Source of the DNA: a virus | IMG/VR virus record: IMGVR_UViG_3300008267_000206 | Span: 1-59,314 of that record | Strand: one strand, 5' to 3' | DNA: 59,314 bases | Shown here: positions 1-59,314 of the stretch, piece after piece | How positions within the stretch are numbered: position 1 is the stretch's first letter | How the letters are laid out: each line of letters begins with the position of its first letter | Position numbers and translations under genes: made by a program | The notes under the pieces: model-generated | Told to the model about the DNA's origin: nothing | The model's database searches: none | What the model saw: only the letters and a program-made list of their open reading frames with translations

Positions 1-33
1 TTTAATTTATATTTTATAAATATATTAAAAAAT

Positions 34-65
34 AAAAAACCCCAAATTTTTTTACAAATTCGGGG
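34..65 (-). terminator. Rho-independent terminator, minus strand
   Basis: Read on the minus strand, CCCCGAATTT and AAATTTGGGG form a 10-bp stem with one G-U pair and a 6-nt loop, followed directly by six T. The nearest minus-strand gene ends at 528, so a transcript ending here would run antisense across the DUF192 gene. Nothing else convincing is seen in 66-173. Confidence 0.7.
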
Positions 66-173
66 TCAATAATAACCAATAAATAAGAAAGGGTTGTTTG
101 TTTTGGTATTAGATAAATATGAGTAAAATATTAAAAGTTCAAAAAACATTTATTTTTTTTTATTAAAATCAAA

Positions 174-183
174 ATATTTATTA
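174..183 (+). promoter_or_regulatory. ATATTTATTA motif upstream of DUF192 gene
   Basis: A copy of the recurring 10-mer ATATTTAT(A/T/G)A, ending only 4 nt before the ATG at 188. The role as promoter or translation-initiation element is inferred only from recurrence before other genes. Confidence 0.4.
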
Positions 184-187
184 AAAT

Positions 188-526
188 ATGTTAGTAACTA
201 TTAATGATGTTCAGTTTAAAGTTAAACTATTAAACACCCAAGAAGAGATTAGAAAAGGAATGATGGGTAAAGATTTTGACAAATCTTTTAATGGAATGTT
301 ATTTGATATGGGTGAGGGTGAGCATTGTTTTTGGATGAAAAATTGTATCATACCTCTTGACATCATCTTTATTAAAAATGATAAAATATCAAAAATTCAT
401 CACGATTGTCCTCCTTGTAAAACAGAAAATTGTAAAAGTTATTGCGGTAAAGGTGAATATGTTCTTGAAGTCAAAGGTGGATCCTGTAAAAAATTAGGTA
501 TTAAAGTTGGTGACTTAATTGAATAA
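188..526 (+). CDS. DUF192 family small protein
   Basis: A 112-residue protein matching the DUF192 (COG1430) pattern. GMLFDMGEG (residues about 36-44) is followed by HCFWMKNCIIPLDIIFI, the family hallmark of a Phe-Trp-Met-Lys-Asn stretch and a Leu-Asp-Ile-Ile-Phe strand. The family is usually about 110-150 residues and has no settled biochemical role; many bacterial members are exported, but no signal peptide is seen here. A cluster of cysteines (CPPC, then CKSYC) sits at residues about 75-86, an insertion that could bind metal. It is a lone plus-strand gene tail-to-tail with the DHH gene, one base apart. Confidence 0.85.
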   Translation: MLVTINDVQFKVKLLNTQEEIRKGMMGKDFDKSFNGMLFDMGEGEHCFWMKNCIIPLDIIFIKNDKISKIHHDCPPCKTENCKSYCGKGEYVLEVKGGSCKKLGIKVGDLIE

Positions 527-527
527 A

Positions 528-1982
528 TCACCTAACATATTTTCTTAATTCTTGTCTTATAGATTCTCTCAAATTTTGACTACTTTCTTCTATTTTTTGT
601 TTTAAAAGATTGACAAATTCAGATTGAATCATTTTTGTAAACTTAACATATGGAGCGTCTTCAGCATTAGGATCGTATTTATATTTCCCTTCAGGTGGTC
701 TTTTTGACCTTCCGAGATAATTTAAACTTGAAATGTTTGTAATACATTTATGTCCTCCACTATTAGCTTGAATCAAATCCCAAGCATTTATCGTTATTCC
801 GTCTAATAGAGACATATCTTCATCACTTAAATTTTTAAATGGTTCATCCATAATTTCTTCAAGTCGTGATAACGATTCCTCATTATTTGAATTAAACTTG
901 TCTCCATATAACGCTTTAAAATCTTTAAATGTAAACCCAACCGATTCTTCACCGAATTCTTTTGAGCTTTCAGATATCCACTTAATAGTTGATAACGGAA
1001 TTTCTTTTTCTTTTAATTTACCTTCCCATTTACTTAAAACCTCTTGAGCAACTTCACCAAGATTAACTCCTTTAAGTTCTCTTTCTTTTTTAAATGGATT
1101 ACAAGACGCTTGTACTAAACCTAACGGCCAAGCAATAACTAAAAAGTCAGCTTCAGGATTGTTTTTAAATGGTGTATACCTATCGTAAGAACCGGGAGAG
1201 GTCATCTTACCCCCACCATACTGAACAATTATATTCCCATCAACTTTAACATTTGGGTGAGATTTCATCTGCTCAATATACGATTCTTTATTTTTTTGTA
1301 GTTGTGGAATTGTTGCGTAACCTTTTTCAGTCATTAAACGTTTTATGTTTATTAATATGTTTAATAATGATGGTTTTGAGGTCATTACAAGTTCTTCTAA
1401 GAAACCTGGTTTGTTTTTAAACGCTAATAACAATTTGTTTGTTACTAAACCTAACATTAATTTGTTTTTTGTTAATGAAGTGTCTTTATCTAACTTAAAT
1501 AGATAATTTATAACCTCATCAACACTAATATCTTTTGACGCATAGTTCGCCGAATCTACCGTTGATATTAAAGTCAAATCTTCATTTGGAAATATTTCTT
1601 TTGGGGATACAATTTGTGATATTGTTTCAACGTTAGATCTTGATGGTCTGAAACTTGTTGACGTTCCTTTTTCTACTCCGGCTTGTCTATCGTGATGATC
1701 CGTATGAATAACAAACATTGGTTTCCCGTGAGCAAAATCAACTAATACCGGCATAACATCACCTGAAGCATCAAGTTTTTTAACCGCAAATTCTTTATCT
1801 CCGTACTGAATAATTTCCGCATCAATCACCTTAATTCCATTATCTTCAAGATAATTTTTCAAACCTAAAGCAGTTGTAACTCCGTCTAAATCTTGGTGAA
1901 AATAAATCTTAGCCTTTTTATATCTTTCAGCCAGTTTATTTATATTTCTAATACCTGATTCTTTTAAAATTCTTTTTTTCAT
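528..1982 (-). CDS. DHH/DHHA1 family phosphoesterase
   Basis: A 484-residue protein with DHH-superfamily motifs in the expected order: HQDLDG (residues 29-34), VDFAHG (81-86), HTDHHDRQ (93-100, containing the DHH triad) and STVDSA (140-145). Near residue 413, SGGHK resembles the Gly-Gly-His substrate-binding motif of a DHHA1 domain. Members (RecJ, NrnA, pyrophosphatases) are metal-dependent phosphodiesterases, so a nuclease or oligonucleotidase role is likely but the substrate is unknown. All metal ligands of the N-terminal domain appear present. The N-terminus MKKRILKESG resembles that of several neighbouring proteins. The gene begins one base after the stop of the 350-residue gene and is probably co-transcribed with it. 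Confidence 0.85.
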   Translation of the reverse strand: MKKRILKESGIRNINKLAERYKKAKIYFHQDLDGVTTALGLKNYLEDNGIKVIDAEIIQYGDKEFAVKKLDASGDVMPVLVDFAHGKPMFVIHTDHHDRQAGVEKGTSTSFRPSRSNVETISQIVSPKEIFPNEDLTLISTVDSANYASKDISVDEVINYLFKLDKDTSLTKNKLMLGLVTNKLLLAFKNKPGFLEELVMTSKPSLLNILINIKRLMTEKGYATIPQLQKNKESYIEQMKSHPNVKVDGNIIVQYGGGKMTSPGSYDRYTPFKNNPEADFLVIAWPLGLVQASCNPFKKERELKGVNLGEVAQEVLSKWEGKLKEKEIPLSTIKWISESSKEFGEESVGFTFKDFKALYGDKFNSNNEESLSRLEEIMDEPFKNLSDEDMSLLDGITINAWDLIQANSGGHKCITNISSLNYLGRSKRPPEGKYKYDPNAEDAPYVKFTKMIQSEFVNLLKQKIEESSQNLRESIRQELRKYVR

Positions 1983-1983
1983 A

Positions 1984-3036
1984 TTAAATTAATTTACCAA
2001 TAGTTTTTGCACCACCAATTATATTTATCAAATCTCCAATAACGTCTCCTGTTGATTTTTTTTCCGGTTCAGTTGTTTGTGCGGTTTGAGTTTGATCTGT
2101 AGGTTTAATTTCAGTTTCTTCAGGAAACTCTTTAGCCTCTTGTTCCCAATTACTTTTACCTTGAGGACTTTCAACGTATTCTGACATTCTATTATTAAAT
2201 TCTTCTTCCCCCATTTGAGATTCTAACTCTTCAGGTCCAACAAAGTTGGCCACTCCTACTAAATCTAAAAACCCTAACCAAAACTTTGTCTTAACTAAAA
2301 GTCTTGACAATTGTCTATTTTTAAATAAACCTCCCTTTTTCCATAATCTCATTAAACCACTATAACTATCAAGACCATAAGTTCTAAACATTTTAAATTC
2401 TGATTGTGTTATCTTACCTACCGTTGATGTTAGTTTAGTTCCTGACTTAATCATTTTATACTCTTTGGAGGCTTTGGTTATCATATTTATCCAATCTTTA
2501 ACAACTTTTGTAAATTTTTTACCTCCAGGGGCTTTTTCAAGTATTGTTAATAATGTACCACCTATAGACCCAATCTTTTCAAGTAATTTTCCTATTATCG
2601 GGAATTGTTTACCTAATTTAGCCCAAGCCGAAGAACCTTTAGCCAATTTAATTAATTTGGACGCTCTTCCTCCCGCCTTTAAAATACCAATAATTGGTTT
2701 TCCAACAACATCACCAACATAAGGAACTGCCGATATTAATGACATAAATCCAAATAAATTATCACCCTGTCTAAAATAATCAAGAGCGTTAATAATATCA
2801 ACAATACCTGTTGGGTCAAAAATACCCACAATATCTCCAAGAGTATTCCACCATCTAGATTCTTTTAATATTTTAGAATTTTTTGGTGAAAATTCTTTTA
2901 CGAATTCAAATATAAATTTTTTCTCGTATGGTAATAAATTATCCCATCTTTCTTCCAATAATTTATTTTGTTCTTCTTTATAGATTTCAACCAATCTAAA
3001 TTTTAGTTGTGTCTCAGTTAATATTGTTTGTTTCAT
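1984..3036 (-). CDS. Hydrophobic probable virion protein
   Basis: A 350-residue protein of unknown function. The N-terminus (ILTETQLKFRLVEIYKEEQ) is a charged amphipathic helix similar to the start of several other proteins here. Residues about 60-130 are rich in glycine and hydrophobic residues, with DIVGIFDPTGIVDIINAL and AVPYVGDVVGKPIIG. These resemble the hydrophobic 'pre-toxin' segments that precede effector domains in polymorphic toxins and some phage injection proteins. A second hydrophobic part covers about 145-170. The C-terminal 60 residues are polar and Thr/Gln-rich. No catalytic motif was recognised. A membrane-active internal virion protein is one possibility, by inference only. 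Confidence 0.55.
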   Translation of the reverse strand: MKQTILTETQLKFRLVEIYKEEQNKLLEERWDNLLPYEKKFIFEFVKEFSPKNSKILKESRWWNTLGDIVGIFDPTGIVDIINALDYFRQGDNLFGFMSLISAVPYVGDVVGKPIIGILKAGGRASKLIKLAKGSSAWAKLGKQFPIIGKLLEKIGSIGGTLLTILEKAPGGKKFTKVVKDWINMITKASKEYKMIKSGTKLTSTVGKITQSEFKMFRTYGLDSYSGLMRLWKKGGLFKNRQLSRLLVKTKFWLGFLDLVGVANFVGPEELESQMGEEEFNNRMSEYVESPQGKSNWEQEAKEFPEETEIKPTDQTQTAQTTEPEKKSTGDVIGDLINIIGGAKTIGKLI

Positions 3037-3040
3037 AATA

Positions 3041-3050
3041 TAATAAATAT
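3041..3050 (-). promoter_or_regulatory. ATATTTATTA motif upstream of 350-aa gene
   Basis: On the minus strand the motif ends 4 nt before the ATG at 3036. It is one of ten copies described in the findings. Confidence 0.45.
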
Positions 3051-3052
3051 AG

Positions 3053-3433
3053 TTATCTATCTCTTCTTATAGGTTTATTTACACTTATTTCTGTGAATTT
3101 GTTTATATTATTTAATTGTTCTATCTTCTCAACTCTTTTTTCCAATAATTCCACCCTGAATTTGGTTTCAGATGGAGGATTTTCCATAAAAATTTTTGTC
3201 GCTTGATTAACTCCTGAAATTTGACCATTTAATGTCGCAACTTGAACTTCTAAATTACCATTTTTTGTTTCAAGAACTTCTATTCTTGCTTTTTGTTTAT
3301 TCTTGTCTTGAACCCAAAATACAATTGTTATCACCCATCCTATTACAACTACTAACGTTGAGATAATCCACTTAATATCTTTAACCGAAAAAGAAAATTT
3401 TTTATCCATTATGTTATTTTCTAAATCACTCAT
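3053..3433 (-). CDS. Membrane-anchored coiled-coil protein
   Basis: A 126-residue protein with one transmembrane helix at about residues 17-40 (WIISTLVVVIGWVITIVFWV). A Lys-rich turn and a heptad-like coiled coil follow (about 48-105: ARIEVLETKNGNLEVQVATL and onward). The layout resembles small inner-membrane phage proteins such as i-spanins or holin accessories, but no family was recognised. Its start overlaps the stop of the upstream exported-protein gene by 4 nt (ATGA), so translation is probably coupled. Confidence 0.6.
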   Translation of the reverse strand: MSDLENNIMDKKFSFSVKDIKWIISTLVVVIGWVITIVFWVQDKNKQKARIEVLETKNGNLEVQVATLNGQISGVNQATKIFMENPPSETKFRVELLEKRVEKIEQLNNINKFTEISVNKPIRRDR

Positions 3434-3873
3434 AAAGCTGACATATTATTCCATTTAATAACTAACAGAGGATTAAATGAACGAGATTTTATTGTTAAGT
3501 TTTTGGCGCAAAATTGTCCAAAAAAAGTTACACCTAAAGGTGTATAATCATAATTAATTAATTTTAAACCATACCCCTCATTAATGAATATTGATATATT
3601 TCTAACATTGGTTGATGTGTATTTTGCATTCGCTCCGTCCCAATAATAACTCTGACTATAAAACCAAAAATCATAATAGTAATAACCGCTTTTATCATAC
3701 ACATTTCTTGTAACACAATAATCAAAATCATTATAAACATTATAACCTATTCCATATGTCCAATAACCTGAATTAGATGGTTGCCAATTAATATAAACAT
3801 CCTTTTTATCCCCAATAAAAGAAAATGAGAAAAGGATTGAAATAATAATTAATATTTTTTTAAATAATTTCAT
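3430..3873 (-). CDS. Small exported protein, Tyr/Trp-rich
   Basis: A 147-residue protein of unknown function with a clear signal peptide: basic MKLFKK, then a hydrophobic core IILIISILFSFSFIG. The mature part is rich in Tyr, Trp and Asn and looks all-beta. No lipobox cysteine directly follows the hydrophobic stretch, so secretion or periplasmic location is more likely than lipoprotein anchoring. It is the first gene of a two-gene unit with the coiled-coil membrane protein. The ATATTTATAA motif lies directly upstream and the terminator of the methyltransferase gene lies behind that. Confidence 0.6.
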   Translation of the reverse strand: MKLFKKILIIISILFSFSFIGDKKDVYINWQPSNSGYWTYGIGYNVYNDFDYCVTRNVYDKSGYYYYDFWFYSQSYYWDGANAKYTSTNVRNISIFINEGYGLKLINYDYTPLGVTFFGQFCAKNLTIKSRSFNPLLVIKWNNMSAL

Positions 3874-3876
3874 TAG

Positions 3877-3886
3877 TTATAAATAT
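3877..3886 (-). promoter_or_regulatory. ATATTTATAA motif upstream of exported protein
   Basis: The minus-strand motif ends 3 nt before the ATG at 3873. It lies between the terminator at 3895-3919 and the gene, so a new transcript start here would make sense. Confidence 0.5.
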
Positions 3887-3894
3887 CCGAAAAA

Positions 3895-3919
3895 CAAAAA
3901 AGGGACTTAATTAGTCCCT
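3895..3919 (-). terminator. Terminator overlapping methyltransferase stop codon
   Basis: On the minus strand AGGGACT-AATTA-AGTCCCT forms a 7-bp stem followed by a T-rich tract interrupted by one G. The TAA stop of the methyltransferase gene (3907-3909) lies inside the hairpin. Confidence 0.75.
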
Positions 3920-4770
3920 TCTTCAAATTCAATTTTACTTTGTCGTTTTTCTTTTATAAAATGACTTATTCTCTCGTTAGCAATTTCCATATAATTTGGA
4001 GACAATTCGATTCCTATCCATCTCCTGTCAAGTATTTCTGCAGCAACTGCCGATGTCCCACTTCCCATAAAAGGATCTAATACAATATCATTTTTGTAAG
4101 TTAATATCTTAATTGCTTTTGTGGGGATGTCCATACTAAAAGTTGCCTTGGTTAATGGTCTTGAATCGTTTAGATATTTCCATTGTCCAAAAACAAGACT
4201 CATAAATTCTTTTTTATCTTCCTCAGTATAAACTTTCTTATCTTTTGTGACACCAAACAAATCAGTTTCTTTAACTATTTCAGGTGTCCATTGCGGTTCA
4301 CCTTTAATTTTTTTAATGTGATTCTTTTTATAAGCCAGAATTACACATTCTTTCGGGTTATAGATGTACGGGGCGGATGGACTCATCCAAGAACCCCAAG
4401 CGGTCGTTTTACTTCTGTGTGGTGAGTCTTCTTCCAAATCAACGATACCAAAAAATTTAAATCCGATATCTTTCATTATTTGCCAAACCTCAGATACAAA
4501 AAATATTCTTCCACCCTTTTCTTGTCTATTAATTTCGTAAGGTATATTAATCGCGACTCTACCATCATCTTTTAAAACTCTGTAAGCCTCTCTTATCCAA
4601 TCCTTACTAAACTCTTTATAAGTTTCAAAATCCATATCATCATCGTGAACATCATAATTGATTCCTACGCCATAAGGTGGTGATGTTAATACAAGATCCA
4701 CGCTTGATTCGGGTAATGTTTTCATAACCTGAATACAATCACCATTAATAATTTTTCCTGTTTCTATCAT
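3907..4770 (-). CDS. DNA methyltransferase, beta-type (TSPPY)
   Basis: A 287-residue SAM-dependent DNA methyltransferase acting on an exocyclic amino group (N6-adenine or N4-cytosine). The catalytic motif DLVLTSPPYG is at residues 25-34, close to the N-terminus. The SAM-binding motif DPFMGSGTSAVAA is near residue 233, followed by RRWIGIELSPNYMEIA. This permuted order defines the beta class. A Ser-Pro-Pro-Tyr core is frequent in N4-cytosine enzymes but does not settle the base. No restriction endonuclease is adjacent, so it is probably an orphan that protects phage DNA. It lies 9 nt downstream of a D12 adenine methyltransferase. Confidence 0.9.
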   Translation of the reverse strand: MIETGKIINGDCIQVMKTLPESSVDLVLTSPPYGVGINYDVHDDDMDFETYKEFSKDWIREAYRVLKDDGRVAINIPYEINRQEKGGRIFFVSEVWQIMKDIGFKFFGIVDLEEDSPHRSKTTAWGSWMSPSAPYIYNPKECVILAYKKNHIKKIKGEPQWTPEIVKETDLFGVTKDKKVYTEEDKKEFMSLVFGQWKYLNDSRPLTKATFSMDIPTKAIKILTYKNDIVLDPFMGSGTSAVAAEILDRRWIGIELSPNYMEIANERISHFIKEKRQSKIEFEEGTN

Positions 4771-4779
4771 ATTTTAAAT

Positions 4780-5568
4780 TTAATAATTTTTCCAAAGAGT
4801 TTCAACCTTTGTTTTTTTGTTGAAGTTTCCATCCATTGTTTTAACTTCAAACTGAATTTTCTCAAATCCGTTTTTAGTTAATTTATCATATAACTCACAC
4901 TCATACCCACTAATCAGTATTCTTGAATTTGAATTTATAACAGATTCTATAAATTGTTCCTGTTCTTCGTTATTCATATCGACTTTATATCTAACATTAG
5001 TTCTGGTAGACCAATGGTATGGTGGATCGCAATATATTAAAGTGTTAGGGTTGTTATGTTTATTAATTAATTCAACACCATCTACGTTTGAAATTATAAC
5101 CTTAGATAATCTATCGTGTAATTCCGGTAATCTATCAATTGATGATAGAAAATCAGATACCGCTTTACTCATACTTCTTCTTACGTGAGTATTCATTGAG
5201 AACCCTCCAACTCCATTATGGGAAGTTCTGTTAACATAGAAGAAGTAAAACGCTCTTTCAACCAATGAAAGTTCTTTATTTAATTCCAACTTGTATTCTT
5301 TTCGTATATCATCAGAATAAAATACCAAATCACATTTCTCTTTAAATTCTTTGAATAGTTCTTTATCTGATATTACCTTATATAAAGAATAAACGTTTTT
5401 CTCCAAATCGTTGTATATTTCAACCTCAACTATAGGTTTCTTTAATCCTACAATGTAAGTTCCTCCAAATGGTTCAATATACGTTTTAAATGGTTCTTTG
5501 GGGAAGTGTTCTATTATTTTATTATAGAACCCTCCCTTACTTCCAAAGTATCTTATAGGTGCGTTCAT
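4780..5568 (-). CDS. Dam-like D12-class adenine methyltransferase
   Basis: A 262-residue N6-adenine DNA methyltransferase of the D12 (Dam) family. The SAM-binding motifs RYFGSKGGFYNKI (residues 6-18) and YIEPFGGTYIVG (about 30-41) come first. The catalytic YCDPPYHWSTR lies near residue 178, the alpha-class order. The length is near that of Dam proteins. The start overlaps the stop of the DUF3310 gene by 4 nt, so these two and the beta-type methyltransferase form a tight cassette. An anti-restriction role is inferred; the recognition site cannot be read from sequence alone. Confidence 0.9.
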   Translation of the reverse strand: MNAPIRYFGSKGGFYNKIIEHFPKEPFKTYIEPFGGTYIVGLKKPIVEVEIYNDLEKNVYSLYKVISDKELFKEFKEKCDLVFYSDDIRKEYKLELNKELSLVERAFYFFYVNRTSHNGVGGFSMNTHVRRSMSKAVSDFLSSIDRLPELHDRLSKVIISNVDGVELINKHNNPNTLIYCDPPYHWSTRTNVRYKVDMNNEEQEQFIESVINSNSRILISGYECELYDKLTKNGFEKIQFEVKTMDGNFNKKTKVETLWKNY

Positions 5569-5789
5569 TTACCCTCCAAAGTTTCAATGTGATGTTGGAT
5601 ATACCAGATAGCTTTTTTTAAATCCTCAATTTCCTTATCTGGGTTCTTTTTTCCAGCTCTTGAGATATACTTTACAGCGTTACCTAAACTAAAACCTAAT
5701 CCCCAAACATCAATTACCTTAATTGCTTCGTAAACATTACCTTCACCAAATTGATAATGATCCGGATGATTAACCTGTTCTTTACTCAT
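5565..5789 (-). CDS. DUF3310 small protein
   Basis: A 74-residue protein matching the phage-typical DUF3310 pattern. HPDHYQFG (residues 8-15) is followed by YEAIKVIDVWGLGFSLGNAVKYISRAGKK with the conserved Asn-Ala-Val-Lys-Tyr-Ile-Ser-Arg core, then a Leu-Lys-Lys-Ala-x-Trp-Tyr helix. The family is widespread in phages and sometimes annotated as a nucleotide-kinase-associated domain, without proven function. It overlaps the neighbouring genes by 4 nt on each side (ATGA junctions), so it is translated within this operon. Confidence 0.85.
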   Translation of the reverse strand: MSKEQVNHPDHYQFGEGNVYEAIKVIDVWGLGFSLGNAVKYISRAGKKNPDKEIEDLKKAIWYIQHHIETLEGK

Positions 5790-5977
5790 ATTTCTTGTTT
5801 TAAAATTTTTTCTATTTCTTTATCCGATACCCCATTTCTATGTAGGTCAAAGACTTTTGAAGATACTTCATCCATAAAGATGAATGCGTCAGATGAAAAT
5901 AATTTTTTAAGTTGTTTTTTTTCTTCTAAGTATTCTTTGATTGTGTTCTCACTTACGAACCTACTATTGAATCCCAT
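5786..5977 (-). CDS. Hypothetical protein, 63 aa
   Basis: No family recognised. It is mostly helical and charged (TIKEYLEEKKQLKKLF). It overlaps the upstream 256-residue gene by 14 nt and the DUF3310 gene by 4 nt, which supports it as a genuine member of this operon. Confidence 0.6.
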   Translation of the reverse strand: MGFNSRFVSENTIKEYLEEKKQLKKLFSSDAFIFMDEVSSKVFDLHRNGVSDKEIEKILKQEI

Positions 5978-6734
5978 AATTTTTAATATTAGTTGTTTTA
6001 AATTTTTTTGACCTTTGATTAATTTGAGACATTAATTTTCTTTTAAAGAGAGGTATTAGTGTTTCTTCAAATGGAAACATATCATTACATACCATTTCAA
6101 AAACAGGATATTTAATAACCTTCTCCTTATTGTCAAATCTACTTAAAACTTCCGATATTGTCAATTTTTCTTTACTTTCCCTATATAATAATTTTATGGT
6201 TGATTTCGTAACGTATTCAGAGTTTTTAACTTTTCTAATTGTGTATTCCCAAAAATAAACTTCTTCACCTTTAACATAAAAAAAGAACCCTTTTTTTGAG
6301 TTAATATTATCTTTATTTTTTCTAGTGACAATATCTATTGAATCATAAACAACCGACCAAAACGCCTTAACTATATTAAAATAATCAAGTAGTTTTGGTT
6401 GTGCCATTTTTAATATTTTTTGAAACTCGATCCTTTGTTCATCGGTCATTTCAGGAATATCTTTATATTTCAAATCCGTAATTAATATTTCTTCATCAGG
6501 TGATACTAACTTTTTATCGGTATATAAAATTTTGTGGTGTGATAATAATGATTGTACATTTCCCAAATGTAAGGATAATTCTGTAAACATTGGGTATAAC
6601 TTCATCTCTTCAAGAGAGTTATTTAACTTTTGAAAATAATTTAACAAAATATATTCTTTATGTTCAGAATCGATGGTACCTTTAAACATCCAGTCGGTAT
6701 CCATCATAAATTTTATTTTTGGTAATTTTTCCAT
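5964..6734 (-). CDS. Hypothetical protein, 256 aa
   Basis: A 256-residue soluble protein without a recognised family. The first 130 residues look helical (LNYFQKLNNSLEEMKLY), and the central part (about 145-185) looks like alternating beta strands with aromatic residues (GFFFYVKGEEVYFWEYTIRK). The C-terminus is strongly basic (KRKLMSQINQRSKKFKTTN), which might contact nucleic acid. It is the first gene of the compact operon running down to the methyltransferases, with a 35-nt gap to the next gene upstream. No promoter of either class is obvious in that gap. Confidence 0.6.
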   Translation of the reverse strand: MEKLPKIKFMMDTDWMFKGTIDSEHKEYILLNYFQKLNNSLEEMKLYPMFTELSLHLGNVQSLLSHHKILYTDKKLVSPDEEILITDLKYKDIPEMTDEQRIEFQKILKMAQPKLLDYFNIVKAFWSVVYDSIDIVTRKNKDNINSKKGFFFYVKGEEVYFWEYTIRKVKNSEYVTKSTIKLLYRESKEKLTISEVLSRFDNKEKVIKYPVFEMVCNDMFPFEETLIPLFKRKLMSQINQRSKKFKTTNIKNYGIQ

Positions 6735-6769
6735 ATTCGAAGTATAAAGAACAATAAAAGTTTTTTAAA

Positions 6770-8212
6770 TTATTTGTTAACCATCATAACATAAAATTTT
6801 TCATTCCCATAATAATATGGTCCTGAGTAATCACTATCATAACCATTCATAATACCCCATCCATCTGAATCCACCAATCCTTGAGCTAAATCATCTTCAT
6901 TAATATAATACTTAATTTCATAACCATGATCTCTGAGCCAATCCGCCGGATCATAAAGAACATCATCCCTAATTATTCTATTAAGTTTTTCTTCAATCAT
7001 ATCTTCAGTAGGTTCTTTATCAATTTCTATTGAGTCTAATTCCTCTTGAGCCTTATCAATGTTATCACCAATTTCATCAATTCGTTCATCTAAGTCATTA
7101 TATTCGTCGCTATTATGTTCAAATTCATCACGCTCATCTTCAAGTTCACTTTCTAAAGTTTTCATATCTTCGATATATTTCTCCAATTGTTGAATTCTCT
7201 TTTCTTGTTCATCAGTTAATTGGAAGTCATCGTCATCAAAATAAGATTCAGGATTATCTCTAATATCGTCTTCATAAAATTCTCTAGCCACCTGTTCTAC
7301 TTGGTCGTTATCAATATAATCATCAATAAATCCCTTGTTAAAACCATCAAGTCCGATATCATCAATATAATTTTTAGCATAATCAAGTGCCGCTTCTTCC
7401 ATTTCATCCTCAGTACCTACGGTAAATTCATAATCTTTAAATTCATATCTTGGTATCATAAAAACTGATAAATTACCATAATACCCACGATCTTGAAGAT
7501 ATAAATCATATAATCCTATTTTGTTATCAGTAATTTCTTCTAACTCGTCTTTGAAATTCTCTAATTCTTCTTCGAGTTCATCTATTTCTTCTTGTACCGA
7601 TTCATCTCCAGTTTCATTATATCTTTTTGTTAACTCTTCGATTTTGGTGGTTAGTAATTGGATATCGTTATTAATACTATTAACTCTATCTTTATCTTCA
7701 TCTGAAAGGACTTCAATATCTGTTTTTAAATAATTTTTACTTATAAATTCCATAAGAGCATTTGCCATCAATCCTTCTTTATCAATATTAGGATTGTTAA
7801 CATCTCTTTCATTATTGAGTTCTTTTTCTTTTAATTCTTCAAGCTCAGACGCCATCTCAGTTTCAATTCTTTTCCTTTCTCGAGGAGTTCCATGATCCCA
7901 TATATGACCATTAACGATTGTATTACCTAAACTAAGTATATTGGTTCTTGATATATCTAAAGTACCATCAATATAAGCAACATTACCTAAACTTTCTGTC
8001 GGAGTGTTTGAGATGGTTAATTTACCTGTAATATATAGTGGTTTTTTTTGGAATGTTTTTATTTTACTTAGACCAGGACCATTGTAACTTGCCAATCTCA
8101 TTAATTCCAAATATTCTTCAGGAGATATCCTATAATATTCGTCATCTACTTGTTCGTTTAATGTTTTAAGGATGTTTAAAACTTTTTTTTCTGAAAAAAT
8201 ATTTGTCTTCAT
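6770..8212 (-). CDS. Acidic coiled-coil protein with short leucine-rich repeats
   Basis: A 480-residue, strongly acidic protein. The N-terminus (MKTNIFSEKKVLNILKTLNE) is a basic/amphipathic helix like those of several likely virion proteins here. Residues about 50-105 hold short repeats of the form G-x-L-x-I-S-x-T-x-x-x-S-L-G-N (LTISNTPTESLGN, LDISRTNILSLGN), a degenerate leucine-rich-repeat type seen in large phages. Two long coiled coils follow (about 165-235 and 325-380, Glu/Asp-rich), then a Tyr/Asp-rich C-terminus. The exact role is unknown; a structural or internal virion protein is an inference. Confidence 0.55.
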   Translation of the reverse strand: MKTNIFSEKKVLNILKTLNEQVDDEYYRISPEEYLELMRLASYNGPGLSKIKTFQKKPLYITGKLTISNTPTESLGNVAYIDGTLDISRTNILSLGNTIVNGHIWDHGTPRERKRIETEMASELEELKEKELNNERDVNNPNIDKEGLMANALMEFISKNYLKTDIEVLSDEDKDRVNSINNDIQLLTTKIEELTKRYNETGDESVQEEIDELEEELENFKDELEEITDNKIGLYDLYLQDRGYYGNLSVFMIPRYEFKDYEFTVGTEDEMEEAALDYAKNYIDDIGLDGFNKGFIDDYIDNDQVEQVAREFYEDDIRDNPESYFDDDDFQLTDEQEKRIQQLEKYIEDMKTLESELEDERDEFEHNSDEYNDLDERIDEIGDNIDKAQEELDSIEIDKEPTEDMIEEKLNRIIRDDVLYDPADWLRDHGYEIKYYINEDDLAQGLVDSDGWGIMNGYDSDYSGPYYYGNEKFYVMMVNK

Positions 8213-8215
8213 AAA

Positions 8216-8225
8216 TTATAAATAT
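8216..8225 (-). promoter_or_regulatory. ATATTTATAA motif upstream of 480-aa gene
   Basis: The minus-strand copy ends 3 nt before the ATG at 8212. Just further upstream, 8235-8242 reads TATATTTG on the minus strand, like the host-type -7 box, but no matching -33 TTTG is present at the expected 19-nt distance. Confidence 0.45.
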
Positions 8226-8303
8226 TTTAAGATACAAATATAATCATTTTTTTGGATTTAAAAAAATAAAATATTAATTATTATTTCATTTGGAATATTC
8301 AAT

Positions 8304-8313
8304 ATATTTATAA
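8304..8313 (+). promoter_or_regulatory. ATATTTATAA motif upstream of small Cys protein
   Basis: A plus-strand copy 36 nt before the ATG at 8350. The spacing is the longest of the ten copies and compatible with a normal 5' leader. Confidence 0.45.
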
Positions 8314-8349
8314 TAATAAACCTAAATAAACTTTAAAAAACAAATTACT

Positions 8350-8496
8350 ATGGGATGCGGATGTAAGAATAAGAACAATGGCAACCAGGTTCCACAACCT
8401 CAAACTGCTCAACCTGTTCAAAACAACACTCAAAACTCTCCAACAATTCAAGAATCTATTAAAAAGGTTGTTGAAAAATATTACAAGAAAAGATAA
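8350..8496 (+). CDS. Small MGCGCK protein, 48 aa
   Basis: A 48-residue protein starting MGCGCKNKNNGN, followed by a Gln/Pro/Asn-rich linker (VPQPQTAQPVQNN) and a C-terminal helix ESIKKVVEKYYKKR. The start is supported by an upstream ATATTTATAA motif and a strong terminator 35 nt after the stop, making a self-contained single-gene transcript. The Cys-x-Cys N-terminus followed by a flexible linker and helix suggests a metal-binding or tethered peptide, but no function is known to me. From memory, similar small CGC proteins occur in other Bacteroidota phages. Confidence 0.65.
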   Translation: MGCGCKNKNNGNQVPQPQTAQPVQNNTQNSPTIQESIKKVVEKYYKKR

Positions 8497-8530
8497 TTCT
8501 TTGATACGTTTGTTTTGAGAAAAAATTTAA

Positions 8531-8553
8531 GGGAGTTTTTAACTCCCTTTTTT
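8531..8553 (+). terminator. Rho-independent terminator
   Basis: GGGAGTT-TTT-AACTCCC is a perfect 7-bp stem followed by six T, downstream of the 48-residue gene. Confidence 0.85.
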
Positions 8554-8588
8554 ATTTATATTTTAAATTAAAATCTTTATAGTTTGTT

Positions 8589-9401
8589 ATGAGATATATT
8601 AATCCAAAAAGTATAAGAGGTTTGGTAAACAAGTTTGCCGACTTTATTGTTAGTGAGTTATCAAAAGACAACAATTTTGTAAGTATAATAAACGTAACCT
8701 ATTTAGATTCTTTTTTTGTTATTAATGGAATAACTGAATCTGATAAAGTGTTAAATATAGGACCTATCAAAGATAAATTCTTTGAGTTAAATAAAAAGTC
8801 ATTGGAGGGTTTAGGAATTAAACAAACGAACACTATTGATGTTATCAAATACAATAAGAAACCTGAAATACCAACTACACACTTTTTTGAATTTTATAAT
8901 TCAAATAAAGTTTTATTTAAAAATGAAACTATTAATTTAATAAAACATATTAACTCGGAATATGAATCTATAAATCATTTTAATGAATTTGTTATTGAGT
9001 CAAACAAACCGAAAACTAATTACTTCACAATTATACCTGAGATGGTTTTCACCTCTGAATTTCCATATGGTTATAGTGTGAATTCAAACAGACCCTATCT
9101 ATACTATTGTGAATATATTTGTAATCATTTATTTAAAACTATTAATATGGAATATGTTAATTTCAAATTCTCAACTTTAAAAGATGAAAAAACAAATGAC
9201 CAGTTAATATCAATTAAAACTGATTCTATATATGGTGATGATTATATTAAATCTTTAATACTTGATGTATTTGATTTTAATATTGATAAATTTGTATTAG
9301 ATAATTTATCGGGTTACGATGTTAAAAATGAAATTGATTCTCAATTAGAGAAAAAACCTTGGAATAAGGTTGATAGAATGAACGATATGGTAATATTTTA
9401 A
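8589..9401 (+). CDS. Degenerate S-adenosylmethionine-synthetase-like protein
   Basis: A 270-residue protein that by eye follows the domain plan of methionine adenosyltransferase (MetK, usually about 380-400 residues). FADFIVSEL...FVSIINVTYLDSFFVINGITES (about 16-52) resembles the N-terminal helix and strands. YGYSVNSNRPYLYYCEYICNH (about 157-177) matches the Gly-Tyr-x-x-Asn-Glu segment. LDVFDFNIDKFVLDNL and KKPWNKVDRM near the C-terminus match the family's closing Phe-Asp-Leu and Pro-Trp-Glu-Lys-x-Asp signatures. The HPDK and ATP/Mg loop motifs are missing, so it is probably not catalytic as a canonical enzyme. The match is visual and needs profile confirmation. It is convergent with the glutaredoxin gene. 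Confidence 0.5.
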   Translation: MRYINPKSIRGLVNKFADFIVSELSKDNNFVSIINVTYLDSFFVINGITESDKVLNIGPIKDKFFELNKKSLEGLGIKQTNTIDVIKYNKKPEIPTTHFFEFYNSNKVLFKNETINLIKHINSEYESINHFNEFVIESNKPKTNYFTIIPEMVFTSEFPYGYSVNSNRPYLYYCEYICNHLFKTINMEYVNFKFSTLKDEKTNDQLISIKTDSIYGDDYIKSLILDVFDFNIDKFVLDNLSGYDVKNEIDSQLEKKPWNKVDRMNDMVIF

Positions 9402-9424
9402 TTTGGGCAATCACTCACCCAAAT
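9401..9424. terminator. Hairpin between convergent genes
   Basis: ATTTGGG and CCCAAAT form a 7-bp stem around a 10-nt loop, overlapping the end of the SAM-synthetase-like gene and of the glutaredoxin gene. The T-tracts on both sides are weak, so termination efficiency is uncertain. Confidence 0.45.
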
Positions 9425-9695
9425 GTTCTTTAATAATTTTAAGACCTTCTTCAAAGTCTTTGAAGTCCCTGTCGGGAGCAAACAATAAAGAGTTGGGATT
9501 TTCTTCCGGTGATTCTACAATCATAAATGCCGGCACGTATTCGTTTTCTGTTATTTCAACAAATAAATCATATTCTTCTTGATATTCATCAATATCTCTT
9601 TCATAATAATCTATTTTATTTTCATCCAAGATTTTTTTAAAATCTACACAATGAGGACATCCATTCATTGTGTAGACTAATAATAATTTATCCAT
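9411..9695 (-). CDS. Glutaredoxin-like protein
   Basis: A 94-residue thioredoxin-fold protein. LLLVYTMNGCPHCVDFKKIL (residues 4-23) contains a CPHC redox motif after the first beta strand, followed by a helix and the strand KIDYYERDID. VPAFMIV (about 53-59) supplies the cis-proline loop of the fold. It probably reduces disulfides or supports ribonucleotide reduction; no reductase gene is in this window. It overlaps the thioredoxin gene by 8 nt, so the two are co-translated. Confidence 0.85.
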   Translation of the reverse strand: MDKLLLVYTMNGCPHCVDFKKILDENKIDYYERDIDEYQEEYDLFVEITENEYVPAFMIVESPEENPNSLLFAPDRDFKDFEEGLKIIKEHLGE

Positions 9696-10002
9696 TTATT
9701 AATTCTTTAACAAGGTTTTTTATTTGTTCTTCGTTTAATAACCCCACTTTAGTATCGATAACTTCACCCATATTGAAAGTTTTAATTGTGGGTACACTTC
9801 TGATTCCTAACGATAACGCAACCTCTCTGTTTAAGTCAACATCCATAGTATACATTTGAACATCTGATGTATTTTCTTTCGCAACCCTTTCAAAAGTAGG
9901 TTTCATTAATTTACAGGGACCGCACCAAAGTCCGTGGAAATCAATAATTAATTTCTCCCCATTATTTATTTTTTCCTGTAATTCTACACTAGTAATCTCC
10001 AT
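9688..10002 (-). CDS. Thioredoxin
   Basis: A 104-residue protein with the canonical active site LWCGPCKLMKP (about residues 25-35), the strand KLIIDFHG before it, and RSVPTIKTFNMGE with the conserved cis-proline at about residue 71. Length and motif order are those of a complete bacterial or phage thioredoxin, with both catalytic cysteines present. It forms a pair with the overlapping glutaredoxin-like gene. The upstream 103-residue gene stops one base before its start. Confidence 0.92.
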   Translation of the reverse strand: MEITSVELQEKINNGEKLIIDFHGLWCGPCKLMKPTFERVAKENTSDVQMYTMDVDLNREVALSLGIRSVPTIKTFNMGEVIDTKVGLLNEEQIKNLVKELING

Positions 10003-10003
10003 T

Positions 10004-10315
10004 TTATTTTATTTTTTTTATTGTGTTTATTAAATATTCTGAAACGTTTCTTCTATCAATTGTTGTTAATATAAATAGACTCCCACTATCATTTTGGTAA
10101 ATTAAAATACCTGTGGAATCATACTCACATAATCTTTCAATGAAAACGTTTTTGTTTAATTCGGGTTTAAATATGGATTTGAACCATATTAAATTATACT
10201 TATCCACAAAAGAATTAATCTTTTCAATTTGGTCATCGTGAATTTTAATTTCAAATACTGAAGGATAGTAATTAAACTTTTTGATAAATGTGTCTATACA
10301 ATTTTGTGGTATCAT
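10004..10315 (-). CDS. Hypothetical protein, 103 aa
   Basis: A small soluble alpha/beta protein with no recognised family; no signal peptide or membrane helix. It begins directly where the PcfJ-like gene ends (stop at 10316) and ends one base before the thioredoxin gene, so it belongs to that operon. Confidence 0.6.
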   Translation of the reverse strand: MIPQNCIDTFIKKFNYYPSVFEIKIHDDQIEKINSFVDKYNLIWFKSIFKPELNKNVFIERLCEYDSTGILIYQNDSGSLFILTTIDRRNVSEYLINTIKKIK

Positions 10316-11983
10316 TTAAACTAAATAATAAATACTATCTTCTGAATTTTCAATATTATTATCCCATCTTATAATTGTAGAAGTTTCATTTTTTTGTATG
10401 ATTAACTCTCTTTTAAATTCTTTATTACCTTTTTTAGTTACTATGGTTTGGGGTTTTAATTTGTTATGTTTTGTTATATTGTTTAACATATCATCAAGTT
10501 CTCTTATAGGTTCATTCCATTCTTGAGGTAGTTGTTTATTGAACCTTCCCAAAGTTTGAACTCTATTAAATTTAAATGTTTCATTAATAAAAAGAATTCT
10601 ATATTCTATGGTTGCTCTATCCTGAGACTCTTTATTATCTTTCCTTAAAGAAATTACGAGCGATGTTGGTCTTTCAACATAACCTTTAACACAATTACTT
10701 TGAACCGCAGATTCTCTGTTATATTCTTTAGAATTTGTTAATAATACAGGATAGTAAACCTCTTTATCAAGGACTATTGGTTTATCTAATCCGTTTACCA
10801 ATTTTTCATCATAAGTTATTTCGTGTGTTGCGTGAGTATAAAAAGTATTTTTATCTGTCCAATCCAAATGTTCGTTTTGAAATTCATCGTATGTTTTGGA
10901 TAACCATTTAACTTCCTCAAATTTATTTAATGTTCTATAAAAAATAATATGGTCAATAAATGTTTGATGGTGAATTTTATTACTAATAACTAATTTGAAT
11001 ATTTCAAAAACGTTATCAAATTCTTTTTTTGTTTTGATAATTTTTTGAACAATTGGCGTATTGTAAAAAAATAAATCGTTATTTTCTAATATACTTTTAA
11101 GTAATAACTCATCCTGACTCAAAATGAAATCTTCTCCAAAAATTGTATAAACGGATATCAGATTAGTCGTGTTTAGTTTGTCAACTAAATGAATAACTTT
11201 TCTTAATTTCCTACCCTTTAAATTATTTACCAACATAAAACTATCAACGTATTTGAAATCATTTTTCTTATAATCAATCTTCTTTGGTTGTTTGTTATCA
11301 AATATCAAACTCAACCAATTGTTTGGTAATTTAACACCATTTTTATCCAAAAACATTTTATAAAATACATCATAATCATACCTAAAACCAGGAATTTTAT
11401 ATTTTTCAATATCAGGTATTGAATTTATAAAGGAATTTATAACCTCATCGACTATCTCGTGTCTTCTAAGCACTGATTCTTGGTCGACATAACTTAATGT
11501 TAAACTATTACTTAATTTGGTTTTAAAATTACTTATCGGGTCTCCATAAGTTAATATCCTATTTATTTTCTTTTTGAATTTTCTTTTTTTATGATAATCT
11601 TGTATATAACCTTCGTATAGAGCGTTATTTTTAAAATTATAAGTTAAAAAATAACACATAGTTGAAATTCTAAAATAGGGTTTTCCGACCTCCCTATTTC
11701 TGCGGTAAAGAAATTGTTTTATGGTGATTTTATTGTCTTTTTTAGTTACAACTATCGTTAATCTATTCTGGGCCACTGACGCAATCTTATTGGCGTAGTT
11801 TTCAACAAAAATATTTTCATCATCTGTAATTGATTTGTCAAATTCCCAAATAGGATGTTCTTTACTCCTAATTTGTTTTACACTAATAAAATCATCCAAG
11901 TTTTCCTCGGATGATAATGTACAAAAATTCTTGTAAAGACCTACGTAATAATACTTACCGGTAAATTTGAATATCTCACTCAT
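10316..11983 (-). CDS. PcfJ-like protein
   Basis: A 555-residue protein whose C-terminal part matches the PcfJ domain. ESAVQSNCVKGYVERPTSLV (about 428-447) carries the Asn-Cys-Val-x-x-Tyr core, followed by ATIEYRILF and VQTLGRFNKQLPQEW. The family name comes from a conjugative plasmid protein, and members occur in many large phages without a proven function. The N-terminal 400 residues are not recognised; they are rich in Lys, Phe and Asn and look helical. The hairpin at 11995-12024 separates it from the DUF932 gene, so it may have its own promoter, which I could not place. Confidence 0.7.
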   Translation of the reverse strand: MSEIFKFTGKYYYVGLYKNFCTLSSEENLDDFISVKQIRSKEHPIWEFDKSITDDENIFVENYANKIASVAQNRLTIVVTKKDNKITIKQFLYRRNREVGKPYFRISTMCYFLTYNFKNNALYEGYIQDYHKKRKFKKKINRILTYGDPISNFKTKLSNSLTLSYVDQESVLRRHEIVDEVINSFINSIPDIEKYKIPGFRYDYDVFYKMFLDKNGVKLPNNWLSLIFDNKQPKKIDYKKNDFKYVDSFMLVNNLKGRKLRKVIHLVDKLNTTNLISVYTIFGEDFILSQDELLLKSILENNDLFFYNTPIVQKIIKTKKEFDNVFEIFKLVISNKIHHQTFIDHIIFYRTLNKFEEVKWLSKTYDEFQNEHLDWTDKNTFYTHATHEITYDEKLVNGLDKPIVLDKEVYYPVLLTNSKEYNRESAVQSNCVKGYVERPTSLVISLRKDNKESQDRATIEYRILFINETFKFNRVQTLGRFNKQLPQEWNEPIRELDDMLNNITKHNKLKPQTIVTKKGNKEFKRELIIQKNETSTIIRWDNNIENSEDSIYYLV

Positions 11984-11994
11984 AAATTTAAAAT

Positions 11995-12024
11995 ATATGG
12001 CGAGAATTACCTCGCCATATTTTT
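11995..12024. terminator. Terminator between DUF932 and PcfJ-like genes
   Basis: ATATGGCGAG-AATTAC-CTCGCCATAT is a perfect 10-bp stem. On the minus strand it follows the DUF932 stop and is succeeded by ATTTTAAATTT; on the plus strand it is succeeded by TTTT. Confidence 0.7.
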
Positions 12025-12029
12025 AGTTA

Positions 12030-12782
12030 TTAATAATACAATTCCGCTAACTCCCAAAGTTTGGTATTGACTTGATTAACCGCCATAATGTTTTTTAAAC
12101 CTCTAAGTTCGGTTTTTTTACCATTATTAGACGTATATTTAACCCCACCTCTAACAAACTTTTCCTGAACAACATTAAACACACTCCATAAGTCATTACC
12201 ATTATCACCTTCTCTGTTAGGAACTAACAATTTGCTAGGTTCTAAACTTGCCGGAACTGAACCAACTTTCCATCTTAATTTTGTGGCCTCTCTAACAAAA
12301 GATACTTTTTCAGATTCATCCATTGTTTTTGACATCATTTTTTCAACTGAATTCTGAATCATCGGTAATTTAGCCGCAAAACTTTCTGTTAATCTTTTAA
12401 CATCATCAAGTTCAAAGTTTTTGTGTCTAATTTTAAATGAATCCGCAACACTTGTTGGTACGGTTAAACCATTTGAACATACTAATCTATGTAAACCTGC
12501 CGATACTGAAAAGGTAGTTAAACCATTATGAGAGTTTTTAATAACCGCCTCAACCAAAGAGTCTCCAACTTTTGGTAATTCTCCATTACGGAATCTTAAC
12601 TCGTGCATTGAATATATTCCTTTTCCTGATTGTCTAGCGGTTGATAATTCCCACCCTTCTCTTTGGAAATTTTCCATAATTTCATAGGTTGGGACGAACA
12701 CATATCTATCCGACATTTTTGGTGATTGTGTTGTTGTGAAGATTGACGGAACGTTTTGTTTTAGTGTTTCTAATGTTATCAT
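12030..12782 (-). CDS. DUF932 (phage/plasmid-like TIGR03299 type) protein
   Basis: A 250-residue protein matching DUF932. SMHELRFRN is followed by VIKNSHNGLTTFSVSAGLHR and LVCSNGLTVP, the family's Asn-Ser-His-x-Gly ... Leu-x-Arg-Leu-Val-Cys-Ser-Asn-Gly core. Such proteins are common in plasmids and large phages; their role is unknown. The gene has its own host-type promoter with a roughly 17-nt predicted leader, and a terminator right behind it, so it is a single-gene unit. The promoter type suggests early expression by host RNA polymerase, an inference. Confidence 0.85.
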   Translation of the reverse strand: MITLETLKQNVPSIFTTTQSPKMSDRYVFVPTYEIMENFQREGWELSTARQSGKGIYSMHELRFRNGELPKVGDSLVEAVIKNSHNGLTTFSVSAGLHRLVCSNGLTVPTSVADSFKIRHKNFELDDVKRLTESFAAKLPMIQNSVEKMMSKTMDESEKVSFVREATKLRWKVGSVPASLEPSKLLVPNREGDNGNDLWSVFNVVQEKFVRGGVKYTSNNGKKTELRGLKNIMAVNQVNTKLWELAELYY

Positions 12783-12805
12783 ATTATTGTGTTTTAATTA
12801 TAATA

Positions 12806-12837
12806 CAAAGATATGAAATATATTTGAATCTGCCAAA
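12806..12837 (-). promoter_or_regulatory. Bacteroidota-type promoter for DUF932 gene
   Basis: On the minus strand: TTTGG (12833-12837), 19-nt spacer, then TATCTTTG (12806-12813). This fits the Bacteroidota consensus TTTG/TAnnTTTG. The -7 box and the next six bases (TATCTTTGTATTAT) are identical to those of the promoter at 27259-27290. Confidence 0.75.
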
Positions 12838-12852
12838 TTTTTTAAATAAAAA

Positions 12853-13143
12853 TTAATTTAGACAAATTTTACCGAATTTGGTGTTTTGGAATATCTCCTC
12901 TAAATCAACTACTTTAGGGATTAGATTGTCGTTTCTATGTAAAGAAACAATTATTTCGATGACTTGTTCTCTTTTTAAAGACGCTTCGCCATCTTTTTCA
13001 AAATTTTTTTCACATTGTTCTCTTATTTTTTGAAAAAAGATGTCCTTATCGATTTTACCTATTAATTCTGTTAGTTCTTTTGGGTTCTTATCAAAGAACC
13101 CAATAAACTGATTCATATAGATATCGATTTCGATGTTTTTCAT
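12853..13143 (-). CDS. Hypothetical protein, 96 aa
   Basis: A soluble, helical and charged protein (NQFIGFFDKNPKELTELIGK, then EQCEKNFEKDG). No family recognised. It lies 17 nt downstream of the leucine-rich-repeat gene and is probably co-transcribed with it. The stop at 12853 is upstream of the DUF932 promoter. Confidence 0.6.
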   Translation of the reverse strand: MKNIEIDIYMNQFIGFFDKNPKELTELIGKIDKDIFFQKIREQCEKNFEKDGEASLKREQVIEIIVSLHRNDNLIPKVVDLEEIFQNTKFGKICLN

Positions 13144-13160
13144 ACGAAATTTTTTTTTGA

Positions 13161-14540
13161 TTATAATACTGAATAAAATCCTGCCCCGTTGTCTTCTAAA
13201 ATATCTTTTAAACTTTCAGGTATTTTAACATTAGGATTAGAATTTTTCAAATTAAGCATTGTCAAATTTTTAAGATTTTTAATTGACTCAGGTATTGATT
13301 CTAAATCTTTATTATCAGGTAAAGATATAAATGCTAAGTTAGGTAAGTTACCAATAGATTCAGGTACGGTTTTAACCATATTCTGTAATAATATTGTATG
13401 TAAATCTTTAAATTGAGATATCTCATCAGGAACATCTAACGCAATGTTTTCTTTACTCTTATTAATAATATTTAAAGTTTTAATATCTTTAGGTAAAGAT
13501 TTGAATAAATCATCAAATCCGTATAATGCAACGAATTTACCGGCAGAACTTTCAGGGTAAATAATTTCTACCTTTGTCCCTCCTTTAGTAGTTAATCCTT
13601 TGGCAAATTCGTCTTTGAATAAAGGTTTTAACTCTGGAGCTTTTTTATTTAAGAACTCAACTAAATTAATTTGATGGTCATCTCTATCCATAAATTGAGC
13701 ATCTTGGAAATGGAATTGATATCTTTCTTTAGGTAACCCCGTTCTTTTACCTACCTCTCCTTTGTCATCGTTAGGAAATACAACGTATAGTGGACCTTTA
13801 GCTATGTATCTGTCAAACCAATTTAAACCTGGAGATGATGTACACCATTCAGTTTCACCATTTCTATGGTCTTTATATCCACCATACCATATTGCCGCAT
13901 CTTTACCAGCAGGTCCTGGGTCACTAATTTTAATTAATGTCCAATCTGTGCCTTGATAAAGAATTTCAGAACCTTTGTGCGAGAATCCTTCTCTAGACTT
14001 TTTAGCCTCTTTCTTTTCAGTTTCTATCCTTTTCTTTTCGGGTAATTGGAAATTAGCAAAAATATCAAATAAATCTTCGATTGATAACTTACCAATATCT
14101 CTTTTTTCTAATGGAAGGTATTGTTTAGCTTTAGTATAAAACTCTAATCTTTCAGTTTGTTTATATAAATCTTCTAAGAATAATCTTTCAAATTCTTTTC
14201 TTGCCGTTTTATATTGTGGTGATTTAGGGTCTAAAGTCATTAATGGGTGGTCAGCACCTAAAGTAGGTTTGACGAAGTTTTTTAATAACCATTGGGTATA
14301 GTTACCAACTTTTACTTTCTCCATATCTTGAACATTAGCTCCGTCAATATCGAAATTTTCAGGCGCCTTTGACGTTGGGTCGGCCATAATGATTCTTTTT
14401 AAGACATCAAAATCCATTAATCCTTTGGCCGGTTTATCTCCTTCAGTTTTTTTCTGAGGAGCTTTAACCATTTTGTCGTATAAAACTTGGAATCTAGAAT
14501 TCTCAACTATTAGTTTTGATAATAAAGATGTAATTTTCAT
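13161..14540 (-). CDS. Leucine-rich repeat protein with WCTS-type domain
   Basis: A 459-residue protein in three parts. The N-terminal about 180 residues are helical and charged. Residues about 185-300 contain a compact domain with GETEWCTSSPGLNWFDRYI, KGPLYVVFPND and RYQFHFQDAQFMDRDDHQI; I know this pattern only as a recurring unit in large phages, without function. Residues about 340-450 hold LRR-type units (PDEISQFKDLHTILLQNM, PESIGNLPNLAFISLPDN, PESIKNLKNLTMLNLKNS) about 23 residues apart. Both promoter classes occur upstream: ATATTTATAA close to the start and a host-type promoter farther out. A protein-binding role is likely; the target is unknown. Confidence 0.7.
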   Translation of the reverse strand: MKITSLLSKLIVENSRFQVLYDKMVKAPQKKTEGDKPAKGLMDFDVLKRIIMADPTSKAPENFDIDGANVQDMEKVKVGNYTQWLLKNFVKPTLGADHPLMTLDPKSPQYKTARKEFERLFLEDLYKQTERLEFYTKAKQYLPLEKRDIGKLSIEDLFDIFANFQLPEKKRIETEKKEAKKSREGFSHKGSEILYQGTDWTLIKISDPGPAGKDAAIWYGGYKDHRNGETEWCTSSPGLNWFDRYIAKGPLYVVFPNDDKGEVGKRTGLPKERYQFHFQDAQFMDRDDHQINLVEFLNKKAPELKPLFKDEFAKGLTTKGGTKVEIIYPESSAGKFVALYGFDDLFKSLPKDIKTLNIINKSKENIALDVPDEISQFKDLHTILLQNMVKTVPESIGNLPNLAFISLPDNKDLESIPESIKNLKNLTMLNLKNSNPNVKIPESLKDILEDNGAGFYSVL

Positions 14541-14554
14541 TTTAAGATTTTTAT

Positions 14555-14564
14555 TTATAAATAT
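14555..14564 (-). promoter_or_regulatory. ATATTTATAA motif upstream of LRR gene
   Basis: A minus-strand copy 14 nt before the ATG at 14540, between the gene and the host-type promoter at 14591-14622. Confidence 0.5.
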
Positions 14565-14590
14565 TTCGTTTTTTGAAATTGTTTGGACTA

Positions 14591-14622
14591 CAAAGTTAAA
14601 TATTTTATAATTAAAAACAAAA
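14591..14622 (-). promoter_or_regulatory. Bacteroidota-type promoter for LRR gene
   Basis: On the minus strand: TTTTG (14618-14622), 19-nt spacer, TAACTTTG (14591-14598), matching TTTG-N19-TAnnTTTG. The predicted leader is about 40 nt and contains the ATATTTATAA motif, so the gene may be expressed in two phases. Confidence 0.6.
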
Positions 14623-14623
14623 T

Positions 14624-15472
14624 TTAATTCATTATTAGTAATTCCGTTCCAACATTTTGTGTTTTACCTTTTTTAGCAGCGGCCGCCTTAACAAAATCTT
14701 TACTCTCCCATCTATAATCAGTTTTAGGAAACCATTCGTGTAACAAATCAAACTCATAATAAGATAAAGAAAATTTACCTTTAATATTCTTTAGAGTATT
14801 GGCCAGTCTTTCGTGGTCATTTCTACCAAATTCGTGATTAGAATAATAATTTCCTTCTCCCACTACGTAATAGGGGGGGTCAGTATAAAAATAAGTTTTT
14901 GGTGAATCGTATTTTTCAATGACCTCTTGAAAGTCCATATTTTCAACATTAGTTATTGATTCAAACATTCTTTGCCACTTAGGATTTTTTAATTTATTTT
15001 TAAAGGACGTGAATTTTGAATGGTATTTACCTTTCAAATCTATAAACTTTGATTTTGATGGATTTGCCCCTGAGAATACTTGAGTTAGTATGTAAACGTA
15101 TTTAGCCGCAATCTCATAATTAGGTTCGTCCCCAATAACCAAATTTTCAGAATATAGTTCTCTTTGAAAATTATTAAAGTTCTGTTCACATATCGGATTA
15201 GTAGGTGTTACGTCTTTTTGTTGTACAATCAACCTTTCACACTCCTCTAACAATCTTTGATGATTACTAATACATTTATACAAATTATAATTTAAAGGGT
15301 TAAAGTCGTTATATACTATTTTTTTTAGGTTAGGATACTCCTCTAAATTCATCCCAAAGAATATCCAAAATTGACCTGAGAATGGTTCAACATAAGTCTC
15401 AATATCTTTAGGTATAAAAGGAACTATAAATGTTTGCATTTTGCTTTTACCACCAATATAACTAATACACAT
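14624..15472 (-). CDS. D12-class adenine DNA methyltransferase
   Basis: A 282-residue Dam-family enzyme. ISYIGGKSKM (residues 3-12) and TYVEPFSGQFWIF (about 26-38) form the SAM-binding part, and YFYTDPPYYVVG (near residue 197) the catalytic motif. It is not a close copy of the methyltransferase at 4780-5568: the N-terminal motifs and spacing differ, so the two likely recognise different sites. The C-terminus contains a short Ala/Lys-rich stretch (VKAAAAKKGKTQNVG). No partner nuclease is adjacent. The upstream gap 15473-15569 contains no convincing promoter. Confidence 0.88.
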   Translation of the reverse strand: MCISYIGGKSKMQTFIVPFIPKDIETYVEPFSGQFWIFFGMNLEEYPNLKKIVYNDFNPLNYNLYKCISNHQRLLEECERLIVQQKDVTPTNPICEQNFNNFQRELYSENLVIGDEPNYEIAAKYVYILTQVFSGANPSKSKFIDLKGKYHSKFTSFKNKLKNPKWQRMFESITNVENMDFQEVIEKYDSPKTYFYTDPPYYVVGEGNYYSNHEFGRNDHERLANTLKNIKGKFSLSYYEFDLLHEWFPKTDYRWESKDFVKAAAAKKGKTQNVGTELLIMN

Positions 15473-15569
15473 ATTATCTTTTTTATTTAAAATATAGGGG
15501 TTTTAAAACTCAGAAACAATATTACTTTGACTTATTTTTAATTTTTATCTATTATTAAACTAAAAACAT

Positions 15570-15704
15570 ATGGAAAATAAGAATTGTAAAAAGTGTAATA
15601 ATACGGGATTAAAACTTCGTCATTGGTTGGTTGTGATATTATCTTTCTATCTTTTATTCTCCTCGATATACGGTACAATTAAATTGTTTAAGGATTTCTT
15701 TTGA
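15570..15704 (+). CDS. Small Cys-pair membrane protein, 44 aa
   Basis: A 44-residue reading frame beginning MENKNCKKCNNTGLK, followed by one hydrophobic helix (WLVVILSFYLLFSSIYGTI) and a basic end. The Cys-x-x-Cys-x-x-Thr-Gly start resembles half of a DnaJ-type zinc finger. Its last 17 nt overlap the end of the DnaJ gene on the opposite strand. Coding status rests on the sensible topology and on filling an otherwise empty 215-nt gap. Confidence 0.5.
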   Translation: MENKNCKKCNNTGLKLRHWLVVILSFYLLFSSIYGTIKLFKDFF

Positions 15705-16623
15705 ATTTAACATATAATTTAATGAAAAGGTCTCCAACTCCATTAGTTTTAAATCCTTTGGATTTAACTCTTAATGGTTTTGAACTATCAAAATCTACAG
15801 GTAATTTAATTGACAAATTACCGTCAGGATGAGGTATTGTTATATTTTCTTTACCTAAATCATCTAAATTTAAAAAACAATTATAAATTAAATCATTTCC
15901 TTCTTTATCAAAGTCGGATTCTGAATAAAGATTAAACTTTACTATCAAGTTTCCATAAACGCCCTTTATAAAATCTCCTTTACCATTTAATTTGAACATT
16001 TGTCCGTTATCTATTCCGTGAGGTATTTTAATTTTAATTGTTTCCATATTAGTTTTAGTGCTCTCACCATTACAAGAATAACATTTGGTTTTAAATTTAA
16101 ATCCTTCACCTTTACAATCATTACAAGCGTGTCTTACAACCTGAGTAAAAAATCCTCCTCCCATTCTTCTTTCAAAGAATCCGTTACCTCCACAAGTAAT
16201 ACAAATATCTTTTTCACCGCCATTTCCATTACAAATATTACAAGATATTTTTCTACTAAATGTTATTTCTTTATCGATTGACTTATAAGATTCTACTATC
16301 CCAATATTAACCTCAACTATTTTATCTGGAACCACATTTCTTCTTTGTCCTGCAAAATGTTGATTAAAAAAGTCTTCAAATGGATTACTGAATCCCCCTC
16401 CTTGGTTATTAAAAAATGGATTATTTTTTCTATTATCGTATTCTCTTCTTTTGTTTTCGTCTCCAATATTTTCATAAGCCTCGCTAATTTTTTTAAAATA
16501 TTCTTCTGAACCTCCTTTATCGGGATGATGTTCTATTGCCTTTTTTCTATAAGCCCTTTTTATTTCATCTTGACTTGCGTTTTCAGAAACTCCAAGTATT
16601 TCATAAAAATTTTCACTTCCCAT
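15688..16623 (-). CDS. dnaJ: DnaJ (Hsp40) co-chaperone
   Basis: A 311-residue type I J-protein. The J domain is at residues 1-66 with HPDK at 33-36. A short Gly/Phe-rich part follows (NPFFNNQGGGFSNPFEDFF). The zinc-binding region at about 130-190 has four repeats: CNICNGNG, CITCGGNG, CNDCKGEG and CYSCNGES. The last repeat lacks the usual final Gly. The C-terminal substrate-binding domain is present but the protein is shorter than the typical 370 residues. No DnaK or GrpE is in this window, so it probably redirects host DnaK. It diverges from the 213-residue gene at 16657. Confidence 0.93.
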   Translation of the reverse strand: MGSENFYEILGVSENASQDEIKRAYRKKAIEHHPDKGGSEEYFKKISEAYENIGDENKRREYDNRKNNPFFNNQGGGFSNPFEDFFNQHFAGQRRNVVPDKIVEVNIGIVESYKSIDKEITFSRKISCNICNGNGGEKDICITCGGNGFFERRMGGGFFTQVVRHACNDCKGEGFKFKTKCYSCNGESTKTNMETIKIKIPHGIDNGQMFKLNGKGDFIKGVYGNLIVKFNLYSESDFDKEGNDLIYNCFLNLDDLGKENITIPHPDGNLSIKLPVDFDSSKPLRVKSKGFKTNGVGDLFIKLYVKFKRNP

Positions 16624-16656
16624 TTACTTATTTTAATATTTTTAAATTATTTGTTT

Positions 16657-17298
16657 ATGACACAAAATTATAGTGTAGTTTTATTTAAAAATAAAATAAA
16701 AAAGAAAATAATCAATAAATTTAAAACCGATAAGAAATGTTATAGTTTTTTTAAAACTTTAATTGATAAATCTAATTCAATTAAATTTGAAAGGAAATAC
16801 GAAAATGGGTATGAAGTAAATTATAACTTGTGTGTATTGGAACCTAAGAAAATTGTTTCAGATAAATTATATTATAAAGACGATTTTGGTAGACAAATAA
16901 AAGTCGAATTTGATGATGATGATTTTGTAATCACTAAAATTGAAAACTATAAGGTTGAAGAATTCATAATGGATTATAAAACCAAAAAGAAGCTTTCATT
17001 TGATTCGTTTTTTAAACGATTAAGTTCGATTAATGGTTTTAAATTAATATCTAAGTTGAACAATAAGATTGTTGTTCAAGTAGATGATGATTATAGATTA
17101 TACGTGTTAAAAAACGTTTTTGATTGTGATAGATTTGCCGATGTTTTATATAGAGAATCAATGTCTTTAGGTAGATCCGATTTTTTAATCGTTAAGGATT
17201 ATAATACAAATCAACGGAAATATCTTTACGACATTTTAGTTGATAAGGGGTTTTCTAAGACTTATCTTCAGAGGTTGTCAACAACTCATCTTCAATAA
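16657..17298 (+). CDS. Hypothetical protein, 213 aa
   Basis: An unrecognised basic protein starting MTQNYSVVLFKNKIKKKI. The frame is open farther upstream to 16525, but that part would be antisense to the start of dnaJ and reads as low-complexity hydrophobic sequence, so the ATG at 16657 in the divergent intergenic gap was chosen. The body mixes short basic and acidic stretches (VEFDDDDFVITKIENYKVEE) with no membrane helix. Its last 44 nt overlap the end of the gene at 17255-17506 tail to tail. Confidence 0.65.
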   Translation: MTQNYSVVLFKNKIKKKIINKFKTDKKCYSFFKTLIDKSNSIKFERKYENGYEVNYNLCVLEPKKIVSDKLYYKDDFGRQIKVEFDDDDFVITKIENYKVEEFIMDYKTKKKLSFDSFFKRLSSINGFKLISKLNNKIVVQVDDDYRLYVLKNVFDCDRFADVLYRESMSLGRSDFLIVKDYNTNQRKYLYDILVDKGFSKTYLQRLSTTHLQ

Positions 17299-17506
17299 AA
17301 ATTATTTCAACTCCTGACATATCTACGTTAAATCTTTTTATACTGGTATCATAATTTTCAAATTGTAGTTTAGCATTTTGAAAATCATTTTTATTTAATT
17401 CAAACACTATCATTTTTTTACCATCAGAATAAATTTTTTCTACTTGATCTGATAATATCGCTAATCGCTCTACTAAAACGCTAACACTTTTTTTATTCTT
17501 TGCCAT
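17255..17506 (-). CDS. Hypothetical protein, 83 aa
   Basis: A small protein (MAKNKKSVSVLVERLAILSD...) with a basic N-terminus, a helix and a likely beta-rich end. No family recognised. It overlaps the 62-residue gene upstream by 34 nt in another frame and the plus-strand 213-residue gene by 44 nt at its end. Confidence 0.55.
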   Translation of the reverse strand: MAKNKKSVSVLVERLAILSDQVEKIYSDGKKMIVFELNKNDFQNAKLQFENYDTSIKRFNVDMSGVEIIFIEDELLTTSEDKS

Positions 17507-17661
17507 AAAGTTAATTTTTTTGGTTTTTGTGGTAAAATATCTTCTTTTTTATATTTTTTAATTTCATTGATGAATTTATCTCTTTCATTTAAAATCCAAA
17601 CTTCATCTTTACTAATTTCATTTTTCAACCACTCCTGTGGTTCTAAGTTCTTCTTCTCCAT
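17473..17661 (-). CDS. Hypothetical protein, 62 aa
   Basis: A short charged protein ending in a basic amphipathic stretch (KKLTLWQRIKKVLAF) that could bind membrane or nucleic acid. No family recognised. It overlaps both neighbours (34 nt and 44 nt), typical of tightly packed phage genes, which makes its coding status slightly less certain. Confidence 0.5.
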   Translation of the reverse strand: MEKKNLEPQEWLKNEISKDEVWILNERDKFINEIKKYKKEDILPQKPKKLTLWQRIKKVLAF

Positions 17662-18046
17662 CTTCTAACTCAATTTTTTTGGCTTTGACATCAAATTTCA
17701 AGGTTTGTAAATTTTTTAGTGTTTGTTTTTCAAATAATCCTTTAAGTTCTTCAACTTTTTCATTAAAAAGTCTTTCTTTTTGTTCTCTCTCTAAGTTATA
17801 ACTAATCACATTTTTAATGTTTTTAGATGTTAGTTCAACTTCATCTTCAGAAATTTCTGACACAAAGGATATCAATCTCTCATCAGGGTTTTGAGATTGG
17901 TGTTCCATTACCTTATCTTCTTGGACGAACTTTTTAGGTAATTTCCAATTTTTGGGGAAACTAACATCAAAACTCAAGTGTGTTTTTATTTTTCTTACCG
18001 ATTGTAAATAAGGTAGCAATGCGGAAAACTCTTTATATAGACTCAT
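17618..18046 (-). CDS. Hypothetical protein, 142 aa
   Basis: A soluble protein: a probable globular N-terminus with PYLQSVRKIKTHLSFDVSFP and WKLPKKFV, then a charged helical half (about 75-125) with coiled-coil character (EREQKERLFNEKVEELKGLF). No family recognised. It begins 2 nt after the stop of the small membrane-protein gene and is part of the operon beginning with the Hc1-like gene. Confidence 0.6.
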   Translation of the reverse strand: MSLYKEFSALLPYLQSVRKIKTHLSFDVSFPKNWKLPKKFVQEDKVMEHQSQNPDERLISFVSEISEDEVELTSKNIKNVISYNLEREQKERLFNEKVEELKGLFEKQTLKNLQTLKFDVKAKKIELEDGEEELRTTGVVEK

Positions 18047-18047
18047 T

Positions 18048-18236
18048 TTATTTTGATAAAATATATGTTAAAAAATAGGATGTTGATAGTCCTATTAAAA
18101 GTAGTTCCTTACTACTGATTACCATTTTTTGTGGCGGATTTTGTAATAAGGAACTAATAAATTTAAAAACCATTCTCAAAATAATCAACGTTGAGAATAT
18201 AAATATAAATAAAAATATTTGGTTATAATTTATCAT
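18048..18236 (-). CDS. Small two-helix membrane protein, 62 aa
   Basis: Two hydrophobic segments can be seen (IFLFIFIFSTLIILRMVFKF and LLLIGLSTSYFLTYIL) separated by a polar loop. No family is recognised. The ATG directly follows the TAA of the Hc1-like gene (TAAATG), so the two are translationally linked. Confidence 0.6.
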   Translation of the reverse strand: MINYNQIFLFIFIFSTLIILRMVFKFISSLLQNPPQKMVISSKELLLIGLSTSYFLTYILSK

Positions 18237-18413
18237 TTATTTTTCGGTTTTTCTATGTTCCAAAATTTCTTTTCTAAGTCCTTGTAATAAATCTTTTAGA
18301 TCTTGGCAAGTTTTTCTCGCTCTAGTTCCAGCACTTTTATTACCATTAAAAAATTTTGTGGCGTCAACAGATAATTCTTCTGTTAATGTTTTGATTTTTT
18401 CTAGTGTTTCCAT
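18237..18413 (-). CDS. Hc1-type histone H1-like DNA-binding protein
   Basis: A 58-residue protein matching the Hc1/Bacteroidota histone H1-like family. A helix (METLEKIKTLTEELSVDATK) is followed by GNKSAGTRARKTCQDLKDLL, the family's nearly invariant Asn-Lys-x-Ala-Gly-Thr-Arg-Ala-Arg-Lys core, then GLRKEILEHRK. Bacteroidota chromosomal homologues have the same length and layout. Such proteins bind DNA without strong sequence preference. In a phage it could compact the genome, displace host nucleoid proteins or modulate transcription. The next gene starts on the base after its stop. No promoter was placed in the 58-nt gap to 18472. Confidence 0.85.
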   Translation of the reverse strand: METLEKIKTLTEELSVDATKFFNGNKSAGTRARKTCQDLKDLLQGLRKEILEHRKTEK

Positions 18414-18471
18414 TTTAAATTAATCTTAGTTTATTTATGTAATTATAATATAGTATCTATTTTTTTTAATG

Positions 18472-18942
18472 TCAACATTTACTCATACTTTTATCCAAAC
18501 ATTTATATATAACCAATATCATATCTAAGTCGGATTTGGTAAAAGGTTTGTTTAAATCGAAAATATCGTTAAAAAAATTGGATACAGATTTCTTAACTAT
18601 TTCGTCTTTTTGGTTATAAAAAACATCTTCAAAAAATTGTTTAAAGTATTCATAATGATCACCTTTTTTATTAAATTGAATTTTTTCTTTTTTAAAGTTA
18701 GAAATTACCTTATTCCAGCACCAATCGAAATGTCTTTCATTATCTTCTTTAGATAAGTTTATTTTAGTTTCGTTAGTTTTTAATTCGTCCCCTAAATATG
18801 TATCTATAATTGTAATATTTAAAGAATGGGAAAAATCTGAGAAGAGTTCTAACTTTTCAGGTATTATATTATTAACCCTGAACCATATATCGACATCTTC
18901 AGGGTTTAGTGGTTTTGTTACGTAATTAAAAAAATTCTCCAT
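18472..18942 (-). CDS. Hypothetical protein, 156 aa, start inside terminator
   Basis: An unrecognised acidic protein (PLNPEDVDIWFRVNNIIPEK near the N-terminus, then an aromatic-rich middle HFDWCWNKVISNFKKE). No alternative Met precedes the well-formed N-terminal region, so the start at 18942 seems right. That ATG and the next codons (ATGGAGAATTTTTTT) form the 3' arm and T-tract of a strong terminator-like hairpin for the upstream gene. Translation would therefore depend on read-through or on melting of the hairpin. Confidence 0.6.
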   Translation of the reverse strand: MENFFNYVTKPLNPEDVDIWFRVNNIIPEKLELFSDFSHSLNITIIDTYLGDELKTNETKINLSKEDNERHFDWCWNKVISNFKKEKIQFNKKGDHYEYFKQFFEDVFYNQKDEIVKKSVSNFFNDIFDLNKPFTKSDLDMILVIYKCLDKSMSKC

Positions 18943-18962
18943 AAGAATTGTCTTATGGAGAA
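18928..18962 (-). terminator. Terminator containing the next gene's start codon
   Basis: On the minus strand TTCTCCATAAG-ACAATT-CTTATGGAGAA forms a perfect 11-bp stem followed by seven T. It lies 29 nt behind the stop of the 578-residue gene. The ATG of the 156-residue gene (18940-18942) is within the 3' arm. Confidence 0.8.
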
Positions 18963-18990
18963 AATATAAAGTAGTTTTTTAAAATGTATA

Positions 18991-20727
18991 TTATTGAGTC
19001 TTTCTGTCGTATGAAATTAATCCTTTCATTCTTTCAAATTCTTCATTCAACATTTTTTCTTTTTTTGTTGTTGATTCTAGCTTAATATCTAATCCATTAC
19101 CAGAGCTATCTCCGGCACCATCGGTGATTGGTTGTTTTGATTTTCTATATGCCGCTTGTTTAACTTTCGCCAATTTATTTTCTTTACGTTTTTTATTCAT
19201 TTTTTTATTAACTTCAGTTTCTTCCGCATTTGCCCATTTTGGATTGTTACCTGTTTTAGATGAACCTTCAATAGTGTCCGTCATCCATTCTTCTTCCGGA
19301 TGGATTTCATCATAATTTAAATTTTCCATACCAGGACTCATATAAGTATCAATAAATTCCTGTCCGTCATCAGACATATTATATTTTTTAGCGTCTTTCA
19401 TTTTACCTAACTCACCATTACCTTTTGGAAAATGTTTAGGGTTTTCTGAATATTCTCCTTTAGAACCATCTTTTAAATAATCTTTCATTTTTTTTGCGAC
19501 AGATTTAATATAATCTTCGTTTTCTTTTCCCGATCCTTTATGAGCTTTATTATAAACATCAAGACCTTTAACTTTACCCATAGATTTTAATTTTCTATCT
19601 TCTAATACAATATTCTCAATTAAATCTATAATTTCTTCTTCGGTTAATCTAACAGATTCTTTAACGTCATACTTTTTTCCATCAACTTCAAACTCATCAT
19701 CACCTCTTTTTTTAGCGTTAACTAACGCACCTGTAAAAGCGTTACCTTCCTCAACCTCCTCATCAGTTTCGTGTTTTTTATTTTTTCTTAACATTTTAAA
19801 ATCTTCTGAGTCTATTCTATTATTTTTATTTCTGTCAAGTTTTCTTTGATTTCCGTGTAATTTTTCTGTCATTTCTCCAGACTTTTTACGATTGGCGTAG
19901 CTAGAGCAAGATGGTCTATCGGCAAGTTCCTCCGGAGATAATTTTTCACACATATCTTTTTGTGCTGATTCATCTTTAAATGAATAACCTTCATCTCCTT
20001 CAACATAATCAAATTCATTATCTATATTATCAACTTCAATTTCATTGAGTTTCTCATTCATTTTCCATCCACACTCCGAACATTCGCTTTCCATAACTCC
20101 TTTAGCTCCACATTGTTCACAAGTTTCTCCTTTACCTTCAGTAAACTCATCTTGTAAATCATCCCCTTGTTCCTCTTCACTATTTCTTCTTTTTAAAGCT
20201 TTAAGAAGCGCGTCCATCATTTCATCACTAACATATTTTTCAGGAGTAATTCCTGATCTTTTATGAGTAATATCACTATAATCTACTTTACCTAATGGTA
20301 TATTACGTTTAAATTCTCTACGATCATAATCTTTACCCATCCTAAAATCTTTCATTGATTCATCATCAAAACCTTCTTCAAGTTGTTCTTCTTCCTCCTC
20401 TTCATAATCTTCATCCCCCTCATATCCCGAAAACTCGTCAGAATCTCCTTCAGTATCACCATATTCAAGTTCAAATTCATCGTCAGATTTTTCATCACCT
20501 TTTCTTTTTTGAGCCAAAAAAGTTCTCAATTCGTCATCATTTAATTTTCCAATAAACTCTAATTGTTCTGGAGTCATTTCACCAAAAATATCGTGTTCAT
20601 CTTCCATTCCCCCTAATTCTTGTAGGTTTTGAATTTTTGATACTAAATTATCAGCTTTCTCTTCAAGAGTTTCTTTAAGAATTTTTGAAGTTAATTTATC
20701 AATTGATTTGTTACTTAATTTTTTCAT
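18991..20727 (-). CDS. Acidic probable virion protein with Cys4 and EF-hand-like motifs
   Basis: A 578-residue, highly charged, mostly disordered protein. The N-terminus (MKKLSNKSIDKLTSKILKET) is a basic amphipathic helix. An acidic tract follows (about 85-120). Near residue 208 lies a likely zinc ribbon, CEQCG...CSECG. Near 297, DRNKNNRIDSED fits the 12-residue EF-hand loop, with oxygen ligands at positions 1, 3, 5 and 12 and Ile at 8. RLTEEEIIDLIENIV (about 355) resembles the N-terminal helices of neighbouring proteins. Function is unknown; an internal head or scaffold-like role is inferred from composition and context. Confidence 0.55.
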   Translation of the reverse strand: MKKLSNKSIDKLTSKILKETLEEKADNLVSKIQNLQELGGMEDEHDIFGEMTPEQLEFIGKLNDDELRTFLAQKRKGDEKSDDEFELEYGDTEGDSDEFSGYEGDEDYEEEEEEQLEEGFDDESMKDFRMGKDYDRREFKRNIPLGKVDYSDITHKRSGITPEKYVSDEMMDALLKALKRRNSEEEQGDDLQDEFTEGKGETCEQCGAKGVMESECSECGWKMNEKLNEIEVDNIDNEFDYVEGDEGYSFKDESAQKDMCEKLSPEELADRPSCSSYANRKKSGEMTEKLHGNQRKLDRNKNNRIDSEDFKMLRKNKKHETDEEVEEGNAFTGALVNAKKRGDDEFEVDGKKYDVKESVRLTEEEIIDLIENIVLEDRKLKSMGKVKGLDVYNKAHKGSGKENEDYIKSVAKKMKDYLKDGSKGEYSENPKHFPKGNGELGKMKDAKKYNMSDDGQEFIDTYMSPGMENLNYDEIHPEEEWMTDTIEGSSKTGNNPKWANAEETEVNKKMNKKRKENKLAKVKQAAYRKSKQPITDGAGDSSGNGLDIKLESTTKKEKMLNEEFERMKGLISYDRKTQ

Positions 20728-20741
20728 ATCAGTATTTTTTA

Positions 20742-20751
20742 TTATAAATAT
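20742..20751 (-). promoter_or_regulatory. ATATTTATAA motif upstream of 578-aa gene
   Basis: A minus-strand copy 14 nt before the ATG at 20727, in the 25-nt gap behind the 416-residue gene. Confidence 0.5.
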
Positions 20752-20752
20752 C

Positions 20753-22003
20753 TTATTTTTTATAAATGGTTTTATTTATTTTTGAGATTAAGATTTTCTT
20801 TATTAAACTCTCACTAATTTGTTTTTCTTTACTTATTTTAGAAATAACTTCTTTAACTTTTTCGTTTTCAAAAATTTTAAGAGCATTTATATCTCCTTGA
20901 TTACAATAAGGAAATTTTTTACATTTTTCTTTTACTTTAACAAACTTTCCTCCCGGTATTTGTTTTCTATTCTTAACATTTTCTTCTACCTCTTCCTTAC
21001 CTCTATTTAATTCCTTTTCTTTATTTTTTATCTTATTTTCAATTTTTTCTTTTAGTGTTTTTGGAATATACCCGTCAAATTTTTTCTGAAATAATTGCCA
21101 AAAATTAACCATAGTTTTAACTTGAGTTAATTTATTTACACTATCTATAACATCTATAAGTTTTAAATATTCACTATCCCTCAAGTTATAAATTTCATCT
21201 TCTGTCATATCATCCATATCTTTTTTTGTATTTTCAGATACAAATTTTCCGCCAGGAATTAATGTTTTTTTATGTGATTTACCGGAACCTTTTAGATTAT
21301 TTCCTCTCATTTTAACATCTTCAAACCCAGGAGCATCATACGCTCCGACAGAAGAGCTTGACGTTGCTTCTTTAGTTTCAATTTTTTTTAATTTAGTATA
21401 ATAATTAGGGTCTTCGTATAGATGATCCATAGCAATTTCTTTAGCTTTTTGTTTGTTATCGGTATGTTCCATCTCAACTTTAATGCCTTTGTTAAGTTCT
21501 TTTTTAAGTGTATCAATCATATTATCAATATGATAGTAACTCTTTTTGTCGTGTTTTTTGGCAATATCTCTAAGAGTCATTTCATCAGATTTACCACCCT
21601 TTAATTTTTCTTCAGAAACACTTTTTTTCTTACCTTCACAATGCGCCCTTTGGGAAAAACCTTTTGGGTTATTGCAATCGATACTATCTTTATATTTTTT
21701 AGACCACTTTTCTTCCATTTCTTTTTTAGTTTCCGAGAATAGAGGTTGAGTATATCCTCCAGCACTTACCGCTCCTGTAGATTCTTTAGATTCTGATTTA
21801 CCCGCAGAAAATAATTTTCCAATCGGTAACTTCATTTTTTTATTATTTATAACTTCTTCTTCGGATAAACCCTTAATCATATCTTGTATCGCAGTTTCTT
21901 TATTAATACTTGGGGGTATATCGCTAGTTACTCTACCTACAATACTTGAAAATTGGTCTTTTATTTTTTCAATATTTTCCTTTGTTTCTTTTTTACTTTT
22001 CAT
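20753..22003 (-). CDS. Lys-rich probable virion protein with DUF5872/DUF5661-like motifs
   Basis: A 416-residue basic protein built of short modules. SIDCNNPKGFSQRAHCEGKK (about 110-129) matches the Cys-Asn-Pro-Lys-Gly-Phe-Ser-Gln-x-Ala-His-Cys motif I associate with DUF5872. KVEMEHTDNKQKAKEIAMDH followed by LYEDPNYYTKL (about 175-206) matches DUF5661. Two related Gly/Ser segments (GAVSAGGYTQPLF and SSSVGAYDAPGF) and two IPGGKFV segments show internal duplication. It ends with a basic helix (LIKKILISKINKTIYKK). No enzyme activity can be inferred; virion association is likely. It overlaps the nuclease gene by one base. Confidence 0.6.
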   Translation of the reverse strand: MKSKKETKENIEKIKDQFSSIVGRVTSDIPPSINKETAIQDMIKGLSEEEVINNKKMKLPIGKLFSAGKSESKESTGAVSAGGYTQPLFSETKKEMEEKWSKKYKDSIDCNNPKGFSQRAHCEGKKKSVSEEKLKGGKSDEMTLRDIAKKHDKKSYYHIDNMIDTLKKELNKGIKVEMEHTDNKQKAKEIAMDHLYEDPNYYTKLKKIETKEATSSSSVGAYDAPGFEDVKMRGNNLKGSGKSHKKTLIPGGKFVSENTKKDMDDMTEDEIYNLRDSEYLKLIDVIDSVNKLTQVKTMVNFWQLFQKKFDGYIPKTLKEKIENKIKNKEKELNRGKEEVEENVKNRKQIPGGKFVKVKEKCKKFPYCNQGDINALKIFENEKVKEVISKISKEKQISESLIKKILISKINKTIYKK

Positions 22004-22647
22004 TATTGTTTAAAAATTAAATCATTTTTATTTAGTTTTAATACTTCATTTAATTCCTTAATTGAAGTTTTAATCACTTCTCCATTAATATTTGATCCTA
22101 TCCAAACATAGGTTAATTTCTTCTGTTTTATCACTAAAATTTTATAAAATGATGTGGGTATTTTTGCTCGACTTTTATTTAAATAAACTTTATTACTATT
22201 ATCATATACAACCCCAGTTATAATTGTTACGTCAGTTCTATATTTCAATATAGAATCTTCGACCGATTTTTCCAATCTTGCCCATTTACCTCTATTAAAC
22301 CCCGCAAGTTGTGGTGCCTGATTATAAAAACTAAATGAATGATAATTAACTTTATTATCGTATGAAGTAATATGAGATGGGGTTAAATGTCCTAAGTCAT
22401 AACCTGAATATTCATAAGGTTTTTTAGAATAAACCCCTTTTATTTCTGAATGCCATTTATTATCTCTTTCAGAATCCAACTTTAAAAAATCAGAAAATTT
22501 TAATTCTTGTTTACTAATAAAACTATTATTATCAGAATCTAAATAAAAATTTAATACATCATTTTTAATTTGAGTTTTAGGTTCATTAAAATATATTTGT
22601 CCAAAAATTAAAAAAGGTGCGAAAAATAATAAAAAAAATAATTTCAT
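22003..22647 (-). CDS. Exported NucA-type DNA/RNA non-specific endonuclease
   Basis: A 214-residue beta-beta-alpha-metal nuclease. A signal peptide MKLFFLLFFAPFLIFG is present. SGYDLGHLTPS (81-91) corresponds to the catalytic DRGH motif, with Leu for Arg and His87 as the likely general base. FYNQAPQLAGFNRGKWARLE (107-126) carries the metal-binding Asn109 and the conserved Trp/Glu helix. DSDNNSFISKQE (37-48) also fits an EF-hand loop. The family cleaves DNA and RNA without sequence preference using Mg2+. The signal peptide places it outside the cytoplasm; degrading DNA released on lysis or surplus extracellular DNA is an inference. It lies in a probable lysis cluster. Confidence 0.85.
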   Translation of the reverse strand: MKLFFLLFFAPFLIFGQIYFNEPKTQIKNDVLNFYLDSDNNSFISKQELKFSDFLKLDSERDNKWHSEIKGVYSKKPYEYSGYDLGHLTPSHITSYDNKVNYHSFSFYNQAPQLAGFNRGKWARLEKSVEDSILKYRTDVTIITGVVYDNSNKVYLNKSRAKIPTSFYKILVIKQKKLTYVWIGSNINGEVIKTSIKELNEVLKLNKNDLIFKQ

Positions 22648-23273
22648 TTTTTAAATTTTATTCTCCAAAGCATTGTGCCTTGTATTGTTAATGTTCTTGA
22701 ATTATTAATACCCAAAGATAGTCCATAGACCTTGTCTTTTTTTGTTTTAATGTTAAGGGTTGGCCCAATAAAATTTACTAGGTTTACCTTATCAACCCCC
22801 ATAGTTCCCCCCCCATAAAACTCTGTTTCTTTTGTTGGTTCAACTACTATAGTATCAAATATTTTAATTTTATTAACATTTGGTATAAAACTTCTACCTT
22901 TTATCTTATTTTTAGATATCGTATCCGTTACGGTAATATACCCTAAACTATCTTTTAATTTTAAAGTATCTTTATATATTGTCATAGCAAAATAATTTTT
23001 TAGAATTTCAAAAGTATCCACAATTTTTGGAGTCTCCACAAAAATTATTGAATCAACGTAGATAGTTTCACCTTTTTTATAAACCGTATCTATTACGGGT
23101 TCATAGATAGTGTCTGTGGTGTGTTTTAACACTATATGTTCTTTACCGTTGATTTTTATTGTATTTTTTGAACCCTCTATAACTTTGTTATTACACATCC
23201 TCATAAATAAAATAACTAAAGTTAAAATTATTATTACCAAAAATTTAAAATCTATTTTACTTAAAAATTTCAT
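22644..23273 (-). CDS. Membrane-anchored beta-rich protein (spanin-like candidate)
   Basis: A 209-residue protein with one N-terminal membrane helix (FLVIIILTLVILFMRMC, about 11-27). A long beta-rich periplasmic part follows with repeated Thr/Val-rich strands (IDTVYKKGETIYVDSIIFVE). The Gly-rich end reads FYGGGTMGVDKVNLVNFIGP and GLSLGINNSRTLTIQG. It overlaps the nuclease gene by 4 nt and follows the 210-residue gene by one base. The topology and position between nuclease and amidase would suit an envelope-spanning lysis protein, but no family was recognised. Confidence 0.5.
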   Translation of the reverse strand: MKFLSKIDFKFLVIIILTLVILFMRMCNNKVIEGSKNTIKINGKEHIVLKHTTDTIYEPVIDTVYKKGETIYVDSIIFVETPKIVDTFEILKNYFAMTIYKDTLKLKDSLGYITVTDTISKNKIKGRSFIPNVNKIKIFDTIVVEPTKETEFYGGGTMGVDKVNLVNFIGPTLNIKTKKDKVYGLSLGINNSRTLTIQGTMLWRIKFKK

Positions 23274-23905
23274 TAATCTTCGCTTTTTATAGTTTTTTTT
23301 CTTGATGATAGAATTTTAGCCCATTTTGATTTAAATTTTTCAAAATACGATTTTAATTTATTTATTAAATCTAAAAATTTATCATCTATTTTTATCATAT
23401 CTCCATTCAAATACAACCCATTTTCTTCACCAATAGATATTGTAAAATCAACATCAAAATCAATTATTTTACCTGACCACTCAACGTTATTACCATAAAC
23501 ATTTAATTTATTAAATTCAGCTAAATCAGAAACTTCATTAACGAATTCATCCATAGTTTCTTGGAAAGCGATTTTTTCATCTGTTGTTAATTCTAACTCT
23601 GTTTGGTCTTTACCGTGTAAAACTAAAATACCTCCGGATATTCTATATCCTTGTTTTTTATCTTCAGGAGATTTTGATTCCGTATCTTTTTCAATTTCAT
23701 CTTCTACCGCCTTTGCAGTATTTATTTTTTTTAGAATATCCGGTTTTTCAAACTCAACATCATTATCTTCAGAATCAATTTCTTGTTCAGTAATTAAATT
23801 GTATTTTTTTCTAATTTCATTAGATTCTTTAATAGATGTTTTACTTGAAAGCATTGTTCTAGAGGCTTTCAATAAACTTTTAATTTCATCGTGATTGTTA
23901 CTCAT
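23273..23905 (-). CDS. Hypothetical protein, 210 aa, probable virion component
   Basis: A protein with a helical, disordered N-terminal 80 residues (SLLKASRTMLSSKTSIKES), then a globular part starting at GYRISGGILVLHGKDQTELE (about 85-104) and a basic C-terminal helix (LKSYFEKFKSKWAKILSSRK). No enzymatic motif or membrane segment. It overlaps the amidase gene by 8 nt and the membrane-protein gene by one base. Function unknown. Confidence 0.55.
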   Translation of the reverse strand: MSNNHDEIKSLLKASRTMLSSKTSIKESNEIRKKYNLITEQEIDSEDNDVEFEKPDILKKINTAKAVEDEIEKDTESKSPEDKKQGYRISGGILVLHGKDQTELELTTDEKIAFQETMDEFVNEVSDLAEFNKLNVYGNNVEWSGKIIDFDVDFTISIGEENGLYLNGDMIKIDDKFLDLINKLKSYFEKFKSKWAKILSSRKKTIKSED

Positions 23906-24491
23906 TTTCTATTTTTTTTATAAATTCTTCAAAATTAAAAGCCGGACTTAAATCAGTATAATTAGAATCATAATTACTTCTTGTTGTCACACCTTCAAAT
24001 TTTTCAATACCATTTATTTTAGTGTTATGACCAATAACTTCTTTTTTAATTGACATTTCTTTAAACAATTTATCACATAAAAAGACCGTTGAATCTATCT
24101 GTGAAGTTGTATATGGTTGCCAATAAAAGTAGTCTCTCCATTTTTTATCATAAACTTCTCCATTATAAATATCACCATTCCAGTTAACGTAATAATCTTT
24201 TAGCGGCTCTTTTTGAACCCATCCTAAGTTTTCTAATACAATTATAATAGAATTTCTATTAACGTTATCTTCGGTAAAAAAATTTGTATGTTCTACATCA
24301 TTAAGTAATTTAGAAATATCGCCTTTTCTAGAAATAACATAATTCGGTATTCTATTAAATTTCCCATTAAATCTGAATTCTAATGAAAATAAATACTCCT
24401 CAATTGGTCTTGAGGAGTGACATAAAATTATTTGATTTTTTTTTCTTTGTTTACCAGATGGTTTAAAATTACCATATTTAATAATCTCCAT
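23898..24491 (-). CDS. N-acetylmuramoyl-L-alanine amidase (endolysin)
   Basis: A 197-residue protein with the amidase_2 (PGRP-like) plan. QIILCHSSRP holds His25. IPNYVISRKGDISKLL is the core strand pair, NSIIIVLENLG the following strand, and PYTTSQIDSTVFLCDKLFKE a helix. VIGHNTKING holds His155 and SNYTDLSPAF places Asp180 where the third zinc ligand is expected. It cleaves the amide bond between N-acetylmuramic acid and L-alanine in peptidoglycan. No signal peptide is seen, so release through a holin is expected. The gene heads the 22.0-24.5 kb lysis group, downstream of two membrane-protein genes. Confidence 0.8.
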   Translation of the reverse strand: MEIIKYGNFKPSGKQRKKNQIILCHSSRPIEEYLFSLEFRFNGKFNRIPNYVISRKGDISKLLNDVEHTNFFTEDNVNRNSIIIVLENLGWVQKEPLKDYYVNWNGDIYNGEVYDKKWRDYFYWQPYTTSQIDSTVFLCDKLFKEMSIKKEVIGHNTKINGIEKFEGVTTRSNYDSNYTDLSPAFNFEEFIKKIENE

Positions 24492-24512
24492 AAAAATTAA
24501 TTTGGAAATTTA

Positions 24513-25514
24513 TTACTCTTTAATGTAAGTTAAGATTCTTTTTCCCTCTGTAGTGGTAGTTGTTGTGGTAGTGATTTCTTCCTCAAATATTTCTTTTAAA
24601 GTTGTTGTGATAGTGTTTGTTTCTTCTTGGTAAATTGTAGGGTTATTCGTAACATTATTAAATTTTACCTCATCAATATTTATCGTGTTATCTTTTTTGA
24701 TATCCTTATCTAATTCTATTATTTGATTTTTTTCAGTTGTAGTATTAGTTATAGTTATTTCTTCTTTTTCAACTAAAGTAGTCGTTAAATTGATATTATC
24801 TTGGACATTTGTTGTTGTTATGGTTTCAACCATTTCTTCTTTTTTTATCAGATTCTCATCAGTTCTATTATTTTCATCAATTACTCGATTAACTAAATTA
24901 TCGTAATTAATATCTTCTTTATTACGAGCAATGATTTTTTTATTTAATTTTTCTTGTTCCTTTACATCTATGTATTCTGAAGTTAAAGTTTCTTTTTTAT
25001 CTTCAACAAGAACTTTTATTTTTTTATCTTCTTCGTTTAAAGTTTTTTTATTTGGGTCTTCATATTTTATGAAAAAATGTAATGATGTTAATGAAATTAT
25101 AGGTAATAATCCACCACCTAAAAACGCTAACCATCTTTTATGAACAATTACATCATTAACGTCTGAACCTAAGGCCTCCCAAACAGGCCCTGTCAATTCC
25201 ATCCAAGATTTAAATAAATCCCCTGTTGTGTCTATTTCTTTGTATGAAAAGAAGATATTACCTATCATTTGTATAAACGTGACTAATCCAAACATAATCC
25301 ATACACCACCCTTAATTTTATTTGTAGCGGCAACTAAGGCGGTCATTGCACCTATCTCTATAGCAATTGATAGATATATAGCCCAATTATACGGATTCAT
25401 AATATCGTACCAAGAAACTACGTGAGATATCGATATTATTGCAACAAGAATTATAGGGACTATAAACATAGCCCTATTAGGATTATTCTTAATCCATTCC
25501 CATATTTTTATCAT
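24513..25514 (-). CDS. Multi-pass membrane protein with Thr-rich tail
   Basis: A 333-residue protein. Four membrane helices are visible in the first 160 residues (AMFIVPIILVAIISISHVV, WAIYLSIAIEIGAMTALVAA, WIMFGLVTFIQMIGNIFFS and FLGGGLLPIISLTSLHFFI). The following 170 residues are cytoplasmic or exposed, charged, and rich in Thr/Asn/Glu, with EEEITTTTTTTTEGK near the end. Holin-type function is possible given the amidase gene 21 nt downstream, but the length is unusual for a holin. It overlaps the next membrane-protein gene by 4 nt. Confidence 0.6.
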   Translation of the reverse strand: MIKIWEWIKNNPNRAMFIVPIILVAIISISHVVSWYDIMNPYNWAIYLSIAIEIGAMTALVAATNKIKGGVWIMFGLVTFIQMIGNIFFSYKEIDTTGDLFKSWMELTGPVWEALGSDVNDVIVHKRWLAFLGGGLLPIISLTSLHFFIKYEDPNKKTLNEEDKKIKVLVEDKKETLTSEYIDVKEQEKLNKKIIARNKEDINYDNLVNRVIDENNRTDENLIKKEEMVETITTTNVQDNINLTTTLVEKEEITITNTTTEKNQIIELDKDIKKDNTINIDEVKFNNVTNNPTIYQEETNTITTTLKEIFEEEITTTTTTTTEGKRILTYIKE

Positions 25515-25822
25515 TTTTGTAAGTTTTCTATTTCTTTATCAATTTCGGATTGTCTGTTAACATCCAAAATTTTTCTATCTGTTGATTGAATCATTCTCTT
25601 TTCAGATTTCAAACCTTCGATTTTAATTTCAGTTCTAATTTCTTTTTTTAAACTACTAATAACCTGATATAAAGAATCTATCTCATTATTAGTAATATCA
25701 ATTTTTTTACCAACAGATTCAACTTTAGAATTTGTGGTACAAGTTTTTAAGAAAACTACTAAACTCAATGGGAATATTATTCTAAGTCCCCAAACATCTA
25801 TAAATGACAATATTTTTTTCAT
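25511..25822 (-). CDS. Small membrane protein with coiled coil, 103 aa
   Basis: One membrane helix near the N-terminus (WGLRIIFPLSLVVFLKTC, about 11-28), then a coiled-coil/charged region (ITNNEIDSLYQVISSLKKEI) to the end. The topology resembles an inner-membrane spanin or holin partner; no family recognised. It starts the minus-strand unit that continues to the multi-pass membrane protein and the amidase. Confidence 0.6.
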   Translation of the reverse strand: MKKILSFIDVWGLRIIFPLSLVVFLKTCTTNSKVESVGKKIDITNNEIDSLYQVISSLKKEIRTEIKIEGLKSEKRMIQSTDRKILDVNRQSEIDKEIENLQK

Positions 25823-25835
25823 AATCTTTTTTTTT

Positions 25836-25876
25836 AAAAAATAGAAAAACCTTCTATTATAATAAATAGAAGGTTT
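25836..25876 (-). terminator. Terminator after sigma factor gene
   Basis: On the minus strand AAACCTTCTATT pairs perfectly with AATAGAAGGTTT (12 bp) around a 6-nt loop, followed by a T-rich tract. It lies 24 nt behind the stop of the sigma factor gene. Confidence 0.85.
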
Positions 25877-25900
25877 AACATTTTTTTATTTTATTATTGA

Positions 25901-26701
25901 TTACATATAATCAAACAATACCGAACTTTCATTTCTCAATTTTCTGAGGGCTTTGGCTTTAATCTGTCTAACTCTTTCTTTAGTTAGATTGAAGTCTTCT
26001 CCAATATCTTCTAATGTCCTTGGTGTTCCTGATATTCCAAAATAATCTTCAACTATCATTCTTTCTCTTTCATCTAAAGACCCTAATAAACCCATCAATT
26101 TAGTTTTTAAAATATCTTTAGTATTAAATGATTCGTCAGGCATATCCGCATTATCATTTTTAACAATATCAAATAAAGTGTCCCCCTCTTCATTTATAGT
26201 TCCATCAAGATTAACTATTGATGGTAATCCTGCGAATCTATCATCCAATCTACCATCGGTATGTTCTATCTCTTTTTTCGCTCTGTGTAGATCTTGGACG
26301 ACATTAACCGGTAGACGAATAGTTCTTGCGTTATCATTCAATGATTGTAGAATTGATTGTTTAACCCACCAAACGGCATAAGAAATAAACCTTAGATTTT
26401 TAGACCAATCAAAGTTCTTTATCGCCTTTAAAAGACCGATATTGCCTTCCGCAATAAGGTCAGGAAAATCTAAACCTTGATTTTGATATTGTTTGGCAAC
26501 GGTTATAACAAATCTCAAATTACCAACCAATAGCTCTTTTTCTATTTTACTTCTCTGTTCTTCCGTAATATCTTGTGACATCATCATTTTAGATAATTCT
26601 TTTTCCCTTTCAGGTGTCATTACTTTTATTTTACGAATGTCTTTTAAGTAATGTTGAATTTCTTCTTGGTTAATCGGCATTCCTGTGTTTTTCTCTTTCA
26701 T
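25901..26701 (-). CDS. RpoD-like sigma-70 factor
   Basis: A 266-residue sigma factor resembling the primary sigma of Bacteroidota. Region 1.2 covers about 10-40. Region 2 covers 58-121 with NLRFVITVAKQYQNQGLDFP and the -10-binding helix LRFISYAVWWVKQSILQSL. Region 4 covers about 205-260 with the helix-turn-helix TLEDIGEDFNLTKERVRQIK. Region 3 is reduced: between RLPVN (129) and ERERMIV the usual region-3 helices are replaced by a shorter Gly/Asp-containing stretch (RLDDRFAGLPSIVNLDG). It probably redirects host RNA polymerase to phage promoters. It ends before a strong terminator and follows the DUF6576-like gene by one base. Confidence 0.93.
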   Translation of the reverse strand: MKEKNTGMPINQEEIQHYLKDIRKIKVMTPEREKELSKMMMSQDITEEQRSKIEKELLVGNLRFVITVAKQYQNQGLDFPDLIAEGNIGLLKAIKNFDWSKNLRFISYAVWWVKQSILQSLNDNARTIRLPVNVVQDLHRAKKEIEHTDGRLDDRFAGLPSIVNLDGTINEEGDTLFDIVKNDNADMPDESFNTKDILKTKLMGLLGSLDERERMIVEDYFGISGTPRTLEDIGEDFNLTKERVRQIKAKALRKLRNESSVLFDYM

Positions 26702-26702
26702 A

Positions 26703-27239
26703 TTATTTTGAGTATTTGGTTAAAAGTTCTTTTTCTTTTTTAGTTAACGAGTTAATTCCTTTTGAACTTATTTTATCTAATAAATCATTCAAAGTTGGTT
26801 CTTTTGTTTTTTTCTTCATTTTCGAGATATCATCGTCATCATCTTCTAAATCCTCACAAAATAATTTAAACTTTTCATCATTGAATTCTCTTAATAAGAG
26901 ATTATCGATTTCATCTTTTTCTTCATTGGTCATTTCGTATTTAAAATCCTCGGTTTCAAATAAATGTTTTCTAACTTCATCAGTTAAATAATAATCTGTT
27001 TTATTTTTATCGAACTCAGTTAAAAAATAAACAACATTACCAATACCTAACATTACTTTAAAAAAGTCTTTAATTGAATTAAATGATTCGCTACTTTTAA
27101 AGACGTATATCGCGGATTCAGGTCCGAAATAAAATTTAACGTCCGATAAATCGGAGACTGCTGATATGTCTTCAGCAATTGTTTTTACTAATTTCTCTTG
27201 TTGCTCGTGTGCTGCGAAAACGAATAAGATATATTCCAT
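26703..27239 (-). CDS. Protein with DUF6576-like C-terminus
   Basis: A 178-residue protein. The N-terminal about 100 residues form an alpha/beta domain (MEYILFVFAAHEQQEKLVKT...) without recognised family. An acidic tract (EDLEDDDDDIS) follows. The last 35 residues (LLDKISSKGINSLTKKEKEL) match the small DUF6576 motif found at the C-terminus of Bacteroidota rhomboid proteases. The gene has a strong host-type promoter with a roughly 13-nt leader and is directly followed by the sigma factor gene, so the two form an early operon ending at 25836-25876. Confidence 0.65.
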   Translation of the reverse strand: MEYILFVFAAHEQQEKLVKTIAEDISAVSDLSDVKFYFGPESAIYVFKSSESFNSIKDFFKVMLGIGNVVYFLTEFDKNKTDYYLTDEVRKHLFETEDFKYEMTNEEKDEIDNLLLREFNDEKFKLFCEDLEDDDDDISKMKKKTKEPTLNDLLDKISSKGINSLTKKEKELLTKYSK

Positions 27240-27258
27240 ATTTTTTCTATTAATAATA

Positions 27259-27290
27259 CAAAGATATAAAATTTTTATTGAATCACCAAA
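27259..27290 (-). promoter_or_regulatory. Bacteroidota-type promoter for the sigma-factor operon
   Basis: On the minus strand: TTTGG (27286-27290), 19-nt spacer, TATCTTTG (27259-27266). The sequence TATCTTTGTATTAT is identical to the DUF932 promoter. It drives the DUF6576-like gene and the sigma factor. Confidence 0.78.
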
Positions 27291-29347
27291 CTAATATTAT
27301 CTTCTTTTTTAATTTTAATTACGTTGTCCGCCCAATTTGTAACCATCGGATTATGAGTAATTAAGAAGATTTTTTCAAAATATTCCTTTATTTTACTAAA
27401 AAATTCTGACACCATATCAAGATTTTCATTAGAAATTTTACCAAAAACTTCATCAAATACTACCAAATTTGGTTTTGGTAATGAACATATTTTACTTAAA
27501 ACCGCTCTTAACGCTAATGACGCTATTGTTCTTTCATAACCTGATCCTGAAACCATTAACTTTTCATTTATCTGTGATAAGTTGTCATTTATTTTCTTGT
27601 CCGTTGAATTTTTTTCAAATTCAAGTTCGTCTAACCTAACATTAGCCTTCATTAACAATGAACTTATCTTAGCATTTTCCGCGATTTTGTCTTGGACTTC
27701 GTAATATTTTTTTAATTTTTCATTTAAGGAGTCGACTTTTAATTGAAACGATTCAATACTTAGTTCATATTTTTCTTTAATAAGTTTGTTCTTTTCATAC
27801 TCATCAAACTCTTTTTTAAGTTTAACAAACTCAATATCTTTGCGTGATAAATCCTGCATTAACCCTTCAATTTGGGTTTTATGCACGATAAATCCTGCAA
27901 GTTCATTAATTTTGTTTTGAGTAATAGCGGCGTTCATTAACTCAATACCACAATGTTCACATTTAATACCACCACTAACCGACTCTTGAAGTTTCTCAAT
28001 ATCTTTTATCTTTGTTTCAACCTCTATCTTATTTTTAAGTTGGATGTTATACTCTTCCTTAACTTTATCGTGTTTATCTTCGTGATAAAATTCTGATGGT
28101 TCAACTACTTTTAATTCTTTTAGAAGTTTTTCAGTAGAATCTTTTTTGGAATCGAGACCTTTAATCTCTTCTTTAATTTCTTCAGGTTTTAAAAGACTAA
28201 TTTCTTTGTCAATGTCATCGTTCTTTTTACTTAACAACTGGTCACGATATTCTTTACCTTTATCTAGTCTTTCTTTAATATCCTTTAAATTATTATTCAA
28301 TTCATCATTTGAATTTTTTAACTCAATTATGTTGTTTTCAAATGTCTCATTATCTGATTTTAATTTTTCACTACTATAAACATTCGATATCATTGATTTT
28401 GAGAATTCTGAATAAAGTTCTTTACCGACCTCCTCTTTTCTTTTTAAGAAGTCTAACCCCATAAACCTAGATAATACCTGTCCTCTTGCAGTAGGTTTTG
28501 AATCGATTAAATCTTCAAGATTTGTTGCAGTTGTTAAGATAGTCATTAAAAAATCTTCTTTAGAACCAATAGAAGTTTTGATAAATTCCTCAGTTTCTCT
28601 TCTTTGTTCCCCTGTGAAGTTTTGTAAAGACCCATCGGATAACTTTTTAAAGAAATCCAATTCGGTCTTTACACTCCATTCGTTTGATTTTGATTTTTTT
28701 CTCTCTAATTGTCTTACTATGATATATTCTTCACCATCAATAGTAATCTCACCTTTAACAAAAACCTTATTCTTGTCTGTAAATCTATTAAAGATTTCTT
28801 CTGCTTTAGTTGTCTTTGTGGTTTCATTAAAGAAAAGAAAAAGTAATAGGTCAACCGTTAGAACCGTCTTACCTCCAAAGTTAGGCGGATTAGACTCTAC
28901 AACATTTATCCCACTACATTTATCAAAATCTATTTTTTGATTTTCACCATAAGATAAGAAGTTTGAAAACTCAATGTTTTTAATATACCATTTTTTAAAT
29001 GGTGTTGCCTCATTATCTTCTAAAGATATTTTATTATCGACTAAAGAATCTATCTTAACAATCTCGTCAATTAAATCTTCATTACCCTTAGATATTAGAT
29101 ACGATTTAACCAATTCAAGTTGGTAATTCTTATCGAGAATATTAAAAGAGATATCAACATTGGTATTTTCAGTTTCCTCACTTTTTTTTGTCTTTGTTAT
29201 TACATTAACATTAGTTGAGTTGTATTTTTTCTGAAAATAGTGTCTAACACTTTTAATCTTTTCTTGTGTAAAATTTTCTGAATAATCTTCCCAAATAACT
29301 CGAATATAGGGATTATCTAAAGTCGTATAGTCCAATTCTTTACTCAT
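27275..29347 (-). CDS. SbcC/Rad50-type (T4 gp46-like) recombination ATPase
   Basis: A 690-residue SMC-like ATPase. Walker A is SNPPNFGGKT (about 152-161). A long coiled coil is interrupted by a zinc hook CEHCG. The signature region GSGYERTIASLALRAVLSKI and Walker B PNLVVFDEVFGKIS lie near the C-terminus, followed by the switch His in FLITHNP. With the nuclease at 30581-31363 it should process DNA ends for recombination-dependent replication. The frame is open up to 29434, but that start lies inside the 74-residue gene, so the Met at 29347 was chosen. About 120 residues precede the ATPase core (YIKNIEFSNFLSYG), an extension absent from typical SbcC. Confidence 0.9.
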   Translation of the reverse strand: MSKELDYTTLDNPYIRVIWEDYSENFTQEKIKSVRHYFQKKYNSTNVNVITKTKKSEETENTNVDISFNILDKNYQLELVKSYLISKGNEDLIDEIVKIDSLVDNKISLEDNEATPFKKWYIKNIEFSNFLSYGENQKIDFDKCSGINVVESNPPNFGGKTVLTVDLLLFLFFNETTKTTKAEEIFNRFTDKNKVFVKGEITIDGEEYIIVRQLERKKSKSNEWSVKTELDFFKKLSDGSLQNFTGEQRRETEEFIKTSIGSKEDFLMTILTTATNLEDLIDSKPTARGQVLSRFMGLDFLKRKEEVGKELYSEFSKSMISNVYSSEKLKSDNETFENNIIELKNSNDELNNNLKDIKERLDKGKEYRDQLLSKKNDDIDKEISLLKPEEIKEEIKGLDSKKDSTEKLLKELKVVEPSEFYHEDKHDKVKEEYNIQLKNKIEVETKIKDIEKLQESVSGGIKCEHCGIELMNAAITQNKINELAGFIVHKTQIEGLMQDLSRKDIEFVKLKKEFDEYEKNKLIKEKYELSIESFQLKVDSLNEKLKKYYEVQDKIAENAKISSLLMKANVRLDELEFEKNSTDKKINDNLSQINEKLMVSGSGYERTIASLALRAVLSKICSLPKPNLVVFDEVFGKISNENLDMVSEFFSKIKEYFEKIFLITHNPMVTNWADNVIKIKKEDNISLVIQ

Positions 29348-29384
29348 TATCTTATAATTAAATTCAACAGGTTTTAAAAACAAA

Positions 29385-29609
29385 TTAAGCTGATTCGGAT
29401 CCTTCTGTTGCTTGTGTTTCTTCAGTCGTTTCATCTTTAGACTTGGCCGATTCTTGCTCCATTTTCTCTTTGAGTAATGTCATTTGTTCTTCAAGTAATT
29501 TGTTATACTTCTTCTCAAATTGTTTTTTCATAAGTCCCATTTTTTCGTTTCTTTTCTGAACTCTTTTTCTGTGAGCCTTAGCCCCTCCTCTTAATCTTGA
29601 TTTTGCCAT
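29385..29609 (-). CDS. Small basic/coiled-coil protein, 74 aa
   Basis: The N-terminus is strongly basic (SRLRGGAKAHRKRVQKRNEK), followed by a coiled coil (EKKYNKLLEEQMTLLKEKME) and an acidic Ser/Thr/Glu tail. Nucleic-acid binding is plausible; no family recognised. It lies between the small membrane-protein gene and the SbcC-like gene. Confidence 0.6.
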   Translation of the reverse strand: MAKSRLRGGAKAHRKRVQKRNEKMGLMKKQFEKKYNKLLEEQMTLLKEKMEQESAKSKDETTEETQATEGSESA

Positions 29610-29620
29610 CTTATTTATAT

Positions 29621-29971
29621 TTAGTTGTTATTATTTGGTCTATTTTCTTCAAACCATTCAATTATTGAGTTTATCCCCCATACCGCTCCCGATGCTAACA
29701 TTCCGTCTAAGAATATTGAATACCATTGATTTGTCCCTATTAAACTATGTGAAGGTGAGTAAAATGTTAAAGATAGAAAGAATCCCACCCAAGTAGAACA
29801 ACACATCATACAGGAGGTCAAATCGGATAAAAACCTAAAAAACACACTAAAAATTGAGTTGGTGTTATACCCAAGATGTTTAACATAATCTCTTGGGGAT
29901 TGAAATATTGAACCGTAAACAAGTATGTTCGACATTCCATAAGCAATTAAAATCCAAATTAAAATATTCAT
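29621..29971 (-). CDS. DUF1360-like membrane protein
   Basis: A 116-residue protein with about three hydrophobic segments (ILIWILIAYGMSNILVYG, then a long loop and CSTWVGFFLSLTF, then LDGMLASGAVWGINSIIEW). The motif LTSCMMCCSTWVGF matches the Leu-x-Cys-x-x-Cys-x-x-x-Trp core of DUF1360-type phage membrane proteins. Role unknown. It lies in the recombination-gene operon between the repeat protein and the small basic protein. Confidence 0.6.
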   Translation of the reverse strand: MNILIWILIAYGMSNILVYGSIFQSPRDYVKHLGYNTNSIFSVFFRFLSDLTSCMMCCSTWVGFFLSLTFYSPSHSLIGTNQWYSIFLDGMLASGAVWGINSIIEWFEENRPNNNN

Positions 29972-29973
29972 AA

Positions 29974-30609
29974 TTAATCTTTATATAAGTTGGAGCCTCT
30001 CATATACACAGCTCCTTGGTTTATTGTTAAATTTTCTAATTGTTTTATTTTTTCTTCAAGTTCACTAATCTTTTGAGTTTTCAAAGTTAGTTCTTTTTTC
30101 TGATTCAACAAAGTATTTTGCAACATTTTTATTTTTTCATCCGAATCATTACTAGGAACTTCTTTTATTATTTCCTTAATAACCTCTTTTTCTACAGGAA
30201 CTTCAACTATTTTCTCAACTTCTTTAATTACTTCTTTCTCTATGATTTGAGGTTCACTTTTGTCGTAAATATATTCTATTTTTGAGACAATTTTTTCAAC
30301 AGGAATTTCCTTGATAACCTCTCTATCAACATATTTTATCACCTCAACCTCTTTAATTGTTTCAACAATTCTATCGACAGGAATTTCAACTATTTTCTCA
30401 ACTTCAACAATTTTTTCCACAACTTCAGGTTCTACTTGGGGTGGTGTTTCTCCACCTAACATTCCGTATTTTTGAATGTCAAACCCTTGTTTAAAACATT
30501 TATTAACAAACGAGTTCATATCAATTATCTGATTAAGATAACAATAATCATAAACTTCTTTAAAGTTTTTTATCTCTAAATTAAATGTTTGCGAGTTTTT
30601 CTTTTCCAT
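29974..30609 (-). CDS. Val/Glu/Lys repeat protein with coiled coil
   Basis: A 211-residue protein. The first 60 residues are globular. Residues about 65-150 are made of short repeats of the form V-E-K-I-V-E-V-P (VEKIVEVEKIVEIPVDRIVE, YVDREVIKEIPVEKIV, VEKIVEVPVEKEVIKE). The rest is a coiled coil (LNQKKELTLKTQKISELEEK). Such repeats resemble the Val/Pro/Lys/Glu repeats of filament-forming alveolin/articulin proteins, though short coincidental repeats are possible. It overlaps the start of the SbcC-SbcD block: its first 29 nt overlap the end of the nuclease gene. Confidence 0.6.
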   Translation of the reverse strand: MEKKNSQTFNLEIKNFKEVYDYCYLNQIIDMNSFVNKCFKQGFDIQKYGMLGGETPPQVEPEVVEKIVEVEKIVEIPVDRIVETIKEVEVIKYVDREVIKEIPVEKIVSKIEYIYDKSEPQIIEKEVIKEVEKIVEVPVEKEVIKEIIKEVPSNDSDEKIKMLQNTLLNQKKELTLKTQKISELEEKIKQLENLTINQGAVYMRGSNLYKD

Positions 30610-31363
30610 TTATAATATCATCAAAAGAATTTATATTAAATGATAGGAATGGTTTCGGATTGGATAAATTTCTTGTTTCATAATTTAATGTCTGAATATC
30701 CAATATACCATACCCGTGATTATGTATATCTTCTCCATAGTTTTGTTGTATTACCGAACCAATCATTTCTCCTTTCTTACCGTTAGGTATTGTGAAACTA
30801 CTTCTTTTGTGAATGTCTCCACATAATACAATGTCAAGTCCTTTAAACTTTTCAACATCATATGCGTGGTCTCCAAAATCATAACCTAAATCAGTTTTAA
30901 GTCCTTGGACAGGTCCGTGAAATAATCCAACTTTAACACCTTTAGCTTCTGATATTTCTGGAGGTATATTCCCTTGAAACTGGGAATACACGCACCAAGA
31001 AACATTTTCATCCTCATAGATACCCCTATCTTTGTAATAAACTACATTTGGGTTTTTCATTGATTCAACGATTGGTGTTATACTATCAAGTCTTTGATTG
31101 TTATTAACAAGCCCATCGTGATTTCCGAAAATTAATATTGTTTTAGTAATCTTAGAACATTCATTTAATAACCAAACCGAAATTTCAATTAATTCAGGTG
31201 TAAGTTGATTTTTAGAATGTAATAAATCGCCAGTAAACAATATCCTATCAGGATTTATCTCTCTAAACTGATTTAACATATCGGTTAATATTTTACGATA
31301 CAAATCGTGATCCTTAAATAACCTCAAATGTAAATCTGAGAAGTGAACAATTTTTTTAATCAT
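30581..31363 (-). CDS. SbcD/Mre11-type (T4 gp47-like) nuclease
   Basis: A 260-residue calcineurin-like phosphoesterase. FSDLHL (Asp10, His12), TGDLLHS (Asp46), FGNHDG (Asn81, His82), LFHGPVQG and LCGDIHKRSSF are the two-metal ligand motifs in order. It is shorter than bacterial SbcD and close to T4 gp47 minus a C-terminal cap. It partners the SbcC-like ATPase in double-strand end processing. The gene follows the zinc-ribbon gene by 5 nt. Confidence 0.9.
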   Translation of the reverse strand: MIKKIVHFSDLHLRLFKDHDLYRKILTDMLNQFREINPDRILFTGDLLHSKNQLTPELIEISVWLLNECSKITKTILIFGNHDGLVNNNQRLDSITPIVESMKNPNVVYYKDRGIYEDENVSWCVYSQFQGNIPPEISEAKGVKVGLFHGPVQGLKTDLGYDFGDHAYDVEKFKGLDIVLCGDIHKRSSFTIPNGKKGEMIGSVIQQNYGEDIHNHGYGILDIQTLNYETRNLSNPKPFLSFNINSFDDIINGKEKLANI

Positions 31364-31368
31364 AAATT

Positions 31369-31584
31369 TTAGAATAATTCAAAATCTTTGTTAACGTGAC
31401 CACAACTATTACACATATAAGTTGGGAATGGTACTAACGTATCTTCACTACTTCCTGTCATTAATTTTGAAACTTTTTTAATTAAAACAACTTCTTTAAA
31501 GAATTTTGACCCACAATCAGGGTTTTCGCAAACAACGGTTGGTTGTTCTTTTAAATCAATTTTTGGTCCTCCTATATTTTCCAT
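31369..31584 (-). CDS. Small zinc-ribbon protein, 71 aa
   Basis: CENPDCGSKFF (residues 19-29) and MCNSCGHVN (about 56-64) supply two Cys pairs for a zinc ribbon. No family with known function was recognised; the position in the primase/recombination operon suggests a nucleic-acid role. The gene has a possible host-type promoter very close to its start. Confidence 0.65.
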   Translation of the reverse strand: MENIGGPKIDLKEQPTVVCENPDCGSKFFKEVVLIKKVSKLMTGSSEDTLVPFPTYMCNSCGHVNKDFELF

Positions 31585-31588
31585 AACA

Positions 31589-31620
31589 CAAATATATAAA
31601 TTTATTTCTTGGTTGTCAAA
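31589..31620 (-). promoter_or_regulatory. Possible Bacteroidota-type promoter for zinc-ribbon gene
   Basis: On the minus strand: TTTGACA-like -33 region (TTTG at 31617-31620), 20-nt spacer, TATATTTG (31589-31596), followed by TGTTATGG, similar to the two strong promoters. The -7 box ends 4 nt before the ATG, so a transcript would be nearly leaderless. Confidence 0.4.
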
Positions 31621-32465
31621 TATTTTTTAACGTCCATATCTAATACGGTACCTACAACTTCTTTAGGAACTCTGTATTCTTCAAATTGTGAATCATCTTT
31701 TAAATGAACAATAATACAACCATATAATTTTTTATCTTCAAATTTTGTTCCTTTTAACATTTTAAGTAATAATTTTCCGTATAATGGTAACTGAACAAAA
31801 TAATGACCTAAAGCATTATTTGGTTGATTGGTAAATGGATAATACATTCTTTTAGTAAACTGATTTTCCTCAAAATTTTTCTTTTTGTTTGTTTTGTAAT
31901 CTGTAATTATAAAACCCCAATCATCATTTGTTTTATTTTTAATTAACCAAGCAGTATCTCCCTGTCCGGTATACCCAAGTTCAGGATCACCCAAAACAAT
32001 CTCAGTATCTAATAAAACCGCACCACGTTCTTTCATTAAATTAAGGAAGTTAGTTCCCGCATGAATCATAGAATCACTTTTTAGTATTTGAGTAAAATCA
32101 CACTCAAATATCGGTTCTCTCACTTCTTTACTATAATCAAAAATTTCTAAGGACTTCTTTTCCAACATATAGTGAGTTCTGCTACCCATATTAGTTGAGT
32201 ATGTTCCCGCTTCAGCCCATTCCTTAATTAACTTTTCTTTTAAAACAGGGTCTCCCTTACTTTTCTTTTCAGCCGCTTCATCAGTTGGGAATTCTTTGTA
32301 GAAGGATTTTAAAACCTTTGATACTGAAGGCCAGTCACTTTTAATCACACCTTCAGTATTTTTCATAGTGTATTTATGTAACTCTTCCTCAAATATAAGG
32401 TTTAGGTCGTTTCTTCTTTTTTCTAAAATATCCCTAATTTCTTGGGAAATAATTTTTAAATCCAT
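31602..32465 (-). CDS. PD-(D/E)XK nuclease (RecB/Cas4-like)
   Basis: A 287-residue protein with the restriction-fold core. GQGDTAWLI (Asp of motif II, near residue 169) is followed by FIITDYKTNKK (Asp-Tyr-Lys as the E/D-x-K motif, near 186) and HYFVQLPLYGKLL, the Gln-x-x-x-Tyr motif typical of RecB-like nucleases. Cys residues for a Cas4 iron-sulphur cluster are not seen in the needed number. A 5'-end processing or recombination role is likely. Its start overlaps the stop of the primase gene by one base, placing it in the replication operon. Confidence 0.8.
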   Translation of the reverse strand: MDLKIISQEIRDILEKRRNDLNLIFEEELHKYTMKNTEGVIKSDWPSVSKVLKSFYKEFPTDEAAEKKSKGDPVLKEKLIKEWAEAGTYSTNMGSRTHYMLEKKSLEIFDYSKEVREPIFECDFTQILKSDSMIHAGTNFLNLMKERGAVLLDTEIVLGDPELGYTGQGDTAWLIKNKTNDDWGFIITDYKTNKKKNFEENQFTKRMYYPFTNQPNNALGHYFVQLPLYGKLLLKMLKGTKFEDKKLYGCIIVHLKDDSQFEEYRVPKEVVGTVLDMDVKKYLTTKK

Positions 32466-33370
32466 TAGTCTTTAATATTAACATAGTATTCGTCAATTTT
32501 ACCTTTTAAGTCGCATATGTCCTTATCTTCGGGTAATTTCAATATTTTTATTTTTCCGTATAGTTTACCACCATTTAAAGTTCTGTATATCTTAACCGCA
32601 TCTTTAAACGCATCACCATCCAAAGCAACTATAATGAATCCATTTGATTTAGTATATATTGAGTTAAAAAGTAAATCACTCATATGTTTACCCAACATAG
32701 CAATACTATTATCCAAGAAGAATGAGTCAAATACCCCTTCAACTAAATAAATGTCTTTATTCCAATCAATTAACCTTTCATTGAAAATTATTTTGTCTTT
32801 TTCTTCTTGCGGATTTTTGTATTTGGCTCGCGATTTTGGATCCCAACTTCTGGCAATATAATAATTTAATTCATCCTCATTATTATATGAAGGGACAACT
32901 ATTCTGCCCGAATGAGAACCAATATCACAGAAACCTATACCATATTTTTCAATGATATCGTCAGTAATACCTCTATTTTTTAAGTAGTTATAGGCCTGTC
33001 TTCTTACAGGATATATTGGACTTGATTCTGAAAATTTAACAAATGATTCAGGTAATCTTAATTTAGGTTTTTTAACTTCCCTAATTGTTGTTTCTTCAGG
33101 TTTAAATACGGAATATATTTTTTTTTGTTTTTTATTCGCATATTGGTCTATTAATTTACCCAAAGGACCTTTCATTTCATTAACATCACCACAACTCCAA
33201 CATTTGAATACGTGTTGATTATAATTTATTTCTAAATTACCTTTATTTTTATCATAGTCACATACAGGACAATTAAATGCTATTTGACCTTTATTTCGAT
33301 AATGTTGTTTTTCTTTACCAAAAAGGTCTTGTAATAACTCAACAATTATTTCTCCATCATCTTCCATCAC
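32465..33370 (-). CDS. DnaG-type DNA primase
   Basis: A 301-residue primase. The zinc-binding domain uses Cys34/Cys37 (FNCPVCDY) and Cys57/Cys60 (FKCWSCG). The TOPRIM catalytic domain has IYLVEGVFDSFFL (Glu211) and IIVALDGDAFKDA (Asp251, Asp253). Spacing follows the phage DnaG/T4 gp61 plan. No helicase domain is fused; a separate replicative helicase must lie outside the window. It makes RNA primers for lagging-strand synthesis and starts the leftward operon with the RecB-like nuclease. The 77-nt gap to the divergent tail genes holds no clear host-type promoter. Confidence 0.88.
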   Translation of the reverse strand: MMEDDGEIIVELLQDLFGKEKQHYRNKGQIAFNCPVCDYDKNKGNLEINYNQHVFKCWSCGDVNEMKGPLGKLIDQYANKKQKKIYSVFKPEETTIREVKKPKLRLPESFVKFSESSPIYPVRRQAYNYLKNRGITDDIIEKYGIGFCDIGSHSGRIVVPSYNNEDELNYYIARSWDPKSRAKYKNPQEEKDKIIFNERLIDWNKDIYLVEGVFDSFFLDNSIAMLGKHMSDLLFNSIYTKSNGFIIVALDGDAFKDAVKIYRTLNGGKLYGKIKILKLPEDKDICDLKGKIDEYYVNIKD

Positions 33371-33426
33371 TAAAATATAGTAAAAAATATTAATATTTCA
33401 AACTTCACAAGATTTTTCATTCTTCT

Positions 33427-33436
33427 ATATTTATTA
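33427..33436 (+). promoter_or_regulatory. ATATTTATTA motif upstream of tail module
   Basis: A plus-strand copy 11 nt before the ATG at 33448; it would serve the two-gene unit 33448-35942. Confidence 0.45.
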
Positions 33437-33447
33437 ATGATAAATAA

Positions 33448-33672
33448 ATGCCGGTACAAATAACCATAAATTCAATAACAGGATCATCTCCATATGATGT
33501 GTATTTGTGTGACGAACCAATTACTAGTTGTTTTTATATTGATACTATAACATCGAGTTCAATACCTTATGTGTTTAATGTTCCTGCTATTGTTGAAGAT
33601 AATCCCTCATTCAATTTAAAAATCGTGGATAGTAATGAGTGTGAATTTTATACGAATTTAATAGTTAGCTAA
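33448..33672 (+). CDS. Small beta-domain protein, 74 aa, paralogue of a tail-gene N-terminus
   Basis: A 74-residue all-beta protein (INSITGSSPYDVYLCDEPIT... FNLKIVDSNECEFYTNLIVS). It is clearly related to the first 75 residues of the protein at 42317-43267: both have a Gly-Ser-x-Ser/Phe-Pro-x-x-Val-Tyr-x-Cys start, a Phe-Asn-x-Pro centre and a Leu-Lys-Ile-Val-x-Ser-x-Glu-Cys end. It precedes the large fibre-like gene by 2 nt. A tail accessory or capping role is inferred from context only. Confidence 0.7.
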   Translation: MPVQITINSITGSSPYDVYLCDEPITSCFYIDTITSSSIPYVFNVPAIVEDNPSFNLKIVDSNECEFYTNLIVS

Positions 33673-33674
33673 AT

Positions 33675-35942
33675 ATGGTAACAACAGGATGTTCATCAAC
33701 TTATTGTATACAAGGTACTAATTCCGTATGGGATGATGTTTATAGTGCTAACACAGGTTCAACGGTACCGTCATATAATGGTGAGTTATATTGGACTGGT
33801 TCAAGTAATGGTTATTTCATATATTATAAAAGTGCAACAACTCAATGGTGTTTATCAACGACTTTAGGTGGAGCTTGTTTATTATCAGGACCATCACCAT
33901 CACCTAATAGTTGTCCTAATTTATCACCATTTTTATTTAGTTCAGGTAATTGTCAATCAACTACAACAACCACAACTAATCCTTGTAATGATTTTGATTT
34001 TGAAGCGTATTTTGATTGTTATGTACCACCAACAACGACAACAACATCAACATCTACAACAACCACTACAACCACTTTACCTCCATCAATATGTTCAGGC
34101 GTTGGTGTTAACGCAATTGCCCAGTATGTTGAGCCTACCTCGACAACGACAACATCAACTACAACAATCGCTCCTATAGTTAGGGATTGCGTATTTTTTG
34201 GTGATGTAACATTTACAACGGTAAGTTCAATAATAGAGTGCCCTGGTTCTGATGGTGAACCTCTTAGTGAACAATTTCAAGATTGTTATACTGGCGAATT
34301 ACTATACGCACCAATACCAATTCTAACACCTAGCGGAAATACAATAACTAAATTTATGATTTTTAGAGCAACCGTTGATGGTGTATCTAGATGTATATCT
34401 TATTTAGGTCAAAATACTTGTAATACGGGAGTTAATAACATAATTCTAAATGAAGGTCCGATAGGATATTCTAATATAGGTCAATGTGATTTATGTGTTC
34501 CTCCACCTACCACAACAACAACGACAACAATTGCCCCTCCTTGTACTTCTTGTCCTGAAGGTTATGTTTTATTACCTGACGGATTTACTTGTGAAAAGAT
34601 TTTAGTTGAGTTGGCAACTCCACCGTTAAATCCAAGAATAATTGGTGTTAATTATGAAGATTATCCGGCAACATATGGCGGGGATGGGGGTTTAATAGTT
34701 TATGAAGAAATAACAAATAAGGGATGGCCTATTTTTGGTTTACCCAATAGACAAATACCTGTTTATTCACCACCATCAAATAATGATGCTAGTTTAAATA
34801 GTTTATCAATAATACCTAATAGTGGTTATACTAATCAAGGTGTTCTTTATACCTCGTTATCCCCATCATCATTACCCAATACCCCTCACGCTTCTTTGGA
34901 TTATCCATCAGGTTATTGGCCGGTAAGTCCTTGGCCTCCAACCAATAACCCACCAAATATACCTAATTTGTCCGGTTCTGTAACTCACGAAAGTTTATCT
35001 TATTTGTCGGAAAGTATTGTTATATCAAATGTTTTAAGCCTTGGTAGTGGTAGTTCTGTTAATATAGAATATAATAGACTAGATGGAATAAGTTTATTGT
35101 GGGGTAAGTCCAGTGTTCCAAATTCTTGGTCGTCAACCGTTGGTATTTGGTCAGACGCTCCCTCACCATATAACTCAAACCCTATTTATACATTGTCCAA
35201 TAGTTGGATTGGTATAACCCAATGTGTAACAATAGAGGAAGAAAAAAAATACTACTTATTGATAAATGCCAATAACTCTTTTAGACTCACTATTAACGGA
35301 TTATTGTCGGTTGAGATTAATAATGGTGATGGTGGAAAACAACCTTTAAAATTTGTAAATTGTTTTCCGATAACGTTACCCGCAGGAACTTCAACAATAT
35401 CTGTTGAGGCCGGTAATTATAGTGCCGGAGGTAATTTAGCGTTTGAATTATTAGATATTCCATTAGACATTTTATTATCCGCTTCAACATATTCTTCAAT
35501 AGAACCATATGTTTTATATTCAACCAAACAAAAAAGACCTAGAGCTTTCGACATTAACTTTATTAGTGGTAGCACAACCATAACTTCATCAGGTGAATTT
35601 TTACCGACAGATGTTGGTGGATTTGTTCAATTTCCTTCTTTTGTTTATTCCGGAACATATATTACGGAAGTTATAGATTCGAATACCGCAATAATTAATT
35701 CAGGTGCAACTGCAACAGGTTTAGGTTTATCGGGTAATACGAATGGACCTTCAACAGGAAGAGTATATTTTATATTCGATACCGGACAATTATTCGCTAG
35801 TGGTTTACCTCAAGGATTTACTTGTCCTGCGGGTTATACGTATGTAAATTGTGGAGGACCTACTTGTCTATCAATATCAAGAGTTTTTTGTCCGTCAATA
35901 CCCACCACAACAACAAGCACAACAACGATAGGTATTATATAA
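33675..35942 (+). CDS. Tail fibre/adhesin-like protein with poly-Thr linkers
   Basis: A 755-residue secreted-looking beta protein without signal peptide, typical of tail fibres. Cys-bearing domains are joined by at least four Thr-rich linkers (TTTTTTNPC near 98, TTTTTSTSTTTTTTTLPP near 118, TSTTTTSTTTIAP near 155, TTTTTTTIAPP near 279). A fifth, TTTTSTTTIGII, ends the protein. The N-terminal unit (NGELYWTGSSNGYFIYYKSA, then WCLSTTLGG) matches units in the 711-residue protein. The central part (about 330-640) looks like a receptor-binding or lectin-like domain, unrecognised. Ending on a linker suggests loss of a C-terminal domain. Convergent with the resolvase gene. Confidence 0.65.
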   Translation: MVTTGCSSTYCIQGTNSVWDDVYSANTGSTVPSYNGELYWTGSSNGYFIYYKSATTQWCLSTTLGGACLLSGPSPSPNSCPNLSPFLFSSGNCQSTTTTTTNPCNDFDFEAYFDCYVPPTTTTTSTSTTTTTTTLPPSICSGVGVNAIAQYVEPTSTTTTSTTTIAPIVRDCVFFGDVTFTTVSSIIECPGSDGEPLSEQFQDCYTGELLYAPIPILTPSGNTITKFMIFRATVDGVSRCISYLGQNTCNTGVNNIILNEGPIGYSNIGQCDLCVPPPTTTTTTTIAPPCTSCPEGYVLLPDGFTCEKILVELATPPLNPRIIGVNYEDYPATYGGDGGLIVYEEITNKGWPIFGLPNRQIPVYSPPSNNDASLNSLSIIPNSGYTNQGVLYTSLSPSSLPNTPHASLDYPSGYWPVSPWPPTNNPPNIPNLSGSVTHESLSYLSESIVISNVLSLGSGSSVNIEYNRLDGISLLWGKSSVPNSWSSTVGIWSDAPSPYNSNPIYTLSNSWIGITQCVTIEEEKKYYLLINANNSFRLTINGLLSVEINNGDGGKQPLKFVNCFPITLPAGTSTISVEAGNYSAGGNLAFELLDIPLDILLSASTYSSIEPYVLYSTKQKRPRAFDINFISGSTTITSSGEFLPTDVGGFVQFPSFVYSGTYITEVIDSNTAIINSGATATGLGLSGNTNGPSTGRVYFIFDTGQLFASGLPQGFTCPAGYTYVNCGGPTCLSISRVFCPSIPTTTTSTTTIGII

Positions 35943-35991
35943 TAATCTTATCCTGTAAACAGAATTCACAAATTGTAATAATACTAATTTT

Positions 35992-36014
35992 TACCGATTT
36001 TAAATCGGTATTTT
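35992..36014. terminator. Bidirectional terminator between tail and resolvase genes
   Basis: TACCGATTT-T-AAATCGGTA is a perfect inverted repeat followed by TTTT on the plus strand and AAAAA/TT on the minus strand. It lies between the convergent genes ending at 35942 and 36039. Confidence 0.65.
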
Positions 36015-36038
36015 AAATAAATTAATTAAAAATAATGA

Positions 36039-36638
36039 TTACCAAATTTTTTCTTGTTTCATATAACCAAGAACACAACAATAAGCGTCAGATTGGTCAA
36101 AATTCTCTTTTTTAAGAGTGTTGTTTTTGGTATATTGCCATTGTATTTGAGGTTCTCTTTTGGCAACCAACTCCCAAATGATTTGTTTTTTATCACAATC
36201 CTTTGGATATCCACCAAATAATACAAATTTACCCTTTTGGTTTTGTTGAACTAAATGTGGAAATGCGTTTTTTCTTGAATTATATGTTGATATAAATTCT
36301 GGGACAATTCCTAAAGTATCGTAAATTAATTTACATAAAAAACTATTAAATCTTAATAAAGTTTGTATTGTATAAATGTTATTAGAATTAAGTAAAGGCT
36401 CTTCTATAATAACTTTAGTAATCCCTAAATCAGTATATTGTATTAATTTAGTTTTAAAAATATCACTCTTTAAGAGAAGTTCTTTTATTTTATCTTCTTC
36501 TTTTGGTTTTGGTTTAGGAGAAATGTGAGTTAATTCTAATAATTCTTTAGTTTGAATATCGAATAGAGCCCAACCAATAGTGCTTGTGGAAATGTCAAGT
36601 CCTAAAACTTTAGGACTTTGCTTTAAATTTTTTTTCAT
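36039..36638 (-). CDS. RuvC-like Holliday junction resolvase
   Basis: A 199-residue RNase H-fold nuclease. KVLGLDISTSTIGWALFD holds the first catalytic Asp (Asp15). KVIIEEPLLNS (near 75-85) holds the Glu, and FDQSDAYCCVLGY (near 180-192) the C-terminal Asp-x-x-Asp-Ala motif. The order and spacing fit RuvC-type crossover junction endonucleases of large phages. It would resolve branched DNA before packaging. It is the last gene of the minus-strand tail operon, one base behind the 802-residue gene, an unusual place for a recombination gene. Confidence 0.8.
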   Translation of the reverse strand: MKKNLKQSPKVLGLDISTSTIGWALFDIQTKELLELTHISPKPKPKEEDKIKELLLKSDIFKTKLIQYTDLGITKVIIEEPLLNSNNIYTIQTLLRFNSFLCKLIYDTLGIVPEFISTYNSRKNAFPHLVQQNQKGKFVLFGGYPKDCDKKQIIWELVAKREPQIQWQYTKNNTLKKENFDQSDAYCCVLGYMKQEKIW

Positions 36639-36639
36639 A

Positions 36640-39048
36640 TTAAAAATCTAATTTAACTAAGAATTGCTGTGTCCCCTGTCTTAATACGGGTGACTGCAAC
36701 TTAGATATAATCATAAGATTTTTTTGATCATCGTAAAGACCAATCTCAGTAATAAATCTGCGCTCTGTAACACTCCAAGTCGGATTTGATGGTGTTTGAA
36801 ATTCTGTTTGACTTAAATTTATCTTATATCTCATCTCATATATCGTTGCCTCAATATCTGTTTCGATAGAACCATAAAAATAATATTCATCACCAAAATT
36901 AAGAGATGTTCCTGTATAGTTAATAGGTGTTAATGGTACATAGTCATCTAAATTATAAATTGGAGCATCATCATATAAATCCTTTGTAATTACAAAGGTA
37001 TTTTGGGTTAAACCATCCTGTGTAATATACCCATTAACCATACTATCATTTAGTTGGTCGGTAAAATCAATAACTCTCCATAACGCGGAATCGGGTCTAG
37101 ATGTTCCTGAAACTTTTTGAACTAATATTTCAAACTTATTAGCGTAATATCCTTCAATGTTACTACAATACGTTGGGCATGGGATTTCTGATGTTGTTGT
37201 CGTTGTTGTATATGGTGAAATAGGTTGTGTTAGACACCCGAATTCTTCACCAAATTGTAATGTAACATTTTGTGAATTGATATTATTACAATCAATATTA
37301 GGTCCTTGAATTTTACTATAATAATTACAATGTAGTGAATTTAGACAAAAATTATCGTCATTAAATCTATAAGTTACATATAAATATTCATCACTATTAA
37401 GTAATAATCCTGTTGAATTTCCTAATGTTCCGCAAACGTTAGGTGTTATTAACGCCAATTTTGGTGCCGGTAATGTCCAATTTCTATTTGATTTGTATGA
37501 CATAGCGGCAACAATTTCTTCATCGTCAAAAACTATCATTTTTTGGTCAGGAAATACTTTACCAACTCTATTTGGTCTTCCGTTACTAGGGTTAGGATTT
37601 GTATCCCATAGATGATAATATCTATGACCAGGGTTATTCATATCTAAATTTTTATTAGATTCTAAATAATAGATTTGGAATAGATTAAGATTTTCAAATC
37701 CTGGAGGGTCGACCCAAAATGTTTGACCATAACAACATTCAGGATTTTTATGCCACATTAACCAAGGTATATGAACTCTAAAATTTCTTGCTTGTCCCGT
37801 ATCACCAGGATTATCTTCATCAAAAGGTTCTAAAGCAAATTTCTCACCATAATACAACCCAGGAGAATTATTAGTATAATGAACTAATGATATCGCCTTT
37901 TGTTCTTCAGGTTCGACAAATACTATCTCACCTAAAGAGTTATAATAATAAACATAGTCGGTATCATTTTGACCCTTACTATTTGAATATCCAAAATATT
38001 CTTTAGATCCTAAATAATTGACAGAACCAAAATTTTCATAACCAAAATTTAATGTAGGATTTAATCCTGCGGGATTTTCCGACCAAGGGATATTCATATT
38101 CCAAACATTAGTATATGACATATCAAAATTACAATCAGTTTGAAAATCAATAACGTTTGGATTATATTTTGGAACAGGACTATCATATATAGTATTCATA
38201 TTCGGGGGATATACCATAGCCCTTATGTAACAATCTCCGCCTAACAATGATAAATTAGGTGTTGGTCTATCTAGTGTAACTTGATTATTACAAATTGATA
38301 CTATTCGATATGTCATCATTGGATGACAACTATTAACATTCATTACACAATCTATATATGGTGTTGGTGTTGGGCATGGAGTTTCTTCCGGTAATGGTAT
38401 TGTGGTTGTTGATGTTGTAGTTGTTTGGCACGGGTCATAAGTCGGTGTTGGTAATGGTATTGTTGTTGTGGTTGTGGTTTCACCTGTTAAACATTCACAA
38501 GTATTTGTAATTTCATAATTAAAAAAGAATGTTATAAAATCACCTTTTGCCGGTTGTCTAAATACGTTTTCACTACAAGCAGAATATATTAATGTGATAT
38601 TTTCATCACAAGTAAAGTCTGAAATATGAACAACATAATTAGAATTTATAGTGTAGTCTTCATTTATTAATAATTTCCAATCTATTTGGCTTAATTCGGT
38701 ATCTCCAACAAAAAATCCTTTTATTGCTGCAGTATTATATATTGGGGACACAACTGAATCTGAAAATGGTATACCATAAGTATTACCTGTTAGTCCGTCA
38801 ACATAGTACGGGTATTTAATATATTGTTTATTTGACTCCGGAACACCTGAGATATTACTTGAGTTAAATGATGGTTCTAAAACATATGAATTAGCTTGCG
38901 GAAAAGAAGGTATCGCGTCGTAAGATACTTCACTATCCCCAACTTGGAAATACGAAATATTAAAATTTCCTTGTGATAATTTTCTTCTACCAGTATCAGT
39001 TAATTTTGTATTGATTAACCCCGATGTATTTTTTAATACGTAAGACAT
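36640..39048 (-). CDS. Tail protein with Thr-rich linkers, 802 aa
   Basis: A large structural-type protein. The N-terminus (VLKNTSGLINTKLTDTGRRK, then LSQGNFNISYFQVGDSEV) is a conserved-looking domain likely attaching to the baseplate. Thr/Pro-rich linkers appear near 195-230 (ETTTTTTIPLPTPTYDPC, TTTTSTTTIPLPEETPCP) and near 620 (YTTTTTTSEIPCP). The middle (about 290-600) is rich in Asn, Tyr and Trp. The C-terminus carries VTERRFITEIGLYDDQKNLM, typical of tail-fibre-attachment or baseplate proteins. No enzyme motif. It lies between the resolvase and the 711-residue adhesin-like gene. Confidence 0.65.
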   Translation of the reverse strand: MSYVLKNTSGLINTKLTDTGRRKLSQGNFNISYFQVGDSEVSYDAIPSFPQANSYVLEPSFNSSNISGVPESNKQYIKYPYYVDGLTGNTYGIPFSDSVVSPIYNTAAIKGFFVGDTELSQIDWKLLINEDYTINSNYVVHISDFTCDENITLIYSACSENVFRQPAKGDFITFFFNYEITNTCECLTGETTTTTTIPLPTPTYDPCQTTTTSTTTIPLPEETPCPTPTPYIDCVMNVNSCHPMMTYRIVSICNNQVTLDRPTPNLSLLGGDCYIRAMVYPPNMNTIYDSPVPKYNPNVIDFQTDCNFDMSYTNVWNMNIPWSENPAGLNPTLNFGYENFGSVNYLGSKEYFGYSNSKGQNDTDYVYYYNSLGEIVFVEPEEQKAISLVHYTNNSPGLYYGEKFALEPFDEDNPGDTGQARNFRVHIPWLMWHKNPECCYGQTFWVDPPGFENLNLFQIYYLESNKNLDMNNPGHRYYHLWDTNPNPSNGRPNRVGKVFPDQKMIVFDDEEIVAAMSYKSNRNWTLPAPKLALITPNVCGTLGNSTGLLLNSDEYLYVTYRFNDDNFCLNSLHCNYYSKIQGPNIDCNNINSQNVTLQFGEEFGCLTQPISPYTTTTTTSEIPCPTYCSNIEGYYANKFEILVQKVSGTSRPDSALWRVIDFTDQLNDSMVNGYITQDGLTQNTFVITKDLYDDAPIYNLDDYVPLTPINYTGTSLNFGDEYYFYGSIETDIEATIYEMRYKINLSQTEFQTPSNPTWSVTERRFITEIGLYDDQKNLMIISKLQSPVLRQGTQQFLVKLDF

Positions 39049-39076
39049 TATATATAATTATTTTATATTAATTTTT

Positions 39077-41212
39077 TTATAGGAATAAATCATTAAAATT
39101 ATTACCTTTATTCATTAAACTTTTAAATGAAACATTTTTAGTTTTACCACCCATTAACATTATTTCTACAGGACATTCTCCCTCAGTAACAATTACACTA
39201 CCTGAAAGTCCTACAACTATCCAATTATTTAACGGTGGAAATTGTGAACCATTTTGAGATAAAACAAAATAAGTTCTAGAAGGATTAAATATTACTTCCC
39301 ATCTAGATGTTGAACTATTCCAAATTAAAGTATCTCCATTTGTTGATTCCCAAGATAATTTACCATTAACAACCACATCGGGTTGGAATTCTATAGATTC
39401 TGTAGTAGACCCTGTGCTCTGTATTGTAGTTATTGACATACAAAGAGTGTTTCCTGTTGGTTGTGGTGATATTGTAGTAGTAGTTGTTGTAGTCGGTCTT
39501 ACCGCCAATAATTCACAAATCGTTACCGCAGTAAAATCACCATAATAATCAGTTGTTGTTGCCGTGTAAGAACCTTCAACTAAATTAAATATGTCAGGAC
39601 CCAAATTACCATTACTCCAAATTATTTCATATGGAGATGTTCCTCCAGATATTGATAAAGATATTGATCCGTCAGCCGCTGAAGGTGATGTCGGATTTGT
39701 TGGTATACATTCAACGTCCATATCAAATACGGTTGTTGGTATACATTCATTACAAGTCGGTATTACATAGGGTATGGGGGTTGGTGTTGGAGTTGGCGGT
39801 AAAGTTGGTATTGGTCCACAAATCCTGGCCGAAACTATCATATTGTATGGTGCGATACAACAAGGAAACGAATTATATACGTCCCACGTCCCAAAAAAAG
39901 GACAGAAACCATTTTTCGCCCTACTTTCAGCAATAATTTGAAAAGTATTACTATTATAAAAAGCCCAAGTACCATCAAATCTAAAAAAAGTTATTCCATT
40001 AATAAATAAAGGATATCCATTTATTGTTCCTGAAGGAGTCGCATTGAACCCATATGGACGCGGTACTTCTCCTCCACAAATTATTGATACATTGATACAT
40101 CCACATATGTTTAAAGAACCGCAAATATTTGAACAAGATTTGTTGCTTTCAGTAATTAAAGTTAACGGTTCGCTACTTACGGGTTTATCAAACGCGCAAA
40201 CCTCCATAACATCTCCCACATATAAAAAAACTTTTTTCTCATCATCATTTAAATAATCATAAAAAGTGATTATTTCGTAATCAGTTGTTGCGGTAATTGT
40301 CCAACATTTTTTAATATTAAAATTTGGATAACAATCATAGGTTGTTATATTAAAATCTTCGTAATATGGGTCGTATATTGTCCAATTATCTAATCCGTTA
40401 CCTGTTGGTGGGCAAATACCGGTGTCGGCTGATTCGGCAATTATGGTGTTTGGTAAGTAATTATTTGATGGTGTCAGAGCAAATAACCATTTTCCGTCCG
40501 ACCAATAAATTATATACTCATCTCCACCATAATTAGTCGTCCAAAAAGTTTTGCCATTTTGAGTTCCCCCAACAACAAAACCCATATCATCACCATCAAG
40601 GGTTAAAATTAGACATTCACATCCGTCTATCTCTCTACATTCAATAAAACAAGAATTTAAAGTTTCCGAACTATAAAAATCTGAAGTAGTTCCTGGTATT
40701 CTTCCTGGTGTCCCTTTCAAACAAAAAGACATAGTTTCGCCAGATTTTAATCTAACGTATTTTAAATCATTATCACAATTATAATATTCTATAGTATAGT
40801 CATTACTACCACTAAAAAACCAACAATTACAATTTTCACAACTATAAAAATCCGCATAAGGATTACAATTATAAACTTCAGTAATATTTAAAATTTCTGA
40901 AGGCGGTTCTGTCTCATCTAAACAATAATTAAAATTGCTATTATTAATTAACTCCCAATCGCCAATTGTCGTATCACAAGGTGATAATGGTTGTGTTGTT
41001 GTTTTATAAATAATAGTTGATAAATCACCTTCTTCAATTAAGCACCACTCAGAATTTGGCGAACCCGAAAATAATAAACGATAATTTTTAGACCCTATAT
41101 TACCAATATAAATAGATTCTCCGTTAAATATTTCAATCCCCTTTGAAAAAACTAAATCAAACGTTGAGTCATCGGAGCATTTGAATGTAAAACTTACGCA
41201 TTCACAAGACAT
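39077..41212 (-). CDS. Cys-rich repeat adhesin with SprB-like domain
   Basis: A 711-residue protein made of repeated Cys-containing units of about 150-190 residues (CECVSFTFKC, CECLILTLDG, CGCINVSIIC as starts; each has a Gly/Tyr/Trp centre and a Gly-x-Cys-Pro end). Pro/Thr linkers follow (PTLPPTPTPTPIPY, near 455). An SprB-type repeat lies at about 485-550 (ISGGTSPYEIIWSNGNLG, LVEGSYTATTTDYYG), then TTTTTTISPQPTG. A last unit related to the N-terminus of the 755-residue protein ends it. It is probably a surface-exposed tail adhesin. The ATATTTATGA motif lies upstream, suggesting late expression. Confidence 0.65.
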   Translation of the reverse strand: MSCECVSFTFKCSDDSTFDLVFSKGIEIFNGESIYIGNIGSKNYRLLFSGSPNSEWCLIEEGDLSTIIYKTTTQPLSPCDTTIGDWELINNSNFNYCLDETEPPSEILNITEVYNCNPYADFYSCENCNCWFFSGSNDYTIEYYNCDNDLKYVRLKSGETMSFCLKGTPGRIPGTTSDFYSSETLNSCFIECREIDGCECLILTLDGDDMGFVVGGTQNGKTFWTTNYGGDEYIIYWSDGKWLFALTPSNNYLPNTIIAESADTGICPPTGNGLDNWTIYDPYYEDFNITTYDCYPNFNIKKCWTITATTDYEIITFYDYLNDDEKKVFLYVGDVMEVCAFDKPVSSEPLTLITESNKSCSNICGSLNICGCINVSIICGGEVPRPYGFNATPSGTINGYPLFINGITFFRFDGTWAFYNSNTFQIIAESRAKNGFCPFFGTWDVYNSFPCCIAPYNMIVSARICGPIPTLPPTPTPTPIPYVIPTCNECIPTTVFDMDVECIPTNPTSPSAADGSISLSISGGTSPYEIIWSNGNLGPDIFNLVEGSYTATTTDYYGDFTAVTICELLAVRPTTTTTTTISPQPTGNTLCMSITTIQSTGSTTESIEFQPDVVVNGKLSWESTNGDTLIWNSSTSRWEVIFNPSRTYFVLSQNGSQFPPLNNWIVVGLSGSVIVTEGECPVEIMLMGGKTKNVSFKSLMNKGNNFNDLFL

Positions 41213-41227
41213 ATCTTAATTATTTAT

Positions 41228-41237
41228 TCATAAATAT
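41228..41237 (-). promoter_or_regulatory. ATATTTATGA motif upstream of 711-aa gene
   Basis: A minus-strand copy 15 nt before the ATG at 41212, in the gap behind the glycosyltransferase gene. It has G at the variable ninth position. Confidence 0.45.
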
Positions 41238-42215
41238 TTAGTTTTCATTTTTAATTATGTTTTTCATAATTTCAATATACTTTATTGTTGAACTATTTTT
41301 GTCCACGTAATCGAAATGATTTATATTCTGTTTTAATTTATCCAATGGATTAACATTTATATATTCACCTTTATAAAATTTTCTACCTTTTAGGTCTTGT
41401 GTTACTCCCGCCATATGTAGAATTGGTTTTTTTTCATAGGTTCTAATATCATCGGTCGCCCAAGAAAAATCAAGTTCATCTGTTATTTTAGTTTCAATTC
41501 CAAGTAACCATATATTCCATAAAACCGCCCACATATCTGATGTCCACATTTGTATTTCCCCTGGAGAAATTGGGTGTTTTGCGTGATAATTTCTCATTTC
41601 AGAATATAAAACCAAACAATCTTTTAATACTTTATCCCAAAATGTGTGGTCAATATTTTTCATAAGATATTGAGCGCCTCCAGAATTATTCTGATTACGT
41701 TTAATACAATCGACATCAAGACCGATTACATTTACCATCACCCTCATCAATTCATTATCTTTACTTGACGGATGTTTTGATTCATATCTCTTACAACATC
41801 CCTCAATATAATCGTGACCTATATATCCTATGGTATCTGATAGGTAAATAAAATCATCTTTTGATAACTTATCAAAATCGGGTAATTCTCTGAACACAAT
41901 ATCTGAATCGTGATAAAAATAAAATTTAGATAGTTGTGGGTTATCTTTTAACCAACTAGATAAAATCATTGGTCTTAAACTAGGTATATAGGTTTTGTCT
42001 GTTCTAATATCGGTATAATGATGAACATTTACACCTAATTTTTTAATCTCTAAAGATTCTTTACTCGGTTCTTTTCTATTAACCAACGCAAATAAAACGT
42101 GTATGTTTTCAGGTTTAATACCTTTCTCAATAAAATTATGGCAATAAACTTTTGTTTGCCAATGAAAATAAGGCACGTCTGGTTGTGCAGAAACAAATAC
42201 TAATTCATTATTCAT
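41238..42215 (-). CDS. Glycosyltransferase (DxD type, Ser/Hyp galactosyltransferase-like)
   Basis: A 325-residue GT-A-fold enzyme. ELVFVSAQPDVPYFHWQTKV starts the nucleotide-binding fold. YFYHDSDIVFRE holds the Asp-x-Asp metal motif (Asp103, Asp105). NSGGAQYLMKNID and SDMWAVLWNIWLLG form the acceptor side, and ILHMAGVT supplies a C-terminal His. By eye this pattern is nearest to eukaryotic peptidyl Ser/Hyp glycosyltransferases (the HPAT/SERGT group), a family assignment from memory. It is set among genes for Thr-rich tail proteins, so modification of those is a reasonable inference; modification of host surface glycans is an alternative. Confidence 0.75.
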   Translation of the reverse strand: MNNELVFVSAQPDVPYFHWQTKVYCHNFIEKGIKPENIHVLFALVNRKEPSKESLEIKKLGVNVHHYTDIRTDKTYIPSLRPMILSSWLKDNPQLSKFYFYHDSDIVFRELPDFDKLSKDDFIYLSDTIGYIGHDYIEGCCKRYESKHPSSKDNELMRVMVNVIGLDVDCIKRNQNNSGGAQYLMKNIDHTFWDKVLKDCLVLYSEMRNYHAKHPISPGEIQMWTSDMWAVLWNIWLLGIETKITDELDFSWATDDIRTYEKKPILHMAGVTQDLKGRKFYKGEYINVNPLDKLKQNINHFDYVDKNSSTIKYIEIMKNIIKNEN

Positions 42216-42235
42216 AAATTAAATATATGAATAAA

Positions 42236-42316
42236 TTAAGAACAATAAAGTATTTCAAAATTTTCACACTCAGAACATATAATTCTTAATAAAATTACAG
42301 GAATAAAGATATTTTT
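42236..42316 (-). pseudogene. Decayed copy of a tail-domain C-terminus, in frame after stop
   Basis: Directly behind the TAA of the gene at 42317 the same frame continues for 26 codons to a second TAA. It encodes KNIFIPVILLRIICSECENF and EILYCS, nearly the same as residues about 50-75 of that gene's own N-terminal domain (YIYAPAILLKIVCSECENF, KVLYC). Nucleotide similarity is also obvious between 42240-42310 and 43050-43125. It has no start codon or N-terminal half, so it is a remnant. Confidence 0.8.
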
Positions 42317-43267
42317 TTATATATTAAAGTGGGTATTGACACAATTTGGGGATTGTGATGTTCCGTCAGCCCATTTAGAACCCCCAAGATAGTTTTGAAA
42401 TGTTATCGAATATGGCGGGTTTTTATCTATCAGATAAACATCACCACTTAAATTATTTACAATATAAATGTTACCGTTATCTTGAAATAATCCCCAAGCC
42501 CTATCTACCGGTGGTGTGACCAATATATCAAGTTCTTTATTTCCTGTTAAGTAGTCATATTGTATAATATAACAATTATAAATTGGAGCTCTTAATACCG
42601 AAACTATTAATTTTCCTGTCGTTGTGTATAATATATCGCCAGATACAAAATCTCCAACATCTAAGTCAAATTTATTTGTTATTGTTGCAGATGGTGTAGA
42701 AATATCAATTTCAACAATTTTATTTGGTGTTGTCGTAGAGTCCGAACTGATTAAGGTTAGATTTGTTAAGTCCTTAGCGCACAATCCGCTCCCAATTTGT
42801 ATGGGTAACGGTATATCTCTATTAAATGTGGCTAACCAAGGATTAAAAGTTATGTCCCACTCCCTAATATACATATTTGGAAAACTACTATAACGATATA
42901 ACCATAATTTGTTCGGAGTATTAGCAATGTCTTGACTACTAAAAGATGATGATACAATTAAATTTGTTGAGGTATTATTTGTCACATCATACAAATATAT
43001 TAAACCATCCCAAGAATAAATAACATCACAATCATTGTTAATTGGTTGATTACAATAAAGTACTTTAAAATTTTCGCACTCAGAACACACAATTTTTAGT
43101 AAAATTGCCGGAGCATAAATATATTGTGAGGGTAAATTAAATGAGATTGGAAATGTTGGTGTGGTTATTTGACCTATTTCAATACATTCAGTATTGTATA
43201 TGGTGCAAACATAAACACTACAAGGAAATGAATCTCCCGATACGTTATTTATTTCAACTGATGTCAT
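42317..43267 (-). CDS. Tail-associated protein with N-terminal beta domain and propeller-like body
   Basis: A 316-residue protein. The first 75 residues (INNVSGDSFPCSVYVC ... LLKIVCSECENF) are homologous to the stand-alone 74-residue protein at 33448. Residues about 85-316 contain repeated strand units (DGLIYLYDVTNNTSTNLIVS, GKLIVSVLRAPIYNCYIIQY, GNIYIVNNLSGDVYLIDK) spaced like the blades of a beta-propeller. No catalytic motif. It overlaps nothing but starts 3 nt after the large SprB-repeat gene, so it is co-transcribed. The domain arrangement suggests recent module shuffling. Confidence 0.65.
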   Translation of the reverse strand: MTSVEINNVSGDSFPCSVYVCTIYNTECIEIGQITTPTFPISFNLPSQYIYAPAILLKIVCSECENFKVLYCNQPINNDCDVIYSWDGLIYLYDVTNNTSTNLIVSSSFSSQDIANTPNKLWLYRYSSFPNMYIREWDITFNPWLATFNRDIPLPIQIGSGLCAKDLTNLTLISSDSTTTPNKIVEIDISTPSATITNKFDLDVGDFVSGDILYTTTGKLIVSVLRAPIYNCYIIQYDYLTGNKELDILVTPPVDRAWGLFQDNGNIYIVNNLSGDVYLIDKNPPYSITFQNYLGGSKWADGTSQSPNCVNTHFNI

Positions 43268-43270
43268 TTT

Positions 43271-46200
43271 TTAACATTCACTACAATCGTCATATATTTC
43301 CCCTTCTTCCCATATTATTGTTGCGGTTGATGTAACGGCAGATATCACTTCATAACAATTGTAATCGGTATCCGCAATTATCTTACCATCAACTTCATAC
43401 TGATCATCAATAGTTACAACTTCAGTATTTGGTGTAATACCGCTAACCATACACTCACCTAAACCTGAATCATAATAACTATAAATTTTTAAATCAGGAC
43501 TATCCCCAGATAAGTCAATAATTCTGTTATACCAATCTAAAAGACCTGTTCCTGTGAAAGGTCCGTTACAATTAGGTAAATAACTATTACTATCTATAGT
43601 CGTATTTGTTATTAATGTTGATAAAGGATATGTTAAGTCGGAACAACAATTATCAGGGTAATACATCACATCACTCATTTGGTCATAAAAATATACTCCC
43701 AATGTAGAATCGCATTTTTCTATAATATATATGTATAATCCTTCAATATCAAATAAAGATACGACCCCTTTATTACCATAAGTTTGGGTTTGTAATTCCC
43801 AATTATCGTCAAAAGTTAAACCACTTAAACAATATTTAGTCCTTATGTAATTTATGGTTGAATCGATAACTACACTGGTTGAGAAGCAGTCTAATGGTAT
43901 TGCATCTGAAAAATCAGTATCAGCACCTCCTCCCGGTAATTCCCAAAGTTGTAATTCAGGACAACAATTCTGAACTAAGTAATTTGTTGCACAAGCGTAA
44001 CAAGAAATTAAATATTTTATCACCATATTAATTATTACTTGTGCACCTCCCAAATTAGCGGAAATGTTTTCACAATCAGTTTTGACCTCAATAGTATTAT
44101 TTTCAGGGTCTATAATTACGGTATCAATACCATCATAACTTATTAATAATTCCGTAATTGCAGAATACCATAATTCATTGCTTGGGTAATCAGTTACACT
44201 ATCGCCAGTGAAAATATATTTTTCTTTAATGATTCCGTTAATATTAGTTTGTGCGATGAAAATGGTTTCATTAATAATACAATCTGTATCCGCAAATGTT
44301 AAATCATTAAATCCTTCTAACAATAAAGATTTAGGTCCTTTAACTAAGACAAATCCATTATTATCAAAATTAGAATCACAAATAGAAAATACTTCATATT
44401 GTTCAACATTATTCAAACCATTTACAAAAATAACTTCTGTTTTATTACAACCAATACTATCAGTTACTTCTAATGAATAAGTCCCAGCGGTCAAATTTGT
44501 CACCGTAATTCCTGTTTGACCATTAACATTAGGACTCCAATCTAAAGTAAATGGAGGCGTCCCTTCTGTAATAAAGGCGGTTATTGTTCCGTTACCACCT
44601 AAATCCGCAGGTGTTGATACTAAATTGAAGTCTATAGAACTTGTTGATAGTATACTAAAATTAACATTTTGTCCGCAATTAGTTGAGTCGGTTACGGTTG
44701 CCGAATAGTTACCGGGTGTTAAACCTGTAAATGTATAGCTAAGTCCTGTAAAAATTGCGAATTGGTCATTTATTTCATAGGTATATGGTTGTGTTCCTCC
44801 GGTACTAATATTTAATGTAACTTCACCTTCTGAAGAATTACAAGCACTACCTACCGTTGTTGCACTTAATCCAAATTTACTAGTATTATTTATTGTAAAC
44901 GTACTATTATAAACACAAGTTCCAATTCCACTATCTTCAATTTCTATACTATATATACCCGATTTTAAACCTGAGAATGTAGCGTTGGGTGTGGTCATTG
45001 AAGTTTGATTGTATGTGTTTCCACTACTATCAGTTATTTTAAAATTGTATGGTGCCGTTCCTCCGACCAAAGAAATAACCACTTTACCCGAACTATCATT
45101 ACAAAAAGAATTTGTTGTGTTAAAACTAACTAATGTAAACGAATTTGGCGTCAATAATGTTATACTTTGAGTGAAAGTACATAACCCAGCGTCGGTAACC
45201 GTAACGGTAAAATTACCACTACCTAAACCTGTAAATGTATAACTTTGAGCAAAACTAATACCATTTACACCATTAGACCCTAAGTAACTATATGGTGGAG
45301 TTCCTCCAATAACATTTACCGTTATTTCACCATCACCAACAAAACAACTAGGTGGTGTTAAATCAAAAGAACCAAAACTTACGGGTTCAACATCAATTAC
45401 CGTTGCGCCTAATGTTTTAATACAACCGGTAGAATCTTCTACTTGGACGCTATAACTACCTGACGTTATTCCTGTAATATTCTGCGTTGTTTCTCCGTTA
45501 CTCCACAGATAGGTATATGGTGGTGTTCCGGTTAAACCTGTAATATATATTGCACCAGCGTTATCTACAGAACATCCGGCATTATTTACAACATAAAAAC
45601 CATAATCAACGGTTATAGAACTTTTTACCAAAAACGTGGCACTTTGTCCTGTACAACCCCCTCCATCATCACCAATCACATAATAATAACCTCCCTCAAC
45701 GTCATTAAAAACGTATGTGTCAGATATTAGTGTTCCGGAAGTAACATATGTTCCATCTTGTTCGTATAGACTAAATGTTGCCAATCCGTAGTAATTTGAG
45801 GTTTCCGCGGTAATCGCACCATTTGGTAAATCACATAAAGTATCTCTAATACCTGTTATTGAAACGCTAGTTCCGCTAGAAATGTAGATATCGATAGTGT
45901 AAACGTTATTTATTGGTAAACAACTATCTATTAAATTAATTGTGTAAGTTCCCGCATATAAATTTGTTTGAGTATAAGTTGTTACACCAATCCCTAAAGG
46001 TACAATATCGGAAGGTTGTAAAGAAATTACGGTTATTGTTATATCGTTAGCCGGAGTAGCTCCACCAACGTTAGTTCCTAAAATGGTTAGAATGTCACCG
46101 ACTTGGTAATTAGTTCCAGGTGTTGATAAATTTAAATTGTAAGTAGTATTTATTTTAGTTACGTTAAAACTCGCTAAAGTTCCTGACCCGCCATTAACCG

Positions 46201-46405
46201 GCACATTAGGATAGTAATTATTTGGTCCTGGAGGTACGACAGATCCAGTTCCAACAAATGTATAACCTGAAACACCTGTGCCAGGGTATAATTCTTGTAT
46301 TGAGTAGTCGGGAGCACTCCCATAAATTTCTATTGTATATGCCCCTAATCCGGCATTTCCGCAGTCACCTGTAACTGATAAATTATATGATAAAGCACAA
46401 GACAT
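43271..46405 (-). CDS. Large tail adhesin with tandem SprB-type repeats
   Basis: A 1044-residue protein. An N-terminal part (1-185) is followed by about five SprB-like repeats of about 70-80 residues between 270 and 655. Examples are GLTGTPPYTYLWSNGETTQN, VIGGTPPYSYLGSNG, LVGGTAPYNFKITDSSGN, STGGTQPYTYEIND and ITEGTPPFTLDWSPNVNG; each ends in a Gly-x-Tyr/Phe-x-Val-x-Val/Ile-x-Asp segment. A divergent copy lies at 185-260. The C-terminal 350 residues are Cys-rich and unrecognised. The repeat is named after SprB, a flavobacterial gliding adhesin. It overlaps the upstream gene by one base (TAATG). Confidence 0.75.
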   Translation of the reverse strand: MSCALSYNLSVTGDCGNAGLGAYTIEIYGSAPDYSIQELYPGTGVSGYTFVGTGSVVPPGPNNYYPNVPVNGGSGTLASFNVTKINTTYNLNLSTPGTNYQVGDILTILGTNVGGATPANDITITVISLQPSDIVPLGIGVTTYTQTNLYAGTYTINLIDSCLPINNVYTIDIYISSGTSVSITGIRDTLCDLPNGAITAETSNYYGLATFSLYEQDGTYVTSGTLISDTYVFNDVEGGYYYVIGDDGGGCTGQSATFLVKSSITVDYGFYVVNNAGCSVDNAGAIYITGLTGTPPYTYLWSNGETTQNITGITSGSYSVQVEDSTGCIKTLGATVIDVEPVSFGSFDLTPPSCFVGDGEITVNVIGGTPPYSYLGSNGVNGISFAQSYTFTGLGSGNFTVTVTDAGLCTFTQSITLLTPNSFTLVSFNTTNSFCNDSSGKVVISLVGGTAPYNFKITDSSGNTYNQTSMTTPNATFSGLKSGIYSIEIEDSGIGTCVYNSTFTINNTSKFGLSATTVGSACNSSEGEVTLNISTGGTQPYTYEINDQFAIFTGLSYTFTGLTPGNYSATVTDSTNCGQNVNFSILSTSSIDFNLVSTPADLGGNGTITAFITEGTPPFTLDWSPNVNGQTGITVTNLTAGTYSLEVTDSIGCNKTEVIFVNGLNNVEQYEVFSICDSNFDNNGFVLVKGPKSLLLEGFNDLTFADTDCIINETIFIAQTNINGIIKEKYIFTGDSVTDYPSNELWYSAITELLISYDGIDTVIIDPENNTIEVKTDCENISANLGGAQVIINMVIKYLISCYACATNYLVQNCCPELQLWELPGGGADTDFSDAIPLDCFSTSVVIDSTINYIRTKYCLSGLTFDDNWELQTQTYGNKGVVSLFDIEGLYIYIIEKCDSTLGVYFYDQMSDVMYYPDNCCSDLTYPLSTLITNTTIDSNSYLPNCNGPFTGTGLLDWYNRIIDLSGDSPDLKIYSYYDSGLGECMVSGITPNTEVVTIDDQYEVDGKIIADTDYNCYEVISAVTSTATIIWEEGEIYDDCSEC

Positions 46406-49400
46406 TAATTATTACAATCTATATTAAATTTTATTCCTATATTTATTTTAAAATTGATTTCTAAATCAGACACCGAACAAACTTGATTATATACTATAAC
46501 GGTATCGTCATTTGTTAAAATATAACCATAACCGTAACCATCTAAAGAGTCTAAACCATTCATTAATGCGGTTTTCCATTGTAAATCAGTTGGTGTACTT
46601 AATCCTACTAAATTTAACCCCGCTCCCGTAAAAAAAGATTCACTTACTAAGATATTGTTATCAACTCTTAAATCAACAAACCAAATACTTGATAGCGAAT
46701 TAACCGCACAATCATTAAGTTCGTAACCATTGGTCGTTAAATAATTGTTTAGAGTTATACTTAAAACGTTATCAAATGATTGGACACTAGGATTTCCAAC
46801 CCAAGGATAGACTCCACATTCTACGGACTCTACCGGACAATCTTTCGCAAATACATTTGTTTTAAATGAACAAGGTTCGCAAGGAACCGGAACTAAAGCG
46901 CAACCTCTTTGTCTTCTCCATCCAAATTTTTGTCTGTGAAAAGCCGAATTCTCGTATCTAACCCCTGTGTTCCATATTGTACTCGCAGGAACCATTTGTT
47001 CTACTAATCTTATCCAATAATCACCTATACCATTAACGTATTCGGTCATAGTTTTATAATTAAAATTATTGTTTTCAATACTCACATTTTCTTCAGATTG
47101 TAAATACCTCCAATAGATAGACTCTAATGTAGGGTATCCCATAGTTTTACCGTTTGTTGAATATTGCCTATCCCTCACATTAATCATATTTCTCCAAAAA
47201 GTTTGAGCGAATTCAAAAAATGTTTTTTGTTTTGGTTGTGGATTAATTACCGTATTGTCAATTGGCTTATATGGATATAAATTACCACTATTAAATGGTA
47301 ATGTCATTAAATTACTAAATTGTAAAGGCATTGATGTTGCCGGTGAGAAATCTAATCCTGAATTTGGTATTGGGTAATTAAATTCTCTAGACATATACCA
47401 AATATCGTATATTATCCCTTGTGATGGATTTAAAAATAAATCAACGTTTTTAACATTTAAAACTAATTTTTCATTTGCCGCGTAATATAAAGCGTCGTAA
47501 TTACCTCCAATATTTTTTCTATACCCAATTTCACTATCTGTCCAACTTTTATTATTATCAATTCTTTGATTTAAGAAAAACCCTAAGCTCATTGATGGGA
47601 ATTCCCTAAATCTATCTAAATAATCTTGACCATACTTATATGGTGATAATGATGTTTGATAATTAGTATTAGTTCCTGTGAATACACTATCGGTTAAATT
47701 TAATTCTTCCGGAGCCCTGTGTTTAGGTGTTTGTTCGAACCAACCGCTTCCTATTTGGAAAAAATAATCTTCAGTTTCGGCTGGAGCGGAAGGATAACCA
47801 TCTTCATCAATAGGGTAGTCTTCTAATCTAGCGTTTGAACTTTTAATTATGTTTTCTGTGGTAAACCCTGTATATTGAACTCCAAAAATTGTAAAAACTT
47901 CACTAGGGTTTAGGACAGGTAATTCTTGGACATACGTTCCTCCCGAAATTTTTGCGAACTGAGTCTCGAATTGTGCTAAATTTATTTTTTGATCCGCAAC
48001 ATACACATACTCATTAAACTCTACCAAAGCTTCGGGAGCGCCTATTAATTTCATTAACATTTCAATAGATTTCCTAGTCCCCTTAGATTTAAATAGATAT
48101 GCCGAATTTAATATTAAATTTCTATAAAATTGATAATTTAATTCGTCAGGTGTTTTTGGTATTGGTTCACCAGTAAATGATGATTTTTCTGAATTTTTCT
48201 GTCCAAAAACAGAACTTAAAAAATCATCAGATGATATTGGAGACATATTTGTCGACCAACCCAATGTTTGTCCTAAATTTTTAAGTAATTGTGAAGGAAT
48301 ATCATCTCTAACGTTGTAGTTAACGGAATTCATATATGCCAGAGCGTTTATGAATTTTTGAGTTTCATCAAAACTTCTACCATATATCTGTAACACTTTA
48401 TCCATTTTTTGTCCAATAGTGTCAAATTCTTTAAAAGCTCCAGTAGTTAAAAACCTTGAAATAATGTTTGTTCTGTAAGAATCGAACGATTCTGAAATTT
48501 CATTTAAACTAATTAAATAATCTTCGAATGAGTTTGATACTATATCTAAATTCCAACTTCCGTCTATAGGCCAAGTAACTCCTTGTTTTTGTATATAATA
48601 AACCCCATCTTCAGACTCTCTTGGAATATTAAAGTTAGCGGTATATAACGGATAAGATGTTCGATTAAGTAAGAAATTTTCAACCTCATCTAGTTCCTCA
48701 TTAAATACTTTATTAACTTCAAAGTCATTTGGTCTTATTATTATGTTTTCTATTACAAAAGTATTACCGGAGAAAGGATTACCTTCTATGAAAATTTTTA
48801 ACGCACCATTAGTTAATGATTGTGTTGGTATGATACTTTTAACCCTATAACCTTCACCATTAAAATATAATGAGTATTTTGCGTACTCAATGGTCATATT
48901 CCTCAAATAAGAAACCGGCATCTCTTTTAACTCCAAATTTCTTGTAGAATTTACCGTAAAATCAATTCCAAATGGATTTCTTATTCTCGAAATTTGTAAA
49001 GTAAAACTCGTTTCGTTTGTTGTTTGACTATAAACAATATCTTCAGCCGTACTACCTGTAGTATAATCTAAACCTAAAAATCTTGATTCGATTGCAGCGG
49101 GATAATTATTTATAATATTTGTTACAGATGTTGATATTCTTTTAACTAACGATCCGTAAGTCGTAAAATTAGTAACTTCAGATAAATCGAAATTTGGATA
49201 TACTTTAAAATTATTTTCCGCAATTATTTTTGATTGTTCTATATTTTGAATACCTAAACTATCTAAATTAAAAGGTTCTGAAAAAACACCTGTTATAAAA
49301 TTCCTATTTGTTTTTTCGGTTACTGATTGTGTGAATTCAAAATTACCTTGCGTAAGACCTCCACCTTGAACTAATTGTAGTCCAACTAAATTATCCGAAA

Positions 49401-49455
49401 AAGTTCCTTCACCTGAAGGTGTTTGTGGTGGACAAGTATATTTTTTAGTCGACAT
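46405..49455 (-). CDS. Large baseplate-type structural protein, 1016 aa
   Basis: No enzyme motif. The region about 345-480 (FDTIGQKMDKVLQIYGRSFD, ALAYMNSVNYNVRDDIP, NLILNSAYLFKSKGTRKSIE followed by MLMKLIGAPEA) resembles tail protein I / baseplate-wedge-like segments that join fibres to the baseplate. The middle is Tyr/Asn-rich. A possible zinc or disulfide cluster lies at CALVPVPCEPCSF (near 876). It is co-translated with the SprB-repeat gene (one-base overlap) and with the 302-residue gene upstream (one-base overlap). Confidence 0.65.
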   Translation of the reverse strand: MSTKKYTCPPQTPSGEGTFSDNLVGLQLVQGGGLTQGNFEFTQSVTEKTNRNFITGVFSEPFNLDSLGIQNIEQSKIIAENNFKVYPNFDLSEVTNFTTYGSLVKRISTSVTNIINNYPAAIESRFLGLDYTTGSTAEDIVYSQTTNETSFTLQISRIRNPFGIDFTVNSTRNLELKEMPVSYLRNMTIEYAKYSLYFNGEGYRVKSIIPTQSLTNGALKIFIEGNPFSGNTFVIENIIIRPNDFEVNKVFNEELDEVENFLLNRTSYPLYTANFNIPRESEDGVYYIQKQGVTWPIDGSWNLDIVSNSFEDYLISLNEISESFDSYRTNIISRFLTTGAFKEFDTIGQKMDKVLQIYGRSFDETQKFINALAYMNSVNYNVRDDIPSQLLKNLGQTLGWSTNMSPISSDDFLSSVFGQKNSEKSSFTGEPIPKTPDELNYQFYRNLILNSAYLFKSKGTRKSIEMLMKLIGAPEALVEFNEYVYVADQKINLAQFETQFAKISGGTYVQELPVLNPSEVFTIFGVQYTGFTTENIIKSSNARLEDYPIDEDGYPSAPAETEDYFFQIGSGWFEQTPKHRAPEELNLTDSVFTGTNTNYQTSLSPYKYGQDYLDRFREFPSMSLGFFLNQRIDNNKSWTDSEIGYRKNIGGNYDALYYAANEKLVLNVKNVDLFLNPSQGIIYDIWYMSREFNYPIPNSGLDFSPATSMPLQFSNLMTLPFNSGNLYPYKPIDNTVINPQPKQKTFFEFAQTFWRNMINVRDRQYSTNGKTMGYPTLESIYWRYLQSEENVSIENNNFNYKTMTEYVNGIGDYWIRLVEQMVPASTIWNTGVRYENSAFHRQKFGWRRQRGCALVPVPCEPCSFKTNVFAKDCPVESVECGVYPWVGNPSVQSFDNVLSITLNNYLTTNGYELNDCAVNSLSSIWFVDLRVDNNILVSESFFTGAGLNLVGLSTPTDLQWKTALMNGLDSLDGYGYGYILTNDDTVIVYNQVCSVSDLEINFKINIGIKFNIDCNN

Positions 49456-50363
49456 TATTGAGTTATATTTGTAAAGCTTTTAGTAAAATCAATATTATTA
49501 CCTCTATCTTGTCTAACCTCATAAAGTAGTTCATTGAATTGGTCTCTAATTTCGTATAGATTGTATTGTTTGTAAATATTATTACTAGAATCGTAAATAG
49601 TGTACATCCCATCCTCCATAGATTTTGTTTGATTACCATAAAGAGCGATCGCTATGGTTGAGAAGTCGTGTTCGGCCATTTCAATATCTAAAGTTATAGG
49701 ATTAAAAAATGTGTTTGTAATGATAATATCTTGGTCGGGTTGTCCTATATATGGAACCGCAATAGGTTTATTACTCGGTGCTGCTGAAGGTGTTAAAGTA
49801 CAAAATAATAATCCTGTATTACTATCACTATATCTATATCTAATAGCTTTTTGCGATGTATTTGTTAAATTTTGTATAACAGGTTCACAAAAAAATGATG
49901 ATGTTATTAATCTAAAAAAATTAGGGATTTTTGTTCCATTAGAATTTAAATATTCAATTCTAAATCCTACCAAACCTTGATTGACAAATTTATTTCTAAA
50001 TTGGGATGGCACATTATTTAAGTCGATAACTAAACCTCTAACATTTGGTAGTGCAGATAAGACACCACAATCTAGTATAGTTGTTCTTATCTCCGCCGGT
50101 CTAATTAATAATGTGTAAATCCCTATTTTATTAAAAATATCTGCAGGTAATTTTAAATTATATAAACCACCTAATAATTCTACCCCACTATTACCTCCCG
50201 TATTTTCATTATTGAAATAGGGTTTTAATACTGATGGAGCATCTAATTTAGTCAAAACAAAATTATCTGTATTATCTCTAGATGGTGTATAATTTAAAAT
50301 TATATCAACATCTTCCGGTGATACATCCGCGGGTCTTATTGTTCCATACGTGCCTACTGCCAT
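49455..50363 (-). CDS. Structural protein, 302 aa (baseplate-associated)
   Basis: A beta-rich soluble protein without recognised family: GTYGTIRPADVSPEDVDIIL at the N-terminus, and the C-terminal pattern MYTIYDSSNNIYKQYNLYEI. The position between two baseplate-type genes and the one-base overlap with the 1016-residue gene make it a likely virion protein. It has an ATATTTATTA motif 2 nt upstream of its start. Confidence 0.6.
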   Translation of the reverse strand: MAVGTYGTIRPADVSPEDVDIILNYTPSRDNTDNFVLTKLDAPSVLKPYFNNENTGGNSGVELLGGLYNLKLPADIFNKIGIYTLLIRPAEIRTTILDCGVLSALPNVRGLVIDLNNVPSQFRNKFVNQGLVGFRIEYLNSNGTKIPNFFRLITSSFFCEPVIQNLTNTSQKAIRYRYSDSNTGLLFCTLTPSAAPSNKPIAVPYIGQPDQDIIITNTFFNPITLDIEMAEHDFSTIAIALYGNQTKSMEDGMYTIYDSSNNIYKQYNLYEIRDQFNELLYEVRQDRGNNIDFTKSFTNITQ

Positions 50364-50365
50364 AC

Positions 50366-50375
50366 TAATAAATAT
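50366..50375 (-). promoter_or_regulatory. ATATTTATTA motif upstream of 302-aa gene
   Basis: A minus-strand copy ending 2 nt before the ATG at 50363, in the 16-nt gap after the 391-residue gene. It may start a transcript inside the tail operon. Confidence 0.45.
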
Positions 50376-50379
50376 TCGA

Positions 50380-51555
50380 TTACTGATTTATTATTTTAAA
50401 AAACTTATATCCATATTTTGTTAAATCCCCAACATTATCGACTTCACCTAATCTTTGTAAACTTTCAAGACCGGATAATTTACCTCTCTCTATTGAGACA
50501 TCGCTTTCTACTTGTGGTTCATCAATAACATTCAATAATAGATTATCTTTAGTTAATGCCGAACACACTAACATATCTTGAGTATAACCATAAGATAAAA
50601 CTTCAAATGTTGTAGCTCCGTTAATGTAATCTCGATATGAAATATCATTTATGGTATATGAAGTGTATGCGTTGTCCGAAGATGGTCCGTAAAAAGTTCC
50701 AATACATCCTGAAGTTCCTGTTACTTGAATTCCGATTTTAAATTTACCGGCAAATAAACTAGATTTAGGTCCGTATTGTTGTAAATCATTAACTGATGAT
50801 GTGGTGTAACCTGTTACCAAAAAAGGTACTGTTGTGTAATTACTACTAATTTGTTCATCAACGTCACAATAAGAATCACCTGTGAAAATATAATCATAAT
50901 TAATTGGTGTTGCCGACCAATTACCTCCTTGTGGATAAAAAGTTGCTGTACCATAAGGATTACTTATTGATGCTTCGGTAAAAGGGACTATCACCTCTTT
51001 TTTTACAACATTAACACCCCAAGGACTCGCTCCTGAGAATGTTATTGTGAATTTTCCATTGTATCCATAGGTATGTATATAATAATTAGGTGAAAATGTT
51101 GTTACCGTCTGAACCGGTGTTCCATCACCCCAATCTAAGGTAAAATTACTGAATTGTAGATATTTTTTATCTTTATCAATAGTATTGTAAAAATAATATG
51201 TGTTCGGATCTATGGTGGTTGATGAGAACAGGAAATTTAACATAGTGTCTTTTTGTAAGACAGCTCCGTCAAAAACACTATAATAACCTAAATCAATAGT
51301 TTCTTGAGTTAATAAAATAGGTATGGTTAATCCTGTAAATAAAGATGTCTGACCGGTTCCACCTGATAAAACTTGGGTCATAGATGAATAAACGTAAGTT
51401 GTTCCAGTGTATTTTGAAGTGGTTGTAGTTGTTACAATGTCGCAACAAGGGTCATCAATAACTTCAGGAATTATTTCTCCGTAGGTATATGTTACAGGGA
51501 ATATTGTGTTAACAACTTCGGGTGATATTTTTATATAATATTTTCTATCTTCCAT
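50380..51555 (-). CDS. PKD-like tail protein, 391 aa
   Basis: An N-terminal strand region is followed by a short Thr linker (CCDIVTTTTTSKYTGTT, about 38-54). Near residue 140, NFTLDWGDGTPVQTVTTFSP and YYIHTYGYNGKFTITFSG match the PKD-domain pattern (Asp-Trp-Gly-Asp-Gly-Thr ... His-Thr-Tyr). The C-terminal end (GKLSGLESLQRLGEVDNVGD) is Gly/Leu-rich and may interact with the baseplate. PKD folds mediate protein or glycan contacts in many tail proteins. It overlaps the next gene upstream by one base. Confidence 0.65.
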   Translation of the reverse strand: MEDRKYYIKISPEVVNTIFPVTYTYGEIIPEVIDDPCCDIVTTTTTSKYTGTTYVYSSMTQVLSGGTGQTSLFTGLTIPILLTQETIDLGYYSVFDGAVLQKDTMLNFLFSSTTIDPNTYYFYNTIDKDKKYLQFSNFTLDWGDGTPVQTVTTFSPNYYIHTYGYNGKFTITFSGASPWGVNVVKKEVIVPFTEASISNPYGTATFYPQGGNWSATPINYDYIFTGDSYCDVDEQISSNYTTVPFLVTGYTTSSVNDLQQYGPKSSLFAGKFKIGIQVTGTSGCIGTFYGPSSDNAYTSYTINDISYRDYINGATTFEVLSYGYTQDMLVCSALTKDNLLLNVIDEPQVESDVSIERGKLSGLESLQRLGEVDNVGDLTKYGYKFFKIINQ

Positions 51556-52385
51556 TACGGATTAACATATTCGTACCATTTTATGGGTTGTGAAGTCCCA
51601 ACCCTATTATTTGAATAATTAAAAACTTTATATGTTTTTTTTACCTTATCTAAAACTACTTTATAGTAAAAATACCTATCGGGTCTAAAATTGAATTTGT
51701 CAGATAAGGATGATTGTGGGCTATTCATCATTTTAACATACGTCCCTCTTCTAGCATCAAAAAATTTTGCGGTCATATAAAAAGTGTCTATATCTAAAAA
51801 ACCACTATCTCTCAACCAATATATAAAAAACCCCTCTTTATCTCCAATAAAGTCTAAATTAAAATAAGGTTTTTTTATATTTACCGGTGGTTTATATGGT
51901 GACAAATTCTTTGTTTCCGTATCACCTTGTTGTGTTGGTAAAATTATTGTTAGGTAATTTGATTGTTTTGCACTATCAGAACTATCATAAAAATCCAATT
52001 TAAAAAACGATTTTGTAAAAGGTTTTTCAGAAAAATAAACTTGTGACGTTGTAAAACCATTACTCACATAACTATTAAACACATAACTATTAACCCAATT
52101 AGATGGTCCTGTAGACGCCGTTACCGGTAATAATATATTATAAAAATTAAATTCATATTTTATTTTTGTTTGTATATCAGGTTTAGAACCACTGGTATAT
52201 GGATCGTGCGAATATCTACTAACCTCAAAATCTCCCGGTGAACCAACTATTTCGGTTATTACTTGGTCTTCATAAATTTCAATAATATCATCTTTACCCA
52301 AATGATCCCACTTTAATTCAATAGGTATATTTAAGGATGTATCACCACTAGGTAATACAAAATAATATTTATCATTCACAATCAT
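51555..52385 (-). CDS. Structural protein, 276 aa
   Basis: A beta-rich, Tyr/Phe-rich protein (YYFVLPSGDTSLNIPIELKW at the start; FNFRPDRYFYYKVVLDKVKK near the end). No family recognised. It overlaps the 579-residue gene by 14 nt and the PKD-like gene by one base, so it is probably a baseplate or tail component of the same assembly. Confidence 0.6.
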   Translation of the reverse strand: MIVNDKYYFVLPSGDTSLNIPIELKWDHLGKDDIIEIYEDQVITEIVGSPGDFEVSRYSHDPYTSGSKPDIQTKIKYEFNFYNILLPVTASTGPSNWVNSYVFNSYVSNGFTTSQVYFSEKPFTKSFFKLDFYDSSDSAKQSNYLTIILPTQQGDTETKNLSPYKPPVNIKKPYFNLDFIGDKEGFFIYWLRDSGFLDIDTFYMTAKFFDARRGTYVKMMNSPQSSLSDKFNFRPDRYFYYKVVLDKVKKTYKVFNYSNNRVGTSQPIKWYEYVNP

Positions 52386-54111
52386 CTATGGTAGGTTCAG
52401 CAATTATGTTTAGTTCATTATAATTAGTTCCTTCCGGTATTATTCTAAAAATAATATTATCAAAAGGATAATGTTTTCCATTTAAAAATGGGTAGTTAAC
52501 CCCTATAAAATCGCTATCTATAAATCCGTATGAATACAAATCTCTCCAAATAAATTTTTGTTTTGTGGTTGAATAGTAGGAGTAATTTGGGATGTTTACT
52601 TCGGTAGTTTCTCCTTCTTCAATATATGGTGAAAATACTCTTAATGTTATGGGGTGGTGTGGTTGATAATAATATCCTAAAGGGTTCGTTGGTATAACAG
52701 AATTTATTTTAAAGTGTAGTCCGTTAAATGTAAACTTGTGAAATATCTTAGATAATACCCTTTCTTCCTGGTCATAGTCGTTCCACTCACAAAAATCCCC
52801 GTCAATTAAATCCCCATCCTTTAAAGATTTATTATATTTAAAAGGTCCTGAACCTAATGTCGTTGTATAGGTAGATGTTTGTATTCCCGTATTTGACGCT
52901 GATGATGGTGAGTTCGTTTTATCCCACCAAATATTAGGTTGTCCGTTTGCCGGATTTAATGGTAAATTAAACTCCCATCCTTGTTTTAATCCGTCAGTCC
53001 ATCCAAAATAACCAACCCAAATCGCAGTAAAAAATAATTCAGTTATTGGTCTACCCTGATTATCTAATAATTCACTAATATCTATATCGTTATTAAACGA
53101 TAAACTATAAGATTGAGACCCTTCAATTGTTGTTATTTTTTCTTTATTATCTGGAGTTAAAGACGCGCTTTCATACTTTTTTTTACTACCAAATATATTT
53201 TGTTCAAAACCGGCTTTAACTAAAATCGCATCAGACAAATTTGTTATTATTTTATGTCTTTTAACATAATATTTTGATGTGGTGTCTGTAGGGTTATCTT
53301 TTACCACTATTCTCTTAGCTGTTCCGGTAATATTACTATTGAAAGTTGTTCCTGTGTAACCAACATTTACAATATTAAAATAATATTCATCACTTCCTAA
53401 AGTTCCGTTACCTAAAGAATCTATTTCAAAAATATCGTCACCATCATAATTAATACTTAATTTAACGGCTTCACCTATCGATAGTCCGTGTTTTACGGGA
53501 CATTTAAATGAGATTACATTTATACCGCTATCATTACCTGTTTCAATAATAAATGGTATTCCTTCAGAACAAACCCAATCAATTGCAATATTATTTTGAT
53601 TTATATAATATAATTTTCTTGTAGTCGAGTTAGTAAAAGGATAACTAAGAAAAAAATTCCAATTATAGGTCGATGCACTTACATTTGAAAATGTTAAATG
53701 TTCGTCAGGTGGTTGTGTATATCCTTCAACGTTATAATCAGTTCTTATAAAGTCAAACTCGTTATATAATGGGAAACCGCTCCACGCAACACTTGGGTTT
53801 GGTGGGCAAGAATCTATAGCGGATTGTTTTGCATTTACATATGATAAATTATTTTCAAATGGAGGATAGTTAGTGAAGCCAGCGTACGAGTTCTTAAATA
53901 TTACACTAAATTTAGCCGCAGGTCTAAATATGGTAGATTCTTGTCTTTCTTTATCGAAAACATCTTGTAGACCTACCGTAAAACTTCTGTCATATTCTAT
54001 TAATAATTTTGAATTCTGAATTAACGGTAATTTATATTCCGAATCTTTTTTTGGTGCGGTTTTATACCTTAAATTAGGTAAAACTATTCTATTTTCAAAT
54101 CTGTTACCCAT
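52372..54111 (-). CDS. Structural protein, 579 aa (tail/baseplate)
   Basis: A 579-residue beta-rich protein. The N-terminal part includes ENRIVLPNLRYKTAPKKDSE and KLLIEYDRSFTVGLQDVFDK; the middle has several Trp/Tyr-rich beta hairpins (ELFFTAIWVGYFGWTDGL). No catalytic residues, no membrane segments. It starts 1 nt after the stop of the 1663-residue gene. Function beyond a structural role cannot be read from the sequence. Confidence 0.6.
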   Translation of the reverse strand: MGNRFENRIVLPNLRYKTAPKKDSEYKLPLIQNSKLLIEYDRSFTVGLQDVFDKERQESTIFRPAAKFSVIFKNSYAGFTNYPPFENNLSYVNAKQSAIDSCPPNPSVAWSGFPLYNEFDFIRTDYNVEGYTQPPDEHLTFSNVSASTYNWNFFLSYPFTNSTTRKLYYINQNNIAIDWVCSEGIPFIIETGNDSGINVISFKCPVKHGLSIGEAVKLSINYDGDDIFEIDSLGNGTLGSDEYYFNIVNVGYTGTTFNSNITGTAKRIVVKDNPTDTTSKYYVKRHKIITNLSDAILVKAGFEQNIFGSKKKYESASLTPDNKEKITTIEGSQSYSLSFNNDIDISELLDNQGRPITELFFTAIWVGYFGWTDGLKQGWEFNLPLNPANGQPNIWWDKTNSPSSASNTGIQTSTYTTTLGSGPFKYNKSLKDGDLIDGDFCEWNDYDQEERVLSKIFHKFTFNGLHFKINSVIPTNPLGYYYQPHHPITLRVFSPYIEEGETTEVNIPNYSYYSTTKQKFIWRDLYSYGFIDSDFIGVNYPFLNGKHYPFDNIIFRIIPEGTNYNELNIIAEPTIDDCE

Positions 54112-54112
54112 T

Positions 54113-57100
54113 TTAATCTATTACATTATCACTATTTATCCATTTCCTATAAAATTTATCAAAAGAGCTTCTACCTTTTTTAAGTCCAAAATAAAAATAA
54201 TACGGAGCCCCAACCGTTATGACTCTTGAGTTCGGATAATTACCACTTTGTGAGTTTGGGTTTGGGTCTAATTGTCCTGTTGCGGGATTTCTTGAGAAGA
54301 TATAACCTTTAAAATAATCTGAAGTAGATCCTTGACCTCTAAAATATCTTGATGACGCATTTAATCTGTCTAAAGTTTGATATCGATAACTTAAAAATTC
54401 ATTACCTAATCTATCCGCATACCATTCATTATCTTGAGAACCGAAAATACTATCTCCCGATGGATTCTGTTTAATCTCCCATTGATATAGTGGAACTATT
54501 TGTGAAAAAGTCGGTATATTATTAAACGCGCATTGTTGAGTAACTCCCGCGGTAACATCAATAATTTCTCTTCTTGGCGAGATGTAATCTCTAATCTGTG
54601 TATCTGAAGAATAGAAAATACCAAATATTCCGTCACCAGAACCTCCATTACTAAAATATATCGGATCTTGTCCTGTCGGATTTGTAGGATAATTAGCTGA
54701 ATCAAATTCATTAACACCTAATTCTGAATTTATAGATATCATCTGAGTGTAATCTGCATCCACAAATTTATTATCTCTCTTATTTAAAAATGAAAGAATA
54801 TTTGCCCCGCCAATCATTTGACTTCCAATTGATGTATTTGCGAGTCTAGATAATATAAAAATATTCAATATATCCGAAACATCACCAAATGTGGTGGTAT
54901 TTAATTTATTCACTATATACCCATCATACTTATCTGAAAACACTATTTCTTGTATATAACTACTTCTAGGACCTAAATCCATAATGGTTGTTGGTGTTTT
55001 CAGGTTGTAGTTATTACCATCTTGACCCGAACTAATACCTATAAAATATTGTTGAGTTATACCTGAATAATATGGACTACTTCTATAGTAGAAATTTTTA
55101 TCAATTTGATTATAATATATTATTTTTTCACAAAAATCGCTATAAGGTTGGTTATTAGAATCGAATAGTCTCTCGTTTTTAAATGAAGGTGCGTATAACA
55201 CACCATTAATCCAATTATTTGTAAATACGTGTGAGAAAACATTTCTACAGGCCGCAAAGGTTATGTTTGTCCTCGATAGCCATTCTGTGAAAAGTTTTAT
55301 ATCATCTCTTAATGAAAGAAAAGGTCTAGTAACTAGGACATAACACCCATTATCAAAAATTTGTTTTCCTGCGATTCTTTGGCAATCTCCGTATTGAATA
55401 GAAAATTCTCCGTTCGAATAAGTATAACATTTTAAATTGGCACTATCACTACAACTATTAAGACTATTTACAACTTGACTATTTATTGCGGTTGTTGGAT
55501 CCCCATCATAAGGTCCCGGACTTGTTGATGGATTAGATGATGTTGACGAATCTCTAATATACCCTGAATCTGAAATAGGATAAAAAGTAAAATCACCATT
55601 TTGTTGTAGTAAGAATGTCGAATCACAATTATCAACTATTGTTGTAGATGCCGGTAATCTGTCTGACCTCATAACAATTTGTCTACCGCTAACCCCACCA
55701 TCAAAAGACATAGGTGTTGTAATATCATATATTGGTGAAATATATCCGGCATATACCACAGGATTTAATGGAGATGGTGGATATGGTATGGTCGCATCCA
55801 TCATCATTAATGAACCCCCTTCCACAATTTCGTTAATATAGTACCCTCTGTTTTGTGCTGGCGTAAAAACAATATCGTTAAATTCAAATTCATAATAATT
55901 ACAACTGGATGATGCAGATAATTGTTGTATAACATTCCATTCTCTAGTGAAATGATTGTTTATATTAACTCTAAGTCCATTAATACTTGTCTCCGCACCT
56001 GTTGATACTGAAACAAAGCAAGAGCAAGATGGTGTGTATAGAGAACTATTATTATCTAAATTAGAATAATATTTTGGTAATACACTATCAAAAGGTAAGA
56101 AAGTCGATGGTTGGTAATTAAATGAATCGTAATATAAATTCATATTTGAATAAGTGTCCACATCTGAATTAATTACAACATCGTGACTTACGTTTTTAAA
56201 ACCACCGTTAATTGGTATATTTAATTTAAAATTACCTCTAAACTTTTTAACACCAAAATTTGAATATCCAAATATTTTACTTAAATCATACTCAATATCA
56301 ACTCTCGATGAGTATGGGTCAACGCCTCTAACTAAAAATAACACAATTTGTTGCTGATAATCAAGATATGAAGTCATTGGGTTATCACTAACATCCGTAA
56401 CACAATTATTATCAGGAGGATTAGAATCCAAACTAATTCTATTAATCCTCATATTATTATTAAAGTATCGTTCATTTAAAGAATTATCTAAAGATATTCC
56501 GCATTGTGAACTAAAATTAGCGTAAGTCATTGCTGTAATGACTTGGAAATATTCGATATCTGACGGATACTTGTTGTAATTCATATCCGAAGGATTTGGT
56601 TGTGGTATTTGATATGTTACGGACCCCGATATTCCGTTAGGTTTTACGTAATTTAAAGTTATATTAGTATTATTTAAACAAGTACCCACAACCGCATTAT
56701 TATTAAAACTATTTGTGGTTGACCCTGTCAAGTTCTTATCAATACTTAAATCCGGATTTTGGAATGTCATAATCATTCCCGCGTCTATATAATCAATACT
56801 ATATTTGTTTAATAAAACAACAACTATATTATCTGTATGGTAATCATTTGGGTCGGGATTTAAGTTTGGTTCAATTCTAACTTTTATTTGATTAACTCCA
56901 CCACCAGGATTTGTTGGTAAGTTGTCAAAATATTTCGCCTTCGTATTAAATAAATTAACTCTTTCGGGTAATGTTAAACTACTACTAAAATAGTTATATT
57001 GGTCAAAAGAAATATCCCCTTGATATAAATAGGGTATTTTTGTTAAACAACTAGGTGGGGATGTTAAATTATACCCACCAATTAATTTATTTGTATTAAC

Positions 57101-59104
57101 AATATTTTGATTATTGGTTCCTTGATTATATGTACTCTCGTTAAATGTTAATATTGTTATAGTTTGTTGATTAGTATTTAAGTCAACTCCACTAGGTAGA
57201 TAATCTGAAGGTGTACTTAATGTTGCCGGACCTTGTGATGGCGCGTCATCACAATCACAAAATTCGCATTGGTCATACAATAACAAAGGTAATTTGAAAC
57301 CTTTTAATTCAATATCCTGTAATTTCAAATAAAGAGCCACTAAACCAACCGAAACTCCTATCTTGAAAGCTCCTGAAGCTATCATCTTTAAACCTAATAA
57401 AAATATTTGGAGACTGAATGTGACTACAGGTCCCGCCGCACTAATTCCTGTAGACCAGGCACCGGCAATTGTGATTCCACCATCAATTATTGAATTAATT
57501 CCTAAATATAAAAAGAAAGCGGCAACAATTATTCCAAAATTTTTAATTATATCTATTAAGAAAAATAATACGTGAATTACGAAAACTAACGGTATTGCCA
57601 ATATTCTAGTTACAAGAGCAACAAGTTGAAATAATAAAAATAATATATCACTTCTATATACCGAATCGTTTGTTGGAAACTTATTGTGTTCACTTTCACA
57701 TCTGTCATCAAGAACATTTTTTATTGAGACGAATCTATTCGGTAAAGTTCCGTTTCTAAACCTATCAATCATTTGAGACGCGGTATAAACTTTATTATAC
57801 ACCATAGGATAGAACGTGTCTTCGCAATTAATCGCCGATTGTATATCGGCATAATCATCCCAATCTAAACTAAAAGAATACGACTTTAATTGTTGAGTTA
57901 AATCAACCGTATTACCACCTGAGTCCCAACCATACTCCCTTATATTTGGAACCAAAAAATAACCTCTTTTAATATTCTCAGATAAAGAAGGTGATTGATT
58001 CCATTTTATTTTGAATCGATATTTTGCGGTTGTTGGAACGCCTACTTTAGGGTCATTTGAAATAATCCTTTCTCCGAATTCGTTAGTCGTAACGTAATCC
58101 ATATTCATAGGTACGTCTAACAACCAAGTTCCGTCCTCATCAATCACTTGACCTCCATTATCTAAATCAAATGTTTCAAGTATAGGTCTTCCGTTTGAGT
58201 CGTCAAATATTGTTTGCCTAATTGCTTGTATTTGTCCAGGCCCTGTTACTAAATTACATAATTCACCCTGTTTGAACTTTGGTTTACAATTTTTTCTTAG
58301 AGATAATGTTTCTAAATCAGAAATTAAAGACCCCATAAAAATAGCGGTAGGCTGTATCGTAATATTTAACTCCTCCGATAAATCAAAATCAACTCTACTT
58401 ATACCTAAATTACATATTTCGGGTTGTCCCCACAAAGGCTCTACATTTATCTCTTTATCTATCGTAACAATTTGAGGTAACCTTGATAAATTTGACGTGG
58501 TTTTAAATTTTGTTCCCGCAACCTGTTCTTCATTCGCCAAACCAATTCTAATAAGATCTTGTGGTGATTGTGAAAACTCTCCAATGTCGGATAAATCAAC
58601 ATCCATATGGATTTTTTGTAACCCCACGGGTACACCAAAAATCATAAAATCACCACTCTCATTAGTTACTGAAGTGTATTTATAATATTTGTCAAAAACC
58701 TCAATTATTGAGGGGTTTGTTAATACTTCCTCTTTAGTAAAGAAGCTTCCTGTTGGTGAATGTTCACTATATGATTTAACTTTTGGTAATAGATTATATC
58801 TATATCCGTCTTCATTGGTGTCTTTTAGAGATTTATAAGGGTATAGTTCGGTTATTGCCGGATTATTCTCATCTTCTCTAGATAAAGGTATAAATATCGA
58901 TATCTTAGCATTAGGTATCCCAAATCCTCCATTGGTTATTACTCTACCAATAACAACTCCATAATCTGAACATTGTCTTGTATAAACATCTGTTTGACCT
59001 ATTTTTAAAGATAAAATCTCTAAAAACTCAAAATCTTGGTCTAATAATATTTTGATTGATTTGTCTTTACCGACCTCAGTCCTGATTCTATATGAGTTTG
59101 ACAT
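54113..59104 (-). CDS. Giant tail/baseplate protein with hydrophobic segments, 1663 aa
   Basis: The largest gene of the window. Residues about 45-175 contain a carboxypeptidase-regulatory-like beta domain (GRVITNGGFGIPNAKISIFI ... VTNESGDFMIFGVPVGLQKI). Residues about 480-600 hold several long hydrophobic helices (ILFLLFQLVALVTRILAIPL, FFLIDIIKNFGIIVAAFFLY, VVTFSLQIFLLGLKMIASGA), followed by a Cys/Asp cluster CEFCDCDD near 610. The remaining 1000 residues are Ser/Asn/Tyr-rich beta structure ending in APYYFYFGLKKGRSSFDKFY. Internal membrane helices in a probable virion protein are unusual. A role in membrane penetration during DNA delivery is an inference. A weak motif (CTATTTATCA, minus strand) lies 59124-59133 upstream. 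Confidence 0.65.
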   Translation of the reverse strand: MSNSYRIRTEVGKDKSIKILLDQDFEFLEILSLKIGQTDVYTRQCSDYGVVIGRVITNGGFGIPNAKISIFIPLSREDENNPAITELYPYKSLKDTNEDGYRYNLLPKVKSYSEHSPTGSFFTKEEVLTNPSIIEVFDKYYKYTSVTNESGDFMIFGVPVGLQKIHMDVDLSDIGEFSQSPQDLIRIGLANEEQVAGTKFKTTSNLSRLPQIVTIDKEINVEPLWGQPEICNLGISRVDFDLSEELNITIQPTAIFMGSLISDLETLSLRKNCKPKFKQGELCNLVTGPGQIQAIRQTIFDDSNGRPILETFDLDNGGQVIDEDGTWLLDVPMNMDYVTTNEFGERIISNDPKVGVPTTAKYRFKIKWNQSPSLSENIKRGYFLVPNIREYGWDSGGNTVDLTQQLKSYSFSLDWDDYADIQSAINCEDTFYPMVYNKVYTASQMIDRFRNGTLPNRFVSIKNVLDDRCESEHNKFPTNDSVYRSDILFLLFQLVALVTRILAIPLVFVIHVLFFLIDIIKNFGIIVAAFFLYLGINSIIDGGITIAGAWSTGISAAGPVVTFSLQIFLLGLKMIASGAFKIGVSVGLVALYLKLQDIELKGFKLPLLLYDQCEFCDCDDAPSQGPATLSTPSDYLPSGVDLNTNQQTITILTFNESTYNQGTNNQNIVNTNKLIGGYNLTSPPSCLTKIPYLYQGDISFDQYNYFSSSLTLPERVNLFNTKAKYFDNLPTNPGGGVNQIKVRIEPNLNPDPNDYHTDNIVVVLLNKYSIDYIDAGMIMTFQNPDLSIDKNLTGSTTNSFNNNAVVGTCLNNTNITLNYVKPNGISGSVTYQIPQPNPSDMNYNKYPSDIEYFQVITAMTYANFSSQCGISLDNSLNERYFNNNMRINRISLDSNPPDNNCVTDVSDNPMTSYLDYQQQIVLFLVRGVDPYSSRVDIEYDLSKIFGYSNFGVKKFRGNFKLNIPINGGFKNVSHDVVINSDVDTYSNMNLYYDSFNYQPSTFLPFDSVLPKYYSNLDNNSSLYTPSCSCFVSVSTGAETSINGLRVNINNHFTREWNVIQQLSASSSCNYYEFEFNDIVFTPAQNRGYYINEIVEGGSLMMMDATIPYPPSPLNPVVYAGYISPIYDITTPMSFDGGVSGRQIVMRSDRLPASTTIVDNCDSTFLLQQNGDFTFYPISDSGYIRDSSTSSNPSTSPGPYDGDPTTAINSQVVNSLNSCSDSANLKCYTYSNGEFSIQYGDCQRIAGKQIFDNGCYVLVTRPFLSLRDDIKLFTEWLSRTNITFAACRNVFSHVFTNNWINGVLYAPSFKNERLFDSNNQPYSDFCEKIIYYNQIDKNFYYRSSPYYSGITQQYFIGISSGQDGNNYNLKTPTTIMDLGPRSSYIQEIVFSDKYDGYIVNKLNTTTFGDVSDILNIFILSRLANTSIGSQMIGGANILSFLNKRDNKFVDADYTQMISINSELGVNEFDSANYPTNPTGQDPIYFSNGGSGDGIFGIFYSSDTQIRDYISPRREIIDVTAGVTQQCAFNNIPTFSQIVPLYQWEIKQNPSGDSIFGSQDNEWYADRLGNEFLSYRYQTLDRLNASSRYFRGQGSTSDYFKGYIFSRNPATGQLDPNPNSQSGNYPNSRVITVGAPYYFYFGLKKGRSSFDKFYRKWINSDNVID

Positions 59105-59185
59105 TTAAATTAAAAACCTTTTTTGATAAATAGTTTATGGTCTATTTTTCAAAAAATATAGTTTACAATTTTATAAAATAAATTA

Positions 59186-59314
59186 TCAGGAAAAATTAAC
59201 CGTTTTAAGATTTTTAACTCTAACGGTAATGTCTTTATTAGGAAATCTAATTTGGTAGATTTGTGTTGGTTCGGCGAAAATTGTGTCGTCAATTAGTTCT
59301 ATCTGTCTTGTTGA
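59186..59314 (-). CDS. Partial CDS, C-terminal 42 residues
   Basis: The minus-strand frame is open from the right window edge to a TGA at 59186-59188 and encodes 42 residues ending ITVRVKNLKTVNFS. The beta-like sequence (FAEPTQIYQIRFPNKDITVR) suggests another virion protein. The gap 59105-59185 holds no further gene. Identity is unknown because the start lies outside the window. Confidence 0.55.
   Translation of the reverse strand, partial: STRQIELIDDTIFAEPTQIYQIRFPNKDITVRVKNLKTVNFS

Follow-up and report, generated by a model that had tools for sequence, protein, structure and literature searches.

The window, by which we mean the whole 59,314-base virus record analysed here, contains all four open reading frames named in a first-pass annotation of its sequence, at the coordinates collected in Table 1. 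Three of them encode large proteins with runs of threonine, and the fourth encodes a predicted glycosyltransferase. The gene for the 755-aa Thr-run protein lies on the strand opposite the enzyme gene and the other two Thr-run genes. The window also codes for SbcC, a sigma factor and a RuvC-like resolvase.

Table 1. Predicted enzyme, Thr-run proteins and their motifs in the window
Feature	Position	Strand	Basis
Predicted GT-A-fold glycosyltransferase, 325 aa, phrog_4417	41238-42215	-	Profile match and AF2 model
D103-S104-D105, DxD metal/UDP-sugar motif	41901-41909	-	Both Asp invariant in 81 relatives
H267..A269-G270..K282, C-terminal His/Lys stretch	41370-41417	-	Conservation in relatives
711-aa Thr-run protein, weak SprB-like repeat; next gene downstream of enzyme	39077-41212	-	
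Run PTTTTTTT, 711-aa protein	39473-39496	-	
802-aa Thr-run protein; its family is the window-lineage control	36640-39048	-	
Run TTTTTT, 802-aa protein	38461-38478	-	
Run TTTTSTTT, 802-aa protein	38401-38424	-	
Run TTTTTTS, 802-aa protein	37189-37209	-	
755-aa protein, five Thr-run segments	33675-35942	+	
Run STTTTTT, 755-aa protein	33957-33977	+	
Run PPTTTTTSTSTTTTTTT, 755-aa protein	34026-34076	+	
Run PTSTTTTSTTT, 755-aa protein	34134-34166	+	
Run PPPTTTTTTT, 755-aa protein	34500-34529	+	
Run PTTTTSTTT near C-terminus, 755-aa protein	35901-35927	+	
391-aa protein, same minus-strand gene block; run TTTTTS at 51415-51432	50380-51555	-	
333-aa protein; T8 run near C-terminus at 24549-24572; possible further acceptor	24513-25514	-	

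Runs of at least five Thr occur nine times in the window, seven of them within the three large genes, against 0.076 expected when residues are shuffled within each protein, which confirms the runs described there in the first-pass annotation. Two more genes carry such runs, those for the 333-aa (T8) and 391-aa (T5) proteins; the former has apparent N-terminal transmembrane segments, as judged by eye. The runs are encoded by mixed ACN codons (e.g., ACA ACG ACA ACA ACA TCA ACA TCT) and are therefore not simple DNA triplet repeats, which rules out DNA slippage as their origin and points to selection at the protein level. Neither PHROG nor Pfam gave a name for any of the three large proteins, so that their earlier description as tail-type found no backing. 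The model of the 802-aa protein is poor (pLDDT 58) and gave no fold match in a structure search, thus its role in the tail remains putative. Its Thr runs fall in the low-confidence segments 188-231 and 611-627 of this model, as would be expected of linkers. We infer that the Thr-run proteins of the window are located in the virion.

The enzyme matches phrog_4417, a family listed with function unknown, with an E value of 9.9e-71 (residues 7-320 on positions 3-291 of the 293-position profile). No Pfam or NCBIfam model matched it, PDB sequence searches with the protein and with an 81-row profile returned nothing or chance matches only, and sequence search linked no characterised glycosyltransferase to the family. 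Among the Pfam families listed for 81 members (25 of 26), each hit at most two members, and the GT8 model was not among them at E values up to 1; as sequence places the enzyme outside GT8, we call it GT8-like rather than a GT8 member. Its AlphaFold2 model (pLDDT 97.1, pTM 0.93) adopts a GT-A fold, with glycogenin as a structural neighbour (Z 16.1 over 219 residues, rmsd 3.1), followed by LgtC (Z 14.3), UGGT (Z 14.2) and GlyE (Z 13.8), and with AgtA (the Skp1 galactosyltransferase), WbbM and LARGE1 also among the best neighbours, at about 8-13% identity. Across 81 aligned relatives D103, D105, H267 and K282 never vary, and A269 and G270 are conserved at 90% or more. We take the four invariant residues to be those expected for binding of UDP-sugar and metal, as in GT8 enzymes, and the C-terminal stretch to be reminiscent of the GT8 HxxGxxK motif, although its spacing is longer. 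The enzyme thus shares the GT-A fold, the DxD motif and a C-terminal His/Lys pair with glycogenin and other GT8 and GT24 enzymes (UGGT, LgtC, AgtA, XXYLT1; listed Z 13.4-16.1), several of which act on proteins, but it differs from them in its substrates, in having no Pfam match and in sequence, with an identity of 8-12%.

On the evidence of this model the enzyme is a predicted GT-A-fold glycosyltransferase, with sugar transfer as its predicted activity. This supports the assignment as a DxD glycosyltransferase made in the first-pass annotation. For the proposed kinship to peptidyl Ser/Hyp glycosyltransferases no support was found: no Pfam family matched the window protein at E≤1, and no such enzyme was among the PDB matches listed, where absence would not be proof against it. 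GT-A-like folds include nucleotidyl- and phosphotransferases and the family has no sequence link to a characterised enzyme, so one might imagine that enzyme and Thr runs form one cassette and that the proteins are modified, but that the group added is not just a sugar and might be, for instance, a nucleotide or phospho-sugar. This we consider unlikely, since the nearest folds with high Z scores are glycosyltransferases (glycogenin, LgtC, UGGT, GlyE, LARGE1) and the DxD motif together with the invariant His and Lys fits GT8-like sugar transfer.

Profile searches found relatives of the enzyme at no fewer than 571 loci in IMG/VR and at 67 loci in bacterial genomes. The family is present in 74 records of phage isolates, nearly all from Lactobacillus, Enterococcus, Staphylococcus and Lactococcus, with one Chryseobacterium phage, one Arcanobacterium phage and no mycobacteriophage among them, and its hosts are both Gram-positive and Gram-negative. 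In phages the gene lies within structural operons, adjoining annotated major tail or capsid genes.

We surveyed 158 enzyme loci, scoring the neighbouring genes for a stretch of at least five consecutive Thr. Such a run was present in the gene immediately upstream of the enzyme in 92 of 154 cases, compared with 27 of 1064 genes at least six positions away, and the frequency falls to about 1% at |offset| ≥7. All 92 upstream Thr-run genes are on the same strand as the enzyme, with a median gap of 30 bp. Collapsing the enzymes to 61 clusters at 60% identity left 19/60 upstream against 4/361 distant genes (p 3e-14). Poly-Ser was found in none of the 154 upstream genes; only Thr is strongly enriched there, which rules out a general homopolymer effect. 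The subgroup to which the window belongs has its Thr-run gene downstream of the enzyme, not upstream, and at one locus the enzyme is present with no T5 run nearby. The idea that untagged loci are simply untagged phages was dropped, as they are mostly chromosomal RiPP loci.

These chromosomal relatives occur in Bacteroidota (Pedobacter, Sphingobacterium, Chitinophaga, Niabella and others). Most of them are longer proteins, and in some a second galactosyltransferase-like domain is present. Their cluster neighbours are double-glycine precursors of the TIGR04149 family, LANC_like proteins, C39-peptidase exporters and rSAM maturases. Most RiPP-type loci are without T5 runs (1 of 25 clusters is positive directly upstream), and three chromosomal relatives have a precursor with T5-T7 directly upstream, e.g., NVLGGTNLDETTTTTTTGMQC; Niabella and Sphingobacterium strains are among those with T7/T6 precursors. 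As peptides are the natural substrates in RiPP clusters, this context supports a peptide or protein acceptor.

The pairing was then viewed from the acceptor side in three unrelated protein families. For the Bacillota major tail protein (Pfam Phage_TTP_1), using a profile that excluded the tag, 17 of 80 relatives had both the C-terminal Thr run and the enzyme, 63 had neither and none was discordant; in the 17, the enzyme lies 0-345 bp downstream. On the tree of this family, Thr run and enzyme change together nine times out of nine, and five out of five on well-supported branches. In a Lacticaseibacillus-type major capsid family, again with a profile built without the tag, 13 relatives had both, 13 neither and one the enzyme only, and in this single discordant case the capsid frame is broken and the Thr run lies in another frame. 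Relatives of the 802-aa protein of the window, counted where the place of the enzyme is on the contig, gave 45 with both, 24 with neither, five with the enzyme only and none with poly-Thr only; at four of the five enzyme-only loci a neighbouring gene carries a Thr run. Summed over the 181 relatives, 75 have both, 100 neither, none the tag only and six the enzyme only. These counts include related loci, so that Fisher values derived from them are not probabilities of independent events. Co-occurrence of the enzyme with Thr-linker genes across phages, a check set beforehand, thus holds in three acceptor families. At six enzyme-negative loci of the 802-aa family, on records that are fragments, a neighbouring gene contains a T5 run, and a search for the enzyme elsewhere in 21 enzyme-negative, likewise fragmentary, records did not find it. 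Thr-Pro repeats were ruled out as acceptors because they are present with and without the enzyme (39/50 versus 22/24 in the 802-aa family, p 0.2). The pairing is therefore with the Thr runs, and of the acceptor context proposed earlier, runs followed by Pro, what survives is that Pro flanks some of the runs.

Many of these loci are related, and support for independent changes in the 802-aa family is weak, its tree forcing few of them on well-supported branches; the pairing might therefore reflect common descent from a handful of mosaic operons and not a functional link. We regard this as very unlikely, given that the pairing recurs in three unrelated protein families and two bacterial phyla, that the tail-tube tree contains five to nine joint changes, and that Thr runs become rare away from the enzyme, which also has a separate RiPP context. 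The enzyme might instead alter LPS or teichoic acid on the host surface as a block to superinfection, the Thr runs being unrelated spacers; such glycosyltransferases do occur in phages, and LgtC, a lipooligosaccharide enzyme, has the same fold. This is highly improbable, as 0 of the 75 poly-Thr genes in the three controls lack the enzyme where its place is visible, the gene sits in structural operons beside tail or capsid genes, and one family spans Gram-positive and Gram-negative hosts. Phages do encode DNA glucosyltransferases, but glycosylation of DNA bases or of another non-virion target is hardly credible for an enzyme paired with Thr runs and neighbouring RiPP peptides, and DNA glucosylation requires hydroxymethylated bases.

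Poly-Thr in phages most often takes the form of a C-terminal tag, carried by capsid and tail-tube proteins. In Bacillota phages it forms a C-terminal tail with a short end: the major tail protein of bIL285, a prophage of L. lactis IL1403 whose enzyme gene is orf45 with a DSD motif, ends in TTTTTTTTTRHD, the tail tube of Enterococcus phage VPE25 in TTTTTTTTTTAGK, and phage 9183 has a degenerate tag, TTTDPVTTTSTTRQ. A single phage may bear one tag on both capsid and tail tube, as in Lactococcus phage 1706 (tail tube TTTTTTTTTTHHD, protease-capsid fusion TTTTTTTTTHHD) and PLE3 (capsid PTTTTTTTSK, tail tube TTTTTTTSK), and three dissimilar capsid proteins carry it. In LP65, orf49 is a divergent enzyme that adjoins divergent tags of the form TTTETQTQTQ, one of them on orf51, which is annotated as a structural protein (2-D gel and MS) and is a relative of a T-tagged Bacchae protein. 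In the lineage of the window the runs are internal, in the linker-like low-confidence segments of the 802-aa model. The tags on capsid and tail tube in other phages do not support the restriction to fibres suggested in the first-pass annotation.

Altogether, our best reading, to which we assign a probability of roughly 0.86, is that this phage-borne gene specifies a protein O-glycosyltransferase dedicated to the Thr runs in the phage's own virion proteins, which it uses as acceptors. It is based on the GT-A fold with its invariant DxD motif, the near-strict pairing in three families and the location of the gene; the earlier proposal of a phage glycosyltransferase dedicated to Thr runs on its own proteins is thereby supported by co-occurrence and by fold. 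From these data we infer an activity, donor, linkage, timing and benefit as follows. In the infected cell the enzyme would use a UDP-sugar and a metal ion to attach single sugars to the hydroxyl groups of numerous Thr residues within a tag that is flexible and disordered. The configuration would probably be retained, as it is by GT8-like enzymes. It would be made with the late proteins, and the Thr would be glycosylated before or during assembly. In Bacillota phages the acceptor would be the C-terminal tail of the tail-tube protein, the capsid protein or both, and in the window lineage several linkers within large proteins; the mature virion would be sugar-coated on the surfaces of its tail, capsid or accessory proteins. 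Candidate benefits are linkers that are stiff and withstand proteases, a shield against antibodies or host factors, or adhesion. More broadly, we think it probable that the poly-Thr tag and its cognate GT8-like enzyme form a portable pair, common to Bacillota and Bacteroidota phages and to Bacteroidota RiPP pathways. In phages it would decorate capsid, tail-tube and large accessory proteins that are unrelated to one another, and in the RiPP pathways secreted peptides; it would amount to a tag-programmed protein O-glycosylation movable to any flexible terminus.

Several known systems resemble this arrangement in part. GlyE, a GT8-type enzyme of the streptococcal serine-rich-repeat adhesin pathway, works for a surface protein of low complexity, rich in Ser and Thr, and resembles the phage enzyme in fold; that pathway, however, acts on a host adhesin with Ser-rich repeats and uses several enzymes, whereas here one enzyme is paired with Thr runs and poly-Ser is missing from the upstream genes. 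Glycocins and related glycosylated RiPPs are small peptides modified by glycosyltransferases, as may hold for the RiPP clusters with Bacteroidota relatives of the enzyme, but the glycocin S-glycosyltransferases belong to a different family. Chlorovirus PBCV-1 brings its own enzymes for glycosylation of its capsid protein; it is an unrelated virus with an unrelated glycan type, and we know of no poly-Thr tag in it. The first-pass annotation knew of no phage-encoded system dedicated to a phage's own fibres; virion glycosylation by phage-encoded enzymes is, however, already known from mycobacteriophages, according to papers citing the original work (Freeman et al., 2023, Cell Host Microbe, cited in PMC13313380 and PMC12894461). 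There, phage-encoded glycosyltransferases are associated with glycosylated virions, as we predict here, and the descriptions of that system in the two citing papers contain neither a poly-Thr tag nor a GT8-like enzyme. A literature search found no paper on poly-Thr phage tags or on the phrog_4417 enzyme family. The enzyme family, the tag and their breadth thus appear new.

If our reading is correct, the mycobacteriophage cases greatly understate how common sugar-coated virions are, given the number of relatives in one virus collection; much-studied phages, Enterococcus VPE25 and Lactococcus 1706 among them, would belong to this group. Both the immunogenicity and the stability of phages would be concerned. 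A function would be assigned to a PHROG family now listed as unknown, and the enzyme, small, acting singly and with a homopolymer as acceptor, would offer a simple tool for placing dense O-glycans on proteins. A kind of virion modification that has gone unseen so far would also become accessible to intact-mass measurement on existing phages.

Thr runs of five to seven residues (T5-T7) are placed C-terminal to the GG motif in the RiPP precursors of loci L142, L147 and L360. In L097, L112 and other chromosomal loci of Bacteroidota, a second C-terminal domain is fused to the relative of the predicted glycosyltransferase; in L097, a match to Pfam Glyco_transf_7C (galactosyltransferase) suggests glycan extension.

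Thr-run precursors and DNA methyltransferases
Feature	Coordinates	Context
Double-glycine RiPP precursor with Thr run	L142:9636-9872	Bacteroidota; directly upstream of enzyme relative
Double-glycine RiPP precursor with Thr run	L147:9615-9863	Bacteroidota; directly upstream of enzyme relative
Double-glycine RiPP precursor with Thr run	L360:1133	Bacteroidota; directly upstream of enzyme relative
DNA methyltransferase gene	window 3907-4770	
DNA methyltransferase gene	window 4780-5568	
DNA methyltransferase gene	window 14624-15472	

Near the glycosyltransferase gene, the window encodes a 1044-aa protein (43271-46405) in which the SprB repeat of Pfam occurs five times (E 2.1e-24); this domain is known from surface adhesins of Bacteroidota. 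Distant from the structural block, the gene at 24513-25514 encodes an apparent membrane protein with a run of eight Thr (T8) close to its C-terminus, which may be a further acceptor. A phage related to that of the window (locus L003) encodes, near the enzyme, an 879-aa protein (15648-18287, minus strand) with mucin-like TPTNTITPTNTETPTQTP repeats, in which Thr makes up 41% of residues. The window, a single phage fragment, carries three separate DNA methyltransferase genes.

For the enzyme relative of Enterococcus phage 9183 (L320, gene at 6001-6870), the annotation rests on homology to a Streptococcus chaperone for peptide modification, of the PqqD family, which hints that Bacillota may hold more peptide-modifying contexts.
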